This document shows, piece by piece, positions 1 through 64,000 of a DNA stretch of 64,000 bases (its first letter is position 1; each line of letters opens with the position of its first letter). Source of the DNA: Pseudovirgaria hyperparasitica. Taxonomy: Eukaryota > Ascomycota > Dothideomycetes > Acrospermales > Acrospermaceae. A program made the translations under genes and the position numbers. The stretch is from positions 1,150,133-1,214,132 of the forward strand of contig NW_022985553.1 in NCBI RefSeq assembly GCF_010093815.1, given 5' to 3'. The notes below the pieces were generated by a model, which saw nothing but the letters and a program-made list of their open reading frames with translations, was not told the origin of the DNA and ran no database searches.

Positions 1-618
1 CATATGCGGCAAATCTAAGTCCTCAACCCTCGCACGCGAGTGTGGAATCCCACTCCCAAGTCCATCCGCATCAGCATCCGCATCTTTCCATTTATTACGA
101 TACTCCTTCGCGAGCCCAAGACACCGCCTTGTATCCCCAGTACCGAGCGCGGCATGAAGCACGCAAGTCTCTTGATCGAGTGCATCTAGCAGGTTTGCGT
201 GGAACCGATGCGTCCCAACTCCCAAACCCACAGCACTACCGAGCGCAGTAGCAGGCTCGCCGCGCGGCACTTTAACGTCACATAGCCCCAGACAGAGCAC
301 GATGTAGCGCTCGAGCAGGACGTAGAATTCGAAGAAGTCGAGCTTGAACATTGTCAGTGCTTCTTTCTGCGACGGTGGGGACGGGCCGCGGATAATTGTG
401 AGTGCTGAGTCGCTGGGGTTGTGTGTGTGGGTGCTGGATGTGCTTGTGGCGCGTGTATGGGATGTGAGGAGGCTCTCTGCTTTCCAGCGGAGGCGGGTGA
501 GGAGGCGGGAGAGTTTTTCGGTGTTGGCGATGAGGTGGGTTTCGGTGTCGGTGATGCGGATGCGGTGGGTGTTGTTGCTGGTTGCCCAGCGGGAGTGTGT
601 GAGGGTGCGGCCGTTCAT
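1..618 (-). CDS. Conserved fungal protein of unknown function (partial, 3' end outside window)
   Basis: An open frame runs from an ATG at 618-616 down to base 1 without a stop (206 codons), so the C-terminus lies outside the window. The N-terminus reads MNGRTLTHSRWATSNNTHRI and is followed by a stretch with the hydrophobic segment FFEFYVLLERYIVLCLGLCD (near residues 100-120). I recall this pattern, a TLTHSRWAPSNNTHRI-like start followed by EFYVLLERxLVHLLGVFG, from short uncharacterised proteins of many filamentous ascomycetes. The later part (ANLLDALDQETCVLHAALG) looks helical. No catalytic motif is visible. Other open frames over the same bases are Pro/His- or Arg-rich shadows. Function unknown; being a real gene is fairly sure. 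Confidence 0.7.
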   Translation of the reverse strand, partial: MNGRTLTHSRWATSNNTHRIRITDTETHLIANTEKLSRLLTRLRWKAESLLTSHTRATSTSSTHTHNPSDSALTIIRGPSPPSQKEALTMFKLDFFEFYVLLERYIVLCLGLCDVKVPRGEPATALGSAVGLGVGTHRFHANLLDALDQETCVLHAALGTGDTRRCLGLAKEYRNKWKDADADADGLGSGIPHSRARVEDLDLPHM

Positions 619-1506
619 GGTCGGGTGGCTTTGAGAAGATGGATGGGTGCATTGGATGGGATGGGGAGGTTATAGGGCAGTTGAGAAGGGGAGCGGAGCC
701 GAAGGTGTTGTTACATGGTGTGATGAGGGTTTTGGTGAATCCATGAGAGATTTTAGCGCGCGCTTGGAGGGGAATTTCGCGCTGAGTTGTACGGAGCGGG
801 GGTGTTAGGGAGTGCGCTTTATTTCGGGCTTATTTACAGGTTGGGTTCATGACGTCGCGTTCTACGAGGATACGACGTCTAACGATGTCTTGGTTCTAGT
901 TTGACTGTATATTTGGACATTGCAGCACTTCCTGAAGTTGTTACTGCGACTGGCAAGAGAATCGCATCGCTCACTGCCGTCTGGGCAAGGATTTGCGCCT
1001 ATCAGCGTATAATCAACATTGATTCCAATAGAGCATGTGGACTCTCAAGCTCTCAAATATGAATATAAAGGCTTGTCAATTTGGTAGAACGACAGTGCTA
1101 GAGTTGAGTGGTGTGGCCGAAGACGTGTATCAGTTCCATATATGCAGGTTTCTTTCTTATCCATGAACCGAGGATGAGTATCTCATATGACAGTCCTAGT
1201 ACCATAAGAATGTCTGGGTTATCCTGTGAAGCTCTTATCATGGATTAGATCGAAGGGACCCTTTCAAAATTGTTATTGTATTAGCACTTGTAATATATGC
1301 ATTAAACTCGGCTTGGAGCCCTCGAATATGCGGAGACATGTGCCAAGACCGAGGTCAAGATTTCGAGCAGGGACAATTGTGGAGATGGCGTACGATTAGT
1401 CTGGATGGATCTTGCTAATGAGAGAACCATAAACGGTGATGTAGTTGGAGGTCGACTTGATAATTCATCTTTTCATTGTACACATATATCGAGAACTCGA
1501 ATTTGA
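619..1506. other. Intergenic region, no gene seen
   Basis: No frame with recognisable protein and no RNA gene is apparent. It must hold the divergent promoters of the partial gene on the left and the thiolase-like gene on the right, but no motif stands out enough to call. Confidence 0.4.
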
Positions 1507-3284
1507 ATGCAGTTCCGGACTAGAATAATGGTCTCCTCGCTGCAGCCAATCATAATAGGTGTCGGAGATATCAAGAACCAATCACCTAAACTCGAGGATG
1601 CGCTCGAGCCAGCAGACTTGATGGTCAAGGCCATTGAGACCGCACTCTCAGATACGGGTATAGATCAACCGAGTCTTCAAGCGCTCCGAGATGCGGTTGA
1701 CTCCATCGATGTCGTACAATCATGGACGTGGCCATATCCAGACATCGTGGGCACGCTGTACGAGAAGCTCAACGTCACCAGAGGAAATGGATCAATGAGC
1801 AATCATGGCGGAAATGAACCAGGAAAGCTGTTGGATGAAGCTGCGCGGAAAGTCGCAGGTGGCAGGAGCAAGGTTGCTGTCATTACGGGTGCGGAGGCTC
1901 TGGCTTCTCGTACGTATACCAATGGATTTGGCATGAGAGAGCTGCTGATTCGATAGTGAGTGCGTTCGCGGCAGCGAAGAAGATGCCCCCACCTGGATGG
2001 AGCAAGCCGGCACAAAATGTAGAGTCAGTGTTTTCACCCACGAATCGCGACCTTGGAAAACGTACGGCTTGTCATCCACGATGCTGTGGAAGAGACACAC
2101 TGACGTTCGGCAGACTTAGGTGCCAGGCATGGCATCGGGAATCCTATTCACATCTATCCTTTGTATGAGAATGGCTTTCGAGCGATCCGCAAACAGTCCC
2201 TGCAAGATAATACCACCGAGTCAGCACAACTGTATGCCGATTTCGCCAAAGTCGCAGAACAGCAACCTTACTCCTGGAACTATGGCAAGCCAGCAAAGAC
2301 TGCAGAGTTCATTGGGACTCCTTCAAGGAAGAACAGAATGATCTGCGCTCCATGTTTGTGACTGCATTCCCAATCCATGCGGCGGCTAACGAGCTAGCAG
2401 ATCCGATGCTGATGAATGCATTCAACACAGTCAATCTTTCTGCGGCAGTAATCCTTACTACTACTGAGTTCGCCAAATCTGTCGGCGTACCTGAGGAGAA
2501 ATGGATATATCCACTTGGTGGAGCTGGCACTGCTGACGCCGATGAGTTTTGGGATCGTCCGAACTTTTTCTCCAGTCCAGCGATATCTAGATCCCTCACG
2601 ACTGCGCTAGAGGTCTCTGGGCTGACGAAAGACGACATTGACCTGTACGATTTCTACTCATGCTTCCCAATCGTGCCGAAGCTGGCGTGTGAGCATCTTG
2701 GCCTACCGAAAGTAAACCCACCGAAGCCAATCACGCTTCTTGGTGGATTGACATCATTTGGAGGCGCAGGCAACAATTACTCCATGCACGCAATCTCCGA
2801 AATGGTGCGGCAATTGAGAGCGAAAAAAGGGACGACCGGTCTGATACTGGCGAACGGTGGTGTCCTGTCATATCAGCATGTCGTATGCCTCTCGTCCACC
2901 CCACGAGTAGACGGGGCGGCATATCCGTCAAAGGCACCCTTATCAGCACACATCGACGTGCCTTCACCGGAAGTCGACGAAGCAGCTGATGGCGCAGCAG
3001 TAGTCGAGGTAGGTCTTCTTCAATGCATATGCGTGGTTATGCTAATGAAAGAGCAGACATACACCGTCGAATACAACCGGGATGGTACGCCTGGAAACGG
3101 CTTCGTGGTAGGACGAGTTCTTGATACCGGACATCGATTTATTGCGAATCATGCTGATGAGCATACCCTACGCCAGTTGGCAAGCGATAGAGTTGAGCCT
3201 ATTGGGAGGACCGGTCGGGTGTTTCCAGACAAGGAGACAGAGGGGGTCAATCTGTTCACATTTGATGCGACGCCGAAGTTGTAG
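1507..3284 (+). CDS. Thiolase-like protein (SCP2-thiolase superfamily, with extra C-terminal OB-type domain)
   Basis: Spliced model join(1507..1909, 1957..2061, 2114..2353, 2401..3008, 3057..3284), 527 aa. Introns are 47, 52, 47 and 48 nt; the splices restore one frame (ASL|SAFAAAKK, DLGK|HLGARHG, CAP|YPMLMNAFN, VVE|TYTVEYN). An alternative start is the ATG at 1528. Thiolase hallmarks are PIIIGVGD at the N-terminus, LYDFYSCFPI and GGAGNNYSMHA, which carries the catalytic-type His. After about residue 430 comes a TYTVEYNRDGTPGNGFVVGR region matching the additional C-terminal domain of type 1 thiolase-like proteins. Where active thiolases have the nucleophilic Cys, this sequence reads SNHGGNEPG (residues 98-106) with no Cys, as in thiolase-like proteins that bind CoA but may not cleave or condense acyl-CoA. 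The likely role is acyl-CoA binding or metabolism, perhaps peroxisomal; no clear C-terminal targeting signal is seen (ends ATPKL). Confidence 0.85.
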
Positions 3285-3515
3285 GTAGACGCTGTGACAG
3301 TGATGGATACGTGAGACCTTTCTTGTGATGCTATTGTGCCTGATCATAACGGGATGATATGCAGTGGTGTGACTCAAGAGACGATGTTGTGTGAGTGTGT
3401 TGTGTACCAGACCAGATATGGGCTGGGGACACGAGGGTGCCTGACAAACTAGCTCAGGCTGCCACCGCCCCCACTTGGCGGGGTCAGGCATCCCTTGAAG
3501 CGGCTGAATTCCGAG

Positions 3516-3522
3516 CCTCAGG
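3516..3522. promoter_or_regulatory. CCTCAGG motif upstream of the NmrA-like gene
   Basis: CCTCAGG lies 34 bases upstream of the ATG at 3556. The same heptamer lies 30 bases upstream of the aldo-keto reductase ATG at 5098. CCTnAGG is a half-palindrome of the kind bound by fungal zinc-cluster regulators. Two copies in matched positions may be chance; this is only suggestive. Confidence 0.2.
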
Positions 3523-3555
3523 TCCCCTCAGCAGTCACTCAGTTCAACATTCACG

Positions 3556-4561
3556 ATGCCCGCAGCAACAACCACAAACATCCTCATTATCGGCGGCACT
3601 GGAGCCATTGGAAAACCTATCACTGGCGCAATTCTTGACTCCAAGAAAGACTTTGGTCGCGTCGCGCTCTTTACCTCAGAAAGAACAGTGAAAGACAAGT
3701 CCGACCTGCTTGAACCATGGAAGGCACGAGGTCTTGAACTCATAACTGGCGACATCACGAAAGATGACGATATTCTCGATGCATACAAAGGTTAGTATAT
3801 CACAAAATACGGATATGGTCCTCTGACGTTCGACCACAGGCTTCGACACAGTCGTCTCAGCCGTCGGCCGGAACGTGATCGATTCCCAAATCAACCTCAT
3901 CCGCCTCGCTGAACAGTCGAGCAGCATAAACCGCTTCTTCCCATCCGAATACGGTACCGACATCGAGTACTTCCCGCACTCGAACACGGAAAAACCGCAC
4001 CAGCTCAAATTGAAAGTGCGCAAATACATCAAGGACAACGTCAAGAGGCTGGAATACACCTACCTTGTCACCGGGCCTTATGCAGACTTCTACATTGGTC
4101 GGGGACCCAAAGATGCCGGCGACTTTGATGTCGTAGCAAAAGAAGCCACTTTGCTAGGCGACGGCCAAGGGCGAATTAGTCTTACGACGATGGCGGATGT
4201 CGGAAAACTGCTCGTTGCGGCGCTCAAGCATCCCGAGGAGAGTAAGAACCGGGCCTTGAAGGTCAATTCATTCACAACCAGTCCGGCTGAAATACTGAAT
4301 GAGTACGTGACTCAGACAGGCGCAAATTGGAACTCGAGCCTCATTCCGCTGGAGAAGCTGAAGGCGACTGAGGAGAAGGCGTGGGCAGATGGCGATCCGA
4401 AAGCGACGGTGTATACGCTGCGACGGATTTGGACTGAAGGAGGTACGTTGTATGAGGAGAGGGATAACAATAAGATTGAGGCGCCGCAGATGGACAATTT
4501 GGAGACGATGGTAAAGATGCAGATTGCGCAGCAGTCGGCGAGTGGTTCAACAACGACGTAG
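3556..4561 (+). CDS. NmrA-like / isoflavone-reductase-like NAD(P)-binding protein
   Basis: Model join(3556..3790, 3840..4561), 318 aa, one 49-nt intron ([13 protein letters not shown]). The N-terminal Rossmann motif [15 protein letters not shown] (about residues 8-22) fits the GxxGxxG NAD(P)H-binding loop of the NmrA/phenylcoumaran-benzylic-ether-reductase type of atypical short-chain dehydrogenase. [11 protein letters not shown] follows where family members carry FxPSEFG. These proteins either reduce small aromatic or quinone substrates with NADPH or act as redox-sensing co-regulators; the sequence does not decide. The gene sits head-to-tail between the thiolase-like gene and an aldo-keto reductase, compatible with a small catabolic or secondary-metabolite set. 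A cytosolic location is likely, since no signal peptide or membrane segment is seen. Confidence 0.85.
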
Positions 4562-5097
4562 TCGCACAATATGCTGGGCCATATGAAGTGCGACATACAC
4601 TGATCTTCTGTCACAAGAACCATTTCACAAGCAATTGGAATTCTGTGTTTGTGCCGCAATCTTCAGGCCCCACTATGATGGTCGGATACCAAACACTGGA
4701 CAGTGGCGCTGCATTTCCCCACTCGTGTGACATCACAGACAGACCGTACAGCTCGGAAAACTGCTCCCTCTTCTCAATAGGGTTGCGTGTGAATGAAGTG
4801 TTTGATCTATTATCTCCGTTAACTACGCCGGGGTTAAGCACCTATTTCGGAGCCAGCATCACAGTGGCCATGCCTTTCACAGGGTGCTCAATTCTAAACA
4901 GCAACGGCAACTTGGCAAGAATTAGCAGTCCCATGTACAATCCCTGCTGACGTTGCTGTAACGTCACATATCCGAGTAATGCATCAGATGATGTGGGCAT
5001 ATATAGAGCCCGACATCTGCCCTGCCGGATCGTTCATCCCCAACCAGATATCAACAAGCCACCTCAGGCCTCCAAGAAATATCATCGGCATATCATC
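4562..5097. other. Intergenic region, promoter of the aldo-keto reductase
   Basis: No protein-like frame. A TATA-like string (CATATATAGAG near 4999-5009) lies about 95 bases before the aldo-keto reductase ATG and could be its core promoter. Confidence 0.35.
5062..5068. promoter_or_regulatory. CCTCAGG motif upstream of the aldo-keto reductase
   Basis: Second copy of the heptamer also found at 3516-3522, here 30 bases before the ATG at 5098. It could be a shared binding site for a zinc-cluster regulator; weak evidence. Confidence 0.2.
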
Positions 5098-6342
5098 ATG
5101 TCTCACACGTTCCAGCCTGCACCAGAGCCTCCGTCGGAGCTTGGTCGCTACCGCATCCTCTCCTCCACCGCCGGCGTGCGGGTGTCTCCCCTCGCCATTG
5201 GAGCCATGTCCATCGGTAAGGCATGGGAAAAGCAGATGGGAAGGTAAGTATTCGTAACGACTTGGAAGGCTATAGCTGACGTTTTTAAAGCATGAGCAAA
5301 GAAGCTTCCTACAAACTTTTCGACCACTATGTCGCCAAAGGAGGTAACTTCATTGACACGGGTAAGTAGGGCTCTCTGCGGCAATCGTCACGAAGCTAAC
5401 ATCTGCTCAGCCAACAACTACCAAGACGAGGAGTCTGAAGAATGGATTGGCGACTGGATGGCCGAACGAGAGATTCGCGATCAAATGTTCATTGCCACGA
5501 AGTACACCACCGACTTTCGAGGCTACAAGATCGGCAAAGGTAACAGTGCAAACTACTCGGGCAACCACAGAAAGTCACTGCACTTGTCCGTCCGCGAGTC
5601 ACTCAAGAAGTTGAAGACGGACTACATCGACCTCCTCTACCTACATTGGTGGGACTGGACCACATCAATCCCCGAGATCATGGACTCGTTACACATGCTC
5701 GTAGAGCAAGGTAAAGTGCTATATCTTGGTATCTCCGACACACCTGCATGGGTCGTCAGCGCGTGCAACGAGTATGCGAAAGCAAATGCAAAGACGCCCT
5801 TCTCCGTTTACCAAGGACGATGGAATATCCTAGCACGAGATTTCGAGCGCGATATTATTCCCATGGCGCGTCACTATGGCATGGCGCTGTGCCCTTGGGA
5901 CGTTATCGGAGGCGGCCGCTTCAAGTCGTCAAAGCAGATGGAGGAGCTCGAAAAGTCCGGCTCAAAGATCCGCAGCTTTGTCGGCGGCGAGCAAACAGAG
6001 GAAGAAGCCAAGGCGTCAGCCACTCTAGAGAAGATTGGAAATGAGCTTGGTGCCAGTCTCTCGGCCGTTGCGCTTGCGTACACAATGCAGAAGACGCGCG
6101 GTGTATTCCCACTGGTGGGCGGGCGCAAGACGGAGCATCTGGATGATAATATCAAGGCGCTGAGCTTGCATCTGAGTGACGCGCAGATCGAGGAGATTGA
6201 AAAGGTGAAGCCGTTTGATCTTGGTTTCCCAATGAGCTTTATCTCGGACGATCCGACTGAGACGGGCGTGTCGCCAATGTTGGTCGCTGCGTCTGCTCAG
6301 ATTGCGTGGCAGCCAAAATCGAAGCCGATTGGACATCAATAG
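5098..6342 (+). CDS. Aldo-keto reductase, norsolorinic-acid-reductase / aryl-alcohol-dehydrogenase type
   Basis: Model join(5098..5243, 5291..5361, 5411..6342), 382 aa, introns of 47 and 49 nt (KQMG|SMSKEA and [12 protein letters not shown]). The catalytic tetrad of the superfamily is complete: Asp71 and Tyr76 (NFIDTANNYQ), Lys103 (FIATKYT) and His151 (LLYLHWWDW). The C-terminal part has the NADPH-binding pattern ([12 protein letters not shown]). Length and order match fungal AKR9-type enzymes, whose known members reduce norsolorinic acid in aflatoxin-type pathways or aryl aldehydes during aromatic breakdown. The actual substrate cannot be read from the sequence, and no polyketide synthase is in the window, so a toxin-pathway role is not supported. 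Cytosolic enzyme; no targeting signal seen. Confidence 0.92.
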
Positions 6343-6966
6343 ATAATATAGACGATAGTGAGGGCATGAGGATGGTGTTGAGTTGTATGCTACATCTGAC
6401 AAAGAGAAGTGATCGACATAGATATCCTATTTCGCTCCCTTTCGCATCCTGCTTCGCAGCTGTTCTGCACTCATTGCTGAATGCGTCCCGACTAGCCACA
6501 TCATCACGACCAACGTCGCAATCCTCTCGATTAACAGTCTCCTGATATCTCACCCTTGCAATGAAGCATGAAGCACGTCCCCTGTCAACACCCGGACCCG
6601 GACTCCTGCCCCTGACGCACGACGCAGCGACCTAATCCATATCTATCCATGTACCCCACATAATCAACACACTATATCACACCAACCGGACAGCTCTATC
6701 AATCCATTCATGCGGGGCAGTTGATCGACCGCTCAGCGCAAACAGACCCCGCAGTCCCAACCAGTCGTCCGAGGTCCCCTCTCCTCCCCTCTCCGGAGGT
6801 CATCAAAAACATAAAGATCCCCCAACCAGCCCCCATGTCCACAACCCCTACACTACACATAAACTCAGACACTCGCGAAACATAGAGGCACAAACACCAC
6901 GAGACGAAAGACGAAGACGAGCACAACACACCACAGCACAGCTCATCACACCACGACACAAGAGCC
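6343..6966. other. Intergenic region, promoter of the EthD gene
   Basis: No gene-like frame. A CCTCTCCGGAGG near-palindrome at about 6789-6800 has the CGG/CCG character of zinc-cluster binding sites and lies about 170 bases before the EthD start. The A/C-rich stretch after 6840 is probably 5' untranslated leader. Confidence 0.3.
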
Positions 6967-7444
6967 ATGGCCAGCACTACCTCCCCAAACACCAGCCAAG
7001 CAACGGTGCTGTACCCCAACACTGACGCCAGCACCTTCGATCTCGAGTACTACCTCAAGACGCACATGCCACTTGTCGACGAGCATTGGGGACCGAAAGG
7101 GTTGAAGGGCTGGACGATTACAAAATATGTCACGTATGTTGTTTTGGTTTTTATATACAAGCATATACATCCATACACATACACACATCCCCTTCCCTTC
7201 CACAAAGTGTTATATATACAAATACAACGGTAAATATGTATCTAACAAAAACAACAGCGCAGACGGCAATGAGCCCAAATTCTCCATCGCCGCCGTGCTC
7301 ACCTGGGAGAGTGATGCGCATGCGCTTGATGCACTGAAGAGTGAGGCAGCAAAGATTGTGCTTGGCGATATTCCAAAGTTTAGTAATGTCGAGCCGGTGG
7401 TTATGTTGGGGAGTGTTATTGCGGCGAAGGGGAGTATGTCGTAG
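6967..7444 (+). CDS. Small EthD-domain protein
   Basis: Model join(6967..7133, 7258..7444), 117 aa, one 124-nt intron carrying TA/CA-rich simple sequence. Splicing joins TITKYVT to ADGNEPKF. It is a single dimeric alpha-beta-barrel (ferredoxin-like) domain: ATVLYPNTDASTFDLEYYLK, then HMPLVDEHWGPKGLKGW with the conserved His/Trp pattern, and an IPKFSNVEPVVMLGSVI tail. EthD proteins were named from an ether-degradation cluster. Fungal members include small stand-alone proteins and anthrone-oxygenase-like or dehydratase-like enzymes in polyketide pathways. Its role here is unknown; with the thiolase-like, NmrA-like and aldo-keto reductase genes just upstream it may belong to one catabolic group. 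Confidence 0.85.
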
Positions 7445-7999
7445 GGGGAATAGGACAGAGTAAAATAGGTTGGGGTAGGATGGTATGTCGCAGTAATGCG
7501 AGATTATTTTTTGGTGTGAAAGTTGTGTGGTTGTTTGTTCTTTTGTGAGCTGCGTGATGTGTATGTCTGGTGTGATTGTGGGTGATGGTAATGGAGACGA
7601 TAGAACTGGTCCTGGAAGGTAAGGAGATAGATAGGTAAGGGTACCCGGCAGTTTTTGCCTCGACCGGCCGGCGACTTTCTTGGAGCTGATGCTTGGACGA
7701 TATGAATGATGTTGTTGGTGACGTCGAAGACTGTGTTAGGCTAGGTTCCCATGACCTGGCTGAGATGTATATTGTCGTGTGTTGCAAGGTTTGAGATAAG
7801 ACGGCCAGTGACCAGTATAGGCATCCTTGGCCATGATGCAAGCGTTCTGGTGCCAGAGCACCGGGTCGGCGTTCTTCTCGGTGTGTCGCAATTCACAAGG
7901 CTGTGCCGCGTCTGCGATATACGCATCCCCAAATGATCCAGACACAACAAGGATACCAAAAATGCCATGGATCGCCCAAAAGGGCTCTCGCACAACCCA
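7445..7999. other. Convergent intergenic region
   Basis: Lies between the 3' ends of the EthD gene (+) and the transcription-factor gene (-). The frames here are low-complexity His/Pro/Ser shadows. It probably holds the two 3' untranslated regions; no gene is seen. Confidence 0.4.
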
Positions 8000-10496
8000 T
8001 CAGTGACACATCGCATTCCAGTCCCCAACGACCTGTTCCATATCCTTCGCAATCCCCCACTGCGTCCCCAGGCAGCCGAACAGTTTCTGCAGCGAATTCA
8101 GCTCATACCGCACATTGCGCATGCCCCCAACCGCCCCATACCCAACCCCCTGCGGCAAGCCCCCGAGCACAAACCGCGTCGTCTCCGACGTAATCGGCGT
8201 CCCGGACAGCTCGGCCAGCTGCACAGCCGCGTCGTCGACCTCATCCAGCGCATCCTTCCAGTCCGTCACGCACGGCAGCCGCACCGTGATGACGCCCGCG
8301 ATCGCAAACACGCAGTACACCGTCGCGGCCGCGAGCAGCGCCGACGGCATGTGAATGGCGTGAGCGCGCCCGCGCGGCAGCTGCTCGACGATATCTTGGA
8401 TCGCGGCGGCGTGCAGCAGGGCGCGGCGGCCATCGGACGAGTGCGCCCAGGCGATCAGGTCGAGGTCGCGGTGCGGGCTCTTGGGCGTGGACCAGACGTG
8501 CTGGGTGATGTTCTGGCGCACGCACACGAAGCGGCAGAGGATGGACGAAGGGGTAATGAGGTCGAGGCAGATGGAGTGCCAGCGTAGACACGTCTCCATC
8601 TTCTCGGCGGGGGCGGCGAGGAAGTTTGTGGCGATGCTGGCGTAGAGCCGGGTCAGGGCGCGGCGGATTTCGTATTTGGAGGGCACGCCGAGGGGGGATT
8701 GGGATGTGTCGTGTGGGGACTCGGCGGCGAGGGATTGGAGGCCTTCGAGGAGGACGCGAAGGGTGAAGGTGGAGAGGGTGGAACTGAGGTCGGAGTAGCG
8801 CGTGTTGTCGTGGGCGAAGAGGAGGTTGTAGATGGAGGAGAAGGTGGTTGTTGGTGGGAGGGTCTGCTGTGAGTACATTCGTACAAGCCATTCGTCCGCG
8901 CTACCGGCTTCGAATAGGAGGTCTGCGTTCGGGAGTTGGAGCTGGTTTGCGACGTGTCGGACCGCTGTCGACTCGCCCAGCATGTGTGACTTGATGCCAT
9001 CCAGTATGTAGTGAGCCAGAATCGCGCGTCTTTGGATCTCCAGAGCTGTCCAGAGCTTGAATTGGTTCTCCTTCTCTTCCTTTGTTGAATCGGCGGTCGG
9101 GAGGTTGGCGATGTCGTAAGGTCTACAATCTAGCATTCCCGAATGGCTTGCGCAGAAGAAGCCAAGGGAGTGGAATGCCTGCGCTGTCGTCCGGATCTGG
9201 CGGTTCTGCAGGGATCTTAGCGATTGTCCTTGTAATGAATCATACCATAGGCCTCATATCTGCGCGATATTTATACCAGAGTGGTGGAGTTCGCAACTAA
9301 ATCAATGATAGGGTATGCTTGCTCACCTTGGACAACAGACCATACATCTTACCCAGGAGCATGCCAATGAGTAGCTGAACGCCTGGGCATGGGTCGTACG
9401 GCCCTTGATGCTTCAAGAGGCTCTGCCATGATGTTGCAATCGCTGTGTGGGCCAGCCGCCAGAGGGCTTCTCCCTTTGCTATTGAATCCTTAGGCCCCAA
9501 GTACAACGACCCGATAGCGATGGCGTTCAAAAGTAAGGGGTGTAGACAGTCCTTAAACACAAACGTGCTTCTGTGTAACACAGGAAATGTGGGTACGAAC
9601 TTGACGAAAAACATGTGGAGACTCTCATCGAGAAAAGTCGAATCAATCGAGGTAGGTCCAGCCTGCATCGTGACACTCGACGACAGATTCGAGATCATGT
9701 CGCTCACACCTTGTACAGCTTGATTGCCTCCGCCTCCGCTGGTGACGGGACCGGTGGGCCCAGGAGCTCCTGCTGATCCATGATAGCGTTGGCTACTCGC
9801 TTCAGCTGGATGTGAGTTGCCATAGCTGTTTGTGTCGAACGGTAAAGGCAGCGAGTGTCCCGGCATTTGCCAGTCCGAGATATGCTGCGAGTTGATGCTC
9901 TGGAACAGATCTTCTGCGTCTGGCCAGATCAACTCAAAGTCTAGCTCCGGCCACTGCTGTGTGACTTCCGAGTCAAAGTTCGGCTGCTGCTGGTGTTGCA
10001 GAGTCGGATTTGGCGGATTCGGGATTTCCGAGCTGTAGCTTTCGCGCGAGCTGGACTGGATACTCTCGGGTGTTGCGGGCTTGTCTTTGTCTCTTGGATC
10101 AACTGGGGACAGTGGCTGCGAACCGTGGACTGATGGACGTGAATGCAGTTTCTCATGTCGCATCAGCGAGTCCTGTCGATTAAAGGCGCGTTTGCATTGT
10201 TTGCAGGAGAACGGTTTCGAGCCAGTGTCTACGCAAACTTAGTTCGGAATTCTTTTTTCGATCAGCGTCTTCACGAGTGAGGACACAGCTAGAGTGCCGA
10301 TGTGTTTATATCTTGCACGTTTGATCAAGACTGCCATATTGGACAATTTTCTTCACGATCAGGGGAGTTTGCTTACGGGTTCGCTCGTGTCTCTACGAAG
10401 CTCGTCAGTGGTCGTTCCCAGGCTCAGGAAATCCGCGATACTTGCCCTTAGGTGCTCGCCCTTGCTAAATGAGCGATTACAGAAACGGCATTGCAT
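8000..10496 (-). CDS. C2H2 zinc-finger fungal transcription factor with fungal_trans-type domain
   Basis: Model complement(join(8000..9205, 9327..10228, 10377..10392, 10446..10496)), 724 aa. Two adjacent C2H2 fingers open the protein: C3-x2-C6...H19-x3-H23 (MQCRFCNRSFSKGEHLR then RHERTH) and C31-x2-C34...H47-x3-H51 (CKQCKRAFNRQDSLMRHEKLH), joined by the classic TGSKPF linker. A Pro/Ser/Gln-rich region follows. From about residue 190 comes the alpha-helical fungal_trans-type domain (FFVKFVPTFPVLHRSTF, LLSK|NRQIRTTAQAFHSLGF). Two oddities: exon 2 is only 16 nt, and the intron before it begins GCAAGT, a GC-AG intron. Every splice restores the expected fingers, so I trust the model. Nuclear regulator; targets unknown, but the neighbouring metabolic genes are candidates. 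Confidence 0.85.
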
Positions 10497-11465
10497 GATT
10501 GCAGTAGGGGATGGAAATTGACAATGTGGAAAGTGAGTGTGGGACGGAGGGAGGAGGGGACAAGGGGAGCGTGTGGGGATGCAGCGACTATAAAGAGCTG
10601 CTCGCCTGTGGACCGAAACGCGCGGCCGGCACGAACTGCGGCTCCACCCTGCTGTTGAAAAACAACATACCTATAAATGGCGACACGCAAGTCCGTATGT
10701 AATCCTGAATGGTTTACATATGCATCAGTTCACCTCATGGCAGGCTGGCTATGTATCGATTCGTCATCAACCCAATATTATTATCTGATACAGACCGCGG
10801 CTCAATTCGTCCCTATCGGATCTTCCTCCGAGCTACCCCTATACACATATTTCCAGATGATATTGTGATGGATGTACAACTCGATCATACCTTGTGAAAG
10901 CTCTAGTGGTCTTTCATTGCCGAGGAACATTCATGATGACTTCTTTTTATTGACATCAAACCATGTCACAGGCTATTTGACTGTTGAGAAAAAAAGGTCT
11001 CATGTGGAGATCGTGGGGCGCTATGTCCGATCAGGAAACAGACTTTAGAGCTCAGACCGTGGGGACATCCGTCCAATTTCTTTGATGTATAAGACTAGAA
11101 TCCTCCGGCAAAAGGCCCGATGCATCATAGCATACGAATCCGGCGGGTCACTCACATGGTCACTCGCAACTGGTGGTCTAATCTCGTGTTTGATTCGAGA
11201 CGGAGGTTGTTTGAAGATACAAAAAGTTGGAACAGTCCAACGAGATATTCTTTGATGCGATGGTTATGATATCAATGGGTTTGTTGCTACAAGACCAGGC
11301 TAACACTACTTTACAATTCAGTATTTACACTTCTTGGGTCACATGATGGCAGCCTGACTCTTTACCGACTCCGGTATAGACGGCTCATACTACTACAACA
11401 TACGACTTTGACAGGCCTCTCAGCATACCGTCGCATATCCTAAAGCATCCTTCCCCTAACAGGCA
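10497..11465. other. Intergenic region upstream of the transcription factor
   Basis: Contains the promoter of the transcription-factor gene and the 3' end of the permease gene. I see no gene and no clear repeat. Confidence 0.4.
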
Positions 11466-13487
11466 TCAAACCTCCACTATTGGGCCCCTGTACGCTTTGT
11501 GGGCGTATACAACATAATATACAGTGCTGAAGATCATAGTTCCGCCCAGCATTAGACAGCTGTAGTTCATTGTGTTGGCCGCCACGGGGGTCTGCGACGG
11601 CCAGAAAGAGAAGAAAAAGACGACTCCGATGTATGCAACGCAAAATATATTGTTCAAAGTGCCACCAAGGTTGTTGAAGCGCCATGGTCCCCACGTGAGC
11701 TTCGAGCCAGGAATGTTGATGAGGCCGGGGTCCGTAGTGAGCTTGTTGGGCGAATATATGTCGCCTCGTAGTCTGCGCCAGAGAAATAGTGCCGTGACTA
11801 TGAGGTAGGAAGCGAATATGGCCGCGACTGCGAGGGAGACTATGTGTGTGAATACGATGGTAGATCCGAGGATGATGAGCGCTTGGAGACACGCTAGAAT
11901 GGCAGTGGTTGCTACAGCAGGCAGGGGAATAGAGGTGCGAGGGTTGATCTGTGATGTTAATCAGTGGCTGATTCAGACGAACCGAAGCATAGTCTTGCTT
12001 ACATGCTCTAAGTACCTCCATCCTGGAATCATTCGATCTCGAGAAAACGACCAGAGTAGACGCGACGCAGATGCCATTATTCCCACCAGAGCATGGAGCA
12101 TCATGAGCGCAATCAAAGACGACATGGCCGCAGCCCCAGCTCTCGACTTGACAGCTAGTAAGAAGATTTCCATAAATCCATAGCCTGTAGGGCTCGTCAA
12201 TTCAACCTCGCCGATGCAGAAGAGTGCCGCAATCGCAATGGCAAATCCTAGAGATCCGTTGATCCCTATCGCTGTCAAAATCGAACGTGGAACGACTATT
12301 TGCGCATTCTTAATCTCTTCGCACATCTGCACAAATGTGAGTTATAATCACAAGATATAGGCACTACTTACGTGTATGGCTCCGTCAGCACCTAAACACT
12401 ATCAGTATTATCAACCATTGAAATGCACTCTTGACTTACCAAAGAACGCAAAGACATTACCCATAAGACCAACAAAAAATGACACTCCCTGGGTAGGCCA
12501 ATTACCCCCATTTTTAAATGTCAGGAAGACATCCGATGCCGATCCGTGAGGGCCCATGATTACCAGTGGTATTAGAATCGCGAAAAATCCGGCACTATGT
12601 AGGATGAATGTAGAGCTCTCAAATTTGGGTAGAATGCCAGCTGGAGCGGTGTTGATGACCAAGGAATACAGTATGCATCCGAAGTATAGTAATACAGCAT
12701 GCCACGTCTTTGGCGCGTAGGAGGTCGGACTACTCAAGATTATGATACCTTGTATCATCGTGGCTGCGAGGTTGGCTGTAGAGGCAACAACAGTTTGCCA
12801 TCCTAGCACGGTAAGCCATCCTAGAATTTGATCAGCAGCTATCGTAAATGGCATATCCATCTGCGGCCAAGTACCTGTGGTGTAGCTCAAGAACTGCTGG
12901 CAGCTCTCAGGGGCAAGCATTGCGACCCAGTGATACTGTCCACCAGATGTGGGCGCCCTGAATATCGTTGAGCATTGGTTCTCCGAAAGGAGCATTTCTT
13001 GTCGTAATCTTACATTGAAGCCATTTCAGAGAGCGTAACGAAGGTCGAGAATGTCCCAGCCCACACAAGAAGGTAGCCATATATAACTCCCGCAGGCCCT
13101 CCACTAGTATGCGTCTCAGCAGGTGATGACTGGTTCTCGCATATGCCACTCACTTCGCGTATCCTGTATTGAAAAGACTGCACAAAGAGTCAGTCTCAAG
13201 TTTCAAAACACAATCTCAGTGATAATGCTAGACTGACGCTAGAAAGCCCTCCCATGTGATCAATATAGTGCATGAAAATCCCAAGATAGACATAAAACCA
13301 AACTTCCTCTGTCGATCGTGTCAGTACCTCTCTACTATCCAATGTGACCGGTGATTCGAACCTTCAGCACAGCCTTTTTTCCCAGGCGAGTAAGGGCAGC
13401 ATTATCCCGAACATCCAGAGACAATGGTACATATTCTCTTTCATCACCGGAACCTTTCTGCAGCTGTCCGCCAGGTACATCCGCCAT
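11466..13487 (-). CDS. APC-superfamily permease (fungal amino-acid/choline/GABA type)
   Basis: Nine exons: complement(join(11466..11948, 12003..12326, 12372..12391, 12440..12820, 12875..12957, 13014..13103, 13154..13177, 13238..13308, 13362..13487)), 533 aa. Introns are 45-60 nt; two exons are only 20 and 24 nt. All junctions give the family sequence: VLK|RKFGFMSILGFSCTILITW in the first helix, NGGPAGVIYGYLLVWAGTFS, APTSGGQYHWVAMLAPES (conserved PTxGGQYHW loop), VGLMGNVFAFFGADGAIH and MCEEIKNAQIVVPRSI. About 12 hydrophobic segments are expected, with hydrophilic ends. It is a plasma-membrane proton symporter for an amino acid, choline or GABA; the substrate is not readable. The 5' frame stays open upstream to 13835, but MADVPGG at 13487 is the sensible start. 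Confidence 0.88.
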
Positions 13488-14157
13488 CTTGCCTTGCGGT
13501 CGTGCAAATCCAGAAAGAAAGGAAGACAGCCTCAAAGCCTTGCGTAAGAAATGAACGAACTCGTAGCCTGGAATGTAAGCAATAATGCCAGGGTAGGACC
13601 GCAAAAGCGGGGATACCCAGATTATACTGCGTCGAAGGGTCGTGGAAAAGGTCGGCGAACCCGATGGGCCCTTTTTTGTGACGAGGGTAGAGATGACGCA
13701 CAGATCTTGTGCAGGGCCACCTTTACAAGTCAAACCGACTAGAATACTACAGTGCGCGGAGTGTGAGTCCGTGCCACAGTTGAACAAGGGATTAAATATC
13801 ACGCCACCCACGATCGGAGGCGAAGACCACTTCATATCTTAGCCCATCTCTGCAATATTCAACAGCTTCCTATTCTGACTTGGATGTTAGTGATGCCACA
13901 ATCGCTTCACGGGGCTGAATACAGTCCCGTCTGCCATGAAACCACAGGGTTATCAGGCATCAGTATACTGGTATCGTGAGCCTTATAGGTAACATACTTT
14001 GAAGGATTTGAATTTTATCATTTTTCTGCGAAAGCTACTCATTGAATTGTTCTCATGGGCGCATTGAATCTGTGATGAAATGAATGCTCACATAACAATA
14101 TCAGTCAAAGCCTGAGAATCAAGTAGAAAATGCGTGATTCATTATTCATTATAATAA
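13488..14157. other. Intergenic region between permease and rhodopsin-like gene
   Basis: A frame continuous with the permease start extends to 13835, but its sequence is unlike a permease N-terminus and is probably leader. The remainder (13.9-14.16 kb) is moderately AT-rich with no gene seen. Confidence 0.35.
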
Positions 14158-15420
14158 CTAGCATGACCTCTCCACACGATCTCGAGTAGCTTCTACCCCG
14201 ACGGAGCTGTGGTTAGTCTGTCTACTAATAGAGGTTTTGCTGAGATAATCCATTTCAAGCACTGTATCATGCGTGTTTGAGTGATTCGCGTGCTTGTTTA
14301 CAATCTGCTGCGACCAAACACCATAACTTTTACTGATTTGTGAAGGAGCAGATCTACTTAGTCGACTCTCGCCTCTCCGCCTCGCATCATCCACCCGTAT
14401 GAAGCCCGACTCTAGACTTGTGACAAAAGGCCGTAGATATACGACACAGGTCGAGACGATGCAGGTGAATTGTGCGAATTGCTGGCAGACTATCACTGGC
14501 CAGAAGGTGTAAAGACGATCACCTTGATAGTCAACCCGTCCAAGGCAGACTATCTCCGCGATGAGAGATCCTATAACACTACCTAGGGTTAGAATGCTCG
14601 TTGAGCGATTTGCGTTTGTGAGGTCTGACCTGGTTCTGCAGAAGAAGGTTGAAGCTAGCGAGATTCGCTTCTTCGTAGGCATGTTTAGTTGAGCTATGAT
14701 GGGGCATGGGAGGATCATTAATGCTACTTCCGTGAAAATATTAGCTGTTTCTATGTAGACTCGTGCTGCATACTGGCTACATATCAGTGTCTGTAGAGCC
14801 TTCTATAAGGTTTGGACCTACGCTGTTGATACATTTCCCATCAATGTAATCCCAACTTCGAGGTGGATCACACTCAAATGCAAGAACCAGCCCTGATGTC
14901 AGAGCCCATATGGCGACAAATACTGCAGTGGCAACAGCATAATGACGAGCATGGGCCTTGGGGGTCAACGAATAGATCATGGCCGCCATAGATAGTTTCG
15001 CAAAACAGAGGCTGACAATATACAGCAAGCCTGCTACATACTGGGTCTGGTCAAATTAGCTGATGGGCAACGCAGTTTGCGATGTCTTATCCATCGACAT
15101 GTACGCATACCTGAAGCTGTGTAGACATGGCTGCAGGGTCCACTGCTGCATGAGGCTGACCAAAGCCATTGTGTGTCGATTCGAAGACCAATGCTGTTTG
15201 TGCTATAGCGAACACCTTCCTGATGTCAGATGGATTCTTTTACACTGACAGGTCATGAACTCACAGAGCTGATAATAATGAAGTAATCATCGGTATCGAA
15301 ATGACGAAATTTGTAGAGTCTTGAGACTATCCGAATCGCTAAAGTGACGAATGTCCAAGAAAGAAGCATCCAGCTCAGAATACCAACAAGTGGTCCATAG
15401 TTCGGCTCAATATCTGCCAT
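14158..15420 (-). CDS. Fungal rhodopsin-domain seven-helix membrane protein
   Basis: Five exons: complement(join(14158..14578, 14630..14772, 14822..15046, 15111..15215, 15265..15420)), 349 aa. It opens MADIEPNYGPLVGILSWMLL and continues with RLYKFRHFDTDDYFIIISS, GLLYIVSLCFAKLSMAAMIY, a Cys/Trp loop (FECDPPRSWDYI) and VIVCQQFAQFTCIVSTCVVY before LRPFVTSLESGF. This is the order of the large fungal family of PTH11-like/rhodopsin-domain proteins (DDW-type motif after helix 1, LKPF-x2-SLESG after helix 7). No retinal-binding Lys is evident, so it is not an opsin in function. The last intron (14579..14629) lies in a frame that stays open unspliced, but splicing keeps helix 6 continuous. Exon 2 uses an AAG acceptor. 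Probable plasma-membrane sensor; ligand unknown. Confidence 0.82.
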
Positions 15421-18400
15421 CTGGCTGGAGTGAGGTTTACCTCAACAAGGAAATCTTCATGTATATATCGAGCGCGAGGCTACGGTGCGATTGCAGTATT
15501 ATCATATCTCTTAGACGGGCAAACGCTCGGAGCCACTTCTCGGGCCATGCCGCATCGGTAACATATTGCTGGAACTTGCGGTGTGAATGCCTATCGGCCC
15601 GACAGTTTTACTTTTCTATTGGCTTATCTGGCTACATGCCACGAAAGTCGCAATGTGACGCACGCAATGTCGCGATATCTGATCGAACAAGATGAAAGTC
15701 AGACAGTATGTTTGATCAGACCACGCCCTAGAACCTACTCTAATCTGAATCTCTAGTCTATAGTCCTGTCAGCATCTCTGCAATCAAGAATTGACAGGTG
15801 AGCCTGGTCTACGTACTTATAGATGGATCATAATAACGCCGAATGCTCCGTGCCAATCACATCTCATATGCATGACACAGACAACAAGGCGTCCAAAACA
15901 CCTGACAACGGCCTACCCGTGCAGACGGTATCCAGAGTATTACGCCACAACCGATAGGTTGCCTAAGTGTTGGTTTTAGTCGATGCTTATGACAACTCAC
16001 CGTCCTGCCTACTCTGGTACTGACTAGACCTAAATCAATGCTAGAGTGTGGTATGATCAAGTGTCTTGCCAATGACTAATACAGAGCACCTCACTCCTTT
16101 CCACAATGGGTAAAGGATCTAAAAGGCCTAAGCTTACACCTTTATAGGAACTATTGACTTTGAGTTGCTTGTTCTCATAGCCCAACACCAGAGGAACTAA
16201 TCGGATACGCTTAGTGACCGCCCGCCACCCGTGATGCGAAACATTCTAGAAACAGCAGGTCACCCCACATGAGAACACAGACGTTGTCACCCCTTCTAGA
16301 AACTTAGTACTAGTTCTTGGGGACCGAGCCAAACTTGAACCTACTATCTTGGCTTTTCGGCCAATGCTAGTCTACATCACGAAATACATACGAGACCTTC
16401 GTATCGGGATTTATCCTATGCCGAATGTAGCATGTCAGCGTGGTCTAATAGATAGAATGGAAACAACTAATGATACCCCTGTAGCCTTAGAGTATATTAC
16501 CCTCTAGAGTACCAGAGAACGAACTGATTAGTAGCGAATGAAAAGCCGTGAAATGTTGTGAAATCAAATAATTATGGACGAAAAGCTGTCAGTCCGAGTC
16601 GTGGTGACATTCATCATGCTGAATGGACGAGAACAACGAAAGTCACGACCGACATCAGAAGGAGAACGACTTGATCATCTCGTGTAACAGTCTCCTTAAC
16701 TTAATCCTATCTCCTGACTGCTTCCACGACAGCCCAATACATAAAATAAAGCCTGAACGATCTTCAGACTCAAGGACTACTGAAGGCTAAAAGAGCGTCT
16801 TTTCAAGAGGTATGAGCTGTTGTTAGTAGACAGGGATACCCATTGAGAACTTCTATGACTTCGCCATCATAAATTGGCAATGACGTCGATGCGATTTATC
16901 GACGAGATGTGTAAGTGGACAGTGTCAGAGATGAAAGGGTGAGTCACTATATAGCGGATTCGAGTACCCTAAGAGTTATTCTCTAGGGGATGTGGAGGGA
17001 GATCCGAGGTAGACCTTCAGCCTCCATGCGCCAATTTTTGCTCTATCCATCATCCTTATCCTTCCACGTGGACTCTAGCATGGGTCCACAGAAGAGGTTC
17101 TCCAGAAACCTTCCAGGAATTTCTATAAATACTCCTTATATGGCGCTACATGGGTGTTTGAGATGCTATATTGACATCAAAGTGGACTAATGTCGTAACA
17201 CTGCAGAGGAGTAGTCTGATGTCATCAAAATCGTTGGAAGAAGGGAATACCGTTGCAGCTACATGCGTAAATTCATGCCGCCTGTGGATCCATGGTTAGG
17301 CTAGCACTTGGAAGGCTGCTTGCTCATCAAGTCATATATCATGGCCAGAAATTCATGAGCCTTGGCTCTTTTGACATCAAGGGTGCCGATGTATCTGAAG
17401 GTCTGCTGATCGCTGTGTTGACCTTCTCGCGAAAGTTGAGACCATTACTGATCTGAACATCTTACTCAAGTCCAAAAGGGCCAGGAAAAGAGCCCTCCAA
17501 GAGTTGCATGATCATGTCTGAAGTCGTACTATCGTAAATACCATCGCCCTTGCCGTCGTCGCCAAAGCAGACCCAACAGCAAGCCCTAAGAGGTATCTTC
17601 TGTGCGTTCATGTTCAGATCTATCGTTCATGCCCTGCGAGAGACAAGGTCAGTCATCTCTATGTCTTTCTACTGTACAATCACCTGGTCCACCAGAGACG
17701 GTCTACAGCTTAATATATCAAAATGGAGCTGCCCTGACGTGATGAAATAGCGGAGTGCTTGGGCGCATCATTAGGGCGAGCAACCTTGCCAAACATACGT
17801 ACTTTTCGTTTACCCAGATTGAGATTCTATGCTTCGTCAGTCACCATGAGCGAATAAAGCTTTCGAGATTGCCCGATTAAAATAGCCCACTTAGAGAGCT
17901 ATATTGTTCCCAGCATGCGAGCTTAAAGCTAAATTTAGAACGCGAGAAGTGGGCGCTCATCTAACGAAAAGTGGGTATAAGTGGCCCAACAACCAACACA
18001 TGGAAGTAATCCCGCTGATTAGATTAAGCTTGCAAGGTCTTGGCAGTCTCCGACGGACGTTGAGCTTTGGTTCTTTAAGCTCGTTACGGGACTTTGTAGA
18101 CCTCTAGGTATAACTTGTATGATACTGGCCAGGGCGGAGACATTGATTTTTTAGAAGTACAACTTGTCCTGGTGGATGTGTACAATCTTGCATGCGTATG
18201 AGTTATCACCGTCATGTGAGCTACATACCTCTAAAGACAGATAGGTTGTTGCTAGCATTGGTGGAATGATAAGGATTCCGTCCGTAGAAGGGACCAATGC
18301 ACGATATTGGTCTAAGATACAGCGAAAGATCTAAAGCTGATCAAGGACAACCAACTTCATCGGTAATATCATCTATGCCTCATTTAATTGAGCTCGGACG

Positions 18401-18481
18401 TGTACATGCAAGTGAGCGGGGTAGAAGGATGGAATCTGAAACGTGGTGAGACGCTACCCGTGCCGCCCCGTGACTTCGCCA
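15421..18481. other. Gene-poor region, no supported gene
   Basis: About 3 kb with only short frames. Two copies of the heat-shock-element-like palindrome TTCTAGAA lie at about 16246 and 16298, about 50 bases apart. On the minus strand near 16320-16375 there is a B-box-like GGTTCAAGT next to a stem (TTGGC/GCCAA), a possible tRNA-derived remnant. A short frame at 17328-17450 faintly recalls reverse transcriptase. None is strong enough to call a gene. Confidence 0.35.
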
Positions 18482-18925
18482 ATGTCAGTTTTTCGAGGCA
18501 ATCGCAGAAAAGTGGACAATGTATCGGTTTTTCCAACTTACATTGATTTGAAACCCAATACGGCGGGCAATCCCTCGCAAGAGCCTTCCAGGACAATGTC
18601 TCCTATATCACAGACCACCTCCTCGGATCTCCCCTCCAATCCAACAGACGATGAACCTCCAGCCTCATGCAAGCATCTTGGCGTCCCACGAAGCGCTTCA
18701 TACGAGACCGTACTCCGCGCATGTCTGGCTAAATACGGCATCGAGAAAGATCCAGATAACTATGTACTGTTCATCATATATGGTGACAAGGAGCATCAGG
18801 CTACAGCTGATGAGCGCCCATTGGTTACTTTCGAGGACTTGGAGTCGAAAGGCTATAGGCCGTCATTTATGTTGAGACAACACAATGAGAGGAAGTTATC
18901 GACAGATAAACATATGGATGGCTAG
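18482..18925 (+). CDS. Small Ras-association (RA) domain protein, Ste50-like
   Basis: A single uninterrupted frame of 147 aa from the ATG at 18482; another start at 18596 would give 109 aa. The C-terminal 80 residues look like the RA domain of the Ste50/SteD adaptor: LGVPRSASYETVLRACLAKY, DNYVLFIIYGDKE, ERPLVTFEDLESKGYRPSFM, ending LRQHNERK. The matching Ste50 features are the YxLxIxYGDxE strand and the PLxxFxxLxxxGxxPxFMLR end. Full Ste50 also has an N-terminal SAM domain, which is absent here, so this is either a free-standing RA protein or a fragment of a duplicated gene. If made, it could bind a Ras-type GTPase and modulate MAP-kinase signalling. It sits alone in a gene-poor stretch. Confidence 0.6.
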   Translation: MSVFRGNRRKVDNVSVFPTYIDLKPNTAGNPSQEPSRTMSPISQTTSSDLPSNPTDDEPPASCKHLGVPRSASYETVLRACLAKYGIEKDPDNYVLFIIYGDKEHQATADERPLVTFEDLESKGYRPSFMLRQHNERKLSTDKHMDG

Positions 18926-21118
18926 ATGGCACGGGTCCCGTATCGTTTCACTCTCTACGAATACGTAGGCTTCGTGTTGTTCCTAGTTCCTACAGCTAGC
19001 TCTACAGTTGACTAGCCTTGTAGCGTCAACTATGGCCAAGTTGGAACGACTTAAAATCCCGTGCACTATACTTAGATACAGGGATAATCTCGGCGAAATG
19101 TTGATTACAGAGGACAGTTTACAAGGTACAACTATCGGCTATATGCTTAATTTGAGATTGTCTTATATCTTCCCAGTATTGCGTGGACAGTTACCCTGAG
19201 TCCGATAATTAGAGTACCCATCCTGCACCAGGCCATCGGTCAGATCAGAAATATACAGATGTCAACATTCTCAGTATATGTCTAGAACATCACCATTGTT
19301 GGTATGTCACTGGCGCCACCGCCGAGCTTTCCCAATGAAAGAGTAGCCATATGCAGCCTTGGTCATCCCAAACGACTCGCAAGCCGCCAGTAACGATCGA
19401 ACCGAATGATTGAAAGTCATTGGTTTGGTACGCATAAATCACTTATTTACTCATAGAATCTGCCCCAGAATGTCCAGGATGTGGTAAGATTCTGCCATAT
19501 CTGTGAATGACAGACAGAAATCGTTGTAACTTCGCTGCATTTTGCAAAAGGAACGTGCGAAGCCAAACATAGTGGTAGTCGTAGGAACTGGCTCCAGGAC
19601 AGAGAACTGGGGTCATTCACGTACCGCGTACTCTAGTCGATGACAATTGTATTGGTTTTTAAGTCTGGCTGATTCTTTCATCGAATACAGATCTTCATTC
19701 CTTTGAAGACTGACTAGCAACCTCTATGTTATAATCGATAAGCTACCGCATAGTTTACTAGGAGCTCTGAATTGATTTTGAGCTACTTTAGGAGCCGACG
19801 AAATTCCCAACACCTCAATATGTTCTGAACATGTCTCAAGGACGAACAAGAGGTTGAGATGTCTGTCTTGTGAATGTCTATCTTGTAGATATTGAAGCAT
19901 GGTACGGCGTTGAACAGGGTATCGAAATATAAATCAGATACCATACTATTAGCGTTAAAGAAGAGATCAATTCTACCTTCTCGTGGTCGTAGGTCTCTCG
20001 AAAGAAGTCATGTAGGCATATCGCAGTGAACTATTAAAATAACCGCTGATTTCAGGATCTCAGCAAATGGCTCACACATCATAGATTTCAAACACAAGTA
20101 TTAGACCCAAGGTTTTAATTTGCCTCCAGGAGATATGCCTAGTATTAGTTTGGCCGCAGACTTTGGGGACATACATAGTGAGATCGATGCTATATTCCAT
20201 GTAATACACTACTTATCCCACCATGACAGAGGGTTTAGTTCAGAGTAGAGTGAAGATCATTTCAATGCTTGATTTATAATGATGGCTCGATAAAGTGAGA
20301 TGGACGATTCTTTCCATCAATTCGACTTTGTCTAATCGGCTCTACCTGTTCATCACCCTATGAGGCTGGTAGTGGTGCAAGGCTAGGGAAAGGCAAGTAT
20401 GTTAGTATGTCTGAGGAACGCACACAGTCGTATATGACAAGATACTAGGTCATGAGCGTAGCCAGGCCTCTAATCTCATGCTTAACATCATAAGCCCATG
20501 ATGTTGAGATAGACGGCACCATTTGTACTACGCACAGTATGTAGTGTTCTCATACCATTCCCTGGCGTGGATATATGGTCATATTCTGATTCTATACTAG
20601 GTAGAATTAGTTTACTACTGATTCACGCCTATAAGTTTAGATCCTAGAAACATGAATTCAGCAAAGGATCTAGAGGTTCAAGAACGCTTGGCTGTTAGAA
20701 GTGCATCGTATTAGATATAATAGAGCTGCAAAAGTCATCGCAAGCTACCTGGATCACGTCGGTCTTGAGCATAGGCATTGAAAAGTGCACGCATTTCATG
20801 GAGGAACTTAAGCTTCTTTTTCTTCCCCTATTATGAAGCTGTGATGTTTGTCTAAGGGCTCAGTTTAAAAGTCTCTCGGCGTAGATATCTCCAGCATTGA
20901 TCATTGGAACGGGCCGAGATATGCACGTATGTTAAGATGTTCTTCATCGTGGAATTTTGATACGAGGTGGGGTTCTGGGATCTATTTCGTTCACGGTCTA
21001 AGCACTAGTAACAAAGATGCAGTCCATAACACTAATTGGAGTTCTATCTCTTTGCTAAATTGAAGAGCAAAGATCAAAATATGAAATTCAATCTAGTATA
21101 CTAACGGAATTCCCTACA
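18926..21118. other. Gene-poor region, no supported gene
   Basis: About 2.2 kb with only very short frames on both strands and no recognised repeat or RNA gene. It looks like decayed or non-coding DNA. Confidence 0.4.
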
Positions 21119-21631
21119 TCAGAGTAGTTCGGGATCAACACGAATGAAATCCCAGCCACTTGGCTCTCCAGTAGTCTGACCTACACTACGTTCGTCATCC
21201 CGCACAGCGATAGGGTTATAAGCAGACATGTACTCCGACATGATTTTGAATCCCCCAGCTTCCAGTGGAAGGACATTGATCCATTCAAACACGCCATGCT
21301 GTCTAGCTGTCGCTATCATAGTTCCATCTATTCCATCGTGTCCGATATAGGTATGAGATGCGGTGTTACGAAATCCAAGACGACCTCGATCTTCTACACA
21401 CTCCCAGAGACAATGTCCTTGTAGACTGTAGCAACTCTCTAGACCGAGGCGACCACCAGTTAGGGTAAGACATTTGCCCGTGTCGCGATGCATGATGTAG
21501 AATTTACCCCCACTGTAAGGACCAGCGCTTGCATAGCCTTGGTCTGCTTCAAGGGTGGCGGGAGATCCAGGTTCTGGTGATACTCTATCTTCTTGATCGA
21601 AGATGCTGTCCTCTGGGGTGTGGAAGGCCAT
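21119..21631 (-). CDS. Small conserved fungal beta-rich protein (trefoil-like repeat pattern)
   Basis: 170 aa from the ATG at 21631 (context AAGATGG, better than further upstream). A short acidic leader is followed by a domain of short beta-strands: GKFYIMHRDTGKCLTLTGGR, CLWECVEDRGRLGFRN, HTYIGHDG, GVFEWINVLPLEAGGFKIM. This pattern (GKxYIIRERxTGKxLTL, WxWxCVExDGWLGFRNxxSGTYIGHD) is known to me from a widespread family of small uncharacterised proteins in filamentous ascomycetes, probably with a beta-trefoil-like or fascin-like fold. No signal peptide and no catalytic residues are seen; function unknown. It lies alone between gene-poor stretches, and an untranslated first exon is possible upstream. 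Confidence 0.65.
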   Translation of the reverse strand: MAFHTPEDSIFDQEDRVSPEPGSPATLEADQGYASAGPYSGGKFYIMHRDTGKCLTLTGGRLGLESCYSLQGHCLWECVEDRGRLGFRNTASHTYIGHDGIDGTMIATARQHGVFEWINVLPLEAGGFKIMSEYMSAYNPIAVRDDERSVGQTTGEPSGWDFIRVDPELL

Positions 21632-22740
21632 CTTAATTGTTATATTAGAGTACGCCTCGTTGATATGCAATCGTAGGTGAGACTAAATTTGTTAGAGCTG
21701 TGAGGTTGGTAAATTGTTCGACCTACCACTAAAAGAGTATTGAACTTGGTAGAAGAAGCAAGGTATTAGGTAAGAGAAGGAATAAGGTAGATAGAGGAAA
21801 GAGGAAGGTAAGGCAATTATCGATTATGCTTGTATAACAGGAGTGCGCCATGAATTCACGTGATGTATGTTCTAATAGGGAGTTGAAATCACCAGTTTCC
21901 GACCTCTGTAGTGAAGCAGAGTTTGCAGTTTACATTACCTACAAACTAGCAGTGTCTACATAACAAAACCAACAACACTACTGATAGATACTTTGTAGCT
22001 CGCTTACAGCATCTTGGAAACAACAATAAACCAGTTTATTAAAGATATTACGCGTAACCCGAAGCAATCTAAACGTAAGAACATGGTCTATTTTAATCGA
22101 AATTAGATTCCTGGCTCTACACACTAAATCCTTTACTTCACTCCCTATGTATTAGAGTAATAGTGTTTCGAAAGACAATCTAGCATAGTGGTAATGAGGC
22201 CCCATGACTTGGATCCGCTGAGGGATTACAAATTACGTAGGTTCGAGTTACTAATAACAGGTTGTATGCTCTCTAACGAGTCTAAAAGCATTATTCTAGC
22301 TTCATACTAGCATGGTGAGTGAAGGCTTCCTTGTCTGGCGGAAAGCGGAAATAGCTATAGACTAATTTACAGAGTTCCAGAGGGTGTATTATAAGGTGTA
22401 GAGCTTCAATATTCTTCTTTCCTGGTGGCCATCTCTCTAATCTAAGTATGTTCTTATAATTATAGCCCTGCGGGATACGGCCTTCTAAAGTATGTAGGGA
22501 TATAGCGGATCCAAGCCGTCCCACGACAGAGTGAATGGAATATTAGATGCTTAGGAAATCAAAGAATACCCGAGAACACTAGTAGTGTGGCACAGAACAC
22601 CAATCAAGATCTAGAGTGAAGTATTTGGCATGGCGTTTAGCAATGGTAGAACTTACTATAGCCGAGCTCGTTAGCGCACATTTACCTAGCTTTGAAAGCA
22701 TGAAAGTAGAGAAACGGCGCTAGGCGGTAGGAGTAACTCT
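21632..22740. other. Intergenic and decayed DNA with a pol III-like remnant
   Basis: No protein gene is seen. At about 22183-22268 there is a tRNA-like arrangement: A-box-like TAGCATAGTGGTAATGAG, B-box-like GGTTCGAGTTAC, and ends that could pair over 7 bp (ACAATCT with AGGTTGT). The T arm does not fold properly, so it is at best a decayed tRNA or tRNA-derived element. Confidence 0.25.
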
Positions 22741-23530
22741 TTTCGATCGAGGGCTAGTATGTTTTATATTATAAATAGGTAATAATATAGATCGAGTCTT
22801 CTCTTACTATATAAGGCGCATAGCTATTAACTAGCGCTATAGATACTAATTAAAACGGATTTAGTATCCATAAGAGTAGTATAGAGATATTTCTCGCCGT
22901 TTGAAGATTAGATTAAATTGTATAGCTATAGCTATATAGTATTCAAGAATAGTATAAATAGATTAGAAGGAATTATAAGTAGTTAAAGAACTTATTATAA
23001 TACTTATAAGAACTTTTTAAGAAGTTCTAGCTACTGTATAGTAAGTGTATTAAAATGGGAAAATCTTTCCTCCCTAAGGATTAATATTAAAGGACTCTAG
23101 AATATTTCGTATGATAGAACTACTAAGTAGAAATTAATAGTAACTAGGAACATTTCTATTCTCTATACTATGGGATCTCTATATTGCCATGCCCTGGTTG
23201 TAATAATACCTTATCTATCTAAGTAATGTTTTAAAAGTAGTAATGGTAAGGATCTCTATACCTATGGTAGATAATAGGTAGAATGGAACCTAGTGTTCTA
23301 TAATAAACAGACTAAGTGTAGTTCTAGTAGGGCTAACTTCTTTCTGCATGAAGAGATATAGACTGGCAGTTAGCTATATATACTAGAGAACGCACTATGA
23401 TCTACTAAACGCATCATATACTAATAAGCTGAGTACAACGGTCTATATCTGTGAGTCCCATAACGGTCACATACACAGGAAGACTAAGCTATGTAACGGT
23501 AAATTCTCAGCACGATTCTCGGATCGATGT
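22741..23530. repeat. AT-rich island, probably RIP-mutated repeat DNA
   Basis: Composition changes abruptly to long runs of TA/AT with TATAG, TTATA and AATTATAAG words, stop codons in all frames and no protein-like stretch. Ascomycete repeat-induced point mutation turns CpA into TpA in duplicated DNA and leaves such tracts. Which repeat it was cannot be told. Confidence 0.5.
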
Positions 23531-23539
23531 AAGCAAGAT

Positions 23540-23778
23540 TTAGGCTGGGAAGCTAGGAAGTGTACCTTTAGTTCCAGTTCGCGCGATGAACTCATTTCCA
23601 GTCGGTTTATAGGGTATTTTGAGAGTCTTAATAATCGAATCTAAACGAGAGGAAGTTTTCATACAAGAACGCAGCTCGCTGTATGAATTTAGCTTTATCA
23701 ATTTGGTCAACCATTTAGGCCTAGCGGCATCATGGTTGAGCATGAAGATATGCCACACTGCATATTTGGCGGATCCAT
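23540..23778 (-). other. Open stretch of unknown origin beside the inverted-repeat element
   Basis: The minus frame from the element's edge (about 23778) to a stop at 23540 reads like coding sequence (KYAVWHIFMLNHDAARPKWL, SELRSCMKTSSRLDSI) and has normal codon variety, unlike the AT-rich DNA on both sides. It has no good start of its own; the frame only gains an ATG inside the inverted repeat. I do not recognise it. It may be an exon remnant of an older gene or of a transposon. Confidence 0.25.
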
Positions 23779-24295
23779 CCGTCGTTTTCCTAGAACCTGA
23801 CGAGCTTGGCATTTTCCATCTCACGCGTGTGTTCTCACCCCAAATCTTCGATGGTTATTTTACCTCTCTACCTCTATATAGAGGTTTATATATTATAATA
23901 TCTATATAGACTTATAGAGTAGAGTAAGACGATAATTCCTATATAACTTTTAAGCTCTAAACTCTTTAATTTAGTCTATAATAAGAGGGTTTAATTTCTT
24001 AGAGAAGAGGAAGAGGGTAGTTTTCCTAGAACCTGACGCGGTTTTCGCACGGGCCCTCTTCTAAGAACTTCTAAGAATATTTAAAGATTCTTCTCTATCT
24101 CTTTAAAGAGGCCTTATAAAGATAAAATAAGCTTATAGCTAGATAGAGATCTACCTAATTATCTATTATATCTACTTTTAATACTCTTATAGACTTATAG
24201 ATAAGCGTAAAAGTAGAAAAGGCTTATTATAGGAAGATTAGGGGGAGAACACGCGTGTACCAGTCCTAGCTCGTCAGGTTCTAGGAAAACGACGG
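23779..24295. mobile_element. Non-autonomous inverted-repeat DNA element (MITE-like), about 517 bp
   Basis: The ends are perfect 28-bp inverted repeats beginning CCGTCGTTTTCCTAGAACCT (23779-23806 and 24268-24295). Beyond the perfect part both ends share a degenerate ACACGCGTG(T)GTTCTC-type subterminal block. An AT dinucleotide flanks both sides (23777-23778, 24296-24297) and is either the target duplication or part of the repeat. An internal extra copy of TTTTCCTAGAACCTGACG lies at 24021-24038 in direct orientation, hinting at a nested or partly duplicated element. The interior is AT-rich with no transposase frame. The right end touches the stop codon of the adjoining minus-strand gene. Confidence 0.75.
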
Positions 24296-24296
24296 A

Positions 24297-25724
24297 TTAC
24301 CCACTCATGCCTTCGCTAACCTCGCCCGCCTCATTTTCGCCGTTACCTGGCCCGGCCCCATCATCAGAGAAGCCCCGACCATGATTTTCTTCTGCTAGGG
24401 ATACAAGCTCGATCGGTAGTTCACGAGCGCTTGCTGTAAGCTCGCTGTTCTCAGCATCCCCAGCCTTTTTCCGTGCCTGCTTGCCTCCTCCCGTAAGATC
24501 TTCCAATGCGTCGCCGAGATCGGCATGCAAGATGTCATCTAGAGCGTTCTCTGCATTGTCCAGCAGACCGCCCTTCTTCGGAGCTCCACCAAGCTTTGGT
24601 AGTCCTGAGGATGATCCACCCAGTCCTCCAGCACCACTGGGAAGAAAGCCTGGTGCGATGTACTTCTTCGACTTGCCCGCAGACGCGACTAATGTTGCCA
24701 AGAGAGCAGAGCTTAAATCCAGGACATTGCTTGTTTTGAAAGAGTCAGGATTGTCAAGAAGTTGGAGGCCCATGCCGAAAGCTACGGACAAGATTGCGCC
24801 GGCTCCAGGAACAAAACCAAGTCCAAGGGTGACAACCTGCTTTACGATGTCTAAGATGAAAGAAGAGTACTTGTACGGTCGCCAACCGACTTCCACACCA
24901 AAAGTTGCACTCATCACCTGCGCTAAGTCGATCTGGCGGCAGAATGAATTGGATGGCATGTGATTCAGGGAGTTACTGTCACATTTCCATTTCAGACCCG
25001 CCCAGGCTTGTAAAACCATCTCATCGCCCTTGGTCTTAGATCTGTAGACTCCATAGCTTGGATTGCGCAGCTTTCGAGGAATGACTAGATACGTGATGAT
25101 ATCAGGGACCTTGAAGAGCCAACAAAGACCACGGTTGAGGCCGAGCCCGAGCTCTCGAGTGCATTCATGCGTACGAAGCTCGCCGACTGTGTTATAAGAT
25201 TCGATCTTGGTTCGCGCTTTGAAGTCAATCACCACGTACGTACAGTAGTTGGGATAAGCTTCGTCAGTTTTCTGACATACGGGGAAATAGATTGCTCGGA
25301 TTGGAATGGTTGCATCGATCCATAGCCACTGCGTTTTCGGGTCTTTGATTCTGACCGGACGAAGGATGTACTTCCTCGGGCCACCATTGTCTCGGTCACG
25401 CATCTCGTTCCAGTTCAGGCTGTTCGGATAGGTGGTGATTGCAAGCATCTTCGAGGGATCAGTGTCCTTGGTCTCACCTACCCAGAATCTGTCCCAGTTG
25501 CCAAATTGTGTATCATATTGACTGCCATATCCAGTTTTGAGATCAGATCGTGGATGGCCATAGTCATCGTTGTTGGCAACGACCCATCCATTCCACTGAT
25601 ACTCGATAAGAACGTGACTGTAGAAATCCTTAGGGTCTTCTGCAGAGAACGGAGCAAAATCATCGTTGTATTTCAGCGTCGATCGGAGAAAGAAGCATTC
25701 ACCCTCGGGGTAGTAAGAAGCCAT
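24297..25724 (-). CDS. Uncharacterised 475-aa protein with a Gly-rich hydrophobic segment
   Basis: An intact single-exon frame with ATG at 25724. I do not recognise the family. Residues 1-250 are rich in Trp, Tyr and Asp and look like a globular beta-rich domain (VLIEYQWNGWVVANNDDYGH, WLWIDATIPIRAIYFPVC, CTYVVIDFKARTKIES). Residues 289-323 form a long hydrophobic Gly-rich stretch (DIVKQVVTLGLGFVPGAGAI...) that could be a membrane-inserting hairpin. Residues 355-475 are low-complexity Gly/Ser then acidic, probably disordered. No signal peptide is seen. The TAA stop lies directly at the end of the inverted-repeat element, and the gene faces the same way as the large helicase gene upstream of it. 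Codon use is normal, so it looks functional. Confidence 0.6.
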   Translation of the reverse strand: MASYYPEGECFFLRSTLKYNDDFAPFSAEDPKDFYSHVLIEYQWNGWVVANNDDYGHPRSDLKTGYGSQYDTQFGNWDRFWVGETKDTDPSKMLAITTYPNSLNWNEMRDRDNGGPRKYILRPVRIKDPKTQWLWIDATIPIRAIYFPVCQKTDEAYPNYCTYVVIDFKARTKIESYNTVGELRTHECTRELGLGLNRGLCWLFKVPDIITYLVIPRKLRNPSYGVYRSKTKGDEMVLQAWAGLKWKCDSNSLNHMPSNSFCRQIDLAQVMSATFGVEVGWRPYKYSSFILDIVKQVVTLGLGFVPGAGAILSVAFGMGLQLLDNPDSFKTSNVLDLSSALLATLVASAGKSKKYIAPGFLPSGAGGLGGSSSGLPKLGGAPKKGGLLDNAENALDDILHADLGDALEDLTGGGKQARKKAGDAENSELTASARELPIELVSLAEENHGRGFSDDGAGPGNGENEAGEVSEGMSG

Positions 25725-26398
25725 TCTAGTGCGAGTCTGGCTCGTGATAGTTGAGCCTGAGATGATTCGTCTAGGTACTTCGATGATAATAAAGCTGACA
25801 CGCGAGCATAAGGATGTGAGGGTTGAGTGTTGGTTCTGGTGTTCTCAAAGAAGAATTTATATCATCTTTTCATTCATCAAGGTACTATATCCTGGTAACA
25901 GCATACATGAGTCGTACTCCGACACTTAGAACAGATAATATTTTGTGAGCTCGCAAAGTGTGATTATTGGTCTTGACTCCGAGACTAGTGAGCAAGACAA
26001 GAAGCTCAAAATGCTCACATCTGCATTAGCAGAAGTAAGCCAAGCGCTACTTTTCGTGGGGGTATGTTCATTAAGCACAACACAAGTGAATGGACTAGGC
26101 GCCATACTCCGAAGGGAGTGTGGCATTCTTACGCTATTGGGTAATTAACGGAAGGTCGGAACAAGTACGGGTCGAACCCTAGATCTCGTTCCGGATTATC
26201 GGGATGTGCGTGTCGTCGAGAGTGGGGCTATAGTAGCAGATCCTGAGATCGATGAAAAATTATGCCCTAAATATCGGAGATCGTGATGCACAAATGGACC
26301 AAGGTGACAGCAGAGGGTATCAGGACGACCCGAACGTATTGATGTATTGCTCAATGACCGGACCCCACACTTACTTACATGGATAGAACATGCAGTCA
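25725..26398. other. Intergenic region, promoter of the 475-aa protein gene
   Basis: Separates two minus-strand genes. No gene is seen; short frames overlap the 3' end of the helicase gene only as shadows. Confidence 0.4.
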
Positions 26399-29300
26399 TT
26401 ACGATAAGCCAAGCGCTGCGTCGGAAACCCAATGAGTACCACCTGCACATCTGTACCCATCTGCCAGCTTGATCCATCGGAAACCTGCGACACATACCCC
26501 CATTTGCTTCAGCTTCCGTTGCGCCTGAGCTTCTTTCTGTCTCTGCTCCTCAATCTTTCTTCGTTCCTGCTCTTTCCTTCGCAGTTGCTCTTCCATTTCT
26601 TGCATCTTTTTAACACGCTGTATCCGCTCAAGTTCGAATCTACGACGTTCAGCATCGTCTTCATGCGATATAGCGGCATTCTCAGCATGCTGCCGTCGCT
26701 GATTATTTTCTGTTTCTTGCTTCTTCAGACATTCAACTTGCGCGTGCAACGTCTCGAACTCTGTAATCAGCTCGTGAAAAGACGCATTCTGTACCTCAGC
26801 AGCTTTGATCGCCCGTTGCAGCTCAGCCCACACAATATCCGAGACACCACTGTCCCGATTTGTTGAGGACTCATCTGTTTGATTCTCTGGAGTAGGAGGA
26901 GGCGGTTCTTGATGCGTCACTTCAGTCGAAGCCAGAGGAGCTGTAGAGAATATTGGAGGCCTAGGAGGCTCTAATGGCCGTTGAGGCTCAATTGGTGGCA
27001 AATCCCCTGGACTGGGACATTGACCTTCTCGTACAGCAGAAGGAAGACAAGAGCGTTCCGCAAGCATCCTTTTAACAGCATTGAGAATCATGTCTTCGGT
27101 TAGGACGAGAGAAGTTTGGCCCTGTATGTCCTTTGTGTTGATGGCGTCCCGGTAGACGTTCTTTGCTAAGGTCTCGACATCCCGCGCGTTTGCCCATCCA
27201 TCCGTGTTTGTAAGATCACCAATCCGCGCCTTCAGCTGGGTCTCAAATTTCTTATCCGGTAGCTCTAGGACTCGAACATCGACGTGTTTCTTCCTCTTTA
27301 GCCTGGCAGAAAGAAGGTTGACGCAGTCCTCGACTTCCAGACCTTTGAAATGAACGGTCTCGGGAAAGCGGCTCAAGAGCCCCGGGTTAGATTGCATTAA
27401 TTTCTTGATGTGTGTATCATAACCTGCTAGGATTACAATCAACTTCTGCGCAAAAGCTGGTTTTGTTAGCAAGTCAACGATTTCGTCCATGGCCTCAGTA
27501 GCGAATGATCCCTCGCCAAGGCGATATGCTTCGTCGATAAAGAGAATTTTGCCTAGGGCTTTCTCAAATAACGTCCTTGTCTTTGGCCCCGTTTCTCCGA
27601 CATACCGACCAACAAGATCAGTGGCGGAGACTTCCAAAACCTCAGCTGTGGCTAAGAAACCCATATCGTAGTAGATCTTGCCCATCTTCCTAGCTGTAGA
27701 AGTTTTTCCGGTCCCTAGTAAGAATTTAGTTGTTGCTATACAATGATAATAAAGCTGATGTCATACCAGGAGGTCCACAGAAGCGAAAATTGAATGGTAA
27801 ACTTTCGCGTGGGTCTTCACCTAGCGAGTTGAGGTTTGCAGTAATACGCTGATACCCTTCAAACTTTGCAATGAGATCTTCGCACCCAACTACATCTTGA
27901 AACAACATGCGCACATTGGTAGTAACAGAGCCTCCACGTTTGTAGTCTGGGTCAAAATCGGTGGGTTCCAAGATGTACTGCGTTGTTTTGTCCTTGATCT
28001 GGTTTCTCCGACGTCGTTGTTGGTGACGACCCATTGCAGTATTTAACAAAATGTCGACTGCTCCACCATTACCGAAGTTGGGACGGTTTCGTGCTAGTTT
28101 CAAAACCCCCATGGCAGTCTCTTTCCCAAGTGCACTAGTACTGAAACTCGAGGCATTGAGCTTCAACTCGAAAATCTGTTCCAATTCCGCGTCAGAAAAG
28201 TCTTCGAACACGAAGGCCTCGTCCATGGGAAAGCGGCGACTGAGCCCCGGATTTACGCTCTGGAGCATAGTCTCCATTTCCTCTTTGTATCCTAGAAGTA
28301 GCACAGAACGATCCTCTCCTGGAACGCTCTGTACTTCCGCCACTATGGTATCAATAACAGCACTTTTGTAGATATCGGAACCTCCTCCGCTGCCGCTGTT
28401 GCTGCCACCACTAGAAAGACCATAAGCCTCGTCAATGACTAGGACTTTCCCCTGAGTCGCTGCCAGAATGGCCTTAGTATTCCTTTCTGATGCTCCAAGT
28501 ACATCACCAACAAAATCTGATGGATTTTTGATGACGACTAAACCCATTAGCGTTATACTATATGGCACTTGTATATTATTGCTTACCATCGCTACTTGAG
28601 AGCATGCCAATGTCAGCCAAGACTTGACCGTACAGTTTCGCGGCAGTTGTTTTTCCTGTACCTGGCGAACCTATCAAGATACGATTGAGATTGAATTTGA
28701 TAAGAGGCTTTTCGGCCAACTCCCTCTCATAGTTGGATTGAATGCTCTCCATCAGTGCACTGATAGTTTCTTTGACTGATTGCAATCCGATCATTGCTTT
28801 GAGCTTCTTCCATGCTTGGCAATCTTCTAACTTTTCCCCGGGGTTAGGTCCTAGCAGGTCTTCATTTGATAAAAAATTGTCATCAGGTTGGGTTCCACCA
28901 CGCCTCTCTAATTTCAGTCGTTCAGCCTGACGGCCAAGAGCCTTCGAAAGGGCGTTTTCGACGGCGCGAGCATTGCCAAAGCCTTCTTTGCCTCGTAGGT
29001 ACCCGATACGTCGTGCAAATATGCGAGCGAACAGGCCGTCCAAGCCATCTTGAACCTTCATTCGTCCATTGTACCGCTTTTGTATCTGATAGACGAAGAT
29101 CTGTCGAAGCTCCTCATCACTATAGTCCCCAAAGGCGAAAGAGTAGGGGAATCTGCTTGGAAGACCCTCGTTGTGAGCAAAGAACTTTTCCATTGGTTTG
29201 TTGTATCCAGCTAAGATGAAGACGATTTTACCAGTGAGATTTTCAATCTCAGCTAAGAGGAAGTCCAGCACGCTGGTACCGCCGATACCGGATCCCGAAG

Positions 29301-32300
29301 TCAGTTGATAAGCTTCGTCAATGAAGACAGCTCCACCACCTTCGTTGAGAACATCTTCGATAAGCTTTTGACATCCAGATACTCCGCTATTGGCAAGTCT
29401 GGCGCCTGTCGTCTCCTTGATGGTTGTACCCGGCAGAACGCCTACGCTCCCAAGAAACCGAGCGTACAGTCTTGCAAGCGTCGTCTTTCCTATGTTCATG
29501 ACAACTGTCAGTATGCTCCACACGGAATGGGGTGTTAGTTCCGGGACTACATACCTGTCCCGGGATTCCCAAGTAGCGACACACCGAAACGCTCGCTCCT
29601 TAAGTCAGTTCCTTGTCTTATACAGGTGTCAATTTTGGTTTTGATAGTAAGCACCTGATTTTTGACGCTCTCTAGCCCACTCATCCCCATCAAGTCATCG
29701 AGATCTTTGCTGTCTGCATTTTCATGCTTCTTCTGGTACTCCCACTCTTCGCGTGCTTTAGAGTGAGGCTTAGTGCTATGTTTGTCTGAAGTGCTCGCAA
29801 TCACCTGGTCGTCCATAGTCCCAGCGTTATTACTAGTAGATGACTGGGCCTGCGTGTCCTGGACCCTGCTAACTTGATCTTTCTCTTTCGCCATGGACTT
29901 CGTTGTCAAAGATGTAGTGGTGAGTTTCTTTGCCTCTTCAAGATCTTTCTTGCGTTGCCGTAGGTGACGCTGCTCTTCGGTTTCTTCTCTCAATTCTCTC
30001 TGCAAGCGCCGCTCATGAGCGATCTCGTCGTCAACCGTGGCCAACTCGCGGGCATAAGCGTCTTGTCTTCTTTGCCTTTCGGCAGTAAGTCTTTCGTCCC
30101 GCTGACGCTGTTTTTCACGTATTGCATCCTCGACTGCACATTTCCGGCAACGTGCTGTGTTTTTCGAGCATTGCCACGACATTTTGTGGCCTTTCGAGCA
30201 TTTATCATGGATTACATGAGTACATTCAACCTTAGAGTGATCAGCCAGCTGATGGCACTTTTGGGGGCAAATGTGTATTCCGCAATTAAGTATGACGGTA
30301 CTATTGTCATGTGTTATAAGATGAAAACCCATATATACGTAGAAGACGACGTACCAAGGTTCAGAGCATCCTCCATCAGGGCATTCGTTCTCAAAGTCTT
30401 CGCCAGTTTTCAAGACCGTAGCTTTGGCAGGGTGTCGCTGGCATCTCACAGGTAAGCCATCAAAAACTTGGCCAGCATCACTCAACTGCTGCATGAAAGG
30501 GCCCCAAACCGACTTGCCTTTCCTGCTGCTCACAAAGGTATCACTATTGCCTATCATTATGAGACCATCCCGTGCGCGAGAAAGAAGCACGTTAAGCCGC
30601 TCAGGTGCAGACATGAATCCGATATCGCCTTCCGGGTTGCTACGTGTAAGACACACTATGATGAGATCGCTCTCCTCGCCTTGGAAGTTGTCTGGCACGG
30701 CTTAGAAAATCCCCGACTGAATCAAGCCATATATCACAATCTTGACTCACCAATTGTAGACACACGCAATTTTGTCTTCTTCGCAGATGCGCTCGCCTTG
30801 GGCACTAACCCAGCTCTGACAAGATCAAATGAATCCAGATCGTTCAGTACCGGATCATGTTCTGTCAGGAGCAATTTCAACAGAAGACCTAGTTGACCCA
30901 AATACGGCGTGAGAACGACTTGTTGATCGGTGCCATAGCCTTGCTGCGCCAAATATCGGACGACTTTAAGGACCATTTCAGCCTCATACAAATTCTGGCG
31001 GCTGACTTTTGACCCCTCATCGCGTCGATCCCTAATCTTATCTTGTTGGAGTTCAGGCACAGAATGCTTGAGAAACACAACGTTTGACTGAAGTCCACGG
31101 ATGGATGGCCGGTTCATCGTGCTAGTTGCGTCTTCGAGGTTCGGATATGTAAGTCGTCTAACTAAAGTAGAAATCTCAGGGCGCATGCGATGCTGTTTAG
31201 CCAAAGTGGAATGCGGGAAGCCATTCAAGACTAGGCGTTCGAAGAGAGATCTATTGAGGTCGTATCCGTCACCTTTCTCGATAGTCAGGGCATAGTTGTT
31301 CACCTTTGGACGAAGTTGCTTGTGGTCGCCAATCAGTACTAGATGCTTCGTCTTTGCAGAAAGTGCTGTAAGGATATGCGCTTCAAGTATCTCTCCGGCT
31401 TCTTCAACCAACACAATTCCAGGTTTTGCACTGAGCAGCTCCTTTGAGTATTTTGCCGCAGCAGTTGTAGTACAGCCAATAATTCGCTTTGATGCAATGA
31501 TCTCGGCATGTTTCTGTCCTTTTGATTCAGTGAACTGTTCATAAGCTTCACTGTAATCATGTAGCACATCTTGCAGGAGAGTGGCCCCTTCCTTATAGAA
31601 TTCAAGTGTCCATCTATCGTAGCATTCCCTTCGAGCAGCAACATCCATGCGCCAGACGTTTTCGAATTCTGTATTCGAGGCATCATTGAAGATCCCTCGA
31701 TCTTGACCTGCCAACCATTGGTCCAGAAGGTAGAATTGGTCAACTTCTTTCCCTTTTCGCCCTATTCTTCTCATTCCGTCATCGCTACTCGGAACACTCA
31801 GGGCATTGTAGAAGTGATAGTCATCTGAACACTCGAGATAATTCATGATTTCCTCTTTAGGTGCTCTCAAGTTCCTGAAATCTGCGGACTGCTTTTCAAG
31901 CCTGTCGTCGAGATTGTCTACTCTTTCCCGACGGGAGTTGAATGTATGCCACTGGTCATGGGTTCGACGATAAGACGAGGATTGCTCATAGAGGGATAAT
32001 TGCTTAGTTGCCTCCGTCGACTTCGATCCAAGGCGAAGCATTACACTTTCAGGAACGCCAATCTTCATAATGTCGGCGAGAAATTGATCCAGTGCATGAT
32101 TCGTATACGTCAGAACTAGTATTTTCTCATCGGTATGGTGAAACAGGACCATAATCAGTAGTGCGCCAATGAACGATTTACCAGTGCCTGTAGAGCACAG
32201 TTAGAGTGGCCTAAAATAAATGCTTAAGCCTTACCTGGAGGTCCTTGAATCAGGCTCACCTGGTTCTTCAAACCGGAGATAAGGGATTGTATCTGCGAAG

Positions 32301-33720
32301 GATCTAGATACACGTCGATACAGAGACGGAGGAGCGTACGCAGATTTTGACCAGAACACGATTCAATATCTTCAATGAGGTCAAGGGGAGCAAAGGGTGA
32401 TTGAGCTACGCTACGGATGTCATCGCTTTGGAGGAGCTGACCGGATAATGGCAATGATGTGATCTGTTGTAGCCTCCTGAGAATTGGGTCGTACGCGAAG
32501 TACGGTGTGTCGACTTGAACGAACTGGAGGTTGTCTTGATGAGTCATCTTTAGAGTGAGTAGTGTTTTAAGCATTGCGGACCCCCCGAATACTTGCAGTA
32601 ATAGTACTGGGGGGCTCTTTGCTAGGAAGTCCGTATTTCGTTCTACAATGGCAAATGCAACAATCTCATTTGACGCGAGAATGCAACCGAAAGAGTCGTG
32701 TTTCAGTATGTTTTTATTCTCTTCAAAGAAGCGCTTACGAGCCTCCAGATCGTAGGGCAGCTTAGGAAATCCTTTGTAGCACCGCAGCGCAATCGAAGCA
32801 GGCCTTCTTCTGGTGTCGCTGCCGCATTGTATCCCGTGAAACACCAATCCTCCCAGACTCACAGAGGCTCGCCGCCCTTGTTTACGTCCCATCGCAACTT
32901 TTAGCTCCTCGCGTAATTCTGCCAGCATATCCTCTCTCAGGAGACGAAACTGGTTGTCAACATGGACGGCCGCCCGCTTATCAGGTTCTACAGCGAGAAC
33001 TGAATCAGCTTGCAAGTAGTACGCCGGGTCCCTTGAGAGAAACTCATCAGCGGTTGGGAAGATAGCAATCTTGCGATAGTCCTCAAAGTCGTTGTCGTGA
33101 CGGCCGCCAGGCTTGATGATAGCCCCGGAGTAAACTCCTGATCGTTTGCTGTTGAGCACATCTTGAATTTTGTACGCGACACTGCGAATGTCAGAATTTG
33201 ATGAGGCTAATAGCCCGCCCCCAGCTGTGAGAGATTCTTGGGATATTTCAATGATATCTGATGGAATGGAAACAGTCGAGAATGAGATTAAGAGCAAATG
33301 AAGAAGGGTCGCAAACGCCTTTGTGCCGTTTTCTGAAAGGCCTCGGTTGCGGAAAGCTCCTACTAGCGCCACCCAAAACGTCGGCGGGTCAACCACGACC
33401 ATCAGCAGATCTCGCAACAGCTGTCCACCACAAAGTTGTTTGATTTCGTCGGATGCGAGAGACAAGAGGAGCTGAGAGCCTGTCTCATTCATGAATTGCG
33501 GCGTGATGTTCACACGAAGGGTCATCTTCAGCGCCTGCAGACCGTTCTGCGATGCCGCAAGCCTTTCGAACGAGCTGATCCTATCTTCTGCTCCAAGGAG
33601 CGACCGAACGAACAGTTCTGCTTCATTGGAACTTTTAATCGCTCTGGACCCGCCAACAAAGCTCAAGAATACTTTGCGTAGCCTAGCCACGTCAATAGCT
33701 GAAGCAGTTTCGTTCGACAT
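26399..33720 (-). CDS. ZNFX1-like SF1 helicase with NF-X1-type Cys cluster and three CbbX-type AAA+ domains
   Basis: Seven exons: complement(join(26399..27714, 27767..28537, 28587..29489, 29555..30300, 30355..30691, 30751..32187, 32235..33720)), 2,331 aa. Introns are 47-65 nt; three of them split P-loop codons. The N-terminal 480 residues are helical. The UPF1/ZNFX1-type helicase follows: GPPGTGKS (493-500), LVEEAGEI (about 755-762), LIGDHKQLRP, KQHRMRPE, DNFQGEESD and RLNVLLSRAR. Next is a Cys/His cluster (CGIHICPQKC, CSKGHKMSWQC, about 1090-1150), then a charged coiled coil. Three AAA+ ATPase domains of the CbbX/SpoVK type have Walker A at about 1331-1338, 1609-1616 and 1891-1898 and Walker B as FIDEAYQL, VIDEAYGL and FIDEAYRL. 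A second coiled coil and a conserved end (MGVCVAGFRWIK, GYRCAGGTHWVSD) close it. Likely a cytoplasmic RNA-dependent ATPase and remodeller. ZNFX1 in animals is an interferon-induced RNA sensor and small-RNA factor; function in fungi is unproven. Confidence 0.88.
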
Positions 33721-34408
33721 TGTTTCAAAGAATGAGTTGTGATTGAGTGCTAAACGACACTGTGAAGCCAACTCTGGTTGCAATATAATCCAATGAGTAG
33801 GATAAGATACCTATACCAACCCCAGCCGTGTTGCAATCTCTCACTACATCAGCATAGAAAAACAACTAAGGTGATACAGGTCCATAGTGTATACGCATCC
33901 CATGGACCATGGGACACAGCCTGACAACCCCAGCCTGTGCCAGCGCAGAATGAAATATACCTAATGGTCGATCCTTTCTCCAACTAGCCTTCTCATTAAG
34001 CTAGCCTTCTCATGAAGGTAAGGCTCCGCTGGTGTCGGGTAGAACAGTATGCATGAATGAGTCTTTGTGAACTCTCTGTCGTGCCAGGTGTGTGCGACCG
34101 GAGATGCTCTAGCACATCAGCAGGGATCTATCACTACCCTGAAAATAGCGGTGCGTTGTGTGGTGCAAAGCTCCTAATGCCATGTAATGCATATATAACC
34201 ATCCTCATGGTCATTACCATCATAATTACACGGATAGGCACACACTCGTAATCGATAAGTGCACACATGCCCCCCCAACAATTACACGGGACACACACAC
34301 ACGCATATATGTCGTCAGCTAGCATCGAAGGTTTACCTTCTACTGTTTCGCGTGGAAATCTCCTGCTTCTCTCACCCGAGCATCGCAGAATCGAATACAG
34401 AACTGGAA
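33721..34408. other. Divergent promoter region
   Basis: Lies between the helicase gene (-) and the next gene (+). It has CA/CACA-rich simple sequence near 34257-34310 (ACACACACACACGCATATAT). No gene is seen. Confidence 0.4.
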
Positions 34409-35940
34409 ATGAGGTACGAAAGCCGCCCCGACCGAGCTTACCGGCCTAGTACTTCCTTCTCTAGGGGTAGTGGAGCTAGCTCTCGAGGTATCTTCAACGT
34501 CAGTCAAAATCGTTGGCGTCGAGCTACTGAGGAAAGGCCCCCATCACCTCCCTTGGGTCCGCTGCTGGAGACCGTGACTAGAGACGAGTTGATCTCTGAG
34601 ATTTCCATGGGCGAGTACGAGGTCGCCGATGCTTATATCACAAATGTCGAGTATCTTGCCTCGTATAACTGGACTACTCAAGAGGAAGTCCTTATAATTC
34701 CAGGTATGCATGTATTACATCACATCGAATGGATTAAATTAAATTTGGCGAAGGATGTCCCCCAGCGTGGACTCCCATACAAGAAGCACGCAAATTAGCA
34801 CCTGATAGTGGCAAGTATCTCCGCGATCGCAACGCCGCCCAATCTCCAGTACATCCCTTGGAGCCAGCTGTGCGGGCATTATTTGAAGAGAATGAGGATT
34901 TCCGAGGACAGGACATCGACCTCTTTGCATGTTCAAGCACATTTGGAGGCCTACTTCGGTTTGTACTGGGAGTTGACAAGAGCGTCCGATTCTTTGTTCA
35001 AACCTTAGGGAACACCGCTTTCTTCATCCGGCGCGAGAATTCGCCCACTGAGTTGATTTCCAACGTCAAAGGATATGGGCATGCATTTCCGGAAGCCTAT
35101 ACTACCTGGTCGAAAGATGTGAGAGGTTCAACCTCACATCAGAGACTCCTCAGATACAGATTTGCTGGGCTTAACGTTGTGTTGCGCTTCGAAGCTGACG
35201 GCTACCTCCCTTCCAAGGTTGAACAAGCACACATGACTACTTCAGCGGCCAGTGAAGCTCCAAACGAACTCGAATCTTCGCTCAACGGTTTCCGAATCGA
35301 CAGTTCTGATATTGAACCTTCAGTAGGTTCTAGGACCTGGACTATCAAGCACGCTGGTTCTCGCGTCCCACAATCCGCCATCTTTGACCTCAAGACGCGA
35401 TCAGTACGTAGTCCATTCCAGAATGTCTTCGAAGAAGAGAGGCCTCGTTTTTGGGCAGCTCAAATTTCCAATCTCATTCTTGCCCGCCACGAGCAGGGCG
35501 TTTTCAACGAAATCGAAATTATGGAGACCGGCGAAGAAGTACGCAAGTGGGAGAGAGAGAACCAAGATAGCCTTCGTCAACTAGGCTCTCTGATTCGCAT
35601 GATCCTCGCAATAAGCGCATCTCGTACTAATGAGAAACTCGAGGTTTATCGCAAAGATGATGGGTCGCTCGAGCTCAGAGAACAACTTGGTGACGATCAC
35701 GAAGTTCTGTCTGCTGGTTTGAAAGAAAAGTGGTTGTCTGATCCCCAAGATACTCCTCCTCTCCCCGGAACAACCCTTAAACAAAGCGGGAAGTCGACCT
35801 TCGAAAACATGGCGCCTGGTAGCGGCCAAGAAAATACTAAGACTCTCGGCGATGGAGATTTGGATGGTTCATCTGATGAGGACTCCAATGCAGATTTTAC
35901 GAATTGTTCAGAAGTTTGCGGCTACTGTGGCCGGTGTTGA
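34409..35940 (+). CDS. Conserved ascomycete protein, often mislabelled 'geranylgeranyl pyrophosphate synthetase'
   Basis: Model join(34409..34703, 34766..35940), 489 aa, one 62-nt intron (LIIPA|WTPIQEARKLAPDSG). The pattern YNWTTQEEVLIIPAWTP, LAPDSGKYLRDRNAAQSPVH, PLEPAVRALF, YRFAGLNVVLRFEADGYL and a Cys-rich end (CSEVCGYCGRC) matches a large fungal family I remember under the name geranylgeranyl pyrophosphate synthetase. The name is unsupported: there is no DDxxD pair and no isoprenyl-synthase fold signature. The true biochemical role is unknown to me. The N-terminal 60 residues are Arg/Ser-rich and probably disordered; the last 60 are acidic, then Cys-rich, perhaps metal-binding. It is divergent from the helicase gene, so the two could share regulation. 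Confidence 0.7.
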
Positions 35941-37871
35941 GAAGGTCTCTATCGTTGGGTACGCTTGATGAGAATGATCTACTTTGTGACCGCACACAGG
36001 GAGATTACGATAATCTTTGAAGTGTTGTCCCATCTTTCTTTTCCGGTGCTAATGGGCCAATTGTGGATTGAGAAGCAGGCAACCTCCCTGGCTTCATTAT
36101 GACTCACCCAACCTTGAACGCGAGCAAATCGGACTCTCTCTCTACGTGCTGCCACTCATTCGAGACAAAATATCAGGCGAGTCATTGTCTTCGGCGTGTT
36201 GGTGGCGTCTTGTTTGACTATTTCAGCCTTGTATGTAACTTTGGCGGACACTTGTTCAAGTTCATCGGCGGAGGCCATCCAGCGTATGGGTCGTAGTAGT
36301 CTGTTGTCGGGGCTAATGCTCATGTTTCCCGCAGCTTGAGCAATCGTGGTACAAACCTTGATGGGTTGGCAAATGAAATAGTCTAAAAACCACGGTTAAC
36401 GGTCGTGCAGAATTCTACACGCATTAGTCTTCAACTGTGATACTACATGTCGACTAGGCTCTGCTCTTGGTTTGTAACTACGCTACACTACATAGCAAAG
36501 ACGGAGCCAGTGTGGCATTTTTGTAACTTGCTTTGATTTCTTCCATCTGTACACCTCGATTAGTATATGCTCAGATCTCAATAAAGTCCTATACCATGAC
36601 TGTGTCGCTATGTTCGGTGCTCCGGCCTAACATATACAAATGACCGTGCTCGGGCTGTATGCTAAAGTCATCTCCTTCACGGTGCCTAAGGCTTTATTCG
36701 ACTTCGCCATGCGTGTCAAGGGTGCATGGTTTCTACCAAGCCTTGCGTGTATTGGTAAGAGAATTCCACAAAGTATAGACAGCCATGGACTTCTGTCTCG
36801 GGCCAGAATCATTCTTTTTGGGGGCACATGGGCACAGGTGCGTTGCAATACGCGAAAGTGAATTAGCTGCATCGGTGCAGAATCAAGATGTGTGACTGCC
36901 ATCGTGTCTCGCTGCAACTGGGCTCAGGGGGCGCACAAGTCAGCCTCGGCGGGCCCAGACTGAAGAAATAAGGCAAATACACAGGGTTTTCGGACTGGGG
37001 AGAGTCTCGTGTATATCTATCTGCACGTTTGAGCACAGCCAGGAATTTGCAAACAACGAGTGAGAGGTTGAATTTTACTACGCGCTTGCCCCGCGAACAG
37101 GGGCTGCCTAGACCCGCTAATCCATAGAAATTCATAGGCCGGCTAGGGCGGCCCGAGAGAGTGGATACGCTAAAAAACCGAACGGCATTTTAGATCCAGC
37201 GCTAAGCCACCGGCTAGACTGGCCAGGGTCCTTGAACTGCCTCCCAACCTCTGTTCTCTCAGAGTATGTTGTTTCTTGTATGTTCTCATCTTCGAATTTT
37301 CCCATGCCGCTCCATTGCTAGACCACCCCATTCACATAGCGATGCAGAGCGCCACTCCAGCTTGGATTCCAGTGGGGCCGGGGTTGGTTGAACTACAAGT
37401 CGGCCGTGGAACCAGCTCGAAGCCGGGGGTATGTAGAAGCGGGAGCATTCCTGCAACTCCGCTTATCTCGTCATTAGGATTATAAGAGTCGTAGATCAAG
37501 TAAGACAGACATGCTTGGATGTCGATCGCACGCCAGCCGGCCCAACGACAACACCCCTGTCATTCCACATTTGATGGGTGATACAGTAAAATCCTTGGCA
37601 TATGCTGAGAGCCCTTTCGAGATCCAATGGATACCGTCCGCGCTGTTTTTTGGACATCGATAGATTTGACCTGTCCGCATAATTCACATACGTGCGTCTG
37701 GTGCCCTGGCCTGGCCTGGCCCTAGTGCCTGCGCTGACCCGACTTAAAAAAATGCAATAAAGTTGCAGGAGGTCGCATCGAATCGTATCCACTATCAGCC
37801 AAAGATTGCATTTACTTCATTTCCATGAAACAGCGATAACACAAATAAGAAGAAGCTAGACAGAATCAGGA
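35941..37871. other. Intergenic region, 1.9 kb, no supported gene
   Basis: Only short frames without family features are present. A GGCCGGCTAGGGCGGCC string at 37138-37154 and a related CCACCGGCTAGACTGGCC at 37208-37225 are GC-rich near-repeats of unknown meaning. Confidence 0.35.
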
Positions 37872-39458
37872 ATGACATCTGAGCTCCACAACATGCCTAA
37901 ACCACATTTTCGCAGCAAAGAGGAAAAACAACTTATGAGATTCTATGAACCTCTAGTCCTTCTACACACCCTCGGTAGAAGCCGAGGCGACCGTACACAG
38001 AATTCCGTTGTATCAACTGGCACTTTCTCGGAAAGGCGGAAGTTCTTGAATAACCTCGCCTATATCTGCGACTTCAACACAGGGGGCGATACCGTTACAT
38101 CCATCGCTCTGCAAGATTGCGCAGATGGACCAATATACTGGGTCGCGTCGAATTCAGAGAAGAAAGTTCTCAAAAGCCATGAATTCCTCATGTCGGTTCT
38201 ATCAGATCTGTCGAGAGTCTCGGCTGAATCCGCTGAACCAAGTCCCGAACACAAAGAGCGATTGGCTACTGAATTGTCCGAGAAGATCATTGTGTTTGCT
38301 AAAAAGAGAATCAATGGGTATCGGAGTCATCTGCGAACTGTTCTGCCACGGGCTATTGACTATCTTCAGAGGCGAGACGCTGTAGAAAGTGAGTATCTTG
38401 CAGCCAGATATCAGCTTGAAGTATTTTAATGTGCCCTAGATAGCGATATCTTAGACTGGTTGAACTCGTGGCGGACTAATGTATATTCGGAAGATGTGTG
38501 CCGTTTAGCCTACGACGCAAGAAGGTCCGAAAACATACGCGTACTTCGAAATTTGGGCGAGAAGCAAAATCGTTCTGGCAACCGAGATTCAATCTACAAC
38601 ATACTGCATTCTGTCCGACATTACATCGGGCGACTGGGGTATCACTTCTGTGTTGCAAAGGCCTTGCTCAATTCTGCACGCCCCCTTGCGACGCTCTTGA
38701 CCAGCTACGAAGTTCGAATCGTTGCACCTATGCCACCAGGTGAGATGCCAGATGCAGATTCGAAAACTAAGCTTGATGGTATCTTGGTACGAATGATGCC
38801 TAACAATGCAGTGGCATTGCCTTCTATGCAGGAAAACCTGCAGGCTATGGATGACAAGTTCGGCCTCACGAAGCGGTATCTCGAGCTGTACACTGATCGG
38901 AAGTATTCTACGTCGGACAAAAGAAGATCTGCCGGCGTACATGCTGAAATCAAAGTCCTCGAGTACTTCTTCACGCAAAAATTTAGATTCGTGGATAACG
39001 ACAAATTCATTGCGACCAGCAAGCCATCATGCTATTGCTGTCATCTTTACTTTAAGCACCACCCATTGATGCCCTCAGAACCCGCCACTCATTGTAACAT
39101 CTACTTGAACTGGCGTCCACCTCAATTCGTAGGAGAGCACTTCAAGAACTCGGTACGCGATCACCCACGCCACATGTTATTCGCCATGATTCCCGATATC
39201 CGACAAGAGGCTCTACAACAAATTCTTGAGAGATCTCCTCCACGCCAATCTCATCCAGACTCTAACACTGGGATCACGGAATCTGCCAACCTTGGGCACG
39301 CTTCAATACCAGATTTGTCGCACGAACTTGAGCGGTTATCTCTCGCTGGAGACATTGCCTCGTGTGTTGGTGACTACAGCGATGACATTCGACTGAGCGA
39401 CTTAGAAAGCTCTGATGATGAGGAGGGCGGAGGGATCAGTCTTCTAGACTATGAATAA
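37872..39458 (+). CDS. OTT_1508-like nucleic-acid/nucleotide deaminase family protein
   Basis: Model join(37872..38388, 38440..39458), 511 aa, one 51-nt intron (RDAVE|NSDILDWLNSW). The zinc-deaminase core is visible: His340-Ala-Glu342 (AGVHAEIKVLEYF), where His binds zinc and Glu moves protons, followed by Cys370-x2-Cys373 (SKPSCYCCHLYF), the second half of the metal site. Spacing and the CCHLYF ending fit the fungal OTT_1508 deaminase family, related to toxin and editing deaminases. The N-terminal 300 residues are helical and family-specific. The C-terminus is acidic and probably disordered. The substrate is unknown; candidates are cytidine or adenosine in RNA, DNA or free nucleotides. The gene lies among RNA- and nucleotide-acting genes, which fits a role in nucleic-acid metabolism or defence. 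Confidence 0.82.
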
Positions 39459-40020
39459 GGAATGTTAGAGTAGATACGGATAACTGAGAGCCCTGCCAGA
39501 ACGCTATCCAGATTGCTTAGTGTGCCATAGTCAGAACAGTGATTCACATAATACCATACCGATGCCCGTACTGGGGCGCACCCATACACCAATGTATAAT
39601 GCAGTACGTTATAGGTCTCTAGAATATGCCTGCTTCGAGCTCTTACTTGAGCTTCAGCCCCGGAGTCAGTAAGGTTAGATTAGCTGTAGGCTGCTTCCAT
39701 AAAGACATTAACTGCATATCATTCGAACATTGATCAGATGCCCGAGGGGCTAAACAATTGACCGGTGTGTTTCTGCATATATTGCTACGATTGTTTGCAT
39801 GCATAGGCGCTAAAATAACCGACGGCAGACCAGTGCTGATTAGGCGTTTTCAGCCTTGTATGCATCTCTTTTGAGCACAGAGACGAGTGTCCTGCAGTGG
39901 CTTTCCTCACAAACACACTATATATTGCACTCAAGTAGCATGTTCTATAAATTCTTCGGGGTCATGCCCTAAAGGCCAGGCGAGAAGTTACACCTCACCT
40001 TTAGTCTCTCGGGTACTACT
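39459..40020. other. Intergenic region
   Basis: No gene is seen between the deaminase gene and the decayed gene. Confidence 0.4.
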
Positions 40021-41045
40021 ATGGGTGACTCCTCCGCATTTGCACTATCGCTTCAGGGCGATTCTCATGAGGTGAGTCTTTGATGTCAAGTAACATTATT
40101 TCAGTCTAACCGATGTCAAAGGTTGCTAATTGGCTCAACGATCATCTCATGATGGTGCATGGACGAATTGCGAGGGATAAGCGACTAGCAGCCTTATTAA
40201 AGTACACCGTCAAAGAAAAGAATGAAAATGACAAAAACCGTTGCAAAAACTTTGTTCAATATGGTGGGACAGATGATTGCACATGGAACTTTTTGCAATC
40301 GAATGTCTCCTCATGGAACGATAACCCCGCCTCTTTCTGGGATGGTACGAGCTCCCCAGTATCTTCTACTGCCGCAATTTCACTTGAAGTGGTACTCTTT
40401 CACAGCTACCTTGGAGCAAAGCAAGACACTGCTTAGTCGCGCCTGCTCTTAAGGTTTTCCTGCATAGCCCTCGTCGAATGGAGACACAAACAAGGCCTCT
40501 CTGGGACACCTGACAAGGATACGATCTACCAGATCCAGTACTCTGGCATTACTGGAGAGTCTTTTTCGGTTATCGAGAAGAAATTTACGACAATGCTCGA
40601 CCAGGGCAGTCGGTATATCAATCTTGAGAAAGAATTGGGCCCAAACATCTGTTTGATCCTAGGCCTAGAACTGGCGGAAACGTAGTAAGTAGAGTGGCAT
40701 TCTCAGTCATTGTGAACCTCTTAGCTCACATCTCGAAGTTGGACAAAATTGCTTACAAAAAGCACCCCGAGAGCGAAGGATGTGATTAGGCACATGAGAA
40801 AATTGGGAATGGACACGCAAGCCGCAAGCTACGGGAATTTGAGGAACAAGATTATTTCAGCCAAGATTGAACAGTTTCAAAGTCGACCTTGGTGTGACTC
40901 AATGGGAGCCACACCTACTCCCAATCCCAACCCTTCACTGGTTCCACCAATGGTATCAAATGCAACGTATAGTTTCGATCCGAGCACACTTCAGTATCCA
41001 CTATGGGATACTCAATACACCCAATTTTACCAGCAGCAGCAGTAG
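40021..41045 (+). pseudogene. Decayed conserved fungal gene (family unknown)
   Basis: It starts with ATG at 40021 (MGDSSAFALSLQGDSHE), then a likely intron and VANWLNDHLMMVHGRIARDK. From about 40220 the sensible protein moves between frames: KTVAKTLFNMVGQMIAHG, then LEQSKTLLS, then FSCIALVEWRHKQGLSGTPD, GPNICLILGLELAE, and, after a probable intron, WTKLLTKSTPRAKDVIRHMR with YGNLRNKIIS. The last parts recall a fungal family with a WTKLVPP...SYGELRN ending. The changes of frame near 40220 and near 40440-40455 are too close together to be introns and suggest small indels, so I call it a pseudogene. Sequencing errors are the alternative. Confidence 0.5.
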
Positions 41046-41069
41046 TAGTAGTATTAGTAGTAGTAGGGC
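41031..41069. repeat. CAG/TAG trinucleotide microsatellite
   Basis: A short run of CAG units turns into TAG units with one ATT interruption, at the end of the decayed gene's last frame (Gln run then stop). Confidence 0.7.
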
Positions 41070-41704
41070 TATTAGTTTTCCATCACTAAGCGTTGGCTAA
41101 GAGTATTTCTTGCAGAATGACATTTTACCACCGTCGCTCAGTGATGCCTTGATGTTTGTAAGCATTCAATCAATCTTAATGTCCTTTGGCCTTGTCGATC
41201 CCTCCTATACTACTCTGCTTCCTAATAGGGTAGATTTCATTGGCGTAGGGGAGCCGGAGCTGTCCTTAACTTCGGATGATGATTGATTCAAGAGGAGCTG
41301 GGGTTGCGGGAAATCGCGTGTTGTACAATAGCGAATACTACCCAGCCGCTATTCGTGAAACAAGACCCAGGTTATATTACAATCCTTGCACATATGTACA
41401 GATCTGGAACATGATCTCTTTCTGATTAGGACAGAATCCGTGCACTTTCATTACTGTATGATCTCATCTGTGTTATGGGGAGATCGGCATGCAGATTAGA
41501 CGTAGAGCGTGATATGCAAATGCCCTTTGCACCATGCGTCAGGACTCGTATCAAGATACGAGGTGTCTGGGCCGTCGCCTAGCCATTATGGGCCCCTTTT
41601 AATCGTGCTGGGCCCCAAGCAGAGCTTCGGCTAACCTTACACACACCTTGGCACACCGTACTCTCTTTCACCACCCATTCACTCAAGAACATTACCCTGA
41701 TAAC
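41046..41704. other. Intergenic region
   Basis: After the microsatellite no gene is seen. The region should hold the promoter of the 3CxxC gene. Confidence 0.35.
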
Positions 41705-42184
41705 ATGGCTCGAAATAAGCATCACAGGTCCCGTGGTACCAAGGCTACATACACGTTCACATCTCTTCACCAAAATATCCTTGAAGCCATATCATACGAT
41801 ATCAACCACGCCTGGTTTTGCGGGGCCAAGAATCGGCAGATTCCAGAAAACGAATATCAGACACATGTTATGGGCAAGTTTAGATGCGTCAATGTGGCCT
41901 GCGACGCTACATGTTGGAGTAGTAAGAAGGTGGCTATACTGATTCGAGGCTTCTCGAACAACGGCTACAACGCTGAAGTCTTTGGTCAGCGTTGTAAATC
42001 ATGCAATAATCTCGGCTTGCTGGAACTAGACGAGGAGTCTTACGTGGAGCGAGTGGCGTACAGGGTCAAAAAGTGGGCAGGAGTCCACGCGGAGCGTCCG
42101 GTATATAATGGAAAGGAAGGCCCGCCGCATGAGAGGAGTTTATGTGAAGGATGCAAGAGGGGGGTCTGCCGATTGGGAGACTAA
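41705..42184 (+). CDS. Small 3CxxC-type zinc-binding domain protein
   Basis: 159 aa, single exon, ATG at 41705 in good context (AACATGG). Cys motifs: CVNVAC then CWSS (residues near 60-70), CKSCNNL and CEGCKRGVC near the C-terminus, with HERSLCEGC before it. The arrangement GKFRCVNVACDATCWSSKKV ... FGQRCKSCNNLGLLELDEES ... YVERVAYRVKKWAG fits the zf-3CxxC domain, which is found in fungal proteins and in animal receptor-transporting proteins (RTPs). Several vertebrate RTPs, such as RTP4, are interferon-induced and bind viral RNA. That likeness makes this gene of interest here, although the domain is common in fungi and usually uncharacterised. The start is basic (MARNKHHRSRGTK), possibly nucleic-acid-binding. 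Confidence 0.75.
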   Translation: MARNKHHRSRGTKATYTFTSLHQNILEAISYDINHAWFCGAKNRQIPENEYQTHVMGKFRCVNVACDATCWSSKKVAILIRGFSNNGYNAEVFGQRCKSCNNLGLLELDEESYVERVAYRVKKWAGVHAERPVYNGKEGPPHERSLCEGCKRGVCRLGD

Positions 42185-42657
42185 CGGGACCAAGATCAAT
42201 GACTATGACATCGATCACACATGACTAACGAGCTATATGAAGAGGCAGGGTACAACACGAGACAACGGGAAAAGCTTTGGAAAGTGAAAAGACGCCAAAT
42301 GAAGAGACCTAAATCAATCAGGGGGAGGGATGTAGGGGATTTTCGGACGTGGGAGTCAGGTGAAGAGATTGGCCAAAGCTTAAATAAGTACACCAAAAGG
42401 TGTTTGCTTCTTCATGTTGGCTTGCTCGGATTTTGTTCCATATGACAGATGGTGGTTCCCTATGACACACAAAAAAACGCGCGATATTATGGAAGTTTAG
42501 ATTGCTACACACCTCTTGTTATTTCACAGTTCTGCAGTGGGTCATTTGTATGAGCCCTAGCCTTGCCCTCTCACACGTGTCGAACTGTGTTATTATTATA
42601 TAAATCGAAGACTCCATAACGAAAGACGCCTTTTCGACAGATTTCCAAGCTCATTAT
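42185..42657. other. Intergenic region with TATA box
   Basis: No gene is seen. ATTATATAAATCG near 42595-42607 is a good TATA box about 55 bases before the first ATG of the next gene. Confidence 0.4.
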
Positions 42658-43350
42658 ATGACAAGACTATCGACTTCAAAATATCTGTCTAGTACCATCA
42701 TGCCGACGAAAGCAACCAATCCCCCGAACATATACCTAATTGGTGCACAATGTACTGGAAAGACGACCCTGCTGGCAGCGCTACAAGCTTTCTTCTCTGA
42801 TCCCAACAACCGTACCAGAAGCGAAGCTGGAGCATTCGACCCTCCAGCTATAATCCCCGAGGTTGTACGCGAAGTCATGGAACTTGAAGGCTTCTCTGCC
42901 AGCGATATTAAGGATACCAGATGGCAAATCCTACAGCGTCTCACGCTGGAGGCGCAGTGTTTGGCCGAGGAAAAGCTCACCGACCAATGGTACATTTCTG
43001 ACCGTTCTGGATTAGACCCAATTATCTATGCACAACTTCAGGAGACGAACGACGCGCAGGCAATGAAAGAGTCAGCTAGCTGGGCGGCATCGCAGCAACG
43101 GATGAAAAATAGTCTCGTCATCCTATGTGAAGCTGGTAACCCAGACTGGTTCAAGTTGGACACTGCCCGAATCTCCCATTCGGAATCGCATAACTGGCAT
43201 AATATGCATACGAGATACATCACTCTTCTAGAGGAGACCGATATCAAATTTTTTCTCCTGGAAAAGTCAATTACGAAGATTGGTGAGAGGGTCAATTTCG
43301 TTATTCGGAAGTTTGAGAGAATGTACACCGAAACGGATACCAGTGCATGA
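42658..43350 (+). CDS. AAA_28/NadR-type P-loop NTPase or nucleotide/nucleoside kinase
   Basis: 230 aa, single exon. A second ATG at 42700 (MPTKATNPP) has better context and could be the real start. P-loop LIGAQCTGKTT lies at residues 28-38 (14-24 from the second start). A helix with EVVREVMELEGFSASDIKDT follows, then WYISDRSGLDPIIYAQ, which matches the DRSxxDxxxYA motif of the AAA_28/NadR group, where it helps bind the acceptor substrate. The lid-like part and FFLLEKSITKIGERVNFVIR close the fold. Relatives phosphorylate ribosylnicotinamide or other small molecules; here the substrate is unknown. The gene lies upstream of the UMP/CMP kinase-viperin pair and could contribute to nucleotide supply. 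Confidence 0.75.
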   Translation: MTRLSTSKYLSSTIMPTKATNPPNIYLIGAQCTGKTTLLAALQAFFSDPNNRTRSEAGAFDPPAIIPEVVREVMELEGFSASDIKDTRWQILQRLTLEAQCLAEEKLTDQWYISDRSGLDPIIYAQLQETNDAQAMKESASWAASQQRMKNSLVILCEAGNPDWFKLDTARISHSESHNWHNMHTRYITLLEETDIKFFLLEKSITKIGERVNFVIRKFERMYTETDTSA

Positions 43351-44277
43351 GACATAACGCAATCGGCTAGTCTTGTCAATATAGATTGCTTGTGTCATCT
43401 ACAAAGTGATCACGCCTGCAGGCCGCCAACTTGCCGTTAGGTTTTCTGACGAAAAAGGCTTACAGAGGACTTCTGCTTTATATAGAATTCAATCTCAAAT
43501 TCGTTTTTCGAGTGCTCTCCGCTTTCTGAGTCTAAAGAATGATGCTAGAAGTCTCCAACAGGTGCTGTTACCAACTGCTCTAAATCTATCTCACTAGCTT
43601 TGTGACTGAGGTCCATTAAATTAAGAACTATAAGGTACGTGCCATCCATTTTTCAAGACCTACTATCGTAATCAAATGACAATGCTTTATGGGGGCTAGG
43701 CTTCTCTATACTCTCGTGGCATTTAGAGACGTCGCCCACGTAGCGATGGATCATCGTGTCATGGTAAATCATAAGGCCATACATTATAGATCTAGTATAC
43801 GTCTCTATGGGACGATGCTTTTGTTTCTACATTGACTTCTAATTCTCTACCTTTCTCTGATAAACCTCAAACGTTTACATGATGGTTAGTGTCGTTATCG
43901 TAGCATATACTAATATAAGTCTTTCGACTTATGCAACATAGACTCTCGCATGACGGAGCTCTAGCGTCTAAATACAATTTTGGAATGTTAGAATCACATA
44001 GTTTGTACTGAAGTTTTAACATTCATGAAGTAATTAGAGCGTATGCTAATGTCCGAGTAGTAGTATAGAGGACTTGAATATGTGGTTTTACGAAACATAG
44101 CGGAGAAGAAAGTACTTTAATGGTTATTGTTCTTGTTCTCTAGGCTATTGGTAATAGACATCCTCATCGTCTCGACCCCTAGTCCATAGCATTTGCCTTA
44201 TGATTCGTTCAACGACATCATGATACGTTGTCTTCCAGTTTGCATAGCCTTCTCAATGTTCCTAAATTCTCCACGGT
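43351..44277. other. Convergent intergenic region
   Basis: No gene is seen between the 3' ends of the NTPase gene (+) and the NMP kinase gene (-). Confidence 0.4.
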
Positions 44278-44973
44278 CTAATTGTCACGGTCGGGATCAA
44301 GAACAGTCTCCCTAAGTGCCGATAACAGTTTCTGGTAGGTGGCATTAACATCACCACTTGAGTCGACCTAAACGTGAGTTAGTGATTGAAACACATGAGA
44401 AAAAGGACAACAAAGTCACCGTGACAAGAATTCCCCTATGATTATATTCCGCAAGGATCGGACTGTTGAGCCTAACGAACTCTTTGTATCTCTTCTTAAA
44501 AACGTCTGTTGTATCGTTACGTCCGGGGATGGCTCTGGTCAGATAACGCTGATGAACCAAAGGCTCTTCGCACTGAAGATGTAGCACCAGGTCAGGGGCC
44601 CTGAAACACTTTTCCATATGGAGAGCCTGGTTCAATTCCCGCGGAAAGCCGTCCAAAAGCACCACTTTAGCTCCGTTAGAGTAAAGGGTATTGATAGCTC
44701 TAGTCATTATTGGTTCTAGGTCCGTGATATCTAGTAGCTCGTTGTCGGCAATGCAATTCATGACTTCTTTGGAAATAGTGTCACTATCGGAAGCAACCAT
44801 CTCTCGAAGATGATCCCCGATCGACAAGTGGGAGTAGCCAAAATCATCTCTGAGTTTGTGGCAAAGGCTACCTTTGCCAGAGCCTGGGGCCCCTGAAAGT
44901 CCAAATTAATGAGTGTAACTTGGTGGACGGAAATCATATGCTTACCGATCACAAAGACAAGGTACTTCGTCAT
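44278..44973 (-). CDS. UMP/CMP-kinase-like nucleoside monophosphate kinase
   Basis: Model complement(join(44278..44367, 44420..44892, 44946..44973)), 196 aa, introns of 52 and 53 nt; the first splits the P-loop Gly codon. P-loop GAPGSGKG is at residues 10-17. LRDDFGYSHLSIGDHLREMV is the NMP-binding start. VVLLDGFPRELNQALHMEK carries the DGFPR motif. TRAIPGRNDTTDVFKKRYKE is the lid, with the GRxDD-like pattern and short lid typical of UMP/CMP kinases rather than long-lid adenylate kinases. It should transfer phosphate from ATP to UMP, CMP or a related NMP in the cytosol. It is divergent from the viperin gene across 665 bp, echoing vertebrate CMPK2-RSAD2, although CMPK2 belongs to a different kinase branch. 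Expected role: feeding CTP for viperin. Confidence 0.85.
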
Positions 44974-45638
44974 GTTTGATGAAAAATAAGTTTGAAAGAG
45001 GAACTGATTGGTAACGGAAATGGGATTGATTGATACTGCCAATCTTGTGAGGAGGTGACGTGTAAGAATAGAACGCCCAAATCGCGCTTGAGGATACTAT
45101 AATTTGAGTACGGACTGGGGTGTCGGGTAGAAACCAAGCAGAAGTGGAGCTCCCCGTAGGGGAAGGAAGGAAACTATAGAGCAGAATAGGCTACTTGCCT
45201 GGTGAAGAAGGTCTAAAACCTGTTTGTCAGCTGGAGCAGGGGAAGAGCATGAGCTCAAGTCGTACAAGATCAAGCTTACCGTCACGTTTGGTCATCTTTG
45301 CTATTCTGAGTGAAGCGCCGACAGAATTGGGGGCATGACAAGTAATGACGAGTGTACAATACCAGATGAACCTTTCTATGTTACAGCCGCAAACGTTTCT
45401 AACCTGAACAGTACTTATTGTGTTGGTTACGTTAGAGGATGACGTGCTATTGACGAAAGCTTTGGCAAGCAATCACTCTTTCTCTGCATGGTGTTTGGCG
45501 GTCAGATTACAAATCGTTCATCCTACACTAATGTGCGTGAAGCAAGAGATATATAATACTGTCCCTTGCCCAGAGGCCGGCGTTCTCTTGCTATATTGAC
45601 TTTGCGCCATCGAAGAACGATACACACTGAGCGTTTCC
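44974..45638. promoter_or_regulatory. Divergent promoter between NMP kinase and viperin genes
   Basis: A 665-bp space with no gene-like frame. A TATATAA box at 45550-45556 lies 83 bases before the viperin ATG. Divergent layout allows shared control of both genes; no regulator site can be named. Confidence 0.5.
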
Positions 45639-46664
45639 ATGAACACAATGATCTCAATTTATCTTGCTGGAGCGATCTTCTTCGCCGTCCTTCTCTCCAT
45701 CTTTCTCTTTCCAGGACACGGGCATTCGTCTGCACTTTGGTCTGTACATTCGAAGGTTAATTTGGATACGGACAGTGTACCGGTCTCCGTCAACTATCAT
45801 TTCACTCGAAAATGTAACATGACTTGCGGGTTCTGTTTCCACACTGCCACAACATCAGACATGCAGAGCACCGAAAAGGCTATGCAGGGTATCAAGGCCC
45901 TCAAAGACGCGGGGATGCGCAAAATCAACTTTGCTGGAGGCGAGCCATTCCTCTACCCAAAGTTCCTTGGGACGATCATCGATTACTGCAAAGATATCAA
46001 AGTTGAATCTGTCTCTATTGTCAGCAACGGCAGTAAGGTTACACGACGATTCCTCGAGAAGCACGGGAAGCACATTGACATCCTTGCCATTTCCTGTGAT
46101 TCATTCGACGAGCCGACTAATATCAAGATCGGTCGCGGAACAGGCAACAACGTAGAGCAGCTATACAGAGTCAAGGAATGGTGCAAGGAGTTTGGAATCA
46201 AGTTCAAGCTCAACACTGTAGTGTGCAACCTCAATTGGCAGGAGGATATGAACAAGCATATTTCGGCGCTGGCCCCCTTTCGGTGGAAATGCTTCCAAGT
46301 CCTCATCGTCAATGGAGAAAACGACTCACCCGAGCGACTACGTGACGCCACTAATTTTCTAATCACGAATGAACAATATCAGCAGTTCATCACAAGGCAC
46401 GCGGGTCAAAAGTCAATAGTTCCAGAATCAAACCGTGTCATGGCTAAGTCTTACCTTATCCTTGACGAATACATGCGGTTCCTGGATCGTGATGGACGGC
46501 AACCTTCCAAGTCTATCCTGGAGGTGGGGGTACAGAAAGCACTCAAGAGTGTCTTCTGGGACGTAGAAAGCTTCAAGGAGCGCGGAGGGATATATGACTG
46601 GCAGGCTACTGGCTCGAGTTGTGGCTCAGTTGAACAGAGTGACCAGAAGGAATTGGACTGGTGA
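45639..46664 (+). CDS. Viperin (RSAD2) homologue, radical SAM enzyme
   Basis: 341 aa, intronless. The N-terminus has a hydrophobic segment (residues 5-25), where animal viperins have an ER/lipid-droplet anchoring helix. Radical-SAM core: Cys59-x3-Cys63-x2-Cys66 (KCNMTCGFC) binds the 4Fe-4S cluster; KINFAGGEPFL (GGEP, 100-103) and SIVSNGSKV contact SAM. The viperin-specific parts LAISCDSFDEPTNIKIGRG, VLIVNGENDSPERLRDA, LDEYMRFLD and a C-terminal LDW, the end needed for Fe-S loading in animals, are all present. Known reaction: CTP to 3'-deoxy-3',4'-didehydro-CTP (ddhCTP), a chain terminator for viral RNA polymerases. Its neighbours make and turn over pyrimidine nucleotides. All catalytic features are intact, so activity is likely. 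It would need cytosolic Fe-S assembly. Confidence 0.93.
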   Translation: MNTMISIYLAGAIFFAVLLSIFLFPGHGHSSALWSVHSKVNLDTDSVPVSVNYHFTRKCNMTCGFCFHTATTSDMQSTEKAMQGIKALKDAGMRKINFAGGEPFLYPKFLGTIIDYCKDIKVESVSIVSNGSKVTRRFLEKHGKHIDILAISCDSFDEPTNIKIGRGTGNNVEQLYRVKEWCKEFGIKFKLNTVVCNLNWQEDMNKHISALAPFRWKCFQVLIVNGENDSPERLRDATNFLITNEQYQQFITRHAGQKSIVPESNRVMAKSYLILDEYMRFLDRDGRQPSKSILEVGVQKALKSVFWDVESFKERGGIYDWQATGSSCGSVEQSDQKELDW

Positions 46665-47697
46665 GCTTCTGTGCAAAACTCCGGAAGGGTATTTGACAGA
46701 CCGAGAACCGATCGAATCGGAATCGTGGAAGAAATAATAGTCCCTGCCACGATGATCGGGTCCATGAGTCCAGTGACAGCTTTTACTAGTGGCTAGTCTA
46801 CATGCGTATATTGTACACAGCGTTCCTGGGTTTGATATGGTAGCTAAACTTTGTTTCCACTGACTTTAGTGGGCTCATAGTCCAGTATTTGGTGCTCCCA
46901 TTGGATACCAATTTTGTAATGGCATAGGCTCTGGAGAGTCAAGCCAAGTAGTGACTTTTGAGCTATAGGTGATGAATCTACCGGTGTTGGTCAAGCTCTG
47001 TGTAATAGCGAGTCAATCTAGTGCGTTATTTGGGTGTGGGAGCTTTACAAACCATTATATTGCACGACTGGAAAGGGAGAGAGGTTATGGTCGGTTGAGT
47101 GAGTTTGCTTCTTCACGACTGTGAGACTCAACTTTGAGATTCTGCCTTGTTCACCACTGCGAGAAGTTGGCCGAATGTCTGGTGACAAGGATTTCGTCTT
47201 AGTCAATATCAAGCATCCCTGCTTTCCTTGCCGTTGAGATTGGATCAAACTCCGGAATGATGGAAATTTGTATAGCCTGTGACGGGTTTGATGGGCAGGC
47301 ATCCTACCACATTTGGCAAGAGCCTTGGTTTTCTATTGTTCCTTGTAATATCCGAGCCCATGAAGCTTAGACTGCGGGGGGCTGTGTTACATCCTGTAAG
47401 CTTCACTACCAACTGTTTGTGCGGCCCACTAGCCGGCTCATAAAGACCAATTTCAGCCATGCAGTTGTGACCAAAGCAAAGCTAGGCGCAGCATGGCAAT
47501 TCACAATTGCAAGCCAGTTGCATGTTTCCACCTTAAGAGTGTTTACCTGATCACACAAGTTCACGCACAAGGATCTATAAGAACTCTATGGTCCCCCATC
47601 CGCCCTCTATACTCCACCAATCCTCAACGTAAGGCTATCATCATCACATTCACACTTTTCAAGCCCTCTAGAATCCAAAGAAAGCTCGTACACAATC
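46665..47697. other. Intergenic region upstream of the kinase-HAD-UPRT gene
   Basis: No gene is seen. A TCTATAAGAA TATA-like box near 47573-47582 lies about 120 bases before the next ATG. Confidence 0.4.
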
Positions 47698-49707
47698 ATG
47701 TCTCTCGAGAAGCCTGTCATCATTGGCATCTATGGGCTACCTGGAGCCGGCAAATCATATCTCATGAGGCAGCTCAAGGAGAAGCTCAGTGAGACCGACT
47801 TCCTCTTCTTTGAAGGTTCGGAAGTGATTGCAACTTTAACCCCGGGAGGTCTCGATGCCTTCAAGCGACTCAGTCAGGAGGACCAGACCAAGTATCGACA
47901 TGCTGCGGGAATCTCTATCAAAGAGCAGTGCAAGTCTCTCAAAGCAGTCGGGGTTGTCACGGGTCACTTCATGTTCTGGAGTGGAGGTGAGGAGGAGGCG
48001 AATGAGGTCTGGACTGCTGCTGATGCAGAAACCTTTTCCCACATTATCTATCTGGACGAGATCACATCCGTCATCTCCACAAGACGACAGAATGACACTG
48101 TCAGAGACCGTGAAAATGTATGTCTCGACCATATCCACCGCTGGAAGGAGACTGAAGAGGATCGACTTCGCAAGCTCTGTGGAACCCACGGCATAATTTT
48201 CACCAGAGCCTTTCCTTATCCGGATATGCTACAGAGAGTCGTCCCATTGATTCAAGACTTCGCCACACATACGGAGGCTCGCAACCTTGAAAAGGCGTCT
48301 GCCAAGCTCGACATGGCCCTCTCTGAAAGTGATGGCAAACTCGACACACTTGTCGTTATCGACGGTGACAAAACTCTGGCTCCACAAGATGCTGGTCAGA
48401 TGTTCTGGGACCGCTACTGTATTCAGAAGCTGTCCTGGAAGGAAGCCTGGACCCCAACATCAGTTCATTCAGGGCCTCTTGGTTACTCATATGAGGCCTT
48501 CCGACAAGTCGCACTGCTTCATGATGAAGCACTTGGTCAGAAAGATTTCGACGATCTCTGCGACTCCATAGCGAAGGATGTTGACTGTCATCCTGAGTTT
48601 GTTTCCTTGCTCAAAGAGATATCCAACTCTACTCATACACGCGCAGTTGTTTTAACGTGTGGTCTGAGCCGCGTGTGGGAGACTGTACTGAAAAAGTTGG
48701 AATTAGGTGCCAAAGTCAACGTCATCGGTGGCGGACGGTTGTCCCATGATCTTGTAATCACACCAGAAGTCAAACGATCGCTCGTGCTTCATGCTCAGAA
48801 GCAGCGTGGTCTCTTCGTTGTGGCCTTCGGAGACAGTCCCCTCGACATACCGATGCTATGCCAGGCCGATAAAGCTGTTATAATTGTTGGCGACGAAAAA
48901 ACTCGAAGCCGATCTATGGATACTAATCTCACGTCTATTCTCGAGAATGATGAGTACAGGCTCAACGCTGTACAGATACCCCTGCCTCCAGAAGTAGTAC
49001 CACGTCTGGACGTGAACAAACTCCCAGTCATCAATTTCGACAACCTTGAGCTTAATCGCGCTATCTTCCATTCAGGTACAGGTCTTAAACTTCATCATGC
49101 GACATCCAATGCAGCCGCTAAAGTACTTGCGACATCAATGCGAGATGCATCTGTCGGCGGTCCAGAGCTTCGCGAAAGACATCGCCGAGCAGGATTCTAC
49201 TTGGCCGCCCAATTCGTGTCCAAGATCGTTGGACTTGAGGAATGCGAGATCCGACATGTACTCGGTCATCAAGACCACGGTTATTGCCTCCTTCATGAGA
49301 GAAAGACTCTAATTGTCCCCCTGATGCGTGGAGGAGAACCGATGGCCTTTGGTGTGAACGATGTCTTCCCGAAGGCTAGTTTCGTCCACGCTAAAAATCC
49401 ACCCGATATCACTGAGCTTCATCTACAGGATTGCTCTACCGTAATTTTAGTTGACTCCGTTATCAATACCGGAAAGTCTCTCGTTGAATTCGTTACCCAT
49501 GTCCGCGGTATCAACACCAAAGTCCGCATAGTAGTAGTCGCAGGGGTGATCCAGGCCGATGCGATTGCGAAGAGTAGTCTTCTTGCTGAGCTCCCTAAGG
49601 ACTTCCGTCTCGAAGTCATTGGCTTGCGTCTTTCTAAGACGAAGTTCACTGGACAGGGAACTACCGACACTGGGAACCGCTTGTTCAACACCACTCACCT
49701 CGACTAA
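47698..49707 (+). CDS. P-loop kinase - HAD phosphatase - uracil phosphoribosyltransferase fusion
   Basis: 669 aa, intronless. Three enzyme domains. Residues 1-195: P-loop kinase, GLPGAGKS (13-20), with IIYLDEITSVISTRRQNDT and HIHRWKETEEDRL as substrate and lid parts. Residues 215-440: HAD-type phosphatase with VVIDGDKTLAP (Asp222/Asp224 nucleophile and acid), VVLTCGLSRVW as motif II, and FGDSPLDIPM as the metal-binding motif. Residues 455-669: UPRT-type phosphoribosyltransferase with LRERHRRAGFYLA, LIVPLMRGGEPMAFGV and the PRPP loop VILVDSVINTGKS (582-594). UPRT joins uracil to PRPP, giving UMP. The kinase and HAD parts may act on the same nucleotide or a nucleoside. The fusion could salvage uracil or recycle products in step with the UMP/CMP kinase and viperin nearby. 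Substrates of the first two domains are not readable. Confidence 0.85.
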   Translation: MSLEKPVIIGIYGLPGAGKSYLMRQLKEKLSETDFLFFEGSEVIATLTPGGLDAFKRLSQEDQTKYRHAAGISIKEQCKSLKAVGVVTGHFMFWSGGEEEANEVWTAADAETFSHIIYLDEITSVISTRRQNDTVRDRENVCLDHIHRWKETEEDRLRKLCGTHGIIFTRAFPYPDMLQRVVPLIQDFATHTEARNLEKASAKLDMALSESDGKLDTLVVIDGDKTLAPQDAGQMFWDRYCIQKLSWKEAWTPTSVHSGPLGYSYEAFRQVALLHDEALGQKDFDDLCDSIAKDVDCHPEFVSLLKEISNSTHTRAVVLTCGLSRVWETVLKKLELGAKVNVIGGGRLSHDLVITPEVKRSLVLHAQKQRGLFVVAFGDSPLDIPMLCQADKAVIIVGDEKTRSRSMDTNLTSILENDEYRLNAVQIPLPPEVVPRLDVNKLPVINFDNLELNRAIFHSGTGLKLHHATSNAAAKVLATSMRDASVGGPELRERHRRAGFYLAAQFVSKIVGLEECEIRHVLGHQDHGYCLLHERKTLIVPLMRGGEPMAFGVNDVFPKASFVHAKNPPDITELHLQDCSTVILVDSVINTGKSLVEFVTHVRGINTKVRIVVVAGVIQADAIAKSSLLAELPKDFRLEVIGLRLSKTKFTGQGTTDTGNRLFNTTHLD

Positions 49708-49825
49708 GCATCACGTCATTAGGAGTTGCAACGAGATCACTTCTAGATCGGGCTATTGACTGGTTCGCAGGATATGGTGATGTCTTCGTATCTATCATTC
49801 TATATCGTCTCTCCGTAGAGATAGA

Positions 49826-50305
49826 CTAAGGAAATAAAGGCCAAATGCGTCTCAAGCGTCGTGCAACTGTGACAAACTCCTGCACGTCCATTTCATGCCG
49901 ACGTGCAACTGCCTCCAGCTTTTCATCCTTGCTCGCGTTCGTGACTTCGTTCACAGCTCCCTTTCGACCACTTTTGCAAAGCCAGGCTGTCATTTTGTAA
50001 AATCCGTATCGAGAAGTGTATTTGGCGACCATGTACAGATGTACTAAGGAAGGACGAAGGTTGTCATTGAACTGGGGCTGAGAAAGATCGAATCCATCGT
50101 GGCGTGCGCGATACACCAAGAAGATGACATCGCTCGTCTCGCTGTACTTCTCGAGTCGGGTCTGAGCTTCGTGTAGCTCTTCAACTTCCTCGTGGAGGCG
50201 ATTCTGGTGCCATGACAAGTCAGACTGTCGAGGAAGCTTGAGAATTGATAACCATCGCATGAAGATGCGTTCTTTGAGCGATTTGTAGGAGGATATCGGG
50301 CGCAT
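49826..50305 (-). CDS. MazG-like NTP pyrophosphohydrolase (fungal family)
   Basis: 159 aa from the ATG at 50305; the frame is open further upstream but without an ATG. Glu39-Glu40-x2-Glu43 (LHEEVEELHE) and Glu56-x2-Asp59 (SETSDVIFL) give the EExxE...ExxD metal site of the all-alpha MazG/dUTPase-like pyrophosphohydrolases, with 12 residues between the halves. LYMVAKYTSRYGFYKMTAWL and VARRLRRIWPLFP at the end match a widespread fungal family I recall with the same SLKERVFFRWL...SDVFF layout. MazG-type enzymes cleave NTPs to NMP and PPi, often removing modified or excess nucleotides. Its 3' end faces the kinase-HAD-UPRT gene at 118 bp. A housekeeping or nucleotide-limiting role beside ddhCTP production is plausible, not shown. 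Confidence 0.72.
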   Translation of the reverse strand: MRPISSYKSLKERIFMRWLSILKLPRQSDLSWHQNRLHEEVEELHEAQTRLEKYSETSDVIFLVYRARHDGFDLSQPQFNDNLRPSLVHLYMVAKYTSRYGFYKMTAWLCKSGRKGAVNEVTNASKDEKLEAVARRHEMDVQEFVTVARRLRRIWPLFP

Positions 50306-52577
50306 CGTGGCTGTAGGGGACCTCGGGTGGGTAGAGCACAGGAGCAATGGTGAGAACGTCGTTGACAGGATGATTGGGAGGCTAGTATGACACTCTCAAA
50401 GGGCGAGTGGGATGGGTCTGATACGCATGAAGAATTTGTCCGTTTATGAATGAAGCAAGGGGTACGTCATGTGATCGTACTCCCTTTCAACACCATCAGA
50501 ACTTTTCACAGGTCTCCTTCACCGTTACGAAAGTCTCACGATGTAGCAACTTCAGTGACCCGAAAAAGTGTGACTGGTGGTACAAAATTGCCAAGGGCAT
50601 GATTGTGGGGTCGCATCATCTCGAGAATCTACAGCAACGCAGTGCAATCGTGATAAGTCCCCCCCGAGTATGCTTTCAATATCATTAAATCCACGTCTCC
50701 CAAGGATAGAAATCTCCAGATATGTAAAGCTCACACCCATCTCCCTTTTGCAATGCCTATTAATGACCTTTTGACCCTTAGAAGAATTCCACGATAGCGA
50801 AACTGCCTGAAATACCTCGCTACTGACTTCATGTGTGCAGCCAGGAGGTCTATGGTGTTACAGGATGACCGAACTACGTTTTCATAGCCTAAAGCCTCAC
50901 TCTTCTGCATTTAATATGGCCAGATACAAACGTAGTGCTCAAATATCAAGCTCATCAATCGTCTCACCAGCATACATGTAGTACTCAAGCGAAATTTCCT
51001 TGGAGTAGTATCCATAAATTTTCAGTAAAGATGTCGTTGTATAGCATGAAACATGCACAGCCTTGCTTATCTACAGCCTGCCGTCCTGTTTGATGGTTAT
51101 GCACGAGCCTATTGTCGCTGGTATTCGAGAAGGTCAAATTGACAAAAACAGAAGTACGAATCACTCACTGGACCTACAGCAGTTCGTCGGTGGGCATCTT
51201 GGACCCCCTAACCAGATGAGGAAATCTTAGATGGTTTAGGAGCTCATGAGTTCTGCATCCCCATTATGTTCAGATGAAAGGGAAGTGATGTGTGATACGG
51301 CGAGGCGTTGTGCATTGGCATACATCTTTTCCGGAAAGTCTGTCCGACAGAGTCGATATCTGAAAGTTGACGCTTATTGAATCAAACTGATGAAGTCATA
51401 AGTTCAATAATTGAGTTATGAACGCTATAGAAGTCTATAGCCCAAAATCGGCGAGCACAATCGCCATGTCACCACTTGCTTTCTACGGCTGTCTTGTGCC
51501 GTGAGTCGAAGACGACGATAATCCTCTTCTTTCCTTCTATCATGGCTATAGGAGTGCAGAACTGTTGAAGATATCGTGCTTGCCCAGGAATTTGTAGGTC
51601 GTCCATCCTGACAATGGGTGGTGGTCTAACTGAGTCCGTATGATTGAAGCTAGGCTTAATTAGGATCTATTAATTCATCCCTTTAAGGCCCCGAAATGGA
51701 TTCCGAGCCTGCCCAGCTCTGATTGAATTCCTTTGCTGCAATTCTTAGCTACCTTAGCTACCACAACTGATTACGGCGGAAACGATAAGTCCTGGTCTTG
51801 TTGGTCTCCTTCGATGACGCGGCATGCGTCACATGCTCGCTTAACGCAGAAGTTTACGTTGATGTCTCGCAAGTCATGAAAGACGCAGCGCGACGCGACC
51901 CAGGCCGCGACCATCTTCTGCAGAGTGCCCCGATGGTCGAGGTGGGCCAGATCCTGGGTTTGCTCTATGGACACGCGCGAAAGTTTCACGTGTCGTACAG
52001 GTGAATAGCAATAACAGCGTGTCTGCCTTACCGTGCGCCACGACCGCCTTCCCTGGTACATTAAGCACACCAACGTCATCAGTGCAGCGACTACCTGTAT
52101 AACGAATTAAGTATGAGCAAGCAAGGCTGTCTCAAGATACCGTACGGCGTTTTAGCGTCCCCGGACCGCTGCTTTGCAGTCATGCAAGAAAGCCATCACT
52201 TGTATCGATTGGGTATGAGCGCTTCGGGTAGAGGTGATGCGCTTCACTCTTGATTGATTAATTAATCAAGGTCAGCGAGAAGCTCACATGGAAGTCATGC
52301 GCATTGGCTTAGTGTCTACATGACCATTGACACGTCTGGGGGCTCAACATGTTAGAGGCAGCCAAACATAGAAACGAGGGCTGAGTGGCAGCTACGACAC
52401 ATGCAGCCCGCCATACAGCTGGCCATTGCACAGCCTGTTGGCAATATCAGACAGCATATGTAGGATGCCCGGTCCAACCATCCACTGTACGTATTGTCGA
52501 TGCTCTTTTACAGCTAAGACAGCGAAGAGACCTGGCCCCAGAGCAGATCTTTACTATTTTCCGGAGTCAAACTCAAG
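50306..52577. other. Intergenic region, 2.3 kb, gene-poor
   Basis: No intact gene. The palindromic string GATTAATTAATC is at about 52255-52266. A short decayed retroelement-like piece (listed separately) lies in its right half. Confidence 0.35.
51480..52079 (-). mobile_element. Possible fossil of a Ty3/Gypsy-type LTR retroelement (pol/integrase part)
   Basis: On the minus strand short stretches resemble the zinc-binding and core start of a retroelement integrase. It is a small, old, heavily broken remnant with no recognisable ends or LTRs. The family call is tentative. Confidence 0.25.
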
Positions 52578-53710
52578 ATGAAAGCCGAGCTCATGCATAC
52601 GGAAAGCCACAAGGCTATGGTGGAGATATGTGATTGGAGAGCTGAGATCATCTCAACCTTCATTCGCGAGCGTTCGACAGTCTTCAACGAACTAATGATA
52701 TTGAGAAAGAGGGTGAGACGCTTTTTAAGCCCTTAATGATGTATCTGATTCATTGATAGGGTTGGGAAAACCCTGCAGGGGACACGTTCTTCAAGAAACG
52801 ACGTCAAGTAGCTGACAATGCCGACGCAAAAACTAAGCTTGCGTTTTTGAACATAATGCAAGAAATTGCTGAACAAATGGACGCCAAGATGGATATCATA
52901 GGGAACAATGAAGCTACCCGCCGAGAGTTTCACATACTGGATCTTTGTCTAGCGCCAGGTGGTTTTGCAAAGTATTTCAAGAATTCCATCCCGAATTCGA
53001 AGGTATGGGGGTTCAGTCTTCCAAAATCATCTGGTGGTCATGAGGTGTTGCTCGATCTACGACAAAATTGGCTAGAAGTCACGTTTCAGGACGTTACTAT
53101 GCTGATGGACGAGATCCTTGGAGGCGCGAGCGATCAATCAGAGTCTGTAAAGGATCATATTGAAGCTGAGCAGCTTCGAAGCCAATGGCCCTACTCCACG
53201 CAAAAATTTGACTTGGTCATCTGTGACGGACAAGTACTTCGGACCCATCAGCGGGCAGAGTATCGACAGTCCAGCGAGCCTAAAAGGCTTGCCTTGAGTC
53301 AGTTGATAATAGCCCTGCAGAGGCTCACTCCTGGCGGAACACTGATTATGCTGCTTCATAAGATAGAAGCGTGGGATAACATTCAAGTCCTGTCTACCTT
53401 TCAACAGTTTTCAGACATCTGTTTTTTCAAGCCCAAGCCATATCATGCTATACAGTCCTCATTCTACCTAGTGGCAAAGAATGTGAGATCCGAGAGTAGC
53501 GCTGCCTTGGACGCAATCATGAAGTGGAGAGAAGCCTGGAAAGCTGCTACCTTTGAAGGCCCGTTGACTGAATATGACACAGAGGAGGAGATCATGAAGG
53601 TCTTGGGGAATTTTGGGGATGCTTACGTCAAGATGGCTGAGCCAGTCTTTGAAATCCAGAAACTCGCGCTGGAGCGATCTAGCTTCTGCAAGGCACGACC
53701 TCTCAAATGA
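52578..53710 (+). CDS. FtsJ/RrmJ-like SAM-dependent methyltransferase
   Basis: Model join(52578..52712, 52760..53710), 361 aa, one 47-nt intron (MILRKR|GWENPAGDTF). The first ATG in frame is at 52578; a stop lies upstream. HILDLCLAPGGFAKYF (103-118) is the SAM-binding motif of the FtsJ family (VLDLCAAPGGF in the prototype). DLVICDGQVL (196-205) supplies the motif-IV Asp, and LLHKIEAWD carries Lys246, so the central part of the FtsJ K-D-K-E tetrad is present. QLIIALQRLTPGGTLIMLLH is the usual strand-turn before it. FtsJ enzymes 2'-O-methylate ribose in rRNA, tRNA or mRNA caps, and this fungal clade is uncharacterised. In this neighbourhood an RNA-marking role is attractive, but the substrate is unknown. 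No targeting signal is obvious. Confidence 0.82.
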
Positions 53711-54325
53711 ATCATGAACTCAGAGTTGAAACACATTCCCGTAGTTAATACTTCCTACTTCGCTGTATACACCACTTCTGACCTGGGAAGTCGGACATGT
53801 ATCAACCATATCAGGGTCCTTTGAGTTTCGCAATCAAAGCGTGCACGTAGATTAGGCTACGAGACTAACATTTTGCAGTGCAACTATTCACTGCCAGAGC
53901 TAACGAGAGATGATTTGCAAATCAAGACAACACTGAAATTATAGATACAACCCAAGATTGTCATGAACTGGGCAATCAGATTGGCTGACGCTACATTCGC
54001 TGATCTGCCTAGCATGGGCCCTGACAATTTATTACACCCGATACTAAAATAAGAGTCTAAGCTCAGAAAAAAAGATCAGGATTGTTGAATGATGTGCCTG
54101 TGACCGTGCCAGTGGGCCTGGATGTATGTAGGATCTGTATTTCGGAAGCTATGGGGCAGTCTCCCACAAGCGTGACGACCTCATCTCAACCCATCCATCT
54201 CTATCTCAACACCCGTAACAAGAGTCGCATATATTGCTACTCGTCGCACACGTTCATATAAAGTAACATAATCTCCACCCCAGCAGCCGAACATCGCTCG
54301 ATGTTTGTTGCATATCTCGTAAGCC
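53711..54325. other. Convergent intergenic region
   Basis: No gene is seen between the 3' ends of the methyltransferase gene (+) and the IFI6/IFI27-like gene (-). Confidence 0.4.
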
Positions 54326-54731
54326 CTAGGCCCAGCGCCAGAAGCGCGCTGCAAGTTGTCCACCGCGCACCACCGCATTACCTCCAACGATGACTCCCTG
54401 GGTGATCAACCCTGCAGTCGCAGTCCCAGCTCCTCCCATAGCAGCGCTTTGGGCCACAGCAAAGATGCTGCCGGTCGCCGTAGTAGCGGTCTGGCAACCA
54501 GCTGCGATGGAGTCTATTCTGTCCTAAGCTGCCGTGCATATTATTGAGAGATGAGGAGCACTTACTTGCGATTGGACCCGCGACTCCAAAGCCTACTGCG
54601 CCCAGTACTGGTGTAAAAACCACAGATGGCGCGATAATTGCGACTCCTTGGGCGGCGTATAGGGCGGTCCTCCCAGGATTTTCGACGATGTAGTCTCCGA
54701 CGGTCTTGCCTGCTGCGAGAATAGACTCCAT
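54326..54731 (-). CDS. IFI6/IFI27 (ISG12)-like small membrane protein
   Basis: Model complement(join(54326..54513, 54566..54731)), 117 aa, one 52-nt intron (GPIA|NSIAAGCQTATT). After a short amphipathic start (MESILAAGKTVGDYIVENPG) come hydrophobic Ala/Gly-rich segments: GVAIIAPSVVFTPVLGAVGF, GVAGPIANSIAAGCQTATTA, GSIFAVAQSAAMGGAGTATA and GLITQGVIVGGNAVV. The LGxxGFGxAGPIAxSIAA core and GxxFAxxQSAAMGGAG block are the Ifi-6-16 domain signature of animal IFI6/IFI27 proteins, which are interferon-induced, sit in ER or mitochondrial membranes and affect virus replication and apoptosis. The length matches the family (about 110-130 aa). Fungal members exist but their role is unknown. Splicing is needed to keep the signature; the unspliced frame loses it at once. 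Confidence 0.82.
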
Positions 54732-55761
54732 TGAGCTGAGTAACAGTGAAAAATTCTAGAGGTACTGACAATGACGAATTGAGCAGAGTGCGTTGCAGAA
54801 AAACGCGAGGAGAATGCTCTATCTGGATTAAGTGTGGTGGGGAATGTGCAGTTACACAGCCACAATACTTTCCAGAGGAACGTAGACCATTCAATATCAT
54901 GCAGCAAAAAGAGGACCTTCTTAAGCGACCGGTGCCTAATTGTGGCACATGCGTCGCTATGGACGTATGGTGCTGGTCCAGGTGTCAAGGCAAAGAAGCA
55001 CCATGGAAGCCTTGCGCAGTGCATTAATTGTACACATCATCAGCTTGACGACAAGCCTATTGGCAGTCGTAGGTACCTCAGACCCGAAATATGAAGCTTC
55101 CGATGGTATTTCCAATCATACAGTCCTGTACACTCGCTTCCATGCGAGGATTATCCCAGCAATCAAATCAAGATGTCGATGTTTTCTTTTTCCCAATTAC
55201 CATGCAAGTCGCACATCGATCTGTGCCCGGAAGTAAGCTTGGACGAAGAGTCGTGTTACGCATCAAAACGTGTCGGTGCTTTTTCCTAACTGCTTCTCGA
55301 ATTCTTGTATCCTTTTGTTGGGCGGTTTAGGATCTTATGATTTGAATTCGGGTTACACCACAACACTTTAAAGCTTCAGCTCGTATCGTTTGAGTCTCTG
55401 AAGCGACGTCGGTACCCACAACTCACCTGGAGATTCCGTGCAATTCACTTGTTGAAGATCAAATATAGTACCTGCTCAATTGCTTGTAGAACATCAAGTG
55501 ATTCACTGGCTCGGGATCTCCTTATAACCGGTCGAATGCAAAGACCTGCTCATTTTTTAGTGGTTTATATCTTTTCACCTAGAATCTGTGCGTTATTTAT
55601 TCACTGCGCCCCTGTTCGTGGCGTAGCACGCAAATATATTCTTCAGGCTCACCTTTTAGAACTCATCAGAGTTTTCTCACTACCCTTTCCGAAAATCTTT
55701 AGTCAAACTGTATCAAGATTCAATCTTCCATTGACTTGTCCTTATTCGAAATCTTGACACG
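54732..55761. other. Divergent intergenic region, about 1 kb
   Basis: Holds the promoters of the IFI6/IFI27-like gene (-) and the DUF6606/DUF3638 gene (+). No gene is seen; small frames on both strands lack features. Confidence 0.4.
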
Positions 55762-58700
55762 ATGGAAAGCCGTTTCGTCCCTGGTAGGCTCTCAACCGAG
55801 AGTCTCCAACACATCATCAATCATGTTTTCTTGCCTCCGAAGCTTCCACAAGAGGATGATCTCTCCGTAGACAATGACCTCAAACTTATCACTGCTGTCC
55901 TAGAAGCCCTAAAGGACTTTTCGGTGTGTCTCAATGACCTTGAGGTATCGGCTACCTTAAAAATAACCACCAGCATGATCGACCGGATGATATCTGCGGC
56001 ACCAAATGGAACACCTCTGGAAAATCTGGTCGAGAAGCAGATGAATAGTATGATGGTAAACGGTATGTAAATCCCGCTGATGTTGTCCCTCACACTCGAT
56101 TATTCAGCTTATGACCGGAACAGATGTGTTAGCATTCAATGTGAAGGCTCAGAATGCAGCGCTCCTGATACGTTGTCACGAATCAAAGTACATCTTTGAG
56201 GCCTTTGAGGTTTCGTGTCCAAACGCGAGTGTTACAGGAACTAAGGGCCGCCTGAACAGAATCTTCCCGCAAGAAGCCATCATGATCTCTTCTAGCATCA
56301 TGAGCGATCCAGCATTTCGGCTGCCGTTCTCTGATATGCTTGTTGATTTGGCTAAAACGACACCTGAAGACGCCTACAAGATTTCCCGGAAGGCTCAACG
56401 TAATCTACCAGAAATACGAGACGTAATTGATCCCCGATACTTTACTGAGCTCGCATTCGGAATACTTCGTGGCATAGGCACTCCAGTAGAGATTCCACGC
56501 ATTGAAAAGCGGGCCCAAGACGAAGTCCTCTGGTCAGACACTTATTGCTGCTGGCGGAGGTCACCATTGTGGACCGTGCTACGTGTAAGTTATCACTCTA
56601 AGCACTGATGCAGTCAAAGAAGCTGAACTAATCCATGCTATCTAGGTCGCTATTCAGACTACCCTCATGCGACAGATTGGTCCAGATCGTGGCTGCGCAG
56701 TGTACAAGGCATTCATGATCCATTTCATGACCCGGCTGCTCATGCAAGCGACACGTGGCAACATGTGTAGCGATATTCTTTATACAATGCATAGAAAGAT
56801 TGTTCGACGGTTGCATAAGTTATCCGAGATGAACGAAACTGAGTCCTTCACTTCACTGGCAGGTAAATCTACATGGGGTTCGCATATTGAGAATACCATT
56901 GAAGCCAGCTATAAGGCTTTGAAATGTAGATGGCATCAGTTGGAATCATGTGCCGATCCTTTCAAGACGCAGAGTGCCTGGGATGTATCACGGTTGTCGT
57001 TCCAGGATGATACATATCTCAAGATCAAGACTCTGAGATCGTCTCTCGACGCGGTGTTACACCGTCCACCCCAGAGCTATAACACAAGGGAAGCTGATAT
57101 CGGATTTTCCGCCCGCATCTCTAAGATCCCAAACTCCTTGCCTAATATAAATGCATTGGCACAGTCAACTGGTCAAGCACAGCGCATCCTACTGTGCGAT
57201 ATTGAAATGTGGATCCAGGATTGCCTGGTCGACTGGACAGACTGCAACTTGAGCAAATCAGACGTCTGCTCCGATCTTGCCACACTGATGACTGCATATT
57301 CAACAGCCGGTCGAGCCTGCTATGTCGATGACCAGGAAGGGCTCTCGCGAATGTTTCTTGTCGTTATGGAGCTTTGGGTGTGTCTGGATAGAATTGTCAC
57401 TAGACACGAACCGATGCTGCTTGATCATCCAATAGGTTTCGCGCCAGATCTGTTTGATCCTCTTCTCCTGCCTTCGAAGTCTCAAATGGCAAGACTTGCT
57501 GCTGTTGAAAGCTATCTGACTTCGAGACGTCAGAGCTGCCGTGCCCAGTATCCTTCTATATTTAATGCCTTTGGCGATAGTAATTCTTTGCCTGTTCGGT
57601 ATTTTGACGGGTCTGAGAAGCACCAAGAGCTACACAGAACCATCGAAAGAGAAGCCAATACTGTCCGAGCAAGCAGGTTAGAACTTTTCCGAGCAGAACG
57701 TCACCGCTACAACGACTTGTCAAGGAAAGCTAACCAGGCTTCCCATGAACGAATTCAGAAGTCGGGATGGGACTGGTACAATGAGGAGACCATAAGCTGG
57801 GAGGAGAATGCTTGCCCTCATTGCCAAAAATGCCGGTGGGAGAAAGAAGCCGCAGGATTAAAGATTAGACGACATGAGTGGCCTTTGCCATCCAAATTAG
57901 CGGAAGCCAAAACAGCTGTCTTCGAGCTAGATTGTCCTAAAGCGATCAGTGTATGGAGGGACATGACCTACTTTGTTATGGTTGACGTCCTCACAAGTCC
58001 CCAGAACTTGCCACGCGATGTTCCAGCCACTGGAAAGTATGGACTGGAAAATTACGACGCATTGCGGGCTCATTTCATCTCGGACCAGAACCGCATTGTC
58101 ATCAGGTCTGCCACGAAACCGATTCATGTATCGCATTACCGAGACGCAGATATTTCAAGTGCTACAGAACAGTCGATATGCGTCGAGCACGCGATGCAAT
58201 ACGATATTCATGATTCTAGAAACGAGAAAGCTGCACATAAGTTTATCGGGTACGCGGATGTTCGCAAAGCATGTTCGCAACCAATAATGGACAAGAACTA
58301 TGAAGGCTTACAGTCCTGGGTTGACAACACGACGCATCAACCCAATGAGGTGATTGCGAAGCAGTCAGAGTGTCCGCTCGAATTGTCTGTTCATGAATAC
58401 CTCTCGTTTGGACACCTCCGCTCTGGTCCCTATCTACAGTGGCATAACATTGCGCGGGCGCTGATCGACGGCACCTTGAACTTTAATACAGAAGCAGTGA
58501 GTGTTATCCTTGCCCAATGCGCATGGCAGGCTGGTCCATGTTGCGCTGAGGATGATCCAACCATGCGGGCCTCCCATGGAACGCTAAGCGCTCCCCCTTT
58601 TTGTCTTGACCTGCTTGATGCTCTCGAGGAGCTTTTGTCCAACACAAAAGAGAATTGGCAAGGTATCATGTCCATTCAAATCCTTGTCACCCTTACAAGC

Positions 58701-61700
58701 CGGATCCTAAGCCTAGCGTCGCATAAAGATGTCCGACAGAAGTGCCTTGACATTCTTTGTGAAGCGCGTAATGTGACTTTCGCATGGACTCGGAAGCTGA
58801 AAGAGAAGCTCTCGACCTGCTTTGAGGAAAACGAACGGAAGCAATGGATGGACGTCAGCATCGAAATTGCACTTTGCTGTTACAGTACTTTTGCATTGGA
58901 TCTTCCGGACATCGAATTGTTACTTACTTCTGAGGATCTTGTCGCAAAACTGACCGAATGCATGATTACAATCGATGAACTACGTCCAACATCAATTGGT
59001 AAACTTCCTCGACACATGAGAAGCTCTCTTCTTAGATTTTCTAGGGTAGCACAGATTGTGGAGGAAGTTCTGTGCAGGGTCATCCTTCGAAACGGCAATG
59101 GACTGAATCGGAGTATCACTAGTTTATGGGAGTCCTACAGCCCTGGTAGTCCCTGGCAGATAGCTGTACGCGGGCAGCGTGAATGGTTGATGACAAAAAC
59201 GGCCGAGACAACAGACTCTGGCACGGTACCAGTGTACTTCAATCTACTGACAGGGAGTCTACTTGTGAATGGGTCACCTCTTACGCGGCTTCCTACTACT
59301 TACGAGCGAAATGCATCCTACCTAAGGCTATTCTCTAAGGTAAGAACATGCATGTCCATAGGAGATGGAGACTGATATTATCATAGATGTATATCACTGT
59401 GATACCGTCAACTATGCGGGGGATGCGGTATGAAAGTCGAACGTCTGTATTCGGATATCAGGTAAGATCTCCTGTAAGTACGCAGCTCGCGCCGACATAC
59501 TGATTTGTTCCGCAAGGTACATTTCTTACTTGATGGTCCAAACCTTGTAATTTGTGCAAGAAAGGAGAGTGAAACCTTTCGTATTCTACCCACGGACCTG
59601 TTGTTTGACGATTTCCCTCCCGCTTTTATCAGTGGATACTCCCATTGGCTGAACCTTTCGACAAAAGAATTGGAATTTCGCCCTATTACCAACCCTTGGG
59701 TCACATGCAAGTCAAACTGGAGGATACAAAGTTTAGGGGACGCAACCAACATTCTGTCATTGGAAAAACTTTTACACCTCGACATGCCTACAATTACTGC
59801 GGAAAAGCTTTTACACATCGACATGCATACAATCACTGCTCACCGCATTTACCAGGTGCTGAGCCCGATTGAACGTAGGGAACACATCCACATTTCCTAT
59901 CATCCAGCCTCCCAATCTGTGGACGTCCATCTTATACGCCTACGCCTCGACTTCTTTATCAACGGAAGCGGGGTACTCGAATGCAGACAACGTCGAAATA
60001 TGGAAGTAGACAAAAATCAGTCTTGCGGTACATTCACAGGTGTTCGCAATAAGTTGATTCTCCGCTCGAACAAAGACTCACATCGCTGCATTATCGTCCC
60101 ATTCGGGGAAGTCAAGCTAGTATCACGAGAGAACCATACCGAGGTCCAGGTGGAGACTAGTAGTGAAAGCGACATTGAGTATTTTTATTACGAACTAGAC
60201 ATCACGCTGCGTCGTCTGAAAGATAATGATAGCATGAAAAGCTGTTTATTTCGAACTCTGCTTCATGCTACCTCAAGTCATTGCCTACCGGACTGCTTCA
60301 CTGGTAGAACAGGTACTGAACAGGCGATTGCCAATCTCAAAGATGCAAGCACGTTATCGTTCCGCACCTTGAGTTCAGAAGAAATTCAGATCTTGGTGCG
60401 GATTGGACAGCTCACTCCGCATCGGGTCTACTATCCTCAGCACATGGCAGTAATGCAAGAGGTAAAGTGGCATACGGTTCTGCCACCTCTGTCGCAACAT
60501 GAATCTTTTTACAGTTTAGTTTCTGACATATTCAAGTGTGCACGGGCACAGAAAATGTTCTACACCACCGAAGGTTTGCCAGACGAAGGTAGATTCGGTG
60601 AGCCAGCTCTCTTAGCTAGGGCAGAGATCCGCAACTCCATCTTTAGAGGAATCGACTATGGAGGTGAGAAGCATAGTACTGTTCATGACAAGGCGTACCA
60701 AGAGAGCACAAAAACCAAAGAGGCAAGTGTCTGTGGGCTGACATCCTTGGTGAATGCGTGGCCTAACCGGTTGAGTCCTCCGAGTACCCTTCTAAGCATC
60801 ATTGAGGACTGGGAGGGTACACTCAGAGGGCAGAACGCATCTTCTCACCACGATTCTCTGAGATATAACCACACCTGGAAAGGAACACCGGATATAATGT
60901 TGAATTCGTTTTGCGAGCTTCTTCATCTCCTTTCACATGCTCGAGAGGAGCAGCATAAATATCGCATGGCTATCAGTCTTAGTACCCTCGTATATTCCGA
61001 TATGAACATGAACCCTCTATGCGAAGCTCTTCTGGGTTTTGCAACGCTACCAGAACTTCGAGCCCTGGTAATGCCGCATTACAGTACGTACAACTTGGGA
61101 GAGGGATATGAGCCTACACAAACCGCTCTAAAATATTTGATCAACAGTGCCGCGAAGGACTTCAGCCAATGCCCGGAAGCCTTGTTGCCGGCTCTCAGAT
61201 TCGAGAAAAAGTGGCAAAGTAATGATCGAAGACGTGGCCTACACACTGAGGCTAAAGAGAGCAAGGCAAATCAACTCGTGGATCAGCTACTTTTACTATG
61301 GCCTACCGATACAATCAACATCGCGAATCGAAGCATTTTTGCAACACATTTTAACCTAGACCAAATTTCTGAAAGTGCAAATACTAGATTCGCCAGCTGG
61401 TTCCGGAACAGGAAATTCAAGACCTTTATATCCCAGGCTCAGTCAATTCTCAACCGCCATCGGACTTCACCTAGACATACTGCACCTTACAACTTCTCTC
61501 GCCTACCCCAGATATCTCGGAAGCAGACTACGCACTTAGACTGGAAACATTTGTTCTCGGGAGAGCCACCTAGCATAGAGGCCACGGGAGGGATCGATAT
61601 GTCGTTGTTTTTGAGGCCCAGTGCTTCTATGCGAGACTGCCAGCGGGTTAGAAGACTTATCGAGCGGGGTCGACTGGATTGCATTGGTACTTATGAGACG

Positions 61701-64000
61701 AATTATATGAGGGATATGCTTCGTAGCTTAGACCACCTACGAACAATCCCACCGGGAAGTCACCTGGATCGTGCCAAGGAAGATCTACTACGCGAAGCCC
61801 TGGGAGACGCCTGTATTGATATGGAAAGCAAGGTCGACACGGCATTAGAGGCGGTAAGAAAGGCAACTATCCGTAGAGATTCATGGTCAGATTCCATTGC
61901 CGCCTTGGTCACTACCTGGCCGCGTATGCAGCCCACTGCCTTGCTGAAACACCTCACTCAACAAGATACGCTGAGTCCTGGTTGGACGAACGCCATCCTC
62001 CAGTATGGAATATTGATCACAAGATGGCAGTACTATAGACGCCTCAGCGCCCTTCCACTAGGCACAGCGGAGTTTCTCAAAGAGTTCAAGAACGTTGGTC
62101 ACGATGGGTGGGACCCAGCTCAGTACCCGGAATGGCTATTGTTTGAAATTGAGAATAATCTCCTCATACGGCCTGAGCAGGCTCAAGTAGCCAAGGAGAT
62201 GCTCAAGCCCAGCTGCAAGAGTAATTGTGTTATGCAATTGAACATGGGAGAGGGCAAGTCATCAGTGATTGCGCCCATAGTCGCTGCGACACTCGCCAAA
62301 GGGCAATATCTACCCCGGATGATTGTTCTGCCATCGCTCTTTGCCCAAATGTTTCATCTTCTGCGAGAAAAGCTAGGCGGGTTGATGGGTCACCGGGTTG
62401 TCGGAGTTCCCTTCTCTCGTTCAACGCCAATGTCATCTGATGAAGCACTCGTGATCCACGAAATGTATGAAAGGCTCCTGCGAGAGCGATGCATTGTGCT
62501 TTGCCAGCCGGAGCACATCTTATCGTTCGATCTTATGGGCATTGAGAAGTCCAACAGCACCATTATTACACCGCTCGCGTCCACTTTAGTCAAGACACAG
62601 CGGTGGATCGATGAAAATACGCGTGACATTCTTGATGAGAGTGATGAGATTCTCAACGTCAAATTTGAGTTGATCTACACCATGGGCCAGCAGACTGCTA
62701 TTGACTTCAGTCCACAACGCTGGGAAGTCATTGCCAGCGTTCTTCGTAGACTGAGACATCGCCTGAGGGATGATGCGAGGGCCGGGAAGCAGCCCGAAGG
62801 CTTATCTGTCCAGGACACAAGACCAGAGGGTTTCCCTCGCCTTCAAATTCTAGAGCAAAACGACGGTGAAGATCTCATGAAGCGCGTGGTCTACGACTTG
62901 ATCACCGAAGGAGGAGTGCAGGGTCTTCCACTCTTAAGCCTCAATAGCAGCGAGAGACAGTCACTGATCCACTACATATTGGATCCAAAAGCTCCCGGGC
63001 CCAGTAAGAGTATCGCATTGGAGAGAATCTTCAGCTCCCCTGAGACGCGTTCCATACTGCTTTTACTAAAAGGGCTCTTCGGACACGGTGTCCTGCTCTT
63101 TGTGTTCCAACAAAAACGATGGCGCGTAAACTACGGGCATGACTTCTCGAGAAGTCTGCTCGCAGTACCGTACAGAGCAAAGGATCTTCCTGCATCTCGA
63201 GCTGAATTCAGCCATCCAGATGCAACGATTCTGCTCACATGTCTGAGTTACTACTATAAGGGCCTGACCAACGATCAATTGTTCCAGTGCTTTGATGAAC
63301 TCCTAAGATCTGACGATTCAACTGGTCAATATGCATCATGGACTTCGGAGGTCAGCAGTATGCCTGATGCATTTCGCGCACTTTCAGGGGTGAATCTCAA
63401 GGACAGGTTGCAATGCACTATGGAACTGTTTCCAAGAATCAGGAACTCCAAAGCTGTCGTTGACTTCTTTATGTCGCGTTTGGTGTTCCCGAATGAAATG
63501 AAAGAGTTCCCGAGCAAGCTATCATCATCGGGATGGGACATTGCGCAAGTGAAGCGGCATCCGACGACAGGATTCTCGGGGACCAACGACTCCAGATACT
63601 TGTTGCCACTCTCCGTCCAGCAGTATGACATTCCGGACCAAGTGCACACCAATGCGACTGTGCTGGAGTGCATACTGCAACCACATAACACCTACCAAGT
63701 CATTCCTGGGGCAGGTAATGCTAAATCTTTGCTTGATCTCGTCGTTGGCGCGCAACCGGAAATACGGGTCATTCTCGACGTTGGTGCTCTCGTACTCGAA
63801 TGGAGGAACGATGAGATGGCTCGCAATTGGTTAGAGCGTATTCCGTCTGACCGGATTGAGGGCGTTGTGTACTTCGATGAGAACGACGAAGTCATGGTAC
63901 TCACCCGAGATGGGCGGATACAGTTGCTTCAGGAGTCTCCTATGCAAAAGCAGATGGACACTTGTCTCGTTTATCTTGATGAAGCGCACACACGTGGTAC
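55762..64000 (+). CDS. DUF6606/DUF3638 giant ATPase-like protein (partial, 3' end outside window)
   Basis: Model join(55762..56062, 56124..56584, 56646..59339, 59387..59461, 59517..>64000): 2,671 codons and still open. Introns are 61, 61, 47 and 55 nt; the last has an AAG acceptor. The N-terminus (HIINHVFLPPKLPQEDD, residues 17-33) is the start of DUF6606. From about residue 2050 comes DUF3638: PEWLLFEIENNLLIRPEQAQ, then LNMGEGKSSVIAP with a SecA-like Walker A (MGEGKS, 2087-2092), PRMIVLPSLFAQM, CIVLCQPEHILSF and a DESDE acidic box (2217-2221). Later, LVYLDEAHTRG gives a DEAH box at 2665-2668. The sequence therefore looks like a divergent helicase/translocase-type ATPase. Related fungal proteins are about 3,000+ aa with a DUF3645 part. 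The function is not established. A 39-nt tandem duplication lies in exon 5 at about 59760-59837. Confidence 0.85.
59760..59837 (+). repeat. Tandem 39-nt in-frame duplication in the DUF3638 gene
   Basis: Two adjacent copies encode EKLLHLDMPTITA and EKLLHIDMHTITA. At the DNA level they differ at a few sites (CTC/ATC, CCT/CAT), so the duplication is not brand new. It adds 13 residues without breaking the frame. Confidence 0.8.

Follow-up and report, generated by a model that had tools for sequence, protein, structure and literature searches.

A viperin gene and two divergent kinases in the fungus Pseudovirgaria hyperparasitica: a viperin–kinase unit that appears to recur in some other fungi

In the human genome, the viperin gene RSAD2 and the gene for CMPK2, a kinase of the thymidylate-kinase family, are arranged head-to-head. 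Prokaryotic viperins are found beside a kinase or fused to one, according to the PADLOC model descriptions (PDLC02904/02905). In animals more generally CMPK2 adjoins RSAD2, and one study reports it as a supplier of CTP, describes an extra N-terminal domain, and finds its kinase domain dispensable for its anti-Zika effect (PMC10150978). A fungal viperin, TtRSAD2 of Thielavia terrestris, dehydrates CTP, UTP, and 5-Br-UTP in vitro, and the same paper puts forward a natural-product role for a fungal viperin as a hypothesis (PMC9642334). Fungal viperins have so far been studied as enzymes; among the papers listed in a literature search there was neither a report of their working partners nor a gene-neighborhood analysis. 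Another described fungal system makes cordycepin, a 3′-deoxynucleoside, from a cluster that includes the kinase-phosphoribosyltransferase fusion Cns3 and the phosphohydrolase Cns2, the need for Cns3 in heterologous synthesis being described as unconfirmed in a review (PMC8719641).

We analyzed a 64,000-nucleotide stretch (the window) of the genome of Pseudovirgaria hyperparasitica, in which positions 42604-54731 hold seven genes, viperin among them. An earlier note, made from the letters of the sequence, had described a seven-gene cluster around an intact viperin, and Pfam, family profiles, and gene models confirmed it. Pfam matches in the cluster are solid for AAA_28 (1.5e-20), ADK (2.1e-24), Radical_SAM (5e-18), and FtsJ (1.1e-13). 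The 35 Mb genome contains four ADK-family loci, two AAA_28 loci above cut-off, and four UPRT loci above cut-off, and one locus of each family lies about 3 kb or less from viperin, measured between gene edges. The housekeeping ADK-family loci and the remaining UPRT loci are on contigs other than that of viperin. The proximity of viperin, ADK, AAA_28, and UPRT is more than chance, an exact figure being weakened by the fact that the families were chosen after being seen. The GC content of the cluster (47.2%) is 1.3 sd below that of 16 sampled stretches (50.6%, sd 2.6), a deviation that gives no clear sign of foreign DNA. A bacterial promoter scan was uninformative for a fungus.

The viperin gene (45639..46664, plus strand) encodes a radical-SAM nucleotide dehydratase of 341 aa, recognized by family profiles and by the [4Fe-4S] motif CNMTCGFC, with a hydrophobic N-terminal segment and the C-terminus LDW. 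It scored 264.3 bits against NF038283 (cut-off 180) and 365.9 bits against TIGR04278 (E 1.9e-109), the latter below the cut-off of 450. C59, C63, and C66 are invariant across 22 aligned rows, comprising the window protein, its GenBank copy, and 20 relatives. Among the best 120 of 2563 homologs, identity was 57-72% to 119 and 96% to the fungus's own GenBank copy; that GenBank model, P0001, omits about 12 residues behind the N-terminal segment, where the DNA frame is open. The top PDB match was 6b4c (446.7 bits), which we take to be the viperin of Trichoderma virens. Viperin is single-copy, one of seven radical-SAM loci in the genome, and by its sequence features it is an intact enzyme.

Divergent from viperin, with the two starts about 666 bp apart, lies the gene for a URA6-like NMP kinase of 196 aa (44278..44973, minus strand). 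Its three exons (44973-44946, 44892-44420, and 44367-44278) give a deduced protein identical to the P. hyperparasitica database protein P0199. The frame is PF00406, and no PF02223 match was found in it at E<=0.01; a relative, P0202, matches PF02223 at 21.3 bits, below the cut-off of 27. This is the fourth ADK-family locus of the genome. The other three, on contigs C6, C14, and C21, we take to be URA6, ADK1, and ADK2, named by motif, and with these present a housekeeping role for the window copy was rejected. It is 28% identical to the fungus's own URA6 and in BLAST scored 103 bits against URA6, 52.8 against ADK2, and 39.7 against ADK1; URA6 was the top match among the three housekeeping kinases for all four queries shown. 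Against the PDB, the family profile placed yeast uridylate kinase 1uky (160.1 bits) above AK1 (153.9), whereas the single sequence placed AK1 (98.4) above 1uky (87.8). On the proposal of a plain adenylate kinase the searches divide, BLAST and the family profile leaning toward URA6 and the single sequence toward AK1.

Like fungal URA6, the window kinase has a short LID. Where the fungus's own URA6 has LSAGD, presumably the NMP base pocket of URA6-type kinases, all nine members of the window family have LS[IV]GD. The UMP/CMP-kinase-like identity originally suggested for this protein is favored by BLAST and, narrowly, by the profile, and not by the pocket motif or the single-sequence search. In an 11-row tree, calculated with the fragment P0207 left out, the kinase and seven relatives form a single long-stemmed clade (100/97) separate from the fungus's URA6, ADK1, and ADK2; its placement as the sister of URA6 depends on rooting at the midpoint, and two of the three outgroup rows are incomplete. 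Homologs are scarce: 9 of 182 candidates reached E<=1e-10, the window protein counted, and six of the eight others come from named fungi.

On the other side of the NMP kinase is a NadR/Ttd14-like AAA_28 kinase of 216 aa (42700..43350, plus strand), for which an upstream ATG at 42658, the start given in the earlier note, is an alternative. It matches the AAA_28 profile PF13521 at 74.5 bits (cut-off 27), and a profile search gave a weak match to the NadR kinase 6gye (E=1.4e-4). The kinase belongs to a small divergent group of 11 rows separated from 69 main rows at 100/98 in a tree in which P0121 and the P0078 tail are long branches. G[AP]QC[TA]GK[TS] and DRSGLD are present in 10/10 rows of this group, a count that excludes the tail from Alternaria panax, which has no P-loop. 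DDG[VT]R occurs in none of these 10 rows (two are too short to show it) vs. 58 of 68 main rows; the fungus's own paralog on C9, which makes the 69th main row, also lacks it. In these trees and alignments, both window kinases are divergent paralogs and not the housekeeping copies that they might have proved to be.

Of 2563 viperin rows, the top 120 served for comparison with other fungi. NMP kinase homologs come from six named fungi, and in all three that could be checked the kinase and viperin are on contigs of equal size: Aspergillus alliaceus (P0201 and P0063, 374160), Trichoderma ghanense (P0202 and P0075, 735599), and Trichoderma citrinoviride (P0206 and P0077, 393417). The linkage is at the level of a shared contig (0.37-0.74 Mb), which falls short of adjacency, and with two of the three species belonging to Trichoderma, it covers just two lineages other than that of the window. 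Most named fungi among these viperin rows have no listed NMP kinase, so the kinase is either not universal beside fungal viperins or was missed by a search needing shared 5-mers. For the AAA_28 kinase, the viperin gene model P0078 of A. panax runs on into an AAA_28 piece whose six top matches all fall in the window kinase's 11-row group (the best at 49% and 45%). When the 120 viperin rows were compared with seven window neighbors, a set from which the IFI6-like protein was absent, only P0078 bore a real piece; a match of P0086 to the kinase-HAD-UPRT protein (E=0.034) was taken as noise. Three of 77 non-self AAA_28 rows (P0129, P0146, and P0186) are on a contig sized like that of a viperin. P0129, a member of the window group, pairs with viperin P0025 in a metagenome (contig size 6543 each). 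The P0146/P0089 pairing is coincidence, because 1499 bases cannot hold both genes. P0186, a main-clade row, is on the 5.44-Mb contig of the A. panax viperin yet distant from it by tag (01616 vs. 00031), and the main-clade AAA_28 row of T. ghanense is on another contig (size 2336577) than viperin.

A conserved antiviral viperin among unrelated genes, linked to kinases elsewhere by coincidence, would fit the contig-level nature of the linkage and the placement of AAA_28 upstream of viperin in the window and downstream in A. panax. However, for a genome of 30-40 Mb each of the three exact contig-size matches within a species has a chance of ~1-2% under random placement, and two kinase groups are tied to viperin separately; we regard such a chance neighborhood as quite unlikely. 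On the strength of the NMP kinase linkage and the A. panax gene model, the viperin–kinase unit looks conserved in some fungi. The conservation of neighborhood raised in the earlier note finds support for the two kinases compared, for one through contig sizes in 3/3 checkable fungi and for the other through one gene model and one metagenomic pair.

We consider it rather probable that the fungal module is a maker of ddh-nucleotides with dedicated kinases beside it. Intact enzymes, divergence of the kinases, and their recurrence with viperin in some fungi are all legible in the sequences. Viperin would produce 3′-deoxy-3′,4′-didehydro nucleotides (ddhCTP and/or ddhUTP), which would terminate or disturb viral RNA synthesis, and the URA6-like and NadR-like kinases would feed pyrimidine di- and triphosphates to viperin or keep its product phosphorylated. 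These kinases would be dedicated and fast-evolving, analogous to the RSAD2-CMPK2 arrangement with different kinase families. We infer this order of reactions, and the module may be co-regulated and antiviral.

Downstream of viperin, a single open frame of 669 aa (47698..49707, plus strand) joins a P-loop kinase (AAA_17), a HAD phosphatase, and a uracil phosphoribosyltransferase (UPRTase E 6e-40, 137.4 bits vs. a cut-off of 27; PDB match of this part to 1o5o, E=3e-7). It is single-copy, and its motifs are intact: the P-loop GLPGAGKS, DGDKT and GDSPLD of the HAD domain, the PRPP motif ILVDSVINTGKS, and the GQGTTDTGNRLFNT loop. This fusion is a candidate member of the module, probably adding pyrimidine salvage or nucleotide dephosphorylation. 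A small single-copy protein of 159 aa (49826..50305, minus strand) with an EExxE...ETSD motif is possibly of the MazG/HisE superfamily of all-alpha NTP pyrophosphohydrolases; its PRA-PH match (E=0.018, 15.8 bits) is under the cut-off of 21.3, the PDB gave nothing better than E=0.33, and a single-sequence model was all-helical with a mean pLDDT of 53, too poor for a fold search. Beyond it are an FtsJ-like methyltransferase (52578..53710, plus strand; exons 52578-52712 and 52760-53710), recognized by the FtsJ profile, with an uncertain start and one paralog (37%) on C6, and an IFI6/IFI27-like protein of 117 aa (54326..54731, minus strand; exons 54731-54566 and 54513-54326) that matches PF06140 at E=1.2e-4 and 22.3 bits, below the cut-off of 29.1. 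The viperin-centered pathway first proposed for these genes is supported in part: its viperin–kinase core appears to recur in some fungi, the MazG and IFI6 matches fall under their profile cut-offs, and a route from uracil to ddhCTP across the cluster would be a conjecture from gene content.

Given LS[IV]GD in place of LSAGD throughout the NMP kinase family, and next door a HAD domain whose motifs are intact as well as a candidate NTP pyrophosphohydrolase, the kinases could instead act on the product and rescue, recycle, or detoxify ddh-nucleotides, for example by phosphorylating ddhNMP or ddhNDP. We hold this to be unlikely: the MazG-like assignment is tentative, and the CMPK2 of animals reportedly acts as a CTP supplier (PMC10150978). 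In a variant, the kinases together with the HAD and MazG-like proteins would clear ddhNTPs, sparing fungal polymerases.

P. hyperparasitica is a hyperparasite, that is, a mould living on other fungi. That habit, as its name conveys it, would suit a ddh-nucleoside natural product made in the manner of cordycepin, in which viperin forms the 3′-deoxy sugar, HAD releases the nucleoside, and the kinase and phosphoribosyltransferase supply or protect. The hypothesis voiced for a fungal viperin (PMC9642334) points the same way, as does the theme shared with the Cns1-Cns3 cluster of a kinase-phosphoribosyltransferase fusion and a phosphohydrolase in 3′-deoxynucleoside chemistry. The domain types differ, however, being HisG and HDc for cordycepin and UPRT and HAD in the window; the accessible text names no radical-SAM enzyme for cordycepin and leaves the Cns3 requirement unconfirmed (PMC8719641). 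No transporter or oxidoreductase domain was found among the cluster frames submitted to Pfam, and we judge this product improbable.

Returning to the ddh-nucleotide maker with its own kinases, a larger version is speculative and rather doubtful: a self-contained fungal ddh-nucleotide immune (or nucleoside-toxin) pathway within a larger eukaryotic defense island, assembled separately from animals. It would comprise viperin, the two kinases, the kinase-phosphatase-UPRT fusion, and the possible NTP pyrophosphohydrolase, which would make, balance, and clear ddhCTP and ddhUTP. The lookalikes of interferon-stimulated genes in such an island would be a ZNFX1-like helicase, an OTT_1508 deaminase, a 3CxxC zinc ribbon, and the IFI6-like protein.

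If the unit proves recurrent, it would name partners for tests of antiviral defense in tractable fungi such as Trichoderma, offer enzymes for ddh-nucleotide production, and turn the loose questions of whether viperin acts against mycoviruses in fungi, and through which nucleotide, into specific genes to examine. Bacteria, animals, and fungi would then all couple viperin to a kinase, having arrived at this through different kinase families.

The window viperin shares its enzyme family with the characterized fungal viperins, 6b4c and TtRSAD2. Among 19 non-fungal loci with neighbor frames listed (16 of 30 prokaryotic loci fetched, plus 3 viral), a kinase lies beside viperin at two, L044 and L052; five neighbor frames submitted to Pfam gave two thymidylate kinases, one ORF6C, and two without a match. 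Viral contigs provided 14 viperin loci, of which three have a near-full-length match (32-35% identity). The L044 and L052 kinases are Thymidylate_kin (PF02223), downstream on the same strand, whereas the fungal ones are PF00406, divergent from viperin, and PF13521. Vertebrate RSAD2-CMPK2 resembles the window in having a nucleotide kinase directly beside viperin, but its kinase is of thymidylate-kinase type, and the window partners are a small ADK/URA6-type kinase and a NadR-like kinase. The pairing of viperin with a kinase is already known; the fungal form looks new in using other kinase families, and it may be that viperin in fungi, as in animals and bacteria, is tied to a nucleotide supply of its own.

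The earlier note claimed a cluster of seven genes, and reading frames together with Pfam matches confirm that gene set, with two names that are weak. The host genome comprises 35.0 Mb in 59 contigs, and the window is part of contig C5 (1,869,782 bases). Reading frame and Pfam evidence identify a NadR-like AAA_28 kinase (PF13521; 42700-43350, + strand), a three-exon ADK-family kinase (PF00406; 44278-44973, − strand; hereafter NMP kinase), viperin (45639-46664, +), a P-loop kinase-HAD-UPRTase fusion (47698-49707, +), and an FtsJ methyltransferase (52578-53710, +). Of the two weakly named genes, that at 49826-50305 (−) encodes a small protein bearing a MazG-like motif, its sole profile match being a sub-threshold one to PRA-PH (E = 0.018), and the other encodes the IFI6/27-like protein (54326-54731, −), which scores below the family cut-off.

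Viperin is intact, with 109 invariant columns, including the three cluster cysteines, in an alignment of 22 rows (the window protein, its GenBank copy P0001, and 20 relatives). Its best solved relative is 6b4c (446.7 bits), and it is the sole viperin among seven radical-SAM loci in the genome. The window protein matches P0001 of the dothideomycete Pseudovirgaria hyperparasitica at 96%; the GenBank model omits ~12 residues past the N-terminal hydrophobic segment, where the frame is open. The search retained 2563 of 4183 candidate proteins at 1e-10, and the organism-named rows among the best 120 of these matches are all fungal. According to prior work cited by Culbertson and Levin, fungal and animal viperins form one clade, separate from the bacterial proteins (PMC10732462).

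The NMP kinase, identical to P. hyperparasitica protein P0199, is one of four ADK-family loci in the genome; the others, on contigs C6, C14, and C21, we take from their motifs to be URA6, ADK1, and ADK2, respectively. In a tree of 11 rows (fragment P0207 excluded; ADK1 and ADK2 rows incomplete), it forms a single clade with seven relatives (100/97) on a long stem, and ADK1/ADK2 are separated from the remaining rows at 100/99; a position as sister to URA6 depends on midpoint rooting. Its kinship appears to lean toward URA6 by BLAST and profile and toward AK1 as a single sequence. URA6 was the closest of the fungus's own housekeeping genes (103 bits vs. 52.8 and 39.7), and a profile of eight NMP kinases searched against the PDB placed yeast uridylate kinase first (160.1 bits), narrowly ahead of AK1 (153.9), whereas the single sequence favored AK1 (98.4 vs. 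87.8). All nine NMP kinases carry LS[IV]GD where the fungus's own URA6 has LSAGD, and because this is presumably the NMP base-pocket position, the substrate may have shifted relative to URA6.

Those nine proteins, including the fungus's own, were the matches at 1e-10 among 182 candidates scored, in a search blind to relatives without common 5-residue words. The eight non-self proteins comprise six from named fungi and two metagenomic rows, and linkage was compared in the three of six named fungi with a same-species viperin among the best 120 of 2563 matches. The NMP-kinase and viperin contigs agree in length to the base in Aspergillus alliaceus (374160), Trichoderma ghanense (735599), and T. 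citrinoviride (393417), the two Trichoderma species being non-independent cases. With genome sizes of 30-40 Mb assumed, random placement of the kinase on such a contig has a chance of ~1-2% each. Judged from contig sizes, this shows linkage of the NMP kinase with viperin at the same-contig level, short of adjacency. For T. reesei, the kinase row is from RUT C-30 (contig 882497) and the listed viperin row from QM6a (longest of two contigs 891309); for T. longibrachiatum and Bipolaris maydis, an NMP kinase is listed and no viperin row so named occurs among the best 120. Most fungi named among those 120 matches have no listed NMP kinase, which counts against generality.

For the NadR-like kinase, 78 proteins including the fungus's own were found at 1e-5 among 369 candidates. 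An 80-row tree combined these with the fungus's C9 paralogue and with the P0078 tail, an AAA_28 kinase piece without a P-loop that directly follows viperin within one gene model of Alternaria panax (P0078). A 69-row main clade was split (100/98) from an 11-row group that unites the window kinase with P0129, the P0078 tail, and eight more rows; P0121 and the tail sit on long branches, making their exact placement unsure. The six best BLAST matches of the tail all belong to the window kinase's group (P0126, 49%; P0130, 45%), and the tail is 38% identical to the window kinase vs. 31% to P0186, the other A. panax AAA_28 protein. The motif DDG[VT]R is found in none of 10 group rows (two too short) vs. 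58 of 68 main rows, and is also missing from the C9 paralogue. The family is present in many named ascomycetes, mostly with DDG[VT]R, and we know of no role for it.

Among the best 120 viperin matches, a contig size is shared with 3 of 77 non-self AAA_28 rows. P0129 and viperin P0025 lie on contigs of the same size, 6543 bases, with room for both genes. The P0146/P0089 match (1499 bases) was rejected as coincidence because 1659 coding bases exceed the contig. P0186 and P0078 share A. panax contig 5441918 and are far apart, given locus tags 01616 vs. 00031; contig-sharing therefore differs from adjacency. The T. ghanense AAA_28 row, in the main clade, is on contig 2336577 and its viperin on 735599.

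The kinase-HAD-UPRT fusion is single copy, with three other UPRT loci above cut-off in the genome, and keeps the expected motifs in all three domains. It could convert uracil to UMP, but removal of phosphate from nucleotides by its HAD domain is also conceivable. The cordycepin cluster offers a loose parallel: its description, for a 3′-deoxynucleoside, includes a kinase-phosphoribosyltransferase fusion and a phosphohydrolase, the requirement for the fusion in heterologous synthesis being unconfirmed there (PMC8719641).

An OTT_1508-like deaminase domain (38430-39458, +; PF14441, 1.2e-18), one of four such loci in the genome, lies ~3 kb from the viperin cluster. The NadR-like kinase is preceded, at a distance of ~0.5 kb, by a 3CxxC zinc-ribbon gene (41603-42184, +; PF13695, 2e-23), one of two in the genome; the vertebrate antiviral protein RTP4 carries a domain of this type. 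On the minus strand, 26400-33810 encodes a large AAA_11/AAA_12 helicase followed by several AAA modules; it has cysteine-rich stretches and resembles a fungal ZNFX1/NFX1-type helicase fused with CbbX-like AAA domains. A giant protein with DUF6606, DUF3638, and DUF3645 (55735-64000, +) extends past the window end. The stretch 20001-24000 is AT-rich (39.6% GC), with a composite RIP index of +0.14 vs. negative values in 16 of 16 sampled genome stretches, and is perhaps a mutated repeat at an island border.

The enzymes are present and intact, the kinases are divergent, and kinase and viperin are linked at the contig level in some other fungi; of the viperin pathway proposed in the earlier note, the core of viperin with partner kinases gains comparative support, and the seven-gene pathway is still hypothetical. 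Most likely, the kinases would maintain a local CTP/UTP pool, or one of phosphorylated product, for viperin, and we infer catalysis, expression, and an antiviral effect. In mammals, RSAD2 is reported to adjoin and be co-transcribed with CMPK2, which is said to provide CTP; in that study, the CMPK2 kinase domain was found non-essential against Zika virus (PMC10150978). A Thymidylate_kin gene is directly downstream of viperin in at least 2 (L044 and L052) of 19 prokaryotic and viral loci with neighbours listed. The fungal partners are instead from PF00406 and PF13521, and the label CMPK2 was rejected for them because they lie outside the thymidylate-kinase family. With partners of these other families, the window viperin-kinase unit would function like RSAD2-CMPK2 and the prokaryotic pairs.
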